From Larimichthys crocea (taxonomy: Eukaryota; Chordata; Actinopteri; Sciaenidae), in NCBI RefSeq assembly GCF_000972845.2, contig NC_040012.1:10037927-10101926 (forward strand): DNA of 64,000 bases, written 5' to 3'. Positions 1 through 64,000 of this stretch are shown one piece after another. Under the pieces are notes generated by a model. It was not told the DNA's origin. It searched no databases and was given only the letters and a program-made list of their open reading frames with translations. The position numbers and the translations under genes are program-made. Numbering within the stretch: the stretch's first letter is position 1; the number at the start of each line of letters is the position of its first letter.

Positions 1-1146
1 CTGCTTGCTTTTTCCTGCTTTATGTATTTTGTCTTTACATCAGTGACATTTGCTATTGATAGTAGAGCCCAACTGATGCTTAATGATTGGGACTGCAGAA
101 ATCCCTCTCAGGTGCTTATCAAACACTTGACAGACAGGTGTAATGTTTTATTTTCCAATTTGGAAAACATAATTAACTGAAACAATAAAATTCACTGGGA
201 ATTTAATAATTATAAATAACTATGAATATAAAACAGATAAATTACCTCATACCATCACATACCTCTCTATATTATCTCAATTAAATTATTATAATTAAAT
301 TATTATCATAAGTATCTTTTTCTGCCTATAAGTTCTGTATAACTTATATGTGTATCTGTATGATGGGTATATTGGCCCGGGCTCTAATTGATAACAGTAT
401 GTCAGAGTGTGGTCACATTTGCACAAACAAAGACAGACCTGCTTTTTTCTCATTAGTAGCTACTTAAACATTAAATTATGTTTTTTAAAGCTCATCCAAA
501 GTACTTGCATGCCCCCTTTGTACGTTTATAGCATTATTATTAGCTGTAATTACTTGTAATTTTAGGGTGCATTTTGATCACAACAACTAGTAACTGGTGA
601 TAAACCAAAGTGTTAAACTGTCTTTTTAGTACAAACACTGAGTTTCATACTAAAGGACTAACTTGGATACTCAAGTAATTTTTATGTGGAAAGAACTCCC
701 TGAATTTTGTCCCACATCGTCTACAGTGAAATGGACAGGAGGTTTCAATTCCAGTAATAACTTCTCAACATGTAATGTATTTGGGTATTGTCAGCTGTGA
801 TTTCATCCAGCCTTTAGAGGAAATGTGTTTGTTCAGTGGAAACAGCTGGTCTGAAGGGGTTAATGAGTGTCCCAGATTTGTTTTTTCAGCTTGTGCCGTC
901 AACACGTGGTAAACAGTTTAAAGGGCTCTAGAGCTGCAGGATTGGTTGACATTTCCTACTTTGATACACACTAGTTATCTGATTTATTGTTTCTGTGAAG
1001 TGTTTTATTTCCTGACAATATTCACATCAGATTACTGATGAAGTTGGAACATGTACAGTATCAAACTTTGTGCCTACAACCACTACTGTTCTTTTTGTCT
1101 TGGTGTCGTTCCCTCTTGCCTTCACCTTGTACATCACTGGGTGCAG
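1..1146. other. AT-rich intron or upstream sequence of eef1d
   Basis: No coding exon is recognisable here on either strand. The sequence is AT-rich. It should be intron of eef1d, because the next plus-strand exon starts at 1147 in the middle of the protein and the N-terminal exons of eEF1D (the GST-like N-terminal region) are not found. They probably lie before the window. Confidence 0.5.
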
Positions 1147-3397
1147 GTGAAAACGGCCCTGCAACAGGCCAAAGGGCGCCCGCAGAAAAGGCAGCACAGA
1201 AACGTAAGTCCTCCTCATCCCGTCTCAGCCACAAAGCGTGCATGGTTGAGACGGACGGCCGGGGCGTGCTGGCTGCTTGAACTAGAATGTGCTACTATTG
1301 TCACGGCGCTAAGATGTCTCCTGCTGCGTCACCATCTCACCATCCTGCATCTTTTTTTGAGGTGTCGTACACTAACTGATTTAAGAATGAATGATTTTAC
1401 AATCAAAGCCAATCCTATTAAAATGCTAATGATTTTCTAATATTTCATTTCCAAGTATTTAATTGTGAAAGTTCTGAAATCATTTATCAATAATCGATGA
1501 AACTTTTGATGTTGAAATGACAGGAGGGGAAATGACTCGCCTGGCTCTGTCTAAAGATCTTCAGTGCTCACTAATGAATGTTTTAATTAATTATTAATTA
1601 TGACGGTTTCATTATGTGACTTTTATTTTTTATTATTATACTTCATTCCATACAGAGGTAGCATGTGTCATCTTTTTAGTGCTCTTAGGTGTATTTGTTA
1701 CCTTTCGGACAGAGCCAGACCAGCTGTGCCCTCGTGTTTTCAGCCTTTGTGCTCTGCTAACTTGTCGCACTCGTATTATATTTAAAAGACAATCACGAGA
1801 GCCGTATCTATCTTCTCATCTCTCTGTGAGAAAACGAATGTGGGGTACGAATGTGGGATAAAAGGTTCTTGTGAAGTAGTGGTGTTAAAAATCTTGGACA
1901 GGGCTCGTCTGCATGCTGACATTGAACAATAAATCCTCTTTCTTGGGGATGGATGGATTTCACTTTAACATCAGCATTGTGTGTGTGAGGTGTATCCAAA
2001 TCATTTTTTTGAAACATATTTTGGCCCTGCATGTTTTTTTTGTTTGTTTTTTTTGCTTGCTTCTTCCCTTCAGCTTTGGATTGGATCTACACCTGGATGA
2101 TGTTTTTTTTTTCTTCATTTGAATCCTGACCTGAAACGCAACACTGCTAATTTGCTAATTAATTTGTTTATCTTTCCACAGTCATCCTCACATGCAGGAG
2201 GAGACCAGGAGCTGGTGTCACGCATGAAGAGCCTGGAACTGGAGAACCAGGCTCTGCACAAAGGTGTGTGTGTGTGTTTCGTCTTCCTGAGCTGTTGTCT
2301 TCTTGTTTTACACACTCATTCATACTAAACTTCACTATTTCTGTTTGCTTATTAGTTGTGGAGACCATGAGAGATGCCCTGCAGAAGCTGGAGTCCAGAG
2401 TGGCCATGCTGGAAAAGTCCCCTGCACCAGCAGCCGTCCCATGTGCTAAGGTAGATGAATAAGTTTTTTATTTTATTATTTTTTTTATTTTTAAAGTGTT
2501 TTAATTATGTCATCCATGTTTTAAGACTTTTCCATTGTTTTCACCAGGCTGCTCCAGTCCAAGCCGCTCCAGTCAAACAGGTGGAAAACGGTGGTGGTGA
2601 AGACGATGATGACGATGACATGGATTTGTTTGGCAGTGACGAAGACGATGACGAGGCAGCGCGCCTCAAGCAGGAGCGCCTGGATGCCTACGCAGCCAAG
2701 AAGTCCAAGAAACCCGCCCTCATCGCCAAGTCATCCATCCTGTTGGACGTCAAGCCCGTATGTACCCTCCCCTAAAATCAGGACATTTGTCAATTTCTAC
2801 ATTATTTTTTTTTAAATAGTTCTGTCAACTCATTTAAGATAAACATGGATGATCTAATGATCTAAATCAGCTGTAAACTGGTGAATCCTGTGTCACATTG
2901 TGAGTGAATATGTGTCCTCCATGTTTCCTTAGTGGGACGATGAGACTGACATGGCGAAGCTGGAGGAGTGCGTGCGCTCGGTGCAGATGGACGGGCTCCT
3001 GTGGGGAGCATCCAAACTGGTGCCAGTTGGCTACGGCATCAAGAAGCTGCAGATCAACTGTGTGGTTGAAGACGACAAAGTTGGCACAGACATCCTGGAG
3101 GAAGAGATCACCAAGTTCGAGGACTACGTAAGTAACAAACCACATAAATAAATGAGCGTTATCGACCTTCTCGTCTGAATACACAAGATGTCAAACTTTT
3201 ACCTTAATGTTGAAGGGGGGAAACATTCCAGTACTCTGTATCCGATATTCAATTCTTTTATTATTGACTTTAAATAAAATAGACTTTGATGCACAATAAA
3301 TCACTATCACATCATGAATATGTTCATATATACAGACATCTTTATTCTTTCTTTGCAGGTCCAGAGTGTAGATGTCGCTGCCTTCAATAAGATCTAA
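1147..3397 (+). CDS. eef1d: Elongation factor 1-delta (eEF1B delta), C-terminal exons; partial gene
   Basis: eEF1D is the GDP/GTP exchange subunit of the eEF1 complex and recycles eEF1A during translation elongation in the cytosol. Exons read: 1147-1203 (likely cassette exon, 19 codons, phase 0), 2182-2263, 2356-2450, 2548-2757, 2933-3127 and 3359-3397 with TAA. All phases join. The second and third exons carry a heptad leucine-zipper-like stretch ([13 protein letters not shown], then METMRD-type repeats). The fourth carries the acidic run [20 protein letters not shown] and the conserved [17 protein letters not shown]. The fifth is the guanine-exchange domain ([46 protein letters not shown]). 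The protein ends VDVAAFNKI, the usual eEF1B terminus. The 5' exons are missing because the window starts inside the gene. Identity is clear; the 57-nt exon is less certain. Confidence 0.95.
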
Positions 3398-3455
3398 GCT
3401 CCACCAGCTCTTAACCCGCTCCACCAAAGTGTTGCTGCTGCTCCTGGCTTCCACG

Positions 3456-3464
3456 TTTATTAAA
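3456..3464. promoter_or_regulatory. Overlapping poly(A) signals for eef1d (+) and the TRIM gene (-)
   Basis: The string TTTATTAAA holds ATTAAA on the plus strand (3459-3464), 62 nt after the eef1d stop, and AATAAA on the minus strand (3456-3461), about 120 nt after the TRIM stop at 3580. The two genes converge with only 182 bp between their stop codons, so their 3' UTRs are likely to overlap. Confidence 0.6.
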
Positions 3465-3579
3465 TCTTAAGTTTTGAGCACAACCGCTGTCTCTGTGTCA
3501 TTATTATTCTCAGTCATACATGAATATTTTTGAAGGTTACTGGACTGCCAAGCTTGATGGAGTGCAGTCAGCTTTACTT

Positions 3580-6500
3580 TTAAAGAGAGCACAGCTTCAA
3601 AGAAGAGCCCAACCCCACCCAAAATCCCGGGAATACAGGCTGGATGAATGTCGTTTTAACTTTATGGAGTAAAACCATTGCATCAGAAACATTATAGAAA
3701 GACAGAGTCCCACCCCTGAAGTCCAGATACACTCCTATCCTGCTGCCACAGGGGGCAGCGAGGGCCACACTCTCTTTGTTGTGCTGAAATGAACAGACTG
3801 AGTAAGAGCAATCCAGGCTCCAGGATTTGGAGTTGTGGCCAATCTTGCAGTCGCTCCCTCCTCCACTCCTGCCTATGTTTTTGTAGCAGATGCCGATAGA
3901 AACTCCTCCTTTACCAGCCCACTCTACCTCCCAGTAGCAGCGTCCGGCCATCCCAGCTTTGCATAGTACCTGAGCCCAGCTGGTGAAGCGAGCCGGGTGG
4001 TCCGGGTAGGGCAGTGGCTCCGAACGTGTGGTCACCCCACGACGACCATCGGAGAAGCTCAAATAAGGGTTGGCTGTGTTTGGGTCCAGGGTTATATCGT
4101 TGTAATCTGGACACAGGAGATGCATGTTGTCAGACACCAACCAGAGGTCACTGGTTTCATAAAGACTTCTTTTTTTTAACTCTACTCACATTGTAGAAAA
4201 TCAGCTCTTGTCTTCGGTTCCGAGTTGTATGATGCATCAGTGTCTCTCGCTGTTACATGTAGGAGATGACAGACGTTAAGTCAGAACAGTGGAAAAAGGT
4301 TTTTAGACGCTCCTGGTAAAAGTCCTATTAATTATTTCTCACTCGCAGTTGGAGCACTTTACTGGTTGGATGGGTTTGAAACTCGGCTGGTTAAATCACC
4401 GGTACAAAAGATTAAGAGCAGTGTCAGAAAATAAAGTTAAAGGAGCAAGCCTGTGTCTTAAATATGCACTCTATTGCTAAATAATGTATGACAAAGACAG
4501 ACTAAACTAAATGAGGGTTTCTTTTTGTTATAAAACTTTTGTGTTTTGAATTGGAGTATTTCTGATAAACTGAAGGATTAAGTGTTGATTTATATGTTGA
4601 GGAATCATACTTCTAAATAAGAAATGTTAAAACTGCTCTTGGATTAACTGGAAAATCCTAAAACTGGACAGACCATTGGACAGTTGATGTTCAGGGGGAG
4701 GGATAAATTAAATAATTCACATACCTTTAGTCCTTTCAGAGGTATTTTGATTGCTGGCTTCCTTCAGGGAAATAACTAGAAATGCAGACAAACAGTATTT
4801 ACTGTTCATAATTTCTGTAGTTAAAATAATTACTTTTCTGTTAACTATTTTAATGTTAATTAGACGTACCCTTATCAGAGATTCTTTTGAAATCTCTTTC
4901 AAGTGTTTCATCCAGACTGTCTCTGAGATCAGCCAGAGCTCCTCTCATGCTTTTATACATCAAATATGGAAGTGCGTCAGTGCTGGGCATCTCCACAGGC
5001 TTCACGGGGAAGTGAAGAGACTTGCACTTCTGCGGTGACGTGCAACACAACCAAATTAGATCAGACAGCATTTGAATGCAACCTTTAACAAAGCAGGAAG
5101 AATCTTTTTGAGAGTCGTGAAACTGTACGTCAAGTTCATGCTGGAAAAAAAATAACTCAAATGAAAATATAAAAGACCAGAGTTATGTAATGCTTGTATG
5201 AGGCCTTGTGAACCTTTAGACACTCAGTTATTTTTACTGTATTTAATGAACATGATAACCACAACAGATCTTTGTCAATCACAGTCTCATTACTGTGAAA
5301 GAAATGCCTGACATGATCAACACCTTAATAGTTAAACAAATCAAATTTTGGGGGAACTAACAGGCTGCCAAATATAAATCCACCTGGTAGCTTTTTTTAC
5401 AATAGTTAATAAAGAATTATTATTGTTGTTAATAATAAAATGGATCAGTATCGGTATGATGCAGGTGTTATACATACAAATAAGTATGACTTGAGCCTCC
5501 ATTTATTGTTTTGGAACTTATGCTTTTATTTTGATACATTTCCTCACTTCATCTTCAGCATAATTTTTAGTTTGACATAAAGAAACAACGCTCACTGTTG
5601 CAGGTTTAACCTAGTTTGACATAAAGAAACAACGCTCACTGTTGCAGGTTTAACCTCTGTACATTAGTACACACTATACTTACTATACTATACTAATTAC
5701 TTGTGTATTAACGGCCATCTTTCAGAGAAGGCTCTGTTGTCTGGACTAAATGGGAAATTATCTAACAACAGAGTTTGAATCTGGAACATAACTTTCAAAT
5801 AACAATTTTAATCATATGCATCATTTAAATCATCGTACCTAACGCTTTACGGCACTAAGTCACACACCGCCAAGTATTTCAATGATTTTAGTGAAACTGG
5901 ATGATATTTTATGGAGAAAATGTTTTCTGGTTTCTCCTCCAGCTGAGTTGCCTTCGAGCTTTCTGATGGACAGTTAACACTACAGCTGCTCACTTTGTGA
6001 GCTGGGCTGTGAGCTTGGAGCACTAGAGGAGTGTTGGTGTTTGTACCACAGGTGTTTTAGATCACCAGGAGTTGTTTTTTAGGCTTGTGGTGAGGGGGAA
6101 TGCTGACGGAAGCAGCAACAGGAACTGGGTGAGCAGGTTTAGCAGCTTATATGAAATGCTGCTTTAAAAACTGGTGTGTTGTGGTCACGCTTCACTTCTG
6201 GTTAAACCTGCAATTGATTTGAAGTGAGAAGGCTTCTGCAATAACCAAGGCTTGAGGAGATAAAAGCATGTCCTCAGGTGATAACATTACTGGCTGTGGT
6301 TCTCCTTTGTTGCATACCTGAAGGAAGTGGACGTGGTCCTCAGTGCGAGAAAGCTTCTCCAGCTCAGCCTCAGCCCTCCTGAGCTCCACGATCTCCCTCT
6401 GTATCTTCTCCAGCAGGTCCTCAGCCTGACTGACAGTCGCTCTCTCCTGGACTCTGATCAGCTCCTTCACCTCGCAGCTTTGTTTCTCTATTGAGCGGAT

Positions 6501-8995
6501 CAGCTTGGAGAAAATCCTCTCGCTCTCCTCCACAACTGCTTCTGTCGAATGCTATGGAGGATAAACTTTTTCTCTTTTTTTTTGTCTCCAGGAATCATGC
6601 ACACTTCATCATCATTTTAAGTGCAGACAGGGTACAACACGCTTTAATAGGTCTTATTGAAAAGATGCTCACCTTGATGTATCGGACAACATATCGAAGC
6701 TCCTTCTCCATGTCTTTCAATTTCTGCACAGACTTCAAAGAGGTTTCTTGGAGTTTTTTCTAAGAGAATACAAAGATGAATATCACAAAGTGCAGTGCCT
6801 TAGGCTGCTCAGTCGCATATTTCTTCCACGCTTGACTTTCAAGATGGAAAGTTTTGATTTTACTATCAAAGGACTGGATTGCACTGAAAGGCCTTTGGTC
6901 TATCAATCTATACTTTTGACACAGTAACATCAGAGCACAAGATATGGCTGCAAGGCCACGACACATTTTACACTCCCTGTATTCAATATTTGAAATGCTG
7001 AGGCCTTTAGACCCGTCAGGCGATAAAAGACATATCCTTCATCACAGACACAGGATATACAAATATGACCGGTTTATCAACGCGGTCAGCAGTTGGAGCT
7101 GCAGCAAGGCAGAGAAACATGATATCTCTTTCATGTAGGTACACTAAACAAAAGTCTACAGCAAGCGGCCAGTAAGCTTGGAAAGACTGGAAACAAATAC
7201 ACCTACCAGCACATCTAAAGCTCACTAACTAACACAATTAATCTTGAATGTTTAATTTAGTTACAAAAATCGTGTGTAAAGAAAAAAGTGTAAAAACAGG
7301 GTTTGTGCATCAAACTGGCTGAGACCATTAAACTTCCTGCCTGACAACCAAGCGGCAACCACTGTGGCGGGAAAATGAAGGTGGTGAAATCAAGCAGCTG
7401 CTACAGAACATATTAAAATGTCCAACTTCACTTCATTAAGGCTTAAAGTTATCCATAATTAACAGCCTGGCTACTTTGATTAACAGGTGGGCGCCCTTAC
7501 AGATGACTTGTTTGAGCGCCCAGGCATCATTCGGTGTGACGTCACGGATACGGTGTCCATATTGGCACCGCTATCAGATGTGTGGATATTTAAGATGTGA
7601 TGTAGGATATTGTTTCTTTTAACTGGATAGATAAGAGGTCAGGTCAAAGGTTAAGGCCCATAGGTGGGGTTTTCTTCTCTTATCTACCTGTCCCTCTGAT
7701 TCGACTTATTTTATTGCATGTCTAAGGGTGAGTTATTTTGATTGTATGTTTTGGGGGCATAGCCTACCGTATATAAGGGCTTGTCAGGGCATAGATCAGG
7801 AGAGTCTCATCATTCGGCCAGGGTAACGTTTTACTTGTTACGATACTGAACTTATTGTAATAAATTATATAAAAAGTTATACAGCTAAGACAGTGTCGGC
7901 GGAGTTTCTCTTCAAACATCTCCAACTGCATCACCACTGAAAATATACGACACCAGTCTTTCTCCTAAGCTGACCAGCTAACCTTCTGTAGCCTTATTTA
8001 CTGCAGATATCACAGCGGTGTCAATCATCTTGTGTAAGTCTCCAACAGAAAGTGAATAACTGAAATGTCAAACTATTTTTCAAATAACACCAAAGTGCCG
8101 GAAAACCGAACAAAGACATCTCATGATAGCCAAAAGCTGGTTGTTCGGTGTAAAGGATAACCCTGATGATGTCATAGTGATGTCATCGGGGTCATTTACT
8201 CAAACTTGAAGCTTCTCCAGATCCACAGTAAACATTACACAAGTGTTATCACAGGCTGAAGAGTACAAACCATAACTTGACACCTGATTTTGTTGACATA
8301 AATCAAACTTTACAGGATGTCCTATCTGATCTAACTGCAAATCAAGTTGTAAAAACCAACAGCTCCTCAACATGTTAATGAATAATTTCTGCCTCTTAAG
8401 AAATATCCAGACCCACCTGTTGTGTTGCTCTCTCGTCCACCACTGAGACTGTGTCGTGGCTCTTGTGTCTCTCTTTAACGCACTGGGAGCAGACATACTG
8501 TTGGTCGGTGCGACAGTACAGCCTCAGTGATTTATCATGTTGTGGGCAAAGCTTCTCTCTCGGCTGATCTGAAGCTGGGATCAACTTGTGGGCCTTCCCG
8601 TGAAAGCGTTCTTCGTGGACTCTCAGGTGAGCCACACAGTAAGAGTCTGAGCACGCAAGGCAGGATTTGACAGCTTTGCTTTTTCTCCCTGTGCAAACAC
8701 TGCATTTCACTTCCTCTGCTTTGGAAACGTGTTGAGCTGAAGCTTCAGACTGTTTAAACTTCTCCACCACTTCACCCAGGACAGTGTTTCTGCTCAGCAG
8801 AGGTCTCGGATTAAACACCTGCCTGCACTGTGGGCAGCTGTACTGTCCTTTCTGCTTGGCCCTGTTCCAGTAATCTTCAATACAATCCAAGCAGTAACTG
8901 TGTCCACAGGGGATTGTCGCCGGGTCTCTTAAAATCTCCAGGCACACTGAACAACAAAACTGGTCTTGTTCAATAGAAATAGTTGCTGCTGCCAT
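3580..8995 (-). CDS. TRIM E3 ubiquitin ligase, RING/B-box/coiled-coil/PRY-SPRY (TRIM16/TRIM25-like fish family)
   Basis: Predicted RING-type E3 ubiquitin ligase of the large fish TRIM family; relatives act in antiviral and inflammatory signalling. Coding exons in gene order: 8995-8417 (193 codons), 6759-6673 (29), 6551-6318 (234 nt, the canonical coiled-coil exon length in this family), 5029-4870, 4757-4725 and 4181-3580 with TAA. Phases agree throughout, giving 564 residues. RING Cys/His are visible at residues 15-57 (CxxC, CGHSYC, CPQC), followed by B-box cysteines (CSVCTGRK, CLACSDSYC) and a B-box 2 (CPQHDKSLRLYC). Exons 2-3 are heptad-rich and end SRTEDHVHFLQ. The last exon is PRY-SPRY (TLDPNTANPYLSFSDGRR, CYWEVEWAGKGGVSIGICY, RIGVYLDFRGGTLSFYNV). 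No key RING residue is missing, so it appears functional. The exact orthologue cannot be named. Confidence 0.9.
5568..5655. repeat. 44-bp tandem duplication (two copies)
   Basis: A 44-bp unit beginning TAGTTTGACATAAAGAAACA occurs at 5568-5611 and again at 5612-5655, nearly identical. It lies in an intron of the minus-strand TRIM gene, between the 160-nt exon and the 234-nt exon. No function is suggested. Confidence 0.9.
7430..7580. repeat. Dispersed short element, copy 1 (intron 1 of first TRIM gene)
   Basis: A stretch with ATTAAGGCTTAAAGTTAT, then AATTAACAGC and CTTTGATTAACAGGT, recurs at about 9990-10110, 50060-50250 and (inverted) 53820-54050. The copies are clearly diverged. The size and lack of coding capacity fit a non-autonomous element; the family is not recognised. 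Confidence 0.6.
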
Positions 8996-9525
8996 TTCCT
9001 ACAACGCTCTCAACAGAAACTGGAAGAGACAAAGATGGGCGTGATTTTCCAGGTGTGCTCATACTGTAACAGCTTCTCAGGTTACACCTGCTGCACCAGG
9101 AAGCCTCCAATCACAGCCAGCTTATCCAGCCAATAGGCCGTCCCAGATAAAGCAAAGAACAGCCTTCTGTTGAACTCTTAGATATACATAATAGTCATAT
9201 TATCTGCACTGACGTGTGAAATTTCAGACAAAAGCACTGCAGTGTCTCCGTGTGTGTGTGTCACAATGTCCCTGTTTGCTCAGAGTACACTTTAAACCAG
9301 CCCGCACGCAAAAAAAATACACTTTTGTACAGGTGTGTTTGTTTTTTTTAATGACAGCAAGTCACAAATTACAATATATTATTACACATATCTGTAAATT
9401 ATAATGATCACGTTGAGGTTTTGGTTAAAAAATAAAGTATAAAAGCATAAATGTATTAAAAACAAACTAAATTTCAAATACTGGAATAAGTAGTAGTTGT
9501 TCAGTTCAACTTATGCTGCTTAATA
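8996..9525. other. Upstream region of first TRIM gene; intergenic
   Basis: This holds the 5' UTR and promoter region of the minus-strand TRIM gene and then AT-rich intergenic DNA. No coding exon, RNA gene or clear promoter motif could be assigned. Confidence 0.5.
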
Positions 9526-9526
9526 C

Positions 9527-12500
9527 TAAGTCAGTATTGTCTTCAGTGGCACGTATATTTTCTTGTTCATACCTACACCATAACACAAGATGCAGTTATA
9601 GTTGATTGGTGAAAACAAAGTGATGGCAAGAGATGAATTATTAAATGTACAACTCATGAGTGTCAAAAAAAAGAGTGTTGAGGTATGACAACGTTCAGCC
9701 GGGGCAGGTGCATGTGAAACATCAATGTCCACTACAGGTTTATTTCCTTCTGGGGTGAGAGCGTCGCTGAAGATGCCTCTGTCTGGATCCCATGGGGAGT
9801 TTAGAGCCTGAGCAGACAGAAGAGGAACTATTAGTCTGGAGCGCCCACTAGGCAACAAACATCATGAAGATACCATGTTAGATATCCTGGATATGGAGAT
9901 CTTTCAAACTCCACTGTAGTAGTAGTAGAGTAGAGTTAGATGAAATCTCTTTCATGTAGGTAGACTAAATAAAAAGTCTTGGCAAGCAGCCAGTTAACTT
10001 ATCTTAACATGAAGTAACTTGCTGGTTCAAATTGTATTAAGGCTTAGAGTTATGCATAATTAACAGCATGGCGGCTTTGATTGACAGGTAGGTGCTGTTA
10101 CAAGTGATAGAAAAGCACAGAGGAGTTACCGATGTTTTGACAGGGTACAACAGATGCAGTCACTCAACTTTGTGACGGCCTCTTCTCATCTCGTCTTCTC
10201 TGCTGCGTGTCGCTTTGTTTCTTCCATTCATTCAACATCCCACTCACACTACATGTTACAGTCATGCATACACGCACCTCCCTCTACTGACGAACACACG
10301 TCATGTTATCCTTTGTTCAGTTTTGTTTAGGGATTTTTTTTTCTCCGTTGTTTGATTTATTAAATAATAAATTGCTTCAACCTGCGTCTCCTTTGTTTTT
10401 GTCACAGCCTCAGAGCTGGGTCTTGACGTCTTGTAGGTGTTTCCGGTAAAATAACGTATCCATCTTGACAATTTGACTAAAATCTTGATAAAAAGTCTAA
10501 ATGATAAATATGATTCCTACAAAATGCTACAAAAATGTATTTAACGTATCAAACATTAACATTTGTGATACTATCTGCATTTGGATTGCTCGTGTAAATG
10601 TAAAACTGGCTCGGCTCCCTGTTTAATGCTCAAACACATTTACTTTTTGATAATGATATTTACCAAATGGTGAGAGGGCAAACGTGGGCATAAGAGGTCC
10701 TGGACAGAGGAAAGGGTTCAGAGGGTTCACAGGACTTTGGTCTAGACCGGATGAAGGGATCACTGTAAGCACAAAGAGAACAAACACAGTTACTGCAGAG
10801 TCTCGGTGGGCTATCAGAATCTGCAGCAGTGTCATCCTTACACTCGAGCAGATTCAGCAAACTATAAACAAACAAGTTGACTAAGATGTTTGTGCCGCAT
10901 GATAATGTGGTTATAGTGAGAGGCACAAACAGACAGGGGTTTCTGCAGCATGCAGTTTTTAAAAAAAGTTACATTTAATATCACACAGAATGAAACTGAA
11001 GTATGAAAAACCAGTACAGATAATAAAGCCTAGAATTACTGATATTCAAACCATATTTTGTCAGTACTTCACAGCTGTTTATGAGAAATAAAAACAATTC
11101 ATTTTAAAAAAGATGGAGGACATTAATCTAGTTTTAATAATAACTAGTGTTTAAGCTGTGGTCAATACATTTAGGATGGTAAACCATCATTTAAGTTTGA
11201 AATGGATGCTCCTTAGACAGACAATGCCTACTGATCCGTGCTACATATCTTACTATAATAATAAACATTAGATAAATAATTAAACACATTTTATGTGTGA
11301 GTGCATTATGCTGCCAGATGTTTACACTAAAACTCTTTTGTGTTATCACTGGATAAAAATCATTTATTGATTAAGTTGTTCAACAGAAAATTATTTCATC
11401 AAGTGTTTTTGTCATTTTTCCACCAAAAATTGCAATTTTTTTCTCAACTAATTCGACTATTTGCTTTTGCATTATGTATTATGATTTTCTCTGTTGTGAA
11501 TTTTAATATCTTTGGGTTTTGGACAGTGACACAAAAGTGATTTGAAGATGCCACCTTGGACTCTGCAAACCTGTGGACGACATTTTAGGATATTTCATAG
11601 ACTAAATGATTAATCAATAGGTTTTGTGTTCTGCATCCCTGAAAAAAGAAAACCTGTAGGAAGAGTCCAGAGCTTTGTCCAGTTCTATGAAAGGTTTAAG
11701 TTAGACAAGAGGTTTTTAAATGTAGTTAAAGATCTGTTTGCATTCACATTGAACTATTACAGTTGATAAATGCATTGCTAGCTATCACAGGTTCTGTAAT
11801 AAAGGCTGTAATCTTGTGACTGACTCTTCTAAATCATATTTTGAAGACGAGAATGACTCACCTTGCGTTGCTTCCATTTGTACAGCTGCTTCTCCATCAC
11901 TGGGCTGTGTTGTGTTGAGCTGTGCGGCAGGATTTGGAGGACCTACAATGACTACATCTCTCACTGCAAAAGAGAAAAATGACATAAGCAAGAGTTGACA
12001 GAAGAGTTCAGTAATTTGATTCAACTCGTGGTATCTACCTTTCTCGTAGATGCAGACAAATCCTCCCTGGCAGACCTCCTGCAGCAGTCCTTTAAAATCT
12101 GCCACAGCTGTCATAACCGGGCCAAAGCTGAGGTTTGAGACTGAAGGCATAACTGATAATGCCGGTGGAGCTTGGAGAGACTGACAACTCTGGAGTGACA
12201 GAGAGAGTGTGAGATGTGTTACTGTGTAAGAATTCAGAAATGAATAAGCCCGTCTGGCATCAATCTGAGCGGTACCTACCTGCAGAAAGTGGACGTGGTC
12301 TTCGGTGTGGGAAAGTTTGTCCAGTTCAGCCTCGTTCTTCTTCAGCTCTGCGATCTCCTTCTGGATCTTCTCCAGCACCTGCTCAGCCTGACTGACGGCC
12401 GTCTTTTCCTGGGCTTTGATCAGCTCTCTCACCTCAAAGCGCTTCAGCTCGATCGACCGGATCAGTTCGGTAAAGATGGCGTCGCTCTCCTCGGCTGCTG

Positions 12501-15500
12501 TCCGAGCAGAGCGCTGGAGGGAGGCACAGAGGAGACATATGAAGAACTGCTGCCACAACATCTGTCTATGTAGTGATCGACCGCATTTACATATGAGACC
12601 AAACTGACACTTACAGTGAGAGAGAACATAGCTTGTCTCAACTCTTGAGCCTCCTTTTCTCTTTGATGAATCCTCAGCTTAAAGCTCTGCTTCATGTCAC
12701 CAAGCTGCGTCTGAGGAGAAATATGAGGAAAACTGCAAGTTAAAGTCACTTTTACTTCATTGGAGATGTGAGGGATATTGACAGCAGTCATACCAACATA
12801 CACTGTTTCTGCTGAGTGACTGACGCTAAGCAGGTGTGGGCTGGGAAATCCCAGTGCAGCAACAGGGACGATATCATCCTCTGGTTGAAACATTAAACCG
12901 CGGTCCTGACTCACCGTGGTCATTAAAGATCTGTCGTAGCATCTGTCGTTGAGGCGGAGCTAATTCTCTAACTATTCTGTATGCGAGAGCAATCTGAGGA
13001 TTGTTGTGGAGAAAGTCAAAGGTCAATGGTGAGGTCAGGAAGGAAGAAAGTGTTCAGGAGCCTCTGGTGTCTTATGCTGTATTATTTATTGACGCTTGGC
13101 CAAGGAGAATTAGAGACACTCTCAAAGTTCATCAGAAGTGCCTGAGTTGGTCTCACATTCTGCCCAACTCATCCTGGTGGATCGACTTTAAACCCCAAGA
13201 TAACACCACAAATACTACACGCCCAGAATTAGTCAAAGAGAATGTTTTTATCCATGGAGGTGTTATTGTCAGCATATTCTAGTCTGGAGACATAGATGTC
13301 TGTTTACGCAGATTGGAACGTCAACGGCAGCTATCTATTATGTCTAGGAAGGCAGCAACAGGTCTCTGTGACCCTGGACACCACAGTGTTGAGATAGACT
13401 GGCACCTACTGTTCCCAACCAAAGCCAAACAACTAACACTGCCAAGGACCTCAAGGCCCACACGTGACCTTCTGTAACCAAAGGATGGAAAATTCCATAA
13501 CACTGATTATTTTCTTGATTTATCAAGTTTGTAAAAATTCAGAAGATAGTGAGAAATACTGACACAATAACCCAAAGTAACACTTTTCAACAGTCCAAAT
13601 CTGAAAAAAAAAAAAGTATTCAAAATAATTGGTGGAAAAAGCAGCAAATCATCACATTTTAGAAGCTGGAACCACAAAATGTTTTTACTCAAATAATTTA
13701 CAGTCAACCGACTCATCAGTCAGTTATGTTTCCTTCAGTCTCCAAAAGTGGAACAGGAGCCAGAGCCTTCAGCTATCAAGCTCCTTTCCTTTTTGATAGA
13801 GCGTGTAGTTAGGTCTGACTCGAGTCCTGAATCTCTTGAGTGATGAGGCCTAGACTGCCGGGGGATTTCCTATGATGCGCTGAGCTCTTCTCTTCTTCTC
13901 TCTCTCTACATTTGTCTTCTCCGGAGTCTTTCTCATCTTGCAGGTTCTCATGGATCATGGCTACACCTAAATCAGCAATCAGTCGTGCCTGCTGCTTGAC
14001 GTCCACTACATGTACTGTTATTATTATTATTATTATTATCATCACTACCTTTAGTCATATCACCATTAAAGTGTGTAGCTATAATCATTTGCTGCTGTGC
14101 ATCCGTGTCTCTCTCTGTATCCATTCATCTGATTCTAGCCGATTTGTCTTTATAATATTACAAGAGTACAGTCTACACCTGTTCGGTATGGAAACTAATT
14201 TAATGTTTGGTAGTTTCGTTTGTAACAAAACATCGTATCTTATAAGTTATTTGTATGTTTTGTATGCAACAGATTTAAAAAATATAACAGAAAATTAATT
14301 ATCTGTCAGTCATTTTTTAACACATTTTTTTATTGTATGACCTTTTTTTATTGTATTATCTATTTTTGCTCAGTTCTATTCATTGTTGTCTACTTTATTA
14401 TTATTATTTTGCTCTGTGAAGCTGCATGCTTGCATGAAAGGTGCTCTTATAAATGAGTTTGAGTTGGTTTAATCGTTTGGCTCTTCTTGTACATCATGTT
14501 GGTGAGTTAAATCAGTAAATCAGTCATATTTATAAGCGCAGAAATGTAAATTAAAGCTGTTGTAGTGAAGTTAAAAGTACAACACTGTCCTGTAAAGTGA
14601 ACAGAAAGACTCTTTACTGATCCCCTCCTTGTCTTGACTCAATCCCGCTCTGATACGCTCTGCTGTTACTGCTCGGATTTACCTGCTTCTGCTGTATTTA
14701 CCTGCTTCTGCTGTATTTACCTGCTTCTGCTGTATTTACCTGCTTCGCTGTATTTACCTGCTCTCTGTTACTGCTTCTGCTGTATTTCGGCCTCCACCAG
14801 CACCGTGTCGTGCCCTTTGTGCTCGTCAGTCAGACACAGGTAACAGATGCACTGTTTGTCGGTGCGGCAGTAAACCTCCAGCAGCTTGTCGTGTCGGCCA
14901 CAGATGGTCTCCTGGAGATGTTTGGTGGCCGGCACCAGCTTGTGTTTCTTGAAGGCAGCAGACTCGTAGTGAGGCTGGACGTGGAGGTCGCAGTACGAGG
15001 CCAGACACACCAGACAAGACCTGACAGCTTTGTGTTTCCTCCCGGTGCACACGTCGCACTCCACGTCGCCGTCCTGGGCTAAACTTTGATTTGAAGTGGT
15101 CGCCGTCGTCTCTTGGAGTCCTGTCTTTTTAAANNNNNNNNNNACTTTAAACCCCAAGATAACACCACAAATACTACACGCCCGATTAGTCAAAGAGAAT
15201 GTTTTTACCATGGAGGTGTTATTGTCAGAATTCTAGTCTGGAGACACAGATGTCTGTTTACCAGATTGGAACGTCAACGCAAGTATCTATTATGCTAGGA
15301 AGGCAGCAACAGGTCTCTTTGACCCTGCCACCACAGTGTTGAGATAGACTGGCACCTACTGTTCTCACAACAACAATAATACTGGAGGACCTCAAGGCCC
15401 ACACGTGACTTTGTAACAAGGATGAAAATTCATAACACTGATTATTTCTTGATTTATCAAGTTTGTAAAATCAGAAGATAGTAGAATACTGACACAATAA

Positions 15501-17407
15501 CCAAAGTAAACTTTCAAACAGTCCAAATCTGAAAAAATTATTTTAAAAAATTGGCGGAAAAGCAGCAAATCATCACATTTTAGAAGCTGGAACCACAAAA
15601 TGTTTTTACTCAAATAATTTACAGTCAACCGACTCATCCGTCAGTTATGTTTCCTTCAGTCTCCAAAAGTGGAACAGGAGCCAGGCCTTCAGCTATCAAG
15701 CTCCTTTCCTTTTTGATAAAGCGTGTAGTTAGGGCTGACCGAGTCCTGAATCTTGTAGTGATGAGGCCTAGACTGCGGGGGATTTCCTATGATGCGCTGC
15801 TTCTCTTCTTCTCTCTCTACATTTGTCTTCTCCGGAGTCTTTATCTTGCAGGTTCTCATGGATCTGGCTACACCTAAATCAGCGATCAGTCTGCCTGCTG
15901 CTTGACGTCCACTACATGTACTGTATTATTGATTATTATTATTTTATTATCATCACTACTTTTAGTCATATCCCATTAAAGTGTGTAGCTTATCATTTGC
16001 TGCTGTGCATCCGTGTCTCTCTTCTGTATCTATATCTGATTCTAGCCGATTTGTCTTTTAATATTACAAGAGTACAGTCTACACCTGTTCTGTATGTAAA
16101 GTGTCATGAGATAACTTCTGTTATGATTTGTCGCTGTGAAAATAAAATAAAATTTAATTGAATTAATCAACTAATTTAATGTTTGGTAGTTTTGTTTGTA
16201 ACAAAACATCGTATCTTATAAGTTATTTGTATGTTTTGTATTAACAAAACATCGTATCTTATAAGTTATTTGTATGTTTTGTATGCAGCAGATTTAAAAA
16301 GATAATAGAAAAAAGGTTACAATTAATTATCTGTCAGTCATTTTTTAACATTTTATTATTGTATGACCTTTTTTTTTATTGTATTATCTATTTTTCTCAG
16401 TTCTATTCATTGTTGTCTACTTTATTATTATTATTATTTTGCTCTGTGAAGCTGCATGTTTACATGAAAGGTGCTCTATAAATGAAGTTTGAGTTGAGTT
16501 TAATCGTTCTGGCTCTACTTGTACATCATGTTGGTGAGTTAAATCAGTAAATCAGTAATATTTATAAGCTCTTTCTATGTTTTAAGCGCAGAAATGTAAA
16601 TTAAAGATGTTGTAGTGAAGTTAAAAGTACAACACTTTCCTCTATAGTGAACAGAAAGACTCTTGTTTACTCATCACCTCCTTGTCTTGACTCAATCCCC
16701 GGCTCTGATTACCTGCTTCTGCTGCATTTACCTGCTTCTGCTGTATTTACCTGCTTCTGCTGCATTTACCTGCTTCTGCTGCATTTACCTGCTTCTGCTG
16801 TATTTACCTGCTTCTGCTGTATTTCGGCCTCCACCAGCACCGTGTCGTGCCCTTTGTGCTCGTCAGTCAGACACAGGTAACAGATGCACTGTTTGTCGGT
16901 GCGGCAGTAAACCTCCAGCAGCTTGTCGTGTCGGCCACAGATGGTCTCCTGGAGATGTTTGGTGGCCGGCACCAGCTTGTGTTTCTTGAAGGCAGCAGAC
17001 TCGTAGTGAGGCTGGACGTGGAGGTCGCAGTACGAGGCCAGACACACCAGACAAGACCTGACAGCTTTGTGTTTCCTCCCGGTGCACACGTCGCACTCCA
17101 CGTCGCCGTCCTGGGCTAAACTTTGATTTGAAGTGGTCGCCGTCGTCTCTTGGAGTCCTGTCTTTTTAAATCTCTCCACCACGTCCGCCAGCATGGTGTT
17201 TCTGGCCAGAGGAGGCCTCGGGTTGAAGTTCTGCCTGCACTGAGGACAGACGAAGACCCCCAGGTAGTCGTCCTGGTCCCAGTAGTTCTGGATACAGCCC
17301 GAGCAGTAGCTGTGTCCGCACGGGATGGTCACAGGGTCCCGCAGGACGTCCAGACATATCGGGCAGTTGAACTGGTCCTTGTCCAGAACCACTCCGGCCT
17401 GAGCCAT
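9527..17407 (-). CDS. Second TRIM gene, RING/B-box/coiled-coil, no PRY-SPRY exon seen
   Basis: Tandem paralogue of the neighbouring TRIM gene, a predicted RING-type ubiquitin ligase. Exons in gene order: 17407-16808 (200 codons, start MAQAGVVLDKDQ), 12710-12615 (96 nt), 12513-12280 (234 nt), 12189-12039 (151), 11963-11862 (102) and 10762-10664 (99), all phase-consistent. A last exon probably lies at 9827 or 9807 downward. RING Cys15/Cys18 and CGHSYC, CPQCRQ are present. B-boxes follow (CDVCTGRKHK, CGRHDKLLEVYC). Coiled-coil exons show the TRIM signature ending HTEDHVHFLQ. After that the protein is proline- and serine-rich (VGPPNPAAQLNTTQPSDG, PVNPLNPFLCPGPL) instead of B30.2. The terminus is uncertain: acceptor 9807 (strong pyrimidine tract) gives a short tail ending at TAA 9742-9740; acceptor 9827 gives a longer frame to 9526. 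Exons 1 and 2 are 4 kb apart, with a repeat and an assembly gap between. Confidence 0.75.
9940..10110. repeat. Dispersed short element, copy 2
   Basis: This carries the same motifs as 7430-7560 (ATTAAGGCTTAGAGTTATGC, CTTTGATTGACAGGTAGGT). Just upstream, the TCTCTTTCATGTAGGTAGAC segment also matches 7130-7160, so both the flank and the core are shared with the intron of the first TRIM gene. A dispersed element or a duplicated intron block would both explain this. Confidence 0.55.
13001..13483 (+). repeat. About 0.5 kb interspersed repeat with residual coding capacity, copy 1
   Basis: This segment recurs inverted at 24030-24270 (partial) and 25084-25595 (full), and again at 15144-15420 in the local duplication. 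One frame reads peptides such as DAWPRRIRDTLKVHQKCLSW and another reads HHSVEIDWHLL, the latter also intact in the 25 kb copy. The family is not recognised; decayed transposon coding sequence is likely. It lies in intron 1 of the second TRIM gene. Confidence 0.7.
14019..14040. repeat. (TTA)n microsatellite
   Basis: A run of TTA triplets, also present in interrupted form in the duplicated copy around 15926-15950. Confidence 0.9.
14681..14787. repeat. 19-bp minisatellite next to truncated RING exon copy
   Basis: Degraded copies of ACCTGCTTCTGCTGTATTT, some with deletions. This is the copy-A counterpart of the regular array at 16711-16824. Confidence 0.8.
14768..15133 (-). pseudogene. Truncated duplicate of TRIM RING exon (B-box part only), cut by N gap
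   Basis: On the minus strand this reads the B-box portion of the second TRIM gene (CDVCTGRKHKAVRSCLVC, CGRHDKLLEVYC, HKGHDTVLVEAE). It starts inside the exon right at the gap, so it has no RING and no start codon. It matches the complete exon at 16808-17407. It could be a real partial duplication, but the identity and the gap favour an assembly duplicate. Confidence 0.7.
15134..15143. other. Assembly gap (10 N)
   Basis: Ten N bases separate the two copies of the 2 kb duplication. The true distance and order across the gap are unknown. Confidence 0.99.
15144..17170. repeat. Local tandem duplication, copy B (right of the N gap)
   Basis: Second copy of 13185-15133, continuing into the intact RING exon. 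It lacks scattered single bases relative to copy A. It also contains an extra internal repeat of about 46 bp (ACAAAACATCGTATCTTATA, twice, 16200-16290). Confidence 0.85.
16711..16824 (-). repeat. Six-copy 19-bp array that includes the RING-exon splice donor
   Basis: Six head-to-tail copies of the plus-strand unit ACCTGCTTCTGCTGYATTT start at 16711, 16730, 16749, 16768, 16787 and 16806. On the minus strand each unit supplies a CAG|GTAAAT splice donor. The donor that keeps the TRIM frame is the first one read, with exon end at 16808. Confidence 0.85.
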
Positions 17408-17652
17408 GGTCGAAAGTACCGGAGAGAGAGACAGACTGTGAGAAAACACGGGAACCGAGCTGACAGACAGCTGCTGCTGCTTTGTTTACAGGAAGTGGAC
17501 GCGAGGGGGCGTGGTCCAAGAGAGACGTCACCGGAAACTAACAGGGATTTAAATCTTTAAAAAACCTAATTTCAAAATAATATAAATTAAAACTTAAATC
17601 GCTTAACTAGTAGATTAAGTTCTGTTTTTTTTCATGTTTAATTTTTTGTTTT

Positions 17653-17823
17653 AAGTATATATAATCTATTTAATTTCAAAGATATAAATTGTCCTTTTTT
17701 CCCACTTATATTATTTATGATGTTTTGAAATGTGTGTTTGTCCTTTTAATTTATTTAAAGGCATTTCAAATTAAAAATGCATTGGAAACTACATGTTTGG
17801 GTGATCAGGCTTGTTATTCAGCA
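17653..17823 (+). repeat. Left arm of a long inverted repeat
   Basis: This segment is matched in reverse complement at about 19688-19875. Shared strings include AAGATATAAATTGTCCTTTT, GCATTTCAAATTAAAAATGC and ACATGTTTGGGTGATCAGGC. The arms are imperfect because of indels. Confidence 0.75.
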
Positions 17824-17825
17824 TA

Positions 17826-18210
17826 TATATCAGAATCAGAATCAGAATCAGAAATACTTTAATAATCCCAGGGGGAAATAATTTTTTGTTACTATACTCC
17901 AGTATACAAACAAACAAAAACAACATATGTAAACACGTAACCATCTATTAAGAACTATATATATACAGTGTCTTGGGTTTGCAGAGGGAGGGATGGGGAC
18001 AGGACAACGATGCTGACATGCAGGATCTCTCAGCAGTAGTATGGACGGAGTCAACGGCTAGCAGGTCAACAGGTCAACATCCGGGCTACAGAGCTGTTCT
18101 TTGGTTGTGATGTGACAGGTTCAATCCCGGTTGGCCTGGACAGTGTGGAAGCCATCAACAGAGATGTTCTGGGCTGTAGTGTCCCTGTGCAGCCATGTCT
18201 CTGTGAAGAC
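17826..18210. repeat. Teleost interspersed repeat fragment (LINE 3'-end-like)
   Basis: It begins with tandem ATCAGA units and then AATACTTTAATAATCCCAGG, a tail common in fish genomes and seen again at 28561-28600. The downstream part (GTTCAATCCCGGTTGGCCTG, CATGTCTCTGTGAAGAC) looks like decayed retroposon sequence. The exact family is not named. Confidence 0.55.
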
Positions 18211-18237
18211 ATCAGACTGTAGTGTATATATGTATGT

Positions 18238-18570
18238 GTTATATATATATTATATAAGATATATATTATATATATAGATATATATATATATTATCTAGAT
18301 ATATGTATATATATTATTAATATACATACATACCTACATACATACATACATACAACATACATACATATATATACACAACAACATAGTACATACATACATA
18401 CATACATATACATACATATATATACACAACATACATATACATACATACCATACATACATACATAATTATACATACTATATTATATATACACCACATTACA
18501 TACATACATATATATTACATCTACATACATATATATATATATCTAAATATATATATATAGAGAGAGAGAG
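18238..18570. repeat. AT / ATAC-rich compound microsatellite
   Basis: Long runs of TATA and CATA/ATAC units, ending in a GA run at about 18559-18574. Apparent reading frames here are simple-repeat artefacts. Confidence 0.95.
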
Positions 18571-18878
18571 AGAGCGCGAATGTACTGTGGATGAAAATGA
18601 GGTTTTAGCGATTTTAAGTATTGAAATTCAGATTTAATTTATAGTCATTTTATTGAATTGCTAACAGGACTGACTGGTAACAGGCAGAACACATCTCTCC
18701 ACTCTGGGAGGCGCTACAGATCACTGCACGCCAAAACAAACAGACACAAGTTTCTTTTCCCCACAGGCTGTCACTGTGATGAACAGCTGACACCAGACTC
18801 ACAGTGTCAAGATGATAATAATAATGGAATAACTGAAAACCAGATACAATTTATTACATTTAGGTTTTTGTCCCTTTT

Positions 18879-19090
18879 AAAAAGTCCAGTGTGTAGGGTT
18901 TAGTGGCACAGAGCAGTAAAGTTGCAGATTGCAATCAAATGAACACTCTTCTACGTTTAACTCTCTCCTTCTAAGCCTGTAGGAAAAAATCTACTTGGAA
19001 TATTTAAGTAAACTGATTATAGTTACATTCCAGCAGTGTGTTTACATTATTTTATGACACCATAAAACCCAACCAATAATATTTATTTTT
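18879..19090. repeat. Teleost interspersed repeat (GTCCAGTGTGTAGG family)
   Basis: It starts AAGTCCAGTGTGTAGGGTTT and continues with text that recurs in part at 53425-53760, including the GTTGCAGATTGCAATC-like segment in opposite orientation. A shorter copy is at 42046-42130. This is a recurrent noncoding element in fish. Confidence 0.6.
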
Positions 19091-19687
19091 AAAAAATATG
19101 AATAATTTTTCACTGTATAGTCTTCATGCAACTAACTTGACATTTGACACAATGTTTAAGATTAAAGGATTGTGCAAAAATGAAGAGTTCTTGTGATGGT
19201 GCTTTTATTTTGAAGGACATGGATGTATAATTGTAGTTGCATTCTAACTCTTAGGTACAAATGTTTACAGCCGAATGTACTCAGGTCTCCTGTCGATGAT
19301 ATATGTTTTACTGGATTATTATTATTGGTTTAATGTGCAAGAATCATTTCAGGACCAGCTAATTGTACTTTTGATATAATATCTATGATATCTTGTAATA
19401 TATAGTAAGTAGTGCTGTCAGATAAGTGTGTAAAAGTGTGTTTACCTCTGTGAGGTAGTGTGTAAGTTAGCAGAAAACAGAAAAGTAAACAAAGTCCCTT
19501 AAAATTGTTGACCTTATTTGAATGAAGACAAAAAGATATTTTCCTAAAGGACTACCACAGGGCACAGAGTCCACCGGTTTGACCACGTTTAAACAACAGA
19601 GGACAAATGCAGACAAACACAAAAAGTTTAACCGTTTCAAACATAGGTTTCATTTTGCTAGTCTTCAATACATGTCCACAAACCATA

Positions 19688-19875
19688 GCACATGCTGAAT
19701 AACACGCCTGATCACCCAAACATGTAGTTTCCAATGCATTTTTAATTTGAAATGCCTTTAAATAAATTAAAAGGACAAACACAATAAATGAAGTTTGATA
19801 CAGTATTCCATTTCAAAATATCATAAATAATATCAGTGGAAAATAAAAAGGACAATTTATATCTTTGAAATTAAA
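19688..19875 (-). repeat. Right arm of the long inverted repeat
   Basis: Reverse-complement partner of 17653-17823. The arms enclose about 1.9 kb of repeat sequence. Confidence 0.75.
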
Positions 19876-21458
19876 TGAACAGAACATTATTTGTTTCCAG
19901 TGTATTAACAACATAAATAACAGGTCAGACGTATATAGAAAGTGATTTTCTATGTTCCCTTATACAGAACAATACATTACTTTGGTCACAAACTAAAGCT
20001 TTGATGCATTAAAGGGAGGGTTCCAGATCTCAATAAAACCAAACAACATCAGTGTCTGTCTTGCATTGCAGGTTTGTAAAAGTTGCAATATTCGAGCACT
20101 TTCTCTTGATGTTGCACGTGATTCCAATAAGGAAGCCCACCCTTTAAATGCACGCATTAAAAATTTGGTACAACTGATAAAATCCAACATTCCCTTTCAG
20201 AGTGTCAACAGTTTGTCTACTCACTTGCGTTACACTTTGTGTAAAATGCTGATGGGAATATTAAAACAATTGTCAGTACATCGTTCAAGAATTTCATTAC
20301 ACCTAGTTTTTTTTTTTTTCATAAAAAGTTATAATTCTCTGAAACTTTACTAAGTGTAAACTACCGCTAATCAAGAGAAACAGGCACAAAAAAATTATTC
20401 TGTTTGTTTCAAATGCATGCATCAATGTCAGTGAAGGATTAACTTTTTTTTTTCTCTACATGCTTATTTGAAGTCTGAGGATTTTTTTGCTAAATGAGAA
20501 TGAAGGTGTCTAAAGCCAGTCTATTCACAGTCAGCTGCTGCATAAGATGCAAGGATTAAGCTACGTTCTTGTGCAGGACATCTCAAAGTCCGGACCTCGG
20601 TCCACGTTCCAGGAAAAAGAAAGTCAATCCGGACCGAGCCCATAGTCCACATCATGGATACAATACATCATGGAGTGTAATGTCTCCCATTTGAATGAAA
20701 TTTCCTACTGATCAATAAATTCTCATGTTGAATATATAGTGATAAGATCAGATGATGAATGTGGCTTTTATATGTTTTTTACAACAACGTTGTCATGGTA
20801 ACTGATGGACAGCGGTGTGCGCTCTGCTTGTGTTGTTGCTGCTGCTGCCGATTTCACGTATAAACTTACAGCAGAGAAATTTGCTACCAGCTCCTAAATC
20901 GATCATCTTCTCGAGCAAACAATATCTACAACTCGCGTAAACATAGTTGTGAGAATATTGCGGAGTCATAAATAAATATGTCTAATGTGTGACTGCCTCG
21001 GTTGCTGCGTGCTGGCCCAGTCTCAACAGATGTGACGTTAATTAAAGTGCAACAAAAGCTAACTTCTCCTGATTGCAGGCAAACAAGGACATTAAATGTT
21101 ATTTTGTTACGGACTTCTGAATGAAAAGAAGATGTGGATCTTTTGAGTAATAAGTTGGAGAATCCCTGCCTGCCTGACCCCCAAGTGCATACAGTACAGT
21201 GCATTTTAAAACATGGAATAGTTACAGTTCAAGTTTTCATATTCAGCTGTCAAGTTCAGGATTTCTCTTCACGTCATACAAAAATACACAGCAGGTTGGA
21301 TCGACCGGAAAAAACAGAGATAAACGGAATAAATTGTGAGTCAACTAAAACCTCCCTACGATGTTTCAACTGTTTGTGTGCATGTATGGTTGTATACGGT
21401 ATATGTGCGTGCAATGCGGACGATATGTGCGTCTACGCTCATGATACATGGTGCGGCT

Positions 21459-22458
21459 TCACTTATTCTTCTCTTCCAGTCCGCTCTCCGCTCGCAGGGC
21501 CTGGCTGCTGGCTGAGATGTAGCTGATCCAGTGTTTAAGGTCCTCGGGAAACTCGGGGCACTCGATCTGAATGCACAAACATAAAATTAGCAGATCACTC
21601 AAAACCCAATGAAGCCACAACCTGGAGCTGAAACAATTAGTAAATATACTTTCAGGTTCTCAGAATGTATATTTGACGCCTTTATTTGTCTGACGTTTAA
21701 AAAAAAAAAAAAGAATATCTCTGGATACCTTTTAGTAGTATGTGACATAACATCTTTAGACATCACTCTGGGTTTTATCAAGCTTAAGTTCAACTTTGTG
21801 TGTTGTTTGTCTTGTGTTGTTTGGGGAAAACAAACAATTTGACCACACCACCCCAGGCTTTAACAAACCATAAAAGCATTGCTCAATAAAAAACAACAAC
21901 AACGTATTGTTAGTTATAACACTATCACAGTCATACCAATACTTCTCTCCACCTCACCTTCCTCTTGCAGACAAACTCGATGATGCTCTCCGGGCTGCAG
22001 CGCACCACATTCTGCCTACAGAGCATGATGGCAGAGACAAAACCGTCTTTCTTGGACACGAAGCGCTGCTCCAAGTAAAACGCCTTCTCATCCCATCCGA
22101 GTATTTTGGTCCGAATCTCAAAGGCCTCACGGAAAGCCAGGGAGCGCCGGTATCGGATAGTGGAGGCCCCTACTACCATTTTAGCCCCCAGTTTACGCGA
22201 GGCCATGAACAGCCCGTTTCGCATGTAATGGTGGAAACGGGCAAAGTCACACTCCCTCAGGTATCGGGAGTTGTTCATGTGGCCCATGTAGTCCAAATCA
22301 TGAGGAAGGACCATGCCGTCAATGCTCTGCTCGACTAGAATGTCCCATATTCGGGGTTGGAACCAAGCTTCGATGAACACTTGGGCCCCCCGTAGGAAGT
22401 ACCATACATCCAGACTGCAGAAGAGCAGGAGGAGGGCACCCAGCACCAGGAGCAACAT
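21459..22458 (-). CDS. them6: THEM6-like protein, copy A (thioesterase superfamily member 6)
   Basis: THEM6 is a hotdog-fold, membrane-anchored protein of the secretory pathway; whether it hydrolyses acyl-CoA is not settled. Coding exons: 22458-21958 (167 codons) and 21566-21459 (35 codons plus TGA), phase 0, total 202 residues, close to the usual length near 208. The start [20 protein letters not shown] is a single N-terminal membrane segment. The family core is [20 protein letters not shown], followed by [13 protein letters not shown] and [20 protein letters not shown]. Exon 2 is [20 protein letters not shown]. An acceptor (TTTCAG) lies 4 nt before ATG, so the 5' UTR is spliced; a matching donor is at 23725. 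Its tandem paralogue is 3.6 kb upstream in gene direction. Confidence 0.93.
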
Positions 22459-22624
22459 CTCTCTGAAAGCACAGTCCAAATATTAGTGATCAGAACCAAA
22501 ACAAATTCAATATTACACCCACGGTGTAAGAAGGAGAGGTTCACCTCTGCTGCTGTCAGACTCTACAACACCTGATCAGGTTGTAGTCTCCTTTTTTTCT
22601 ATTTTATTTAATTCATACCTTGCA

Positions 22625-23010
22625 GTTATTATTTGTATCATGGTCACTTTCTTTTGTAATATTATTTATATTATGGTCACTACTCTTGCAATAATATTAT
22701 TATTTGTATCATGGTCACTTTCTTTTGTAATATTATTTATATTATGGTCACTACTCTTGCAATAATATTATTATTTGTATCATGGTCACTTTCTTTTGTA
22801 ATATTATTTATATTATGGTCACTACTCTTGCAATAATATTATTATTTGTATCATGGTCACTTTCTTTTGTAATATTATTTATATTATGGTCACTACTCTT
22901 GCAATAATATTATTATTTGTATCATGGTCACTTTCTTTTGTAATATTATTTATATTATGGTCACTACTCTTGCAATAATATTATTATTTGTATCATGGTC
23001 ACTTTCTTTG
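22625..23010. repeat. 71-bp minisatellite, about 5.5 copies
   Basis: TTTGTATCATGGTCACTTTC recurs with exact 71-bp spacing (its G at 22635, 22706, 22777, 22848, 22919 and 22990). Each unit contains two related halves (ATGGTCACTTTC and ATGGTCACTACTC). It lies in the 5' UTR intron of them6 copy A. There is no spacer diversity, so it is not a CRISPR array. Confidence 0.95.
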
Positions 23011-23724
23011 CAATATATCTTACACTATGGTCACTTTACATTACAATACTCTTTTTATATATTATGCCACTTTTATCCTCAGTACTCTGTTTTGAAGGTT
23101 GATTGTTTTTCGGGTTTATTGTGTAGGTTATAGATATTTCTGTCTGTTTATTGTGTTTTTTTGCCTTTTCTACTTTTTTCTAATCTGTAATATATGCTAC
23201 ACTTTCCTCTGCTGCTGTAACAAGTAAATGTCCCCGTGGCGTGGTGGGATGAATAAATCTAAATCTAATTACAACAGCATTTTAATGTGACATAAGCAGC
23301 TGAATTTATGGCAAAAAAACAAAAAAAAAAGGGAGTTTCTAAATTCATGACCACACTCAATATTTAATGCTCCTTTGACCTCACCAATGTCAGTGCAGGA
23401 GGGGAGAAAAGAGACAAAACGTGCTTTACAGCTGGTTGGAACAATATTATGGATTTTAAATATGTTAGAAAGATATTCACATGATCACCCACTTCAACCT
23501 TGAGAGAGAGGAGCAGGAAGCTAACGCTGCTGCTGCATTAAGATGAACTGCTGTCACAGCATTAGGTCCGTTAGCTCTTAGCCGCCGGTAGTTTGGTGGC
23601 CTTGGCGGGATTCAAACACAGCTCCTGAAGCTCGAGCTCACTGTCTCTATGTTTTCTCAACGTGGGAATTTAAGAAATAAGCACATACACGCTGCGACTG
23701 TGTTTTTCCGGCGGTAAGACTCAC

Positions 23725-23800
23725 CGTGCGTCCAGAGGAGAGCGCTACCATCTGATGCGATACAACTTGAGGAAACCGGCAGAATGAATGAACACGACTT
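23725..23800 (-). promoter_or_regulatory. Probable 5' noncoding exon and promoter of them6 copy A
   Basis: The minus strand reads GGACGCACG|GTGAGT, a strong splice donor ending at 23725. It would pair with the acceptor just before the ATG at 22458. A GC-richer, CpG-containing stretch with CTTCCGGG (an ETS-like site) lies just upstream in gene direction, near 23797-23805. The exact transcription start is not visible. Confidence 0.6.
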
Positions 23801-23927
23801 CCGGGTCCGTGACGATTTGTAGTTCTTTTTTTTCTTCTTCTTCTTCTGCTGTGAGAGTTTTTAAATAAACTGCAGCTGCACAGCTCTTCAGTGTTTCACT
23901 GCTGCCACCTGCTGGTGTCACTCGAGT

Positions 23928-24270
23928 CAAGTCAACTTTATTATCAATGCTGTGCCATGTGTACAGGACATGCAGAGAGTGTAAACAACAATAAACATGA
24001 AATATAAAATATAAGTGTTATGAAATATTCCATTCTTAGGTTACACAAGGTCACATATGGGCCTTAAGGTCCTCGGCAGTAGTAATTGTTTGGCTTTGAC
24101 TGGGTGCCAGTCTATCTCAACACTGTGGTGGCCATTGCTGCCTTCCTAGTCATAATAGATTTCTTGCCGTTGACCTTCCAATCTGCGTAAACAGACATCT
24201 GTGTCTCCAGACTAGAATATGCTGACAATAACACCTCCATAAGTAAAGACATTCTCTTTGATACAGATGT
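23928..24270. repeat. Interspersed repeats: AAGTCAACTTTATTATCAAT tail plus inverted 0.5 kb repeat, partial copy
   Basis: 23928-23998 carries a tail (AAGTCAACTTTATTATCAAT) typical of fish retroposons. 24030-24270 is a shortened inverted copy of the repeat at 13001-13483, with shared strings such as CAGTCTATCTCAACACTGTG and CATCTGTGTCTCCAGACTAG. Confidence 0.65.
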
Positions 24271-24309
24271 GTGTGTGTGCCAAGATTGTTTTTTTTACTA
24301 GTCCACAAT

Positions 24310-24660
24310 GACCTCTGTGGTCTTTTTGGTATTGATGGCCAGGTTGACTGTTATCGGCACACCAGGTCACCAATGTGAGCAGGAATGTGAGCTGAGCAGG
24401 TCGTCCAGTAGTCAGATGATCAGTGGTACCTGGCTACCCGATACCCAGCTCATCCAGCCTGCATGTGTCCTTGGGGAAGATACTGAACCCCAAATTACTC
24501 CCAGAGGCTGTGCCATCGGTGTGTGAATGAATTCGCTCCTGTCTGATGAGAGGTTGATACACTGCATGACAGCCAATACATCAATGTATGAATGTGATAT
24601 GTAGTGCAAAAGCACGTTGAGTGGTCAGAAGACTAGAAAAGCACTTACTATTTACTCTTG
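24310..24660. repeat. Teleost short interspersed repeat
   Basis: The segment with GTCCTTGGGGAAGATACTGA, CCATCGGTGTGTGAATGAAT and GTGGTCAGAAGACTAGAAAA matches a repeat widespread in fish genomes. No coding capacity is visible. Confidence 0.6.
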
Positions 24661-25083
24661 AATGTATTGTATAGAGACTAAGTCACTACAAACTGTAACT
24701 TTGTACATACATATTTGTAATGCACTAAGAAATATTAGATTTATTTGCATATTTATAACTGTGATGCTGCAAAAAGTCTGTTTATTCTGTCTAGTCAGGA
24801 GTTGGTTTCAGTTGAATTTTCTCTTGCCATGGCAACGGCTACTGACATCATCACACTGGGATTGTCAGCAGATCTGTGACCAAGCGCATATTCACAATTC
24901 ATCTTTTATCCTATGTGTTGTTGGTGTAATTATAACTAACTGTTAATGTTATGCATTGGGCAGATACATTACTGTGTACATGCTTAATGTCGCTCTGTCT
25001 CAGGTGTTTGTTTCTACCCGGTATATTCCATTATAGAGAGATAATATAACTGATGTGACACTTCAGTCGGTCAAATTTTCATT

Positions 25084-25595
25084 TGTTGCATTACATCCTT
25101 TTCTGATTTGTAACCACGAGTGTTATAGAATTTTCTATCCTTAGGTAACACGAGGTCACGTGTGGGCCTTGAGGTCCTCAGCAGTATTAGTTCTTTGGCT
25201 TTGGTTGAGAACAGTAGGTGCCAGTCTATCTCAACACTGTGGTGGCCAGGGTCAAAGAGACCTATTGCTGCCTTCCTAGTCATAATAGATAGTAAACAGA
25301 CATCTGTGTCTCCAGACTAGAATATGCTGACAATAACACCTCCATGAGTAAAAACATTCTCTTTGACTCATTCTGGGCGTGTAGTATTTGTGGTGTTATC
25401 TTGGGCTTTAAAGTCTATCCACCAGGATGAGTTGGGCAGAATGTGAGACCGACTCAGGCACTTCTGATGAACTTTGAGAGTGTCTCTAATTCTCCTTGGC
25501 CAAGCGTCAATAAATAATACAGCATAAGACATCAGAGGCTCCTGAACACTTTCTTCCTTCCTGACCTCACCATTGACTTCAGCAATTTCTCCACA
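25084..25595 (-). repeat. About 0.5 kb interspersed repeat, full inverted copy
   Basis: Reverse complement of 13001-13483 along almost its whole length. On the minus strand it keeps a frame of about 70 codons including HHSVEIDWHLLFSTKAKELI. It lies between the two THEM6-like genes. Confidence 0.75.
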
Positions 25596-25760
25596 ACAAC
25601 AAGCAGTGACTTTGTGTTTTATAGATACTGTTTTAATAGTTTAACATTTGCTTACCTTAAAAACTCAAACTTAACTTTGCCTTGGACTCCTATTGGAAGT
25701 GTGTACACAGCATGTAAAATGCAGGACAAAAACAGGACTTCCAAATATAATAAAATTTGT

Positions 25761-25766
25761 TTTATT
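25761..25766 (-). promoter_or_regulatory. Candidate poly(A) signal of them6 copy B
   Basis: Plus-strand TTTATT is AATAAA on the minus strand, about 260 nt downstream of the stop at 26022. Confidence 0.4.
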
Positions 25767-26021
25767 GCTGTCACAGTGCAAGAAGATACACTTTATACAA
25801 TCATTAATCATTCACATTACTAAGTAAGTAATCTTTTATCAGCCTCACCCAAAAAAAAATGCAGTGATAGCTCTTCCAGTGTTGACAAAGGCATGTGATG
25901 GAGTCAAAGTGAAGCTCATTTTCAGAAGGCACGAGTGTGTTTAAATCCTGTGACTGTAAACAGAGGACAAATGTCTCTCTCAGAGGGCTTTTAAGACCCT
26001 GAGTGTATGGGTGTAATCCCT

Positions 26022-26743
26022 TTATTTGTTCTTGTCATCCAGTCCACTCTCGGCTCTGAGGGCCTGGCTGCTGGCAGAGATGAAGTTGACCCAGTGCTGA
26101 AGGTCCTCTGGAAACTCCGGGCACTCCACCTGCAAGAAGCAAACCATAAACTCAACATCGTTTAAATATTAATACTAATTATTTTTAATTACCTTTCCAG
26201 TGTAAAATGTGCACACGTGTTTAATCATCTGTTCCTCACCTTCCTCTTACACAGGTGCTGCATGATCTTGTCTGGGCTACTGCGTATGATACTCTGCTTG
26301 CAGTACATGACGGCACACACCAGCCCGTCTTTTGTGGACACAAATCTCTGCTCCAGAAAAAACGCTTTGTCATCCCAGGTGACGATGCGGCTTCGCAGCT
26401 CGTACGCCTCGCCTAAAAACAGAGCCCTGCGGTAACGGATGGTGGTGGCCCCCACGAGCATGGTTGCTTTGAGCGCTCGCAACGCCTTGAACACACCGTT
26501 ACGCATGTAGAGGGAGAAGCGGGCGAAGTCACACTCCCGGAGGTAGCGAGCGTTGTTCATGTGGCACATGTCAATGTCGTTGGGAGTGACCCGGCCTGTG
26601 AGGGTCTGCTCTGCTGTGATATCCCTGATTGGAGGCTGAAACCAGGCCCGGAGAATCACAACAGCTGCCTGCAGGAAGTACCACACATCCAGACTGCAGA
26701 AGAGAGCCAGCAAGGCCACAAGCACCCACAGCAACCACCACAT
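26022..26743 (-). CDS. them6: THEM6-like protein, copy B (tandem paralogue)
   Basis: Coding exons: 26743-26240 (168 codons) and 26129-26022 (35 codons plus TAA), total 203 residues. Exon 2 has the same length, 108 nt, as in copy A. The N-terminus [20 protein letters not shown] is a membrane segment. The core reads [20 protein letters not shown], one residue shorter before HMNN than copy [21 protein letters not shown] and [20 protein letters not shown] follow. The exon 2 start [20 protein letters not shown] matches copy A closely. By eye the two proteins share roughly 60 percent of residues, so this is not a recent copy. The 5' UTR is again spliced: the acceptor is at the ATG and the donor at 28028. 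Same predicted location and role as copy A. Confidence 0.93.
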
Positions 26744-28027
26744 CTCTCTAGGGAACAGACGGACAAGAAGAGGAAGGCAAGGGTGTCACTCTGATGTGTA
26801 GACAGGATGTAAATGTGAAGTAGAAAAGTTATTTCAAATTGAAAAATCCATTTTTACAAAAGCAAGAAGTTAAAAAATCACTTAATGAGTTATATCACAG
26901 CTTGTACTCATCATACTGCTACACAATAATCTTAATATTAGTTAATATCGCGAGGAGGATGTCAGCTCTATCTTGGAGGCAAATTGATGCACGCAGGATA
27001 ATGTTTAGATAAAGGAGATGGCATCTTGTATTGTATTGGAGAGACTGACTTATATAACCAGAGGAAAGGGTGCAGATTTTATTCACTTGTTAAATGTGAA
27101 GTGTGTGAAATGTTTTGTGGAAACCATGACTACATTGTTATAGATTAATTTAGAAATACTTATTATTGTTATTGTCCATTTGTGTATGTAAAATATATGA
27201 AACATTCATTAAACATTTTGTTTTTTCAAAAGAAATATCAGCAAATATTAATACCCACTTTGCATTGCTTCAAGCTGATGTGTTGCATTGTTGCAAGGTT
27301 TCAATAATTAACAGTAACAGAGATTAAATTGTTCAAATGAGCCAAATCAGTAAGTATTTGTGCCTCAACAATTGTTCAATCTTTTATTAATGTTAAGAAT
27401 TTAATATTCTGATCAGCTCAAAAGCACAAACGACAAACAGGAGGTCTCAGTCATAAAACATTGAATCAGATCACAGTTATTGTTGTTTGTAGACGCCAAC
27501 AATTCTCTCTCAGGTGTGTCCCCCTCTATAATGTTGACATGAAACCTGGGGCCCACCCTTCAGGTAATTCACCCCATAACAGGCCTGACAGAGAGTTACA
27601 CCACAAACAAGCCCATTGTGATACAGCGAGACTGCTGCAAAACTACATTCAGTGTTTCCACTTTTCAGGATGCCTGTGCAGTGATTTAACATGTGAACAG
27701 GTGGAAACAGGTTCTGCAGGAGGAACTGGCTACCTGTGCAAAACAACTGCATGTCGCAACTTACACAGCCAGTTTAGAGTAAATAATAAAAATCTATTTT
27801 CATTCATTTTTAAATACTAAACCCACATAATGAAGTAGTTGCTATTAAAGTTGTGCTGACTCTGGGATTAAAACTAAACCTGTATGAAATCAGTGCAGTG
27901 ACAGCTCGTTGTGCACGTCGTTAATAACACAGTTTAATGTTTAGTCAGAGATGTAATTCACAGAAGGTCAATAAACTGATACCGATATTAACAATTACAG
28001 ATATCTGTAGAAATCCTGTGAACTCAC
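26744..28027. other. 5' UTR intron of them6 copy B
   Basis: About 1.28 kb, AT-rich. No coding exon or recognisable RNA gene was seen. It separates the coding exons from the predicted 5' noncoding exon. Confidence 0.55.
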
Positions 28028-28140
28028 CTGTCCTCTGGTTCCTGCTGTTTCCACTCAAACCGTGTCAACACAGCGTGAAGTTTAAATACACGTTCAAAAC
28101 ACTTCCGGCTACAGCCTTCAAAATAAAACCGTAACTGCCG
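28028..28140 (-). promoter_or_regulatory. Probable 5' noncoding exon and promoter of them6 copy B
   Basis: The minus strand reads GAGGACAG|GTGAGTT, a strong donor ending at 28028, and the acceptor CCCTAGAGAG sits directly before the ATG at 26743. CTTCCGG near 28101 repeats the ETS-like context of copy A's promoter. Confidence 0.55.
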
Positions 28141-28429
28141 CAGAGGTCGCCGACGTTCAGTCAGGAAGAAAGCGGACAGTCATGAAATGATCAAAGAATC
28201 GGTTTTTAATGTTGTAACGTTACCGTTTGTTGTCGTGTGCTGGCGTACAATGCATTTAATGTGTTTTTTTCTGAAATCACGGACTTTTATTTTGAAATTA
28301 AATTAAACCAGTTCCTCTGATTGGATGTCGTGGATCAGACACGGCGCGCGCTCCACAGGGACCGGGTCAGGAAATCCGGACGTGACGTAGCACGGAATGG
28401 GCGACGTTGATTGGTCCGGTAGCGTGAGT

Positions 28430-28600
28430 GCAATATAATAATAAATAATCAATAATAATATAATATAATATAATATAAAATAATGTAATATAATATAATA
28501 TAATATAATATAAAATAATGTAATATAATATAAGATATACACGTACTGTACTTAAGTACACAGAATCAGAAATACTTTAATAATCCCAGGGGGAAATTAC
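28430..28600. repeat. AATAT-type satellite run and retroposon tail
   Basis: 28430-28540 is a run of ATAAT/ATATA units. 28561-28600 carries CAGAAATACTTTAATAATCC, the same tail as at 17845. The reading frames here are low-complexity artefacts. Confidence 0.85.
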
Positions 28601-28929
28601 ACATTTGATATACTCATTTATTATTTTATTTTCATGTCAATATATACTTTTGCTGCACTTCATGTCATATGATAATATTGTAGTTAAACCTGCACACTAC
28701 ATTTACCTGATAGATTTACTTTCTTTAGGAATTAAAACCAGCTGCTTTTCCTTTTTAAATAGTTTTAAAGTTTGGACAATTAGTGTGTCCCTTTGAGTTC
28801 TGGGTAACTGTGACAGTATTTCTCACTAAGCTACAAAACAAATAATTTATTAATCAATAAAATAATAATTACATTAATCCATAATGAAAATCATTTTTAC
28901 AGTGAGTACTAATGTGGAGGATTAATGAT

Positions 28930-29022
28930 TCCTCCACCACTGAGGAAATATCAGGATCATCTATCCTATTTGGAAAATCCACCACTGAGGAAATATCAGG
29001 ATCATCTATCCTATTTGGAAAA
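28930..29022. repeat. Tandem duplication of about 46 bp
   Basis: CCACCACTGAGGAAATATCA and the following ATCTATCCTATTTGGAAAA occur twice in succession. Confidence 0.9.
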
Positions 29023-29428
29023 GAACCACTACACATCAGCCTTTAAGATTTTACCATTATGTTTTTATTTTTATTATGGCATGTTACACCCAGTACCTTT
29101 ATAATATTAAGAGATACATAACTATTTAAAAGGTAACAAACATTTTTGTTGAGCATCGTGTTATTGAGAGAATACTTTTGTCTGTGTGTTATTTAATATC
29201 ACACCAATATCAATGTACGTAGCCTCAATATGGAAAGTAGTGTTTAATTTATTCTTCTCTCATTAGTAATATGAATACAATGAACAAAAAAATATATATA
29301 CAGAATATATCTGAGTGATAAAAGGTGAATAAGAAAACTGGACAGCACAAACAAGTGTCCATCACTGTTCATATAAAGTAGAAGTGATGTCAGGGCAAAC
29401 AATCGTTCACAACCAAAACTTTGTCTTG

Positions 29429-29434
29429 TTTATT
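29429..29434 (-). promoter_or_regulatory. Candidate poly(A) signal of the SAM-VWA-E2-U-box gene
   Basis: Plus-strand TTTATT reads AATAAA on the minus strand about 165 nt downstream of the stop codon at 29596-29598. Confidence 0.45.
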
Positions 29435-29595
29435 AACTAAGAAGAACAGCAAACAATAAATTCTGGGTTTGGTTCTGATCATTACGTAGTTCAAACCTAT
29501 TTAATTGTAACAAACACAAACACTGAAATCCTCAGAGAATGCATTCAATAGAAGTAATGAGGCATAATCAACTTGCTTTAACTTCAAAGTTTTTC

Positions 29596-30078
29596 CTACT
29601 CCCATGTCTTGATTTGACGAGAACGATGTTCCATCACCATTTTCTTCATGTTGGGGTCCGCTGTGACATCACCCATTTCAAGCTCATTTTCTGGACCGGC
29701 CAAAGGATCATACTGGTGTCTGCAAAAGAGCGTACGTTTAAATGGCAACGCAGCGGATGTTCGACTCTCTTGCTGCATTAGCAACAGTAAACTGTGACCA
29801 AAGATGATCCTGCGTTTCTTTACTTTGACAGAAGCCAGAGAACCAAAAACTAAAGCAAAAGATGGAGATCTGTTTCTGGTGGTCAGTCACTTAAGCAGCC
29901 ATTACTGGGAACTTATCGTCAACAGCAGTAAATGTACTCACTGTTTCAGGTGTTCCTCAATGGCCCTGCGTTCATACACGGTGCCGTAAACCGTTCTCAC
30001 AGGATCAATAAACATCTTCTTGGTCAGTGGACACATCAGGTGTTGGGGTACAAATTGTTGCACAGAGTCCACCAATTT
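29596..30078 (-). other. U-box domain exons (residues about 1003-1088)
   Basis: Two exons, 30078-29942 and 29719-29596, read QHLMCPLTKKMFIDPVRTVY, GTVYERRAIEEHLKQHQYDP, then LAGPENELEMGDVTADPNMK and a basic end HRSRQIKTWE. Spacing and residues (CPLT, DPV, G-TYER-like GTVYER, I..HL, P) match the U-box consensus, a RING-like fold without zinc ligands that recruits E2-ubiquitin. Confidence 0.9.
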
Positions 30079-33000
30079 CTTTAAATAAAATAACACAACA
30101 TAAAATATTACACCAGACATGTTAGGAGTGTCACAATTCTGTCCAATTTCGTAATTTAATTCGTATTATGGCTTTAAATTCTTATTTAAAAAGATGAGCG
30201 ACAGAGTATCGAGTGCAATATAAGTAATTCAATAAAAAGAACTTACAACTGGGAACAAACTATTAAACACAAAAACAAAAAGGCACCTGCAAAAACCTGG
30301 ACACTCAACACTTGAAAGCTCATTTTGATCAATTTTGTGATACTGTGACGCCCATAAAACATGTATTAACAAAAAAGGTTACATCCATCACACATTTGCA
30401 TATCTGTATTTGTATATTTATAGCAGCTCATTTACTTTCTCCATGTCATCCAGTGAGTGTCCTGCTGTTTCCTCTGTGTGTTTCTCGGCTTCTTGTTCAT
30501 ACGTCTCACGGCTCGTCAGGAATTCTTCGGCCAAAATGCTTTCAAAGAAAACAGATCAGATTTTTATACACTTGTTTATTGTAACGTCTAACAAGAAGAG
30601 TTTGTAGTTTGTTCTACTACAGCGTTGAATAAAATCTAAGAAAACAAAACCATGAGCATTATAATATGGCCGTAGTTTTTAGCAGAGCTACTCTACCGCA
30701 TGATATTTTATTGTACAGCTGAGGCTGTTATTATCCTCTGAATAACAAATATCTCTTGATAAAATTATTTTTGGTGCCTGCCTACCTTCATACAAAGCAT
30801 GACTTATTATTGAATGTGTAATATGCGTCACCTGTCCAGTGGATCATCAGGCTCAGGGATGATGAGCAGTCCGTACACAGCTTCGAGGATCTCTCTCATG
30901 GTGATGTGGGCATTGTAGTTGCGGTCAAATATGTTGTGGCAGATGCGTCCCACACTGTTGACATTGCAGTGGTACACCTGTCATCATGTTAAGAAAAACA
31001 AGGTGCATTGCTAACATCATTACTACTCATGAAGTAACATTACTTCATGAATAATTAACAAATACTCTTAGAAGTGCAACAAAAAATAAAGAAGTCTTTT
31101 AGTTGTTTGTATTTTGTATCAGGATACTTGTGTGACAAAGCGGACGAGTGGAGGCTTCACTGGGTACTCGGGGCCAAACTGGCAGTACAGCTCAAACACT
31201 CCTTTCTCATACGGGCCAAACTGGCAGTACAGCTCAAACACTCCTTTCTCATACGGCGTGTCAGGAGGACCCTCCATGAGAATCTTCCAGAACGCTGAAA
31301 ACATTAGAAAAAAAGCTTCAACTTTATTGCTATTAGAAAAGCTTTAAGCTATACCAACATGTGCTGAGATTATCAGCACTAAGACAGATGATTTAAATGT
31401 GACAAAAAGGGTGGCGTAAAAAGGTAAGACACTGATGACAAAAGAAAAACAGAAAACAAACATTGTGATGTGCAGAGTAAACTATACTGTTTTTAATACA
31501 AAGTGTTTGTCTTTATGCATACAGACATAAAAACATTACAAGATGCCCTAGACTTAAATGCCACTTACTGAAGTCTGACTCTGATGGAAAGACTCTGAAG
31601 AAGGGATGAGGGTCACAATGCAGACTCCTCAGCTCCGCCATGATACGTTTGTCCTTCTCGCGAAAATAATCCCGTGGTTTTAACTCGGATATCCTCTTTT
31701 TCAGAGTGCTGCTTAGAAATATTATTAATGCTTCAAATGAACAATTAAAAATTTCAACAATTTCTAGTTTATTATGACTTCTATCACTCACCACTCTGTC
31801 ACTGTCACTTTGCTGTTTAACTGGCTTGGCATGGACGTCTCTGGAGATTCGTCATACCCGTGAGTAGCGAAGATTGTTTTCAAGATATCCTATGAAATGA
31901 CAGAGCGAGCACATGAAGACAATGTGCAAAGTTTTCACATCAGTTCCAACAGGATGGTGGATAATGATCTACCACAACTAACCTCACTGATGGAAGACGG
32001 GTCAAGTTTTTCCTTCAGTGTCCTCTGCTCCAAAGAGAGAACAGTCTCAATCTCAAAGAGCCTCAGACCCTCTTTGGTTGTCTTTGGTTTGAAACAGCAA
32101 CCACCTGAACACAATATGGATGAGTGGTGGAGAGGTCAACACGCATCTGAATAACCGCACAACCAAAGAAGCTGTGTTGAAATCTGGTGTCAAATACACT
32201 TTTTTTTTTTTTTTTTTAAGAAAAAAATGATTCAGCATCCTATCTGCATAGCTGCAATCCTGAATGACCGAAGGGTTGCACAGCATTTTGGTGCATTGAT
32301 CAGGTTATGTACTGGCCACCATATTCTCTGGATTTGAATCTGATCGAACACCTGTGGGACAATCTGGATCATCGTGTACGCTGCAGCTGTTGGCAGTGGG
32401 ACTCAACAATAGAACTTTGTGTAGTGCTATTGGAAGATTGGGATACGATTGTTTTCATTTCTTGGGCTTGTTACTTTACTGTTTTTTGTTTATTTATTTG
32501 CTTCATTTTGTTGTCTGATATTTTGTTTGTCATGAAATGATAACCATGAACAAATAAAACCGTGGAAAACGTGGAAAATAAAGAAATGATTCAAAAATTA
32601 CCTTAAAACTCATAAAAATGCAATAATGTTAATAACAGTCAAAAAACTTGCAGAGAATGTTTGACTGTTTATAGCATTAATTTTACACTTTGATGCATCA
32701 TTTAGTGAGTGTATCACAGTATATCACCTTTTATTAAGGACGCTTTCTTTCAATGATGCCATACCTGTTGCATTGCTGATTCCATGCAGCATATTGTTCT
32801 CCACATTTCCAAGAAGGATTGAATCCACAATGATGTTGGAGTTTAGCAGTTTGGCGGTGACAGCGACCGGCTCTATGGAGGATCTAAGATAAGAAATTAG
32901 ATCATGACGTCAGAAGTTGCTCAAGAGGTCGAGTACTAACAAGGTACCATAACTGATTAGAGGAATTTACCCAGAATCATCTCCATCAGTGAGACACATG

Positions 33001-36000
33001 ATGCGAAGTCTGCACTCTGGGAACCTCGCTTTGACCTTTTCCAGCTCGGACGCCCCTCGTCGCAGAGCGTCGTACAGCAGAGTACATCCGCTCGCCTCGA
33101 GGTTACGGATGTGTTCCTACAAATTCAAAACAAACAAACAAAAACCTTTAAAATCTCTATTCAGACATATTGCTGAATTTCACTTGAATGCAAATTCTAA
33201 AATAAAAGACGGGACAGAATTTACCTTGAACTTTTCCAGATTTTCAGTGAATGTGTGGAGAGTTTTCACCATGGAGTCGAACTTCATGAGGCCAATGATG
33301 TGATAGAAATCATAAGCCATGCTCCTTGTTGCAAAGTTGTCAAAGAGCTCTTTGACCACGTTTATTTTCTTTATTTCTGCACTGTCGTAGCACTCTTCTT
33401 CCATCGAGGAGCTTGTATCTATCAGCACCTGAAGAAAATTCAAGTCAAGAATATATTGTAAGTTTACCTCACTGCTGATTTAGTAGAAACTTCTTCATAT
33501 TCATTTTCAAAAGTGGATTTAAATGCTTAAGATGCATTGGAGTACTTGGAATACTCCTGCGGGTGCAGTGGCTCTAAGCTAATGAGAGCATCTCCACAAT
33601 AATCAAGCAAAACATAAATGTAAAGTCCCACATTCTGCAGAACAAAAAAAGGATCAAACAAGAGATGAAGTGTTACCAGTATTGCTTCTTTTGGACATCT
33701 GGTTGTGACAAATGTTCGATCATCTCTATGGTCACCGGTCCTGTGTTAAATGTCAACAATCAGCAACATGATTCTGCGACTTTAATATAGGTTCATACAG
33801 TAAAGAAAAAAAAACATCAACTGCACTATAGCTTTATCTGTTCTCACAATTTTTTGTGCTACTTATTTTTTGTATCAACAACAACAGTAGACTGTCTCTA
33901 TTTGTGCAGGTAAAAAACAGTAATTGCTATAGAAAGGAGAACAACCTATAGTACACATGTACAGAAAAGATATCCATAAATACAAAAATACATTATGAAG
34001 TATTATATAAATGCAAATGTTTGGAAGGCAGGTCTGCAGGTCACATACACATGATAAACTTTTATATTGTCATTTCTTGCCTCAATATTTCTGTTTTTAT
34101 AGACCTCATGTAGTAAATCCTTTTTTTATTTACATGACCTGTAATATGCAATTGTGTAAAAAGAGGCAGGATGAACATTTAACAATAATGCAGAGTTTGA
34201 AAATGAATTGCATTATTTTTCAAATGTATGATTATAACGTTTATAATGTGTGACCTGAATGGAACTGGACCTTAAAAAGTATCACTGGTAACACCTGTTT
34301 TTACTATTTCATGTAAAAATGGCTACTGTGAAAAAAGGTCTATTCTGCTATGACAGGAATGTAAAACTTAAGGTGGATACTGTGATGCACTCACCTTGCT
34401 GCCAACAGATTCACATCCACTGTTTTTCGTTTGCCATCCAAACAATCATGCACGTGGATCATATCTGGAGACCCTTTGTCTTTTTGCAAACTCACACCAA
34501 GGTTGTCTGTGAAGACAAGAAAACATTAAATAACAATTTACATGACAAACGATTCCCACAAACATATCATGTTATATCAGAGCATGTGGTGCACGCTCAT
34601 AATTATTGACATTATTAATATTATTATTATGTAGAAGAGTATCTTTTCACTGCTTGTGTAACGAGGAATCAATGTGAACCAGGCACAGATTCTTGACACA
34701 CACAAAAGTACAAAACAAAAATGTACAGTAGTGCAGTAAATATTATTGTCCATCACTGGTCAGTGTTTAGGGCTAAAGATCTGTAGGGAAACATTTGCTG
34801 ACTGTGGTGTATCTTGACTGATTGCCCCGCAATGGCGCACGTAAAAATGCATGTTTTAATGTCTCTTATAGCCATTGTGTATGTGCACAGTCAGTCAATG
34901 CAGTACCTTCGCTCAGCAGGACAAGGCGATTCTCACAATGTCCGAGCTCCTTCAGATGCAGAGGTGGGGTCACATTGAGGTACTGATTGGAGGGAGCTTT
35001 TAATTCTTCCACCATACTGCCAAAAGTCTTCTTCATATCTATCCGAAAGCTGTACAAGTAGGTAAAAAACAAGCTTTAAATTTAAGGCATTGTGTTTCCC
35101 TGTTTCAAAGGAAAAGGAGGCGTACTTGTGTGTTTACCCTCCACTACATCTTTGTGCCATCATCAGGACAAACGTGACATTTTTATCCTCTTAAGGCTTG
35201 AAGAATAGAAAAACATTTAATGTCTTGGTCATTCAGTCTATAATTTTGATAGGATCATGAACATTGCGGTCTGCCAGTCAACATTTAGATGTTTTATTGT
35301 ACTGTATGTTGTCTATTATAGCTCATCTGTACATGAAATGACTGAAAGGAAAAAAAGTAAAAGTAAAACTTGGATGACACGTACTTCTGATACTTTATCT
35401 TGCCACGATTAATCCACAGAGGATATGTTTTGATGGACGGAGGCAGACTGAGCAGGATTTTTTCAATGTCGTTGGCTCTCTGTAATGACGTTTCTTTCAA
35501 AATCTCTTCGGTGCAGTTTGGAATTTTCTCTCCATCTAAACAAAAGGATAGAAAAGGAAAAAAGAGGCTGATTACACCTTATAGTTCACTAATAAAACAA
35601 CATGTCTTAGAGTTGGTACAACTAATGCTCAAAATCCATACAGTTAGGATTCTCCTGTCATGCCATGAACAACCAGAATCAGAGTGTTTGATGCAGACAA
35701 TACGTGCGATTTCATACAAACATAATGACATTATAACAAAGACTTTAATTAGGTTTGATGTTTGTTGCAGTGAGTGCCAGTAGCTCACTGAACCGACTTA
35801 TCTCACTGGACTCCATATTTTTCCTCTTAAACAAGCTGCTTTCCAACAAAAAATAAGAAAACCAGAAATTTGTGAACTGTGGGGAAAGTTATTATTATTA
35901 TTACCGGTCAATGTTTTAGCCTCACCTTTGATTTTCTGGAGAACGTGTGCTCGTTCAAAGACGCCGGGTACTCCGGGCACCCTGACTGGTTCGCAGAAAC

Positions 36001-38991
36001 GGCTGCCATCTTCAGCCGTGAGAGTGATTGGTGCGAAGTTATCCTTGACCGCTGCCTGTTTCTGTCAAAATATTGCAAAGTGAAAGCTTACTTCAGCGGT
36101 CAACCACTGAATCTTAACTCAAACGTAATGTGTTCATAAATACATTCAAGTCATGCACATGCACCACCTATAAGCTGAAATTAATGGCGACATCAGTCAT
36201 GATACCTTTGCCTCTGATATGAGGTGTGCCCAGCAGTACAGAGAATTCTCAAAGACATCCAGGTCCTCGATGACTTTTTCTCCTCGTTGTGTTCCGCGTT
36301 GAGGCAAAAGCTCTCTGAAGAGTATGTACAAGCCCTCAATGACTGCAATCTACAACAACAAGCACATTTCAACGTCTGAAACGATGCAGATCATTTGTAT
36401 TTCATCGACTGCTGTGACTAATGCAATGAAGGCAAAAGTATTTTTTATTGTTGTGGTAGAACGAGAAAAAAAAATGGGTGTGTTGTTTCTGCTCAGTCTG
36501 TACGTTATCCTGAGTAAATGTGACACTGTTTCTTCTCACTGTTGTAAAAAAAAATCTTGAAATGTTTTATTTATGTACCAGAAAACATTTTCAAGATCTT
36601 AAATTTCCTGCAATTTTGCGCAAAAGTCAAATGTTTCTGCAGCAGTTACAGTATGTGATATATGAATCATTAAAAAACACCCACTTCAAAAAAATAAAAA
36701 ATAAAAATACAATGCAAATGATATTAAAGGCAGAATTATACCAGCTCATGTTGTTTACCTTCTGGTTCCTGGTCAGCATTTCATTCCTGCAGAGCAACTG
36801 ATGCAAACTTTGGGCGAGAGGATGACATGTGGTCAGTTTTCGTATGTAGGAGATCAGTGTCTCTTTCTTTGTTTTATTCTGATGTTTCTGAAAAAAACAA
36901 CAACAACAACAAAAAACAGATTAACTGGTGTCATCTGTATCATGATCATCTTAGTTCATATTATATGTCATACGCTGCTCGCATAGCTTTATGACTTTCT
37001 GGCTAAATATTAGTGGCTTTCCATGTACGAGTAATGAACGGTGCACTTTGTGTGTTTAGTCTCTGCATAATGTTACATAATGGAATACAGATGATGAAGT
37101 GCAAGGGTCAAAACAGAGCACAGTATGTGTATAAAGAAATAAAACTTACAAGAGCATAAAGTGAAGATAAGAACACGCTGATTCCTTTCTGAGTCTGCTG
37201 GACTGACGGCACAACATCATGAATGAAGAACGTCTCATTGTGCGGAGTATCGTCAGGAAACGTGGACAAAGAGAAGTGAAGTGTTGAGCCCTGAGAGATT
37301 CCACAGCTCTGCAGTGTGTCACCACAACTATGTTGACCTCTGCAAAGGAGAAAATGAATCACTGTATTCACACCGAGGATCATCAGGGTCACGATCGTCT
37401 GTGTGTGATCATGCTGATTTACTTGTAGCAAAGGACATGTGCTGGGATTCCACTTTCATTTGCCAGCTTGAGTCTCAGACTGGTTATGGTGTCACTGGCC
37501 AAGTTCACCGTCACCTCAAAGTATCCCTGTACGAAATAAGTTCATAAAAAGAACATATACATTCATCAATAAATGTTTAAAATATAATGCAATCCCTAAA
37601 GTGTGTAATAAACAATAAACAATGCCATCTTACTGTAGAACCCCTATGGAGGAAGTTGTGCATTTAACTTTGTGTCTGGTGTGATCAGAACAGACCGGAC
37701 ATGACTAGTGACTCAAAAAACAGAACGTATCGTAGATCGTATCACAGTCCAATCGTGGAACAGTAATATAAAATATGGTTAGTGTATTGTATTGTTAAAA
37801 TCAAATACAACAAAAATAATTAATCAGTTGCTAAGGCCATCATACGTTTTATTATTAACCAATATAGTGAAGACGCACCTTGAGCATGATGTGGCATCGA
37901 ACCACATCGTCTCCATAGGTCTCGCGGACCTCTCGTTTTTGTATAGAAAGAGTCTGTTTCAGGTTTTCCTTCGGTGTGAAGATGGCATAGATTACATCTT
38001 TGTTCTGAATATGTCTGTCTTTCAAAGACCCTGTGGGGACAGAATTTTGAGTTAATACAGAGAACTTGTTAGCAGTTTGTATTTACATATCCAGCGTTTA
38101 CGCAGCAACATTGATGCTCATTTGTGTTTGTGACTCTGTTTTTGGTCTCCACTGACTCCTGAGCAAGATATTTGGCAATATTGGGTAACTATGCTGATAA
38201 TATGAACTTTAACATCTAATGTTAGTCTGCTCACATGTGTTGAAGAAGGGATCATCTGTCAAAGGCATGCCATCGGCTGTGTAGAGACAGACTCCTTTGG
38301 AATTGCCAATACTTTCAAGATGACCGATTCTTAACATCAGGTCCTCGATGGTGTTTTGAGCTGGATCCATATCTGCATGTGTAAAAAAAGAGACACTGTT
38401 AACCTGTTCACTTCAGCATGTGAATGTCGATCGTCTTATTTCTGACAAAACACAGGCTGGGTTATGAAAGATGTGTTTCTCTTACCTCTGATTTGTTTCC
38501 CTTTAGGATATTTAGGGTATACGTAGCGCAGATAGTACGGCTCCAGTGATTTTTGCACAGGGGTCACAGTTTGAACTTGGCGCTCTGGAGCTCTGAGTCT
38601 TTGAATGGAGTCTTTCATGGAGGAAAATCGATTCCTCTCCACATGACTTAAACCTGTAAAAAAGTGGAAGAAGACACTATACCCTTCAAAACTACCATCG
38701 ATTTAACCATTTAACTAAAACCATTTAACATAAGCTATTTATTATAGGAGTGTTGTACTGGGTTGTGTTTCCATGGTTTCCTATTAGTCTGGTCACCCGG
38801 TGCTAGAGGTATGTATGAAAGTCACTGCAGATATTGATGTAAATGTTGAGGTTCATCTCACCCAGGTTGTTTAAGTCTTCATCTGTAATGCTATCCAAGA
38901 AATCTCGTTCATCCTTCACGCCCAACTGGAAAAACTGGTTGTAGTAAGATTCCAGTCTGAACTTCTGAAGTATGTTGAATATTGCAGCCAT
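29596..38991 (-). CDS. Multidomain ubiquitin-system protein: SAM, two UBL-like regions, VWA, E2 (UBC), U-box
   Basis: A 24-exon gene of 3267 coding nt (1088 residues), with phase agreement at every junction. Exons in gene order: 38991-38862, 38653-38486, 38372-38235, 38030-37879, 37526-37423, 37339-37150, 36887-36759, 36349-36206, 36061-35926, 35535-35385, 35049-34907, 34506-34395, 33740-33677, 33428-33225, 33116-32971, 32883-32765, 32104-31983, 31889-31792, 31708-31569, 31294-31128, 30977-30832, 30538-30436, 30078-29942, 29719-29596. Domains: SAM (about 1-65), UBL-like (about 100-160 and 197-255), helical region (about 295-400), VWA (about 583-745), E2 (about 830-1000), U-box (about 1012-1080). 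The E2 and U-box imply conjugation and ligation by one chain; SAM and VWA suggest assembly or ligand binding. No signal peptide or membrane segment, so probably cytosolic. I do not recognise a named vertebrate gene with this architecture. Confidence 0.88.
30436..31708 (-). other. E2 ubiquitin-conjugating (UBC) domain exons (residues about 817-1002)
   Basis: Four exons. The first has the N-terminal helix (KRIMAELRSLHCDPHPFFRV), the second GPPDTPYEKGVFELYCQFGP and EYPVKPPLVRFVTQ, the third YHCNVNSVGRICHNIFDRNY with LLIIPEPDDPL, and the fourth the C-terminal helices (ILAEEFLTSRETYEQEAEKH). The catalytic cysteine is Cys932 in GRICHNI. The usual HPN tripeptide reads HCN at 922-924. A 14-residue tandem duplication interrupts the sheet region. 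Confidence 0.9.
31171..31254 (-). repeat. Exact 42-bp in-frame tandem duplication inside the E2 exon
   Basis: The 42-bp unit at 31171-31212 is repeated without a mismatch at 31213-31254. It duplicates 14 residues, YEKGVFELYCQFGP, at 878-891 and 892-905. A normal UBC fold has one copy of this strand. Confidence 0.97.
32200..32400 (+). mobile_element. Decayed Tc1/mariner transposase fragment
   Basis: The plus strand reads YSLDLNLIEHLWDNLDHRV, close to the Tc1-like motif ending with the catalytic region (SPDLNPIEHLWD type). Only a short piece remains, next to a poly(T) run at 32200-32217. It lies in an intron of the minus-strand VWA gene. Confidence 0.75.
32765..33740 (-). other. VWA (von Willebrand A) domain exons (residues about 583-745)
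   Basis: Four exons read AILVLIDTSSSMEEECYDSA, SGCTLLYDALRRGASELEKV, CRLRIMCLTDGDDSG and NIIVDSILLGNVENNMLHGI. The metal-ion-dependent adhesion site is complete: Asp591, Ser593 and Ser595 (DxSxS), Thr667, and Asp699 in LTDGDD. The following exon (CCFKPKTTKEGLRLFEIETV) continues the VWA C-terminal part. Intact MIDAS residues suggest metal-dependent ligand binding. Confidence 0.9.
37150..38372 (-). other. Two ubiquitin-like regions (residues about 100-160 and 197-255)
   Basis: The first region reads TIEDLMLRIGHLESIGNSKG, VCLYTADGMPLTDD, then WSLKDRHIQNKDVIYAIF. The second reads YFEVTVNLASDTITSLRLKL, ANESGIPAHVLCYKGQ, then CGDTLQSCGISQGSTLHFSL. The pattern of strand, helix (I..L...I / ITSLRLKL), GIP and L.D.G/ S.G.. 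is that of ubiquitin-like folds. Neither has a C-terminal GG, so they are built-in domains, not modifiers. The second is convincing and the first weaker. Confidence 0.65.
38486..38991 (-). other. SAM domain exons (residues 1-about 65)
   Basis: The start MAAIFNILQKFRLESYYNQF, then GVKDERDFLDSITDEDLNNL and GLSHVERNRFSSMKDSIQRL, follow the SAM pattern (five helices, TDEDL..LG, R....I..L). The ATG follows the acceptor TTCTGTTCAG directly, so the 5' UTR is in an upstream exon. Confidence 0.85.
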
Positions 38992-39136
38992 CTGAACAGA
39001 AAGACATCAAGATACTTTATCATGCACTCGCTTTCTACTTTACAGTGATGCTGCTGGGTAAGCGTCGACATTGTGAACAATAATGACACTTCCAGTGTCT
39101 CTTTTTTCTGTACAACAGACCAATAAAAAGATCTTT

Positions 39137-39322
39137 CAAAGCGCCCGCCCCGTGTGTGCAGGCTACAGTCCTCGCTGCAGCTGGCCCCGGTTTGAATCCC
39201 GTATCGGACGGCAAATTTACTGCGTGTCACTCTCCCTCTCTCTGCCCCCTGCTTCCTGTCTATCTTCAGCTATACTATCATTAAAAGCATAAAAGCCCAA
39301 AAAATTATCTTAAAAAAAAAAA
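39137..39322 (+). repeat. tRNA-like SINE fragment
   Basis: GCGCCCGCCCCGTGTGTGCA with CAGCTGGCCCCGGTTTGAAT (B-box-like GGTTTGAATCCC) and a tail AAAAGCCCAAAAAATTATCT plus poly(A) match a SINE-like element common in fish. It is not a tRNA gene, because no cloverleaf is complete. Confidence 0.7.
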
Positions 39323-39922
39323 GGGTGTCAGTGTTACACCCTGAAAAGGGAGAAATGAATGAATGAATAGCACAGGTGCCCAAAAACTCTTCCAGAAAAT
39401 GGTTGGAAGACTTTTTTTTCTCCATTTCTCGAGCAACGTATCTCAAATTAAAAGTCTCTTTTTCTTCTTTTCTGTAACATTAACTTTAACTTAACATTTA
39501 ACAGTTTTCCCCTTACAGAAATCAGATATCACAGGTAAGAACTGATCAAAAATGGTGTATTAATCAATAAACAATAAGCTACACTGTAATGGAAAGAAAC
39601 ATTAATAGCTATATGTCTCTTCCCTTTGTGTTCAATTCTTCATTTCTTAACCTTAACAGCTCACAAACACACATCACACTCATGACAGCCATGTGCTTGC
39701 TCCGTAAACTTTAGTTTAGCTAACAGTTCACAACGAGACGGTTTAAAATGACAATAACACCTCCACAACACTCAGTGTTTTATATTAACATATTAACAAA
39801 ACAAAAAACAAAAACTTGTCTAAAATTAAGAGCGTAAAAACTCGTTTAATACCTGAAAAAAAGGGAAATTATTGAATAAAGACACCTGGACACGGCGCAA
39901 CTTCTCCTCCTTCTGGTTGCGG

Positions 39923-40756
39923 TTTTCAAAGTGTGGGGCGCGTCTCCCTTAGGGGGCGCCAGAGGACTTCAGGGGAGGCGCGGGAAAAAATAAAAATATA
40001 TATCTTACAAAGATACAAAGATATGTGTCTCATCACTGTGCGATGAAAGAGTAGCTCAAAAAAATCCACAAAACGACACAGTATGTCTGATCTTTGCTGT
40101 TTGTGTCAAAAAGTTTTATTCCAGCGCGAAGAAACGCTGCTAATGTCTCTGCTTTAGTTTGAATCAGTCATGAAGCTCCTGGTTGTTACATAAAGACAAA
40201 GAGGCTTTGACCGTGAAGTGAGACCTCTTGCTGCGATATACTACCTTTGGGTTAACTTCATTCTGGATCGTCATTGGTGGGTTAAAAGTGAATGTGGTAC
40301 TAATCGATTCTCCTGACTCTGATTGGTCGACAGGTGTCAATCATCAAAATCCGCCAATCAGGATCCACACTGTGTGTTGTTTTAGCCTTAGCAGCACCGC
40401 TAGCTGTTAAAGTTAAATTGTTTTTTTTAAGTGAGGATTTTTTTTTTTACAAAAATGTGTTTAAATGTATTTAAATATGTTTAACAAAGATGTTAAAATG
40501 TGTTTAAAATGTGTTTTAAAAAGATGTTAAAAACATACACAAAGATTGTGTTAAAAAAAAATTGAGCACATTCACAAATAAAGATATTTAAAACGTTTTT
40601 ACAAATATGTGAATGACATTTATTGTTGAAAGCTTTTTTTTCCAAGCCTTCGTGGAACATTCAAACATCAATAACAGTAATAAAAGTAATAATAATAACT
40701 GGGGGGGCGTGGCTGCCTTTCTCTTAGAGGAGGCTCACTATCCCACACTTTGAAAA
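39923..40756. mobile_element. Non-autonomous hAT-like DNA transposon
   Basis: The 15-bp termini TTTTCAAAGTGTGGG (39923-39937) and CCCACACTTTGAAAA (40742-40756) are exact inverted repeats, and the subterminal GGGGCGCG/GGGGGGCGTGG context fits fish hAT elements. There is no transposase frame inside the roughly 0.83 kb. It sits upstream of the SAM-VWA-E2-U-box coding exons, in the predicted 5' UTR intron. Confidence 0.65.
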
Positions 40757-41266
40757 ACCCTGATATACATGATTTTGAAACGGAACTTTCTGCATGATGA
40801 CTACTTTTCCTTTTGGTACTTTCATCCGAGGTATAATAATGTACTGTAACTATAATAAAACTCTATTTGGCTAGTTTCACTCTCATGTGGTTTATTATGA
40901 CATTCACACGTGACATTTTGCAAACACAGAAAACAGAGTTACAAAAAATGACAAATGTAATCCGTTACTTCAACTCCTATTTACTTATGACTCATTTTCT
41001 TGAGTACTTGTCATTGGAAGGTTAAAAAAACAACATAATTATTACATTATTACATAATTCTTACTTTAGTTACACCGTTATCGATGCTAAAACCTGAAGT
41101 TTTGATGCGTGCAGATGACAGTCACAGCAGCAGCGAGGCACTTCAACAAACTCAAATAGATGAAAGTAAATTGGAGAAAATACACAGATTCTCTTATGGT
41201 TATTAAGGACAATCACATCGATTCTGATTCATTAATAAATAAATAAAGTGAAGAGAAGAAACATAC

Positions 41267-41353
41267 CTTGTCGTGTATCGTTAGGAACTAAACAACTGAC
41301 TCAGTTCTTAGTTTCTCCTCAGTGGCGGGTGGAGCTTTGGAGGAAACGAAACT
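41267..41353 (-). promoter_or_regulatory. Probable 5' noncoding exon with IRF-type element
   Basis: The minus strand reads CGACAAG|GTATGT, a strong donor ending at 41267, which could splice to the acceptor at the SAM-gene ATG (38991). Just upstream in gene direction, 41343-41353 reads AGTTTCGTTTC on the minus strand. This contains the IRF core TTTCNNTT and is one base shorter than a full ISRE. A second AGTTTCTCCTC lies on the opposite strand at 41310-41320. Confidence 0.45.
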
Positions 41354-42045
41354 TAAACTACATTTTCCTCTGGGAAGTTGAAGTAGGACACATGTTATTG
41401 TTGAAGCCTGGCCTGTTTTGCTTTACACACTAATAGAAGGCACATGTCATACCTGGATCGATTGCCAAAATTGTGCAAATTCTGTCCCAATTTTTGAATA
41501 TACTGCAATCTGAGTTTTTGGTCTGCATGTTTTAAAGACACCACAATGAAGAGAGAGAGAGAGAGAGAACTTATGAACCGCATCAAAAATCATAATCAGT
41601 GTGCTGCCACATGTACATTTTGAAATTTAGAGGTTGAATACAGCTAATAATATAACACAAAACAGCCCAAGTTCTCTCTCCAGTGTATTTTTGTAACTTT
41701 AAAGTCAGAGATTTTTAGCCAGAGATTTAAACACATAAGTTTTCCCAATGATGTAATATATGTTAAATGAGTATAAACCAAAAGCTAGACGTGTGATTCA
41801 GCTCCACATGTGTTGCTTTGGCTAATTATTCCTCCTCTCAGGACTCTGTAGGTGTTTAGTTTTCTCTTCTGTGAACCTGCTAGGTTAAAAATCTTCATGT
41901 CTTTCATTAGCACGTACAGTTTTGTGACAGTAACAGTAATTAATTATTTGTTTTTTCATCAAAGCAGGGCTGCACCGGATGTTTTCTTTCTTTAATCACT
42001 GCAAACTTACAAGTCATTTTCAGAGTTCAGAGTTCATTTTAAACG

Positions 42046-42130
42046 GTCCAGTGTAGGATTTAATCACCTAAAAAAAGGAACCTGTTTTTGTTACCTTAGG
42101 ATGAGATCTACATCTACAGATGTCGCAGAG
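42046..42130. repeat. Teleost interspersed repeat (GTCCAGTGTAGGATTTAA), short copy
   Basis: ACGGTCCAGTGTAGGATTTA matches the start of the repeats at 18879 and 53425. No other feature was seen between 41354 and 42980 apart from AT-rich DNA. Confidence 0.55.
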
Positions 42131-42520
42131 TCTCTTCCGACATGAACCGTCAGGTTTCTACAAGCATAAGTGCAAGTACAAGCAACTACACAGTTAGATG
42201 TTACAGTTAGTCCTACACACTGATCTTTAATTCATGCTGTATTTAAAAACTTCAGTGAGGACCAGACACAGTCCCTATGTATGTTATGTGTTATCTAAGG
42301 TTGTCGCAATAAAGGAATTTTTCAAACTTGATGATACAACACTTGTTTTTTAAAAAACGTTTTGGATGCCATGGCAAAAAATAAAAAGGACAAACATTTT
42401 TTTCTTATTTAAAAAAACAACCTGCACACAGAGTTTGTACAGAAAGTCCCTGAACACATACTGAAGATGAGCTTAAGTATTTCCCACAGAAACACAGTGT
42501 AACTGCGGTGAGTTATATAT

Positions 42521-42526
42521 TTTATT
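42521..42526 (-). promoter_or_regulatory. Candidate poly(A) signal of ccdc24
   Basis: TTTATT on the plus strand reads AATAAA on the minus strand, about 455 nt after the ccdc24 stop. Confidence 0.35.
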
Positions 42527-42980
42527 TAAATACATTACCACATTTCTAGCAAGTTATTTCTTATGTCACCATTTTAATTTCCCACCTTTTTTTAGTGTTT
42601 ACTCATACACGTCTTTAATCAGCAGTATTTTTATAAAGTCGTCCAAAAAAACAAACTAAACTCACATTTTGGATTAGTTCACAGCCAGCAGGTGAGCCAC
42701 CCTGACCAGAAATTAGCACTAACCAGCTGTGTTCACTGTTGCTTTACCTGATCCATGCTTGTAAAATAAAAATGTTTGCGTCTTCTCCTTCTCTCTCTGC
42801 AATTGTCAGTGCTGGGGGAGAGCGAGGTGGAGATCCACAAGCTAACTGATCTCAAATGTTTGTGATTGTAGTGCTTTGAATATCATATGCGTAATTAAAA
42901 GAGACTGCATCATTTTAAACACATGGTATCGACAAAGTACTTTTGACAACCCTAGCTGTATCAGACATGATGTCAAACAG

Positions 42981-45451
42981 TCAAACGGTGGCTACTAAGC
43001 TTTGCTCCTTCCTAAAATGACCATTTTTATTTCTATCAGGCCCATTGTGACTTCTTCTACTGCCAGCATGAGGATGAAAACTCTCAGTACTCTTCTTTCT
43101 GTCATTATCTGCCCGCGCTGTTGTTGACATTAAACTCCCTCCACAGGTACTGTTTCGTGTCTTTGGTTTCCCTGTTGTTGACACAGAATGGTCAGCACTA
43201 TCACTGCAGTCGCTGCCTGCCTCACAGTCAGTGGATGAGGTGATAGTATTGATGTTTCTTGACCTCCATGCTGGACTGCTTTTTCTCTCCGTCTGTGGTG
43301 ACAAATCGCGCTCTCTGCTCGGGCTCTGAATGCTACGATGGCATGATAGATGGGTTTCGTGCACGGCTGAGATTCTTGGAGTTTTTATTTGAAAGTTAGG
43401 ACTAGGAGTCCTGCAGTGGAGATCAGCACTATCTTCTTCTGAAAAGAGACTGCAGCGGTGCGTGGAGTTAACCATTATCTGGTCACTGGCAGGCCGTGGA
43501 GGTGAAGGGGTGAAGTGTCTGTTCATGAGCCCAGACGAGGTGATCCTGTTACAGATAGTTTGTGTTTTCCTCGGTCCAGCGGAGGCTGACGTGCTTCTGC
43601 GCTGTCCATGAGTCTGAGATAGTGAAGGACTGTTAATTAGTCTAACTGATGAAGAGTTCCTGCTTGGCGGTGCACTGAGTGGTGGTCTGGGTTTAGGATG
43701 GCACAGAGGTGGAGGTGGATGTGGTCGCAGTGGGACTGATGTAGGGCTTAAAGTTTGCAGAGTCTCATCAGAAACACTTTGTCCTGCTGACAGTCTGAAC
43801 GAGAAGAATCAGTGAAAGTACAGTAAGAATAGTTAAAATAGGAGACACACATTACCAGAAATTGTGAAGCATTGTGAAGAAGAATTAACTGTACAGTGTA
43901 CAAGTACAGTGTGAGTGTTTTGCCCTCCCTCTGCTGGTCAAAGTGTGACTCTCATCTCATTCTAATGTGACTTATATGCAGTTTCTAATACGCTGCCTGG
44001 TCAGGCCTGATTGGCAAAACTTGTACAGAGTGGACAGAATCCTTGACTCTCTTTCTTTCTCCTCTTGGCCTCAGGAGAAGCCATCTTAGTTGTTTCTTTA
44101 TCTTTATTCATTGGTTTATTTGGTGCAGTGTTTACAACCACCAAGCATTCTGGTTTGAACCTCAGCTGGGGCCTTTTCTGTGTGGAGTTTGCAAGTTCTC
44201 CCCGTGTCTGTGTGGGTTCCCTTCTTCACTTAACAGGTAAATTAGTGACTCTAAATTGGCCATAGGTGTGACTGTGAATGGTTGTTTGTCTTGTGCCACC
44301 GTGACCCTGATGAGGATAAGTGGTTACAGATAATGGTTAGATGGATGGTGGTTTAGGTTATGTGTGCCTGAGTGGGTCCCGTCATTCCCTTTACATTATA
44401 TTTGTATTAAATTTGTGTCATTTAAAAAAAAGATCAAATAAAGTCATTTTTCTGCTTGATTCTGTTGTAGCAGTAAAACATACTAACCTGAACCTGTTTC
44501 TTAATTCCTTCAAAGGCAGAGAGGAGGGAGCAGGCGGTGAAGCATCAAAAGAAGAGGGGTAGAGCTCCAAGTCCTTTTGTATAACTCCTCTAAGCTCTTT
44601 CAACTCTGCACAAACACGAATGAAACAGTGATGAGATCTGAAGAAAGTACTGAAGCGATCACGCTGACTGTGTGATTGAAACAGACTGTCAGATACTTCA
44701 TTACAGAAAACTATCAAAAGATAACAATCATCTCTGTAGATGAAAAATAAAACGCTCATTTTCAAGTTCTGCAAATGAACTGCTCTCTGATGTACCCAAT
44801 TTGGTTTAACTGTCATTTGGCTCGGTGTGGATGAATTTGGCTGAGGTCCTCAATCGTTCTTTCATTCATAAATATGTTTCAGGGTGAGTTCCACCAGTTA
44901 ATGGAGGGTGGGTAAAATTATCAACGTGCTCATTTCCATCTGTAAATTTACTCTCTGAGCTAAAGATTAAATGGGACGTGATAAAGAGGAGAACTGTCCT
45001 CAGACGCCGCGTGTCAAACAATAACGTGCCACCAGGTGGCGGCAAACAGCAAAGAGTTGGAGTATGAACTCACCTGCAAGCGTCGGCTCTGATGGGTCAC
45101 ACTGACTCTGACACCTTTGTTTAAGATTTCCCTGCGAGACACACAGTCACAGAAAGAACTTGTGTTAGTCGTGCAGCTTGAGCGTCAACATAATACTGTA
45201 CGGCACAAACTGGGACACGTTCAGTGTCGTGATGTGGGGGAAAAAAGAGATGGTAAATGTATAAAACATGTTCGAGGAAGCGAGAGCTTCTGGAAATAGC
45301 AAAGGAACAAGAAAAAAAGGATATAAATAACAGCGCGAGAAACAGGAAAGGAATGTGTGTGTGCGTGTGACCGCTAAACGATTGAGCAGCAATGTTCCGT
45401 CATAATTTGGCCTCAAATATTTATATACAGAGCAAATGAAAACCATAGTGC

Positions 45452-45504
<53 letters not shown>

Positions 45505-48500
45505 CCATAGAAGGCAAAACCTGACTGAAAAATGTTTCTTCATGTGTTTGATATCTGAGTGACTCTCTCCTCATTTCACACCAGCACAAACACTAATGAA
45601 GAGTCTTTATGGCAACCACATCAACAATAGTCTATAAACTCTAGTCCATTGCGCAAGCACACACACACACACACACACCCCCACCCAAACATAAACCACA
45701 GTCCTGGAGATTGACAGTTAAAACATATATTTTGGGTCTATTTTCCCAGTGGGATTCAAACCCAAACCTCCTAGTGTTTCAGAGCAGCAGACGAAGTATG
45801 TGTGCCGTCTCTGACAGTGAAGTGAAATCCAAAACATCTCACACACATACACACTCCGAAAATAGGCTTTGTGGTCCGTGTGGGGTTTGAACCCATTACA
45901 GTGGCGCTGACTTGCTGATATTTTAGGAAAGCTTGTATGTTACTGTTATTATTCCTGTACATAAACCCATATCCACCTCTGCACAGCCAACGCACACAAC
46001 ATCTCAGTCTCCAGAACCGCAAACACGAGGACAAGGGTCACGGTTCCTGCTACAAAATCTAGCTGAAATCAGGCGTTCATGGCTGCTGTCTTTTCATCAT
46101 CTTAGGTGATCGTTCTGAAATATACAAGCTTGGGCTAACTGCCAGCAAAAAAAACCCCTCCAACATCCTGATGGAAAATCTACCATCAGCTGGTTTCATC
46201 AGTTGCTCATACGAGCTGCACCAGCTGACGATAATTCAGCCTAAGCAGGTCATGCTCTGTCTACTGTGCTGGTTTAATGGTGAACAGGTTATATTTTGAC
46301 ACCATGTCCAGCTTGTGTCACATTAATATTCTCCTGTATCACCTTGACTAACATCAGGCCACCTCTGCCCAGTTTAGACCAGCTAAAAACGACCAAAACC
46401 AGACCACCGCTGTCGACTCCAGTGACAAATTCCTCATTTACCGCAAATATCACTGTATGAAGAATGTTTTGATGCTCCTGCACTGACAGAGCACAGCTGA
46501 TAATAATATTATAAACCCAAAGAGCTACCACACAAAACTCACATAATCTGCACTATTATTAACAAAAGCAACAGAGAAGACAACTTTAACCTACTTACAT
46601 AGACCACCAACCCATCCATCCATTTTCACCAGAAACTGGAAACTATCCCAGCTGCCAATTCATCACAGGGCACATAGAGACTAACAACCAATCACCCTCA
46701 CCATTTTGTCACCAGTTAACCCATTAACTCCATGTCTTTGGTCTGTGGGAGGGAGCCGGGGTTTGAACCAGGATTCTCCAACAACCCGTTATGTCATAAA
46801 ATCACTGATGCATTCATGTAAACTAGTCTGTGAGAGTTACATCTGGATATTAGCAGAAAGCTGATCAGAGTGACAGTGAATGGACAACCTTCAGCATCAC
46901 ATTCAGTCACAGAACATCCCAAACAGATTAGATAACAACTCGTCAGCACAGAAGAGACTTCTGGCCTAACACGACCACAACCTTGAATTATACAAAACGA
47001 CCAAAAGCAACAACGTCATCACTGAAATAAAAAAAATGGCTTGTGATGGATGAAAACAGCCTCATGGATGGTCCTATAGAAAATATTCTGAACAGTTACC
47101 GTGCATGGAAGCTGCAGCAACAACGCAGCCTATACTTTAGAGGCCAGGATATCTGAGTAAGAATTTCCACATAGTTTCCACAGCTTGAGGGTGATGGGAT
47201 ACTACAATTTTCTCATTCGACTGACTTTACATTAAACACATGCTTTGAAAAGCTGAGAGCGTTTGCTGTATGTACATACGTGGAGGTTACTCCCAGGCTG
47301 CTTGTGGGATCAAGTCATTATATGAGCTTCCCTCCTGCTAAGAGAAAATGGGTCATCACAGCTGTGTTTGGGATCGATTTATAATTGGTTGCTACACAGC
47401 GCACTGAAAAAGGCAATCTGATCGTACTGGCCAAAAAAATCCTGATTTGGTTCCATTTAAGAGCTGAAAAATATATAATTTAATCAATAGTTTTTTTGAT
47501 TTAAAACAACGTAGCTTAGTGGCAAACACTGTCACGAGACATTTCGTGACATGTAAGCATATTTTCCTCCCATTTTCCAGTCGATTACCAGCACAACAAG
47601 ACAACAAAAACTGCAGAAGACAGCTAATTATGACAGGCCTTGAAATACACATAACAGATGTTAACAATCATGACCTAAAAAAAATGGGACTCGAGTTGGA
47701 AAGTTCAAATGTTTTCCCACTGAGTATTGTCACTCTGGGAAAGATCTTTCCAATTCGGATCAGAATACAAATTCCTTTTCTTCATTAAGCACTGCGGATT
47801 TGAAGTAGAGGATTAGTGACTGACTGAAAGAATATGGTAGATATATTTTTCAGTGTTTGAAATTATATGAATTCACCTCTTCTTTGGAAAAGAAGAGAGA
47901 AGCTTCGGCCAGGAGTTAGAAAAGGATGAGAACTGCAAACCACAACCTTCTCTCTTATGCCTCTGCTGTAGTGTATTCCTTTATGATCCTCTCAGTAGGT
48001 ACGGCTGTAGATTATTAGACTTTTTAAAGATTTATGGTACTGTAAAATCTCAAAATCACACAAAGAGCCGATTACAGTGTCCTCCCTTCCAGACATCGAG
48101 GAGTTATCACTGCAGCAAATAAAGGGAGTGCACAATAACCTCCTGTCATAAGAGCACAGCTCCACAGCTTCATCCCACCTGCTCACGCTTCAGACAGCAA
48201 ACCTTCGCTTTAAGTAGCTTCTTTTCAAGGAAAGTGACACATTTGTGCTCCACCGCATTAACTGCTTTTACAGTGAATGCCTCACAACGACCAAGGAAAG
48301 TCTCTTTACAATTAGCCTCACACGCTCAGGTCTTTAAGACTGGAACAACAAATCATCGGGTCAGGAAACTTTTGTCCCCTCCTTCCACTCCTCGCCCAGT
48401 TTTATTTTGTTTTTCCTACAGTGAAAATGCCTGATGAGGTGTCTGTACCTGTGCTGTTTGGTTTATCTCCATGGCAGTACTATTGTTTGAATAAGTGGGT

Positions 48501-48686
48501 CTTCATGCAACAGACACAATGCTACTCTTCGGTCACACATCATATTCACTTTTGGTTCTGATCAAATATCTGAACCACAGACTTTGAGAGACTCAGTTAT
48601 TTTTTCCTCTATGTACCGTTTTCCCATTTTTCATCTTGTCTGACTTCCAGACAAACTGGCAGTGCAACATTTCCAGGCATACACGC

Positions 48687-48734
<48 letters not shown>

Positions 48735-49039
48735 GGTACAGAGATAACTTCCACATCTGGTCTGCAGAAAAGTCCTACATCTGGCCTTTAACTAACTCAC
48801 TCACTCTCTGCTTCTATCATAATGCCAGACAGGCATGACAGTGTAGCCAGGCTGTAGGCATGCATGCATGTGTGTTTTCTCTCTTAATGTGTGTGCGTGT
48901 CCGTTTAAATGTCTCTGTATGTATGTAGTAATTTGAGTGATTGGATGGAGATCGATCTTACTCAGCACTGTAAAGCTCTTGGCCAGACAGATGGAAAAAA
49001 AAAAAACAAGCTTAGACTGAACCCTTGCAGGTTTCCTTT

Positions 49040-49077
<38 letters not shown>

Positions 49078-52000
49078 GGAAACCTTGGCAGTGCCAAGAG
49101 GGAGTTAGCAGGTCTACCTGAAGGAGGTGAAACTTTTTCTTCTTCTTTTTTTTTTCAAAGTTAAAAGGAAAAAAAAGTTTTATTTGTAGGAAAGTGCCCC
49201 TGGTTGAGGAAGTCAGAATCAACGTTATGTATAATACATAATTTACCATAATTACAGTAAATAAAAATTGTGCAAATTGCATCTGGAACAAGAACTGGAA
49301 CTCATATTGTCTGGCTAAGCTTTGTTCAAATCAAAGAACACTGATACCAAAGAAGTTTGGACAGCTAGGATATTTCTCTGCTGCAGTTGCAATGGACACT
49401 AGAACAAGAAAGAGAACATATTGTATGTAATACAATGTGGATTTTTTCTTCTCTATATGTAATATGAATAGGGTATCCAGACTTGCAAGTACAGCAAGGC
49501 ATCATAACACAGGATTCTTACAAGGTTATATTGTATGAGCTCTGGCTGTTGAATCTGTTCACGGCTGTGTCAGTGCAGCAAATCGATATTTTGACTTTGG
49601 CCTGGTTTCCTATAAATAATTGTAGGATTTGGATCATTATTGCACTGGCAGCTGAAAAACAAAGAAGATTAAAGATTCATTTGGTGGTTGGCTAACTTCC
49701 ATCCTTTTTTTTTTCATACCTTGAAATGCTCAACCAGCCGGCTCAACGCTTCACATTCCTCTGTTAGGACGGACCTACGGGGAGAGAGAAACAGCCTTTA
49801 TGTTTATCATCAGTACTTCATAAAACAAAACAAGAACTAAAATCTAGTTCAAAGTGGAAACTTTTTATTCCACAGCTTCCCACTAGTGTGAATTTTGCAA
49901 AATGTTGTATGTTATACACAGTGTTGGGATTACTGCCCAAGTGGCAGCCTCTGTGGCTGTGAAGTGAAGCCAATGTGGAAGTGCCAAAAACTGCAGTTCC
50001 TCAAAGGGCCACTTGAGGCTGGTTACAGAACATTTTAATCTCTACAGGCTCCTATGTTAAAATGTCCAACTTCACAGCAGAAATAAACATGTTTACAGCC
50101 TGGTACAAAAAGCTATAGTTAATATAGTTAATAACTGTACCGAAGGAGAATTTTTATAGAACTCATCTATTCAAATTATATTAAGGCTTAAAGTTATGCA
50201 GCATTAACAGCGTTGCCACTTTGATTAACAGGTAGGTATTTGTTCGTGCACCCAGTCCCGACTCTGTTCTGCCGATGATCCACATCTTTACTACGCTGTC
50301 CATTCTTTATACTGTCAGTAGACTTATCCCATCCCCCTAATCAATATCTATAGACCACAGAAGATTAATCGAGCAGTGGTTATCAAAAAGATGTAATCAA
50401 AAATGTAATCCATGACAATGTAACTATAATTTAACTGCACAATTTTTCAAATGTAATCTGGTCTGATTATTGTTACTTATTTTTTGTAATATGTAATCAG
50501 TTAGTACCCAGTGCTGGTTATAGATTGGTGCAGGGATTAATACTGTATCATCTTCAAAACACAGATTAATAATGAAACCCATCACACAACTGAAGCAGTG
50601 TCAACAGAACATGTGCACTCAAAGTTTATCCTCTACAGTTTTCATAAAAGTACTGAGGATACAGTGTCCTACCCACCCCCCTCCCCTCCACATTTTCTCC
50701 TTCTCTGGTTACATAACCATAGGAGACTTTATTCACTTCTTTCAAATGAAAAAGAAACTTCTGCCTGCTCTGGGATCCATTTTCTGACAATGGGCCCTTT
50801 TGTTCTGTTCGACTCAGGAAATGGGAGAGAGAGGGAGAGAAGGAGAGGAAGAGAGAAAGGGAGAGGCTTTCTTCCAAGGTAGCCCCACTGACTGCAATGC
50901 CCCGTGGGCCTCAAAGTGAGGGATGGAGGAAGGAAAAGGAGGGATGGAGTGTGATGGAGGCAGGGCAACGACAGAAGCCACCGAGGAGAGCTGAGCGGAA
51001 ATTAAGAGGAAAAACTAAGGACAAGGAGAAGCCTCCTGAATACTCAGTTACAGACTTACAGAGCATGCATGAATCCTGACATTTACAACAAACCCATCAC
51101 ACCACAAAGAAAAAAACACATCATTTAGTGTCACAAATCTAAGATGAGGATGTTTTTTTGTATTGTAGCAGTGTGACATGTTGTTAACTCAATCTCTATA
51201 CACTATCTGCTCATACTCTATGGTTGTGGTTCCCCCCCCAAAAAAAATCAGAGGGGTCAGCGGGCGGAAAATATAATTCCCTTGCATAAAATTACATACA
51301 ACTCATGTCACATTACCTCTGATTGTAGCGCCATCAGCCAGGCTGATATTTAACATATTGCAGATTTATCATTACAGGTGTTTATGTTTACCAATAAGTG
51401 ACAGGAAATCACAGACGAATCAGGTTTGAGCTAAGAAACATTGTCTCTTATTACACCTGTTGTCGAGTAGTGAGTGCTGAGTTGTATTTTTTTATTTCTA
51501 AAATGTTCAGCTTAGTGTGTATCACATTTAAGAAAAAATACAGATCTAAGGGAACTACGATTTGTGTTTATTAAGATAAATATCAGTACCTAACAAAAAC
51601 AAGTCTTGGCCAGGCTATACTCAGGTTGGGAACTCACTTGAGGCGGTCCACCACTTGGTCAATGTCAGTGATATTCAGCTTGCTTCTCATTGCCTCCACC
51701 TCATCCTCAGCAGTGGATCGGACTGAACAGTGAGAGCTTGGTCTGAAAGAGAATAGATAAGTAGTAAGACGAGATGAGACAAAAACAAATTAAAAGAGAT
51801 TTTAACGCATTATGAAAAGAAATGCATCGTTCCAGAAAAATATTCAAGGTCTGATTTAAGAGTTTTACCTACCTGCTCCAATCATCGGTATCTTCACAGC
51901 TGGTATGGTTTCTGTAGCAGCTGTCAAGGTGACCCAGAGCGTAGTCCACAGTCTCAGGTTTGTACCGAAACATGAGCGCCTCACCATCACTATAGCAACA

Positions 52001-52544
52001 ACAGCAGAGACAGAAAGAAATACTTTATTGTCTACTGTATCTGCAGCTCTTTCAGCGTTTATATTAATTAAATTTCAGCAGTACTTGAAGAGCATACATA
52101 AACTGAGAGCGGCTGAAATCTTTAAACATAAACTTATTTTCAATGTATTCTTGTTATTATATGTTTTATTGCCCTTTTAGTAAAGCACTGTGAATTGCAC
52201 TAACCTGCATAACTGATTGTTTGAACTCTTAATAGCCTGAACAGAAGTGTAATTCTTTCTTTATGCAGTATAATCTGCTGGTGATTCCAGTTCCATGAAG
52301 GCTATACAATATGTGAAATCACCAGAACTATATTTTCAGAGCTGGGCTCATCGTACAATATTTACAATGATTAGATGATTGCAGCAACATTATATTATCT
52401 GAATGATCCGTGGACGAAAAAGAAGCAAGCAGATGGTGTGGGCAGCTGTAGGCAGGTGACAGCCTGATCAGTTCTGCTTAATCTTACGGCGCAACACGAG
52501 GGAGGGAATATGCATCTTTTCTAGCCCCTCAGACAATGCCATGG

Positions 52545-52575
<31 letters not shown>

Positions 52576-52990
52576 GAGGGGGCATCAGGACCACACAAAA
52601 GGAGGCCAATAAGATAAATCAGTTGACTTTTACAAGGTACACACCCACCCACACACTCTCACAGAAAAAAATCCAGCTGGGGTTGAGAGTTTTTTCACAT
52701 CTTCCTCCTGTTGATGTGGTTTTAAGCAAATCAGATACAAATGTTACATAATTTCTGGGAGAAAGTATGAACGAGAGGAAGATGTTGGACTGTATCTTGA
52801 TGCTTTGGCAATATTTACCCAATTTCCATGCCAGCAAAGCATATATAATTGAACTAAATTGACAAACAGAGGGTTGTGGAGCATTATTAAGTGGAAGCGT
52901 TATTACGGGCAAGTGTGTTCAGTCTACTCCTGAAAGCCATTCGGCTGATACACACTTGGGACTGAGCCTAATTGAACGATCAAAGGCCTG

Positions 52991-53072
<82 letters not shown>

Positions 53073-56000
53073 TACACTGTATCAAGGTCAACAAGTATAC
53101 TGAAGCAAACTTCAAAGAACAAAGGCGATTTCTGCTGGCACGGTCTGTGTAGCACAAATACTTTTTTTTGGTGGAGTTCCTATACAGCCAGTAAGAATGG
53201 GATGTTTTTTCTCCTTCTTAATGGAACTTTTTCTAATCCATTTACATCACAGCCAAAGCACTTTACAAGAGTGACTTGTGATAGCCGAGCAAATGAGGCT
53301 TCAGTTTGTGTCTTGTTCAGTGACACTGACACTGAGTTCTGCAGTGGGCATCAGACCTGTGGCCTTTTGAATATTGGATTGTCAGCTATACAGCTGAACA
53401 TGAGGCCTTGATGTCATCCTGATATAAAGGTCCAGTGTGTAATATATTGGAGGCTCTATTTAGAGAAGACGGCAGAAATGGAATATAATATGCATAATGT
53501 ATAATGCATAATATTTTATAAGTGTATATTCACCTAAAAATCAAAATTGTATTACCTTAGAACAAACCTTTAAAACAACAGACCCAGCAGGACCTCTTCC
53601 ACGGAGTCCGGCATGTTTTTAGAGTAGCCCAGAATAGACAAACCAAACACTGACTCTAGACAGGGTGTTTTGCAGGTTTCATGGACATCACAGTTTACGT
53701 TCTGCTGGGAACGAGGGGGTTGCAATCTGCAACTATACCGGTAGATTTAACTAAATCACTTGCGTGACCTCTGTCGCCTCTCGGCTAAACTAAACATGGG
53801 TAAAGACGTGGATTGATGGTGGATCTAAGGTGGGCTGAATGATGCCTGGGTGCTCAAACAAGCCACTAGTAACGGCATCTCCCTGTCTATTAAGGCTGCC
53901 ACGCTGTTAATTATTCATAACTGCATTGAAGTTGGACATTTTAATATGAGGGCTTATGAAGATTGACTCGTTCTGTAGACAGCCTCAAGTGACCATATGA
54001 GGGACTGCAGTTTTTGGCACTTCCGCATTAGCTTCACTTAACAGCCACTTGACAAGAGATTGACCCTTGCCAAGAACTAGTGTTACATTATACTGAGTAT
54101 ACTTCTTCTGATTCATGAACTATCGACACTGATGGAAGTCTCAGATTTTAACCATGAGGCTCTAGGGATGAAAATGTTGGTCAGCGAGTCCACTGCTTCA
54201 AAGTGAATAATCCCAACAACTATTAGATGGATTTCCATACAGTTCTGTACAAGACCTTCATGGTCCCCAGAGGACGAATTCTAATGACTTTGGTGTTCCT
54301 CTCATATTTACTCTAGTGCCACCATGAGGTTCATATTTGTGTTTTTGAGTAGAATGTTTCAACAATTATCAGATGGATTGCCACAAAACATATATGTTTC
54401 CCTCAAGATGAAACTTTGGTGATTCTCTCTGACTTTTCCTGTAGTGGCATCGTCAAGTCAAAATTTCAGTTTGTCCAGCACTTGCTAACACACTAAACTA
54501 GGATGGTAAACATGGTAAACATTACATCTACGTGGCTGAAGAATTTGTTTTATGATGGAATGGATCAAATGAGGCATCAAAATTTTCACCTAAACATAGG
54601 TCAACATGGCACAAATCTGTTAAATTGGTAGTTCCAACCACTGGACTGGGGATAAAACCTAAAACCACTTGCCTGCAGTTTATAGTTTAACAACTTGACA
54701 CAACCAGAAAGCCACAAAAATCACAATAAAAAGGAGGTCGACAAATTGACAGGCCATAAATGGTTTGTCACAAAACATGGAGAACAATCCATCTTAACTT
54801 TTGCTTTTCCTAAAAAGGCCTCAGCAAAACCTGAGAGGTGACACAGGGCAACATTCCTGGCAGCAGTGAGCTAGTTGCTGGGATAGTTACCAGCTCATAC
54901 ATACTTGGACTCTCGCACATTCACATCCTCACGAACACATTACAATTTAACAGCCTAATTTATGTAACATAATGTAAGGATGTAGGGCAGTGCTACTAAA
55001 CGATATTATCCCTCCAACAGTTTTTATGACATTCTTCAGAGTATTTTAATACATGTCATTAAATTGCCAACTGCTACAGCTCATCTCTGACCTGAGTTGG
55101 ACGATTAGCTGTAGAAAAATAAAAACCAAACAGCAATTTAGAAAGCATTACCACTTCTTGAGGTAATAACTCTCCGATGATTGGGCATCATAAAAAACAG
55201 ATACAGAGTACCAAGCTTCATTGCATTCTCCCTGTGAGAACGTCACTGAATGAGGTTTTACTTTAAGTATTTTTGCACAAACTCTTAACAATTTTCAGAT
55301 GAATATCAAAACATAAAACACATCTTTAATCCAATAACGCTAGCAGTGACTGGATCTTTAGAATCTAGCCTAGTTTTTGTTGGCATTTGGTGTGGAATGC
55401 TTGGAAGACTCCCTCCTATAATTGTCCTATTGTTCCACAATTCCCCTACCAGTTTGCAACATCCCTGCGCCAAAAACCTTTGTTCCTCTGCTTTCCATCC
55501 CATTTGTAACTGACGAGGGAACACAATATAGCATTTTATGGCTACTCTTTGTTAGGGGGAAAATGACGCAGAGAGTGTGAGAGCAGGGTCTTAACCTACT
55601 TGTCCATACCATCTGTGTGCTGTGCTTGGTTTAGTCCACTGACCAAGGAAAAAGTAGAAATACAAATAATAAAATCGAGACAGGAAGTGCATTAGACAAA
55701 TAAATCAGACAAATGTTGACTGTTCTAGTACATCTGGGACTTTCTTATCAAGCATGTAGCTTTTATACATTTAATCTGGATTTTAATTGAAACGGCATGT
55801 TGAAAAAGTTAATTTGCAGAGGAGTCCGTTCAAAAATGTGATTTAGTTTAACTAATGACTGACTGAGAGTCGACTGACAAAAGCTGTATACACAATGTAT
55901 CAGAGTTGGCAAATGTGGAAGAAGTGAACACAAGGCTGACATGACACTGTCATAACCGTGGCTTAACACATGTCATGAGCATGAAAGAGTCTTTATGAAT

Positions 56001-59000
56001 ATTTATGACTTTTATCATCACGTTGTTTGAGATGTCTTTGTTAGGACAACTTGACATTAATCAAGACAACATAATGGTTATGATTATGATGGTGTCATGT
56101 CATTCTTATGCTCACCACTATGTTATGTTTCTGCTAAATTATATCAAAATCCTATTAGCATCACTGGCATTACTGGAGTTTATTTCTGTGAGTTTCTGTA
56201 ATGGTTGTTTCGTGTAGTACAAGTAGGAATAAATTAAAACTCAATATGTTTTTGGAAATAATTCGCTCATAATGTACAGAGTGGATTTATGTGTGTGAGA
56301 CCTCACACTTACCTCCCCCCTCTGCTGGCTCTCTCTTTGAGAGTCTGCAGTAACATCTTCACCTCGGCTCTCACCAGCTCTTTGACTGCAGGGGGGTCAG
56401 CCAGAGGGGAGCCCTGCTGACGAGGGAGCGGGGTCCCTGCACTGCTGCTATTATTTCCTTGCTGGCTCGACTGCCATATCTTGTGCCAAATCTCCGCCTG
56501 CAAACATTGTTATTATGGTTAGTGAAGATACATACAATAATGTCATAGTAACAGGGTATCAGTCAGTCCAGGTAACACATTCAACGCTGACAGCTTATGA
56601 TCCTGCACAAAGTGATGGGTCGGAAACATGAGAATATTGTCAAAACTCAATATGATTGAGTGAAATACAGAGTGGACAGTCCACTTGCAATATGCTGCAA
56701 GCAGTAATCCAGACGTCCGTCATCCAGTGACTCCCCCTGACAGCCTCCCTGACTGAGGATGATAGCAGGACTTTTTATGTCTTAGAGAAGGTTGTTGAGG
56801 AATATCTTATTTTTTTATCGAGTCTTAGAGAGTCCAAAGTATGCCCACCATCTGTGAAAAAGCAATTATACTGTCAGTGTGCATACTCAGCAGTGCAGGT
56901 AGGTGCATGATTCCTGTCTAATGTGGCACCTAAATTGATCGCAACACTGTTTGTACTTGGAGGATTTAGAGGCAATGTTGAGCAAATTATCCACTGTAAG
57001 GGTATCTTGGCTTAGAGACACAGGGCTCAATATTTTCTGCTTTTATTTCTCCGAAAGTGTAAATTTATCTGTCTATTAAAACTAAAAATGAAAGCATATG
57101 GGTTGAAAATGCCAATGACACAACACTCTGAGTGAAAATGTTAAGAATACGAGTGCAAATGCTGACAATAGACTTTTTGTTTACCACTTAATGTAAGGGA
57201 CTATGCTTGCAATCCATCTCCATTTTCCTCTTCACTTTCTATCAGGGAAAACATTTTCAAGGCTGTCCTTAGCTGTATTTTTTCTTTGAGAAGGGTTAAA
57301 TCTGGGGCAACTAGACTTGGTTGTAGATCTGTGAAGACACTTTACACACCTCTCATCCAAGAGGCTTCTTCAGTTCTGACTGACTGTCGAGGGAGAGCTT
57401 CGAGACCAGTTTTTTGGAAAAATGGAGAAAGAAGATGACCTAGATGATTGAGAACCTTCACAGACTAATTGTTGCCTGTACACATTGACCACTGTCTTCT
57501 CCGAACAGGAAGCAAAACGACTTTTGGATGCAGAGGACCAAAATCCAGATAAAACCTTCTTTCAACCAATTTATCTTTGGTAAACGGTGAGCCTTACTTA
57601 TGTCTGACAACACAGGGTTTTTGTGTGCTTCCATACATCTATCTATGAAGTTTAGGTTGGTCATAATCATTAGAAAAACAGCCCTGTCTGCTGCAGGACC
57701 AGGCAGCTTTTGTCATTTCTCCAGGATTATCACTGCAGATCAAGGAAATCAAAACTAAACAAAACAAGTCTTTATGCATGACTTCCTCTTTGAGCTGGCA
57801 AAAGCTCACTGGACTTACATACAAAAACAAAACAAGAGAAAATCATTGCAGGTTAAAAAAAGAGAAGAAGAAGGAAAATGTGTGTGTGTGTGTGAACGCT
57901 CGTGCCTCGGTGAAGTCTGGATACCATTAACACCTCCACACCTGTTGCCTGCCAATCATTTCTGTCATGTTGCAGTCAAAGACTTCACTTCAAACGAATA
58001 CACTGGAGGACACTAAACACACCGCTTCTGGTCTTTGCATGTGTGTCCATTTGTGCGTGTTCATCACACGGTATGTTGTGCACACACCCCCCTTTTTCAC
58101 TCACTCTGGCTTCCTCTGTCTGTCTTTGGGTGTTGAGGTGTTTATGTTAAAGGATTCGTGGCTCACTGGCTAACAAGTCGTTCCTGGATAATTTTTTTGC
58201 TCCCTCGCTCTGCTGTGAGACTGTTGATCTCATCCAGGAGCTATTTTAAGGGAGTGTTGTTGAAACCTGTCAGTTACCTTCTAGGAGCCATTAAGTTGAA
58301 TTATTTAAATAGAGTTTTAGAGATACATTTAACTTAAAGAGCTCATTTTTCATTCAGAGTGGAGAGAAGGAGTGAGAGTGCAGAGGGAGGTACAGAGAGA
58401 TTGGCTTTGTAGAGAGATTTGGAAAAAAGAGAGGCTAATGTTCCCTCTGATCTAACCGCCAGAGACAATGGAGACTTTGATGGAGGGAGGAATGGCGATA
58501 TTGAGGAATGAAGGAGTCGCCTGCAGATCAAGTATTACTTTTCATAGTGGCTCACTGAGGGATGGAATTCATTACATGGCTGCAAGAGAAACAGACAAGG
58601 GCAGAGGAGAGAAAAAACGGAAAGAGAAAGACATGAAGATAGACAGACACGAAGAGGGGGGGAAAAAGAGAGAAGAGGAAGTGATCCAGCCTGCAGTGAA
58701 AGTAATAACTGAAGGAAACCTGCGTGTATGAGTCTGAGAGTTGAATAAGGTGTCTGTCCTTCGTTTTGTTTTTCCCTGGAAATTTCTTAAAGCTCTCAGC
58801 CTAAGTCTTTCTTTCCGTCTGAGGGCTTTACAGCCAGCCACTGCACACGCCCGAACTGTAGGTGAAAAAACATCAGAGCAAAGTCACACACATTTATTTT
58901 CTCTGCGCAGACACATACACAATCGAGTCAAAGAATACGAGTCGCTAACAGTCTTATCAACAGTTCAGGATTAGCCTCTTTAACCCTGTTATACCGACCC

Positions 59001-60848
59001 CCTGACTCACTAAGCTTACCGGGCCTCTTTCTGTGTGTGTTTGTGTCTGTATGTGAGCTGAATTACTCTGCATCACTCTGGTTTGATTTTAGGATTAATG
59101 CGTCTTTGAATAGTTCTTTAAATCCAGCTTTTGTGGTGTAAGAAGACACTTAATTTGACTATTTAATTGGGAAATAAATGAGTTTTTGAGTGTGCATGCT
59201 TTTCATGTAAAAAGTGTTTCGCAGTTGTCACAACAATCATGTGTGGTCAGCGTCTACCATGGCACGACTTCAGTGCTGAGACAGACCCATGCCCATGTGT
59301 TTTTGTGCAAACAGCGACTGGCCTGTTGGCTCAATGCAGGCTGATAACATCTACAGATGGAGAGATTTCAGTACTGAACAAACACACGACTGAAGAAAAA
59401 GAGGGAAGAAGATGGCAGAAGGCACAAGAGTAGAAAAAAGCAAAGAAACAAAAAAAAAGAAACTCCAGAGCTTTTTATATCCCACACAAAGTGCTGATAA
59501 GAAGAATGCTTTGTGTCTGTGTGAAATCTACAGCGACAGACTCGGCGTTGAGTGCACATGGCATGACCTCTCTTATGTAATTCAGCTTGAAAGGAATGTC
59601 CTCTCAGCAGACTAGGCAGCGTTTCTTCACATTTAGCTTTAAGATCAACCGCTGAGTCATTTTCAATACACTGTAATGTTGTAATATAAATCAAAACATT
59701 AGTTTGCAACTATTTTGATAGTTGTTTCATCATATAATCATATTTCTCAGTTCCTATTACTGTAAGTTGAATGTCTTTAGGTTTTGGACATCGGGCTCTT
59801 GGATGTGGAAACAGGCTTTCTTCTTTATTTCTTTAACATTTTATAGATGAAACAATTAATTGAGAAAAAAATTAATTGTCAGTTACAGCCCTGAATATAT
59901 TTTAATTTAGCTAACTGTCTGTAAGATATAAAACTATGCAAGCTACAGCGTTTACTGAAAGTGATTACTTTTCTAATCTGATCTAATCTTTCTCTTCTGA
60001 TTTTTCTTTATTATTTGATTTTTTTTTTCACGATTCGTGACCACATTAAAGGAGTTTTACATCACTTAGACTTTTCTCAAAATACTCTTCGGATTTAATG
60101 TAATTGATTGTAAGGACTTTCACACTCCACCTAAGTTGTGGGTTTTTTCTTATCGATTCTGCAAGTCTTTCTTGGAGCGAGATCTTTTTGCCAGAGTTTT
60201 CCATGCAAGGCCAGCTAAACTCTTGGCCCCAGAGCCGAGAGTTTAGCTGGCCTTGAGTAAATATTGATGTCTGTCTGCCTCATATTTGGACTTCACTGCA
60301 GTCCGGTGCCAGTTAACCCACATTTCACTTTTATTAGGTGGTCTGGGAATTGTAATTAATGAGTGAATGCAGCCAAACTAAGCTAAGTACACAACCTGAC
60401 ACCGCAGTTCATAAATTGTTTGGGCAAGGAATGCTTAGCAGAGCAGATTTTTAATTCGCCCTGAAACAAGCTTGAAAGGAAATTCTTGTTGATGGTTTGA
60501 TGGTATTCTTGTGGGATCCAATAAGGAACAGACCCAGTGTGTGAATTCTTTGAGTGAATAAAACAGTAAAGTATGGAGAACAACATGAACATAAAACAAA
60601 TCCACTGGCTGAATATGAAGAGAAACTAAACAGCCAAGAATGCAGCAGTATTTTGTCAGGAGGGATAAGCAGTTTTGTCGTCATGACAGGCCTCTTACCT
60701 CCGAGTGCAAGTCTGTGTACATGTCAACCAGGGAGTGGCCCAGTGCTGTACGGATCTTTGGCAGCTCTGACTCAGGTACATGTTCAGTGATCAGGCTCCA
60801 CAGGGACTGGCTGGGGTACCAGAGCTGGTTTCCTTCAGGGGACTGCAT
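42981..60848 (-). CDS. ccdc24: Coiled-coil domain-containing protein 24
   Basis: Orthologue of CCDC24, a poorly characterised coiled-coil protein. Coding exons in gene order: 60848-60699, 56497-56313, 51989-51873, 51742-51638, 49774-49720, 45131-45074, 44605-44488 and 43794-42981 with TGA. Phases agree and give 533 residues. Diagnostic text: SQSLWSLITEHVPESELPKI near the start, AVKELVRAEVKMLLQTLKER, RSKLNITDIDQVVDRLK, TEECEALSRLVEHFK and AELKELRGVIQKDLE, in the same order as the mammalian protein. The start was placed at ATG 60848 in exon 2. The upstream exon 62980-63023 has an ATG too, but its frame does not join. The last exon codes for a long Ser/Pro/Arg-rich, probably disordered tail (PLRPHPPPPLCHPKPRPP), making the protein longer than the mammalian one of about 300 residues. 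Introns reach 4.6 kb. Confidence 0.92.
44096..44365 (+). repeat. Teleost interspersed repeat in ccdc24 intron
   Basis: Strings CTCAGCTGGGGCCTTTTCTG, TGTGGAGTTTGCAAGTTCTC, GACTCTAAATTGGCCATAGG and AGGATAAGTGGTTACAGATA are typical of a very common fish repeat. A diverged reverse-oriented relative may be at 46610-46790. Confidence 0.75.
45132..49719. other. 4.6 kb ccdc24 intron with simple and interspersed repeats
   Basis: No coding exon was seen. It contains (CT)n at 45451-45499, (CA)n at 45659-45679, (CA)n at 48681-48732, (GT)n at 49041-49073, and an interspersed repeat at 46610-46790 (CATCACAGGGCACATAGAGA, CCATGTCTTTGGTCTGTGGG, GCCGGGGTTTGAACCAGGAT). The rest is unremarkable. Confidence 0.7.
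50060..50250. repeat. Dispersed short element, copy 3
   Basis: ATTAAGGCTTAAAGTTATGC, then AGCATTAACAGCGTTG and CTTTGATTAACAGGTAGGTA, match copies at 7430 and 9990. The preceding AACTGCAGTTCCTCAAAGGG matches, inverted, the end of the copy at 53820-54050. Confidence 0.6.
53820..54050 (-). repeat. Dispersed short element, copy 4 (inverted)
   Basis: Reverse-complement relative of 50000-50250: CACGCTGTTAATTATTCATA, GAAGTTGGACATTTTAATAT and GACTGCAGTTTTTGGCACTT correspond in inverse order to strings there. Confidence 0.6.
54140..54540. repeat. Teleost repeat with internal tandem structure
   Basis: Two related subunits each hold a variant of CAACTATTAGATGGATTTCC, a TTCATGGTCCCCAGAGGACG-type segment and a CTCTAGTGCCACCATGAGGT-type segment. 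This arrangement is typical of a repeat found throughout fish genomes. Confidence 0.65.
56498..60698. other. 4.2 kb ccdc24 intron
   Basis: No coding exon was seen on either strand. Purine-rich GAGA stretches occur near 58340-58730, and a strong inverted repeat lies at 60206-60255. Nothing else could be assigned. Confidence 0.6.
60206..60255. repeat. Strong hairpin, 21-bp stem and 8-nt loop
   Basis: Left arm CAAGGCCAGCTAAACTCTTGG (60206-60226) pairs with the right arm 60235-60255 over 21 positions, with one mismatch that would be a G-U pair in RNA transcribed from the plus strand. The loop is CCCCAGAG. Confidence 0.9.
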
Positions 60849-61438
60849 ATGAACGCCAATCTAGGGGTGAAGGAATGGAAAGAAACTGCAGAAACGTAAT
60901 AATATACAGCATAGGTGGGAGAGGTCGACCAGAACGACAGTTCACAAGTGGTGACACTTCATACTTATACTGCAATACATTTGCAAGGGGAGGACTGTAC
61001 TTTTCCTCTACTGCATCTATTTGACAGCTTGAGTTATTTTGCTGATTCTGATTTTAAAAAATGTGACAGATTTACCTACACAACAGTATATAACATCACT
61101 GAAAGCTAAGGCTGCAACTCTCACTACTTTTGATCAGTACACGTGGCAATTTAATGCATCAATCCATTATCTATCAACGCTTCTCCTTTCTGGGGGGGCT
61201 GGCATTGAATCCAGCTGTTAGTGGACGAGATTCTTCTACCATCATTTCAATATCTTATCAGCAACGTAAGCTGAGGAAACAGTTACGAGCACCATTGTGT
61301 ATTTTTGCAGACAAAAACATGTACAGCCATTAGATCAATTCACAGTATTCCTCTTATTACTACCTGAACATCTTCCCTCGATTATTCCGGTTTGCTCTCT
61401 CCTCTGCCTCATCACTAGAGCTACCATTCAAATCATCA

Positions 61439-61460
61439 CTGCTGCTGCTGCTGCTGCTGC
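61439..61460. repeat. (CTG)n trinucleotide run
   Basis: About seven GCT/CTG triplets in intron 1 of ccdc24. Confidence 0.9.
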
Positions 61461-61644
61461 CATCCTCATACTGAACCATCAGGTGGCCAAACTACCAACT
61501 TCACCTTCAAACTGCTGACAGAAACTCCCTGAAAACATTGCTGATGCTTCACGCGTACACCAAATGGCCAATTCATTAGGTATCTGATACAACATTAGGT
61601 CATTAATACAACAACATCTGCCATAAATGGATCACATTGGATTG

Positions 61645-62110
61645 TACAACTCAACTCAACTAAACTCAAACTTTATTTATATAGCACACTTAAAAACAAC
61701 TGAGGTTGACCAAAGTGCTGTACAGGTTGATACAAATACATATAATACATAAAGTGCCATAATTACAACGGGTTAAGACAAATGCTAAGATACTTAAGTT
61801 TGGTTAAAAGCCAGGGAGAAAAAATGCGTTTTTAGGGAGGATTTAAAAAACTCAAATGATCCAGCAGATCAGATGTGCCAGGGCAAATTATTCCAGAGCC
61901 TAGGGGCCGCAACACAAAGGCTCGATCACCTTTGGTTTTTAGTTTTAATGTAGGGGTGATCAGTAGCAGCTGGCTAGAGGATCTCAGTGTTCTGGCGTGG
62001 GTGTGGATATGAAGAAGCTCGGTTAGATACTGGGGGGCTGAGCCATTACGAGCTTTAAAAAACAAACAATACAATTTTATTCTATAATCTATAATCTATT
62101 CTAAAAGCAA
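61645..62110. repeat. Teleost interspersed repeat in ccdc24 intron 1
   Basis: Starts AACTCAAACTTTATTTATAT and continues with ACCAAAGTGCTGTACAGGTT, TTCCAGAGCCTAGGGGCCGC and ACTGGGGGGCTGAGCCATTA. This is a widely distributed fish repeat with decayed coding text on the minus strand. Confidence 0.7.
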
Positions 62111-62979
62111 CCACAAACCAATGTACCTAATGACGTGGTCAGCCTCAAAACAGTATATCTGTGAGTGATTATCCTATTTTGTACGTCTTATTTGGTCAAT
62201 ATCTTCTCCAGGCTGTATACATTCAACACCTGATTATCAAAGATGTGAAAATGTAATTATTTTTTATTAGCAAAATATAAAATCATCCTTAAAGAACAAT
62301 ATTTGCTAAACAAAACCCCTCACAACATAAAAAAAATAATAAATAACATTTGCCTAATGGCCAGTATCTTTGTCCACCACCTAAGTATGAGCGTTTTGTT
62401 GTTATGAACTCACATGACCTGAACACTTGACCCCTTCATCCCTTTTTATACTGTCTATGGTTCATTCACCACGGACAGGTGGGTAAATATTAGCAGGTTA
62501 CTAAACTTTATTAGAAAGTAGTAGCTTGCTGACTAGAAGTGTAGCACGGTGTTTCGGTTTAACGAGAGACCGTGTTAACTGGTGACCGTGTCTGCGGCAA
62601 TGACGTAGAGTTACTGCAGGTGTTGAAACGCGGAGACACGTAGCTGCCCTCGTTAATGCCATATTTGTTTAGTTTTTTTCCCCCTTCTCATTAACTTTAC
62701 AATGTCATCTTTGGTGTTTTGTTTGACAGTTATGTTTTTCTCTTCCCCGTTTCAACGGTTGTCGCAACTACGACAAACACAGACTAATGGTCACCAGTTA
62801 ACACGGTCACTCGTTGCACCGAAACAACGGCTAACTGTCTAACCACCTGTGGAATATACAGCCAACATTTGACAAAAGGGACGAGTTCACGGTGCGTTTC
62901 GGTAAACTGGCTTGTGTTAGACACGACAAAACTTTATAAATTGCGTTTACTGTGTTGCTACAGAGAAACAAACACTCAC

Positions 62980-63023
62980 CTTAATTGGATCCTTGTATCC
63001 AAGAAGGCTGTGGTGGTATCCAT
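62980..63023 (-). other. ccdc24: First exon of ccdc24, probably noncoding
   Basis: The minus strand ends TCCAATTAAG|GTGAGTG, a strong donor at 62980. It contains an ATG at 63023 and 14 codons, but splicing to the acceptor at 60860 shifts the frame away from the conserved exon 2 protein, so this ATG is likely an upstream ORF. The right boundary is not defined. Confidence 0.5.
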
Positions 63024-63610
63024 GGCAAACGTTCCAGTTGCTACGGGGGAGATATCGCGAGATCTGTCGGGACTTCTATAGCTTTTTTAATTTTTTTTAT
63101 TATTATCTCATTGATACACGTTTTATATTTGTGTTTTAATAAAAGAAAGTTGCAAAACATGTGATGACGCAATTTAATTATTTAATTTTATTATTATTAT
63201 TTTTAAATATCTTTTTTTTTTTTTTTTCTGTTGTAACCACCCGTGCCCTTGTAAAAGTCTGGATACTTCACGATGTTAAAATGGGGGGAGGGATAGGCGT
63301 CAGCTGAGACTGCCGTGTGAACTCTCAGAGAGAGGCAGTGAATGCAACTTTCCCTCTTTTTGCCCCCAGCCTCCTCCACCCCCTTCCGGGCTCTGTGCAG
63401 AAGTGTGCGCAGCCCCAGCAGACCACTGTTGGAGGGAGGACTGAACGCCAAGGATTTCTGGGTTCAGTAACGATGACATAAACTAAACTTCTTTTGTAAA
63501 CTCGGGTGACCCTGTGTACCAAATACCAGCTGGACTACAGTGGATGTTTCAATTCACTGACTTGCTCATTAACTTTTTGTTCTGGACGGAGTTGAGTCAA
63601 ATAAATCATC
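63024..63610. promoter_or_regulatory. Divergent promoter region between ccdc24 and the VWFC gene
   Basis: The two genes point away from each other with fewer than 600 bp between the first ccdc24 exon and the VWFC start codon. The right part is the 5' UTR of the plus-strand gene. The stretch contains poly(T) and a pyrimidine-rich block (63350-63390). No TATA box was assigned. Confidence 0.5.
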
Positions 63611-63961
63611 ATGGCTTTCAGAGTGCGCCTTTCCTTGGAGCGCAGAATACGCACGGCCGTTTTGGCACTACTGCTTTGCGCACAGGCCGGTTTTGGCTTC
63701 TCAGTCGCGGGGCAGCAGGAAAGCACCTGCGAGGCCAACGGTAGTATCTACTTTGTGGGGGAATGGTATTTTCTGGACTCCGATCACTGCACCCAGTGTG
63801 AATGCACCACCGAGGGTTCGGCGTGTTCCCGCACTGAGTGCACCTCTCTCCCGGCTGCGTGCATCCATGTCAGCCACTACCCCACCGACTGCTGCCCCAG
63901 GTGCGAGAAGATCGGGTGTGAGTACCGCGGTGTGGTGTACGAACTGGGGCAGAACTTCCAG
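63611..63961 (+). CDS. Secreted VWFC-domain protein (VWC2/brorin-like), first exon
   Basis: 117 codons from ATG 63611 to the donor CAG|GTAAGC at 63961, phase 0; the rest lies beyond the window. The N-terminus has a basic start and hydrophobic core (TAVLALLLCAQAGFGFSVAG), a probable signal peptide cut near residue 34. A VWFC domain follows from Cys40: CEANGSIYFVGEWYFLDSDH, CTQCECTTEGSACSRTEC, PTDCCPRCEKIGCEYRG. The cysteine pattern (CxxCxC, CCxxC) is that of chordin-like VWFC repeats, and a second repeat starts at GCEYRGVVYELGQNFQ. Proteins of this kind often bind BMP-family ligands outside the cell; that role here is inference. The exact orthologue was not identified. Confidence 0.85.
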
Positions 63962-64000
63962 GTAAGCCTGAAAGTGATGACACATGGTAAATTGCAAAGA

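Follow-up and report, generated by a model that had tools for sequence, protein, structure and literature searches.

Predicted SAM-like, ubiquitin-like, VWA, E2 and U-box regions encoded in a single 24-exon coding region of Larimichthys crocea

Results

Structure of the locus

The window, by which we mean the whole 64,000-nucleotide stretch of DNA that was analysed, comes from Larimichthys crocea contig NC_040012.1 (positions 10,037,927 to 10,101,926). On its minus strand, from 38991 to 29596, lie 24 exons separated exclusively by GT-AG introns, and their in-frame joining gives 1088 residues followed by a single terminal stop. This agrees with a previous interpretation made from the letters of the DNA (the sequence-only reading), which had proposed 24 in-frame exons and a 1088-residue protein. 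The following features were located:

29596..38991, minus strand: coding region, 24 exons, 1088 aa; ATG at 38991, stop codon ending at 29596
38486..38991, minus strand: SAM-like region, residues 6-48, exons 1-2; match under the Pfam cut-off
37879..38653, minus strand: claimed UBL-like region, residues ~73-173, exons 2-4; no family found
37150..37526, minus strand: ubiquitin-like domain, exons 5-6, Pfam match at residues 206-256; marginal PF00240
31983..33740, minus strand: VWA domain, residues 586-752, exons 13-17; Pfam match and MIDAS residues
30436..31708, minus strand: E2 (UBC) domain, residues ~837-988, exons 19-22; UQ_con and PDB matches
31171..31256, minus strand: exact tandem duplication inside the E2 domain, exon 20; unit of 42 bp (14 residues), YEKGVFELYCQFGP x2
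30939..30941, minus strand: codon of Cys932, in GRICHNIF, aligned with the E2 catalytic cysteine
30079..30435, minus strand: intron 22, 357 bp, separating the E2 from the U-box exons; lowest-scoring splice pair
29596..30078, minus strand: U-box domain, residues 1012-1079, exons 23-24; PF04564
29429..29434, minus strand: AATAAA, candidate poly(A) signal ~160 bp past the stop codon; pattern only, and common in the AT-rich stretch around it

A dynamic-programming gene model started from the same ATG recovered both ends of 17 of the 24 exons and one end of exons 11 and 20, while exons 8 and 21-24 were missed. When this simple gene finder was run over all ATGs, the minus strand scored 159.7 and the plus strand 26.0. 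On 100 dinucleotide shuffles it reached a maximum of 15.6 (mean 8.1), and chance open frames were ruled out, since every shuffle lay at or below 15.6 compared to 159.7 for the real sequence. A gene boundary separating the VWA from the E2 domain is thought unlikely because introns 17 and 18, which lie between them, are only 93 and 83 bp long. The exon 16-17 junction is spanned by the Pfam VWA match. We infer that all 24 exons would belong to one transcript.

No second copy of the gene was found in the window by tblastn with the protein (E up to 1), which matched only the gene's own region. Neither Rfam (gathering threshold) nor ARAGORN gave a match over the window.

N-terminal regions and the VWA domain

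The N-terminal part had been described in the sequence-only reading as a SAM domain and two UBL-like regions, of which one UBL region is marginally retained. The SAM region stayed below the curated cut-offs both in the whole protein (SAM_1, E 0.0024, 18.6 bits) and as a separate segment (SAM_TNK, 4.1e-4, 20.8 bits against a cut-off of 25; SAM_1, 17.5 against 23). No ubiquitin family was detected by Pfam in residues ~73-173 searched alone, where the sole match (E 0.13) was to an unrelated family. The ubiquitin-like domain at residues 206-256 matched PF00240 with 21.6 bits in the whole protein, under the cut-off of 25.4, and with 25.8 bits (E 9.1e-6) as a segment; against the PDB this segment gave weak ubiquitin matches, the best (7.8e-6) to a three-ubiquitin chain.

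The VWA domain was recognized by Pfam above the curated cut-off in the whole protein (VWA_2, 3.5e-10) and in the segment alone (VWA_2, 4e-11; VWA, 8.2e-10). All five MIDAS positions are present (D591, S593, S595, T667 and D699), assigned with the pattern DxSxS, T, D, which we take to be the MIDAS motif; the proposal of a VWA domain with a complete MIDAS is thus borne out. In the PDB no close sequence relative of the VWA segment was found (best E 0.092), and NCBIfam gave four weak VWA matches, far under the cut-off, and none for the E2 plus U-box segment. The earlier suggestions that the VWA serves in target recognition or metal sensing and the SAM in oligomerisation are guesses.

The E2 domain

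Pfam identified the E2 domain in the whole protein with UQ_con at 2.9e-35 (121.3 bits, cut-off 27), and the segment matched E2s in the PDB down to 1.5e-24. Cys932, which had been named as the catalytic residue, indeed occupies the position of the E2 catalytic cysteine. The HxN asparagine is kept in H922-C923-N924, as is the PDDPL segment aligned with E2s. The idea that HCN in place of HPN marks a dead E2 was dropped, since UBE2E1 in the PDB also carries HCN.

Other positions are altered. The second residue after the cysteine, an aspartate in all five E2 alignments examined, is Asn934 here; this exchange is known in some active E2s, namely UBE2S and UBE2M. The position of F62, one of the residues with which UbcH5 contacts the CHIP U-box, is occupied by V. 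In loop L7, S-P-A is replaced by N941-A942-H943, and E2s without S-P-A are described in the available text of PMC2396629 as not cognate for the CHIP U-box, so that this E2 lacks the mark of a partner for a U-box of the CHIP type.

The exact 42-bp duplication in exon 20 had not been mentioned in the sequence-only reading. In the five E2 alignments examined, the 14-residue repeat was each time absorbed by gaps totalling 14 residues. The duplication is perhaps an assembly error; if real, the repeat would be expected to disturb the E2 sheet.

The U-box and its junction with the E2 domain

The proposed C-terminal U-box was confirmed with PF04564, above the curated cut-off of 21.4, in the whole protein (2e-11, 44.3 bits) and in the segment alone (9e-13, 48.6 bits). 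As a control, a TRIM RING exon in the window scored 23.3 bits with the same profile, just over the cut-off, which by itself is therefore not strict. The domain is not a zinc RING, since its only cysteine is Cys1018.

By comparison with the CHIP/STUB1 U-box bound to UbcH5a, as described in the available text of PMC2396629, the fold is shared and, among the E2-contact residues, the positions of CHIP E259, H260 and P269 are kept (E1044, H1045 and P1053), with I235 replaced by L1020. F237 and R263 are changed to K1022 and Q1048, and R272 is probably changed to G1056, an assignment obtained only by extending the printed alignment by one residue.

The E2 and U-box domains had been placed about 10-20 residues apart; they are indeed adjacent, but 23 residues separate the Pfam end of the E2 (988) from the start of the U-box (1012). 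Of all 23 junctions, that between exons 22 and 23 has the lowest summed splice score, -1.5, a point absent from the sequence-only reading. Two stop-free in-frame joins of these exons were found, the modelled one scoring better. Read-through into intron 22 would run into a stop codon at about 30420, leaving an E2-ended product that finishes in MEKVNELL. The intron also contains ATTAAA at about 30155, and the frame of exon 23 is open upstream to 30165, with an ATG inside. Because this junction scores lowest, an E2-only transcript is possible, with the E2 and the U-box perhaps on separate mRNAs.

Discussion

Comparison with known systems

That E2 and E3 functions normally reside on separate proteins, as the sequence-only reading stated, is right as a rule. 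However, E2/E3 hybrids are known. BIRC6 is a very large E2/E3 protein whose UBC domain lies close to the C-terminus, as in the present protein, but it carries a BIR domain and is not known to have a U-box. UBE2O is a single vertebrate chain whose E2 domain ubiquitinates substrates without a separate E3, an ability that is only predicted here; its E3 activity lies at Cys617 in the CR2 domain and not in a U-box (both according to the available text of PMC12109548). Among the best 60 of 289 PDB matches, none was named UBE2O. The predicted E2-U-box chain is best read as a variant on the hybrid idea represented by UBE2O.

Individual domain pairs also have parallels in PMC3087547, compared here through its available text. 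The Mb_UBOXa gene combines VWA and U-box in one protein and occurs in Monosiga, Naegleria, Trimastix and Spironucleus, among others, but is "not present in animals"; no E2 or SAM is mentioned in that description. In animals, WDSUB1 combines a U-box with a SAM domain but has WD40 repeats, and neither VWA nor E2 is mentioned for it. The same text counts seven main human U-box genes.

The literature search found no description of a protein with the order SAM-UBL-VWA-E2-U-box, in line with the earlier statement that it is not known from any characterised vertebrate protein, and the available text of the reviews and inventories PMC7029713 and PMC11354881 contains nothing on such an E2-U-box fusion. 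With the U-box, VWA and E2 plus U-box segments, two of eight scans of viral contigs gave 7 and 4 pattern matches and bacterial and archaeal genomes gave 22, with no relatives among them; relatives of a fish gene are not expected in these collections.

A candidate single-chain ubiquitin enzyme

Our leading explanation, held tentatively and at somewhat less than even confidence, is that a single multi-domain ubiquitin enzyme is produced from this gene, with SAM-like, ubiquitin-like, VWA, E2 and U-box parts in this order. The domain order and the catalytic residues fit an E2 plus E3 in one chain. The sequence-only reading made the stronger proposal that the chain could charge and transfer ubiquitin without a partner E2, and did not note that the residues through which the CHIP U-box and UbcH5 make contact are changed on both sides here. 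Cys932 would be charged by E1, and the U-box, on its tether of ~23 residues, would hold and activate the charged E2, either within its own chain or in a neighbouring chain of an oligomer formed via the SAM-like end. Substrate selection or control of access might fall to the VWA and ubiquitin-like parts. Since both contact faces have changed together, the E2 and the U-box may fit each other, and perhaps no longer fit common partners. This single-chain reading is supported by an intact spliceable frame, by E2, U-box and VWA domains with key residues, by the kept CHIP contact positions, by the shortness of introns 17 and 18 and by the better score of the modelled exon 22-23 join; against it stand the altered S-P-A, the changes at CHIP F237, R263 and probably R272, Asn934, the 14-residue repeat and the weak exon 22-23 splice pair.

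The altered contact residues on both sides could also point to a single chain whose U-box works independently of the E2 beside it. The E2 would then act alone as a hybrid of the UBE2O kind, or the U-box would recruit another E2, similar to UBE2D or UBE2N, to carry out a second step. UBE2O offers a precedent for the former (available text of PMC12109548). We consider this unlikely: the changed F237, R263 and probably R272 positions are aids to CHIP-UBE2D binding, so the U-box is no obvious recruiter of common E2s, and tight tethering favours a role in cis.

It is quite improbable that the E2 and U-box exons lie, at least partly, on different transcripts, read-through giving the E2-ended protein and the U-box exons another product. 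The weakest splice pair falls exactly at this junction, and the ATTAAA and the upstream open frame with its ATG point the same way, but an intron of 357 bp would hardly accommodate the end of one gene and the promoter of another, and a stop-free in-frame splice exists. There is likewise only a small chance that the E2, the U-box or both have lost enzymatic activity, leaving a scaffold with inactive ubiquitin modules. Asn934, N-A-H for S-P-A, the altered U-box contacts and the repeat are compatible with such a scaffold; nevertheless, the catalytic cysteine, the HxN asparagine and PDDPL are kept, although their loss would be expected in a dead E2, the exchange to asparagine occurs in some active E2s, and the repeat may be an assembly artefact.

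Implications

Going beyond the single-chain enzyme itself, one may propose an undescribed vertebrate family in which E2 and U-box have co-evolved within the chain, E1 and ubiquitin suffice, the VWA and SAM-like parts act as a gate, and pairing with common E2s and E3s is lost; this is rather doubtful. Were the chain indeed able to charge and pass on ubiquitin alone, it would be a natural model for the mutual adaptation of an E2 and a U-box that are permanently linked, as well as a compact tool for E1-only ubiquitination, and the inventory of animal U-box genes would need revision. It would then be of interest which vertebrates have retained the gene; we know of no mammalian counterpart. Under the family proposal, the seven main U-box genes counted in the 2010 survey would gain a further animal member, possibly one equivalent to the protist gene with VWA and U-box that this survey describes as absent from animals (PMC3087547).

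A predicted 24-exon gene with E2 and U-box domains

Twenty-four exons on the minus strand (38991 to 29596) join in frame into 3267 bases encoding 1088 residues, with GT-AG introns throughout, ranging from 83 to 660 bp. The rebuilt model reproduced exactly the 24 exons, the 1088 residues and the Cys932 of the sequence-only reading. A plain dynamic programming gene finder, with approximate splice and codon tables, returned 19 exons from the same ATG, 17 of them with both ends equal to those of the final model. With all ATGs allowed, the real minus strand scored 159.7 versus 26.0 for the plus strand; the maximum among 100 dinucleotide shuffles given to the same gene finder was 15.6 (mean 8.1). 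The gene finder's chain met a stop in exon 20. Exons 8, 21, 22, 23 and 24 were absent from it and exons 11 and 20 were given wrong ends; for exons 8, 11 and 20 the donor score is under its cut-off. The script therefore found neither the exon with the E2 catalytic site nor the two U-box exons; these were placed by sequence, reading frame and domain content. As a sequence finding, the E2/U-box gene is sound.

Domain composition of the predicted protein

In a Pfam scan of the whole protein, UQ_con (2.9e-35, split over two stretches), U-box (2e-11), VWA_2 (3.5e-10) and VWA (1.8e-8) were above cut-off, and ubiquitin (1.9e-4) and SAM_1 (0.0024) were under it. Scanned as isolated segments, the U-box and VWA_2 matches reached 9e-13 and 4e-11. 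The VWA domain proposed earlier was borne out by profile, and five MIDAS positions are present (D591, S593, S595, T667 and D699). One of the two proposed ubiquitin-like regions was retained, marginally (isolated segment, 9.1e-6, 25.8 bits versus a cut-off of 25.4), but the other, at residues ∼73–173, gave nothing meaningful in the segment scan; the same was true of residues ∼261–574. The proposed SAM domain is likely but unproven, since both SAM_1 and SAM_TNK (isolated segment, 4.1e-4) fell under cut-off.

A TRIM RING exon in the window, used as a control, scored 23.3 bits with the U-box profile, just over the cut-off of 21.4. The score of 44–49 bits and the single cysteine of the C-terminal domain argue for a true U-box rather than a RING-type match.

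One chain or two

The VWA match runs to residue 752, beyond the exon 16-17 junction at residue 743, and the two introns separating VWA from E2 (17 and 18) measure 93 and 83 bp; a gene boundary between these domains is therefore very unlikely. Intron 22 (357 bp), between E2 and U-box, has the lowest summed splice score of the 23 junctions (−1.5). Two stop-free in-frame pairs joining the frames of exons 22 and 23 were found, and the modelled one is the better (−1.5 versus −3.2). Read-through past the exon 22 donor meets a stop at ∼30420, and ATTAAA occurs in the intron at ∼30155. Given these signals and the weakest splice pair, a transcript ending after E2, without the U-box, is possible. A single predicted chain holding both E2 and U-box is quite probable.

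The E2 domain and its duplicated segment

The best 60 of 289 PDB matches to the E2 segment all belong to E2s, for the most part of the UBE2D, UBE2E and UBE2N kind (best E-value among the matches listed, 1.5e-24). The domain retains Cys932, the HxN asparagine N924 (in the form HCN, which UBE2E1 shares in the PDB alignment) and the PDDPL segment. Asn934 stands where five aligned E2s have Asp, loop L7 reads Y940-N941-A942-H943 versus W-S-P-A in the same five, and V909 replaces F62 of UbcH5, an E2 partner of the U-box protein CHIP.

In exon 20 a 42-bp unit is duplicated exactly and in tandem, so that YEKGVFELYCQFGP occurs twice in the protein; gaps summing to 14 residues absorb it in all five E2 alignments shown. 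The window was searched for exact tandem repeats (period 15–399, simple-sequence units filtered out).

Tandem repeats in the window
5568-5656, doubling of period 44, exact
14.7 kb and 16.7 kb, 19-bp arrays, from the exact tandem repeat search
16199-16284, doubling of period 43, exact, within a slightly longer imperfect repeat (2.2 copies)
22626-23035, 71-bp satellite-like array, 5.8 copies, 98% matching
28933-29022, doubling of period 45, exact
31171-31256, doubling of period 42, exact, the only one of the four doublings in a coding exon (exon 20)

Four doublings of near-equal unit (42–45 bp) within 64 kb suggest an assembly artefact, perhaps a systematic error, in which case the true E2 would be ordinary in length. 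Alternatively, the repeat in exon 20 may be a real, young duplication.

Fit of the U-box to the E2

The U-box was aligned with CHIP and compared at the contact residues listed in PMC2396629 (CHIP numbering counted from the residues in that paper). E259, H260 and P269 are kept as E1044, H1045 and P1053, and I235 corresponds to Leu1020. F237 and R263 are changed to Lys1022 and Gln1048, V264 lies opposite a one-residue gap, and R272 would correspond to Gly1056, a position one residue past the end of the alignment as printed. According to PMC2396629, CHIP requires S-P-A in its E2, and an E2 lacking it is not a cognate partner.

Together with the L7 and V909 changes, these substitutions alter the usual interface on both faces. 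This can mean that the predicted pair has co-adapted in cis, or that the pair has lost the classical mode of action. To a cis mechanism, with the U-box activating the charged E2 of its own chain or of a neighbouring one, we give a little under an even chance. That the protein is an 'E1-only ligase', acting without a partner E2, is hypothetical, and specific observations speak against it.

Neighbouring genes and other features

Neighbouring open frames match Pfam profiles of TRIM parts, the eEF1-beta acidic region, thioesterases and VWC2L-like proteins, as would fit the genome of a bony fish; we infer both the fish assignment and the gene names.

Features around the E2/U-box gene
3586-4185, minus, PRY-SPRY, TRIM cluster (Pfam)
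6195-6551 and 11788-12678, minus, coiled coils, TRIM cluster (Pfam)
8402-8998 and 16769-17485, minus, RING and B-box, TRIM cluster (Pfam)
21937-22482, minus, thioesterase-superfamily open frame (4HBT_2, 6.4e-28)
26231-26785, minus, thioesterase-superfamily open frame (4HBT_2, 1.7e-25)
42984-43808, minus, 275-codon open frame, Ser/Pro/Arg-rich on visual inspection, no Pfam match at E 0.01
63605-64000, plus, VWC2L-like first domain (3.4e-13), in an open frame truncated by the window end

The TRIM cluster (3586-17485, minus) places further E3 ligase genes near the E2/U-box gene. Within it, adjacent ∼2-kb blocks (13185-15133 and 15144-17170), separated by ten unknown bases (15134-15143), share stretches ∼91% identical and contain one RING/B-box TRIM exon plus an incomplete second copy; either the region was duplicated in tandem or the assembly contains it twice. 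The two thioesterase frames, presumably THEM6-like, are ∼69% identical as DNA. Read by eye, part of the 660-bp intron 16 (∼32230-32540) resembles the 3′ end of a Tc1-type transposase, and ∼39140-39300, just upstream of the gene, resembles a tRNA-derived SINE (GGTTTGAATCC box), where Rfam and ARAGORN report nothing.

Comparison with known U-box and E2/E3 proteins

A 2010 survey of animal U-box genes gives seven main human genes and a doubtful eighth, Act1; in its Results text none of them is said to have an E2 domain (PMC3087547). It also describes Mb_UBOXa, a Monosiga VWA and U-box gene whose relatives occur in Naegleria, Trimastix and Spironucleus, termed 'not present in animals'. VWA is among the domains accompanying U-boxes in a Chlamydomonas survey (PMC4378952), and UBCc or U-box domains are noted for PARPs, in a different context (PMC2964712, PMC4245714). 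Among the passages listed from a ubiquitin-system survey there was no E2-U-box fusion (PMC4327156), and among the matches listed no open-licence paper was, by title or abstract start, about a VWA-E2-U-box protein. Sequence databases may well hold unnamed orthologues of the gene. E2/E3 hybrids do exist, as in UBE2O (PMC12109548), and the predicted fish E2-U-box gene would be a variant of the same idea.
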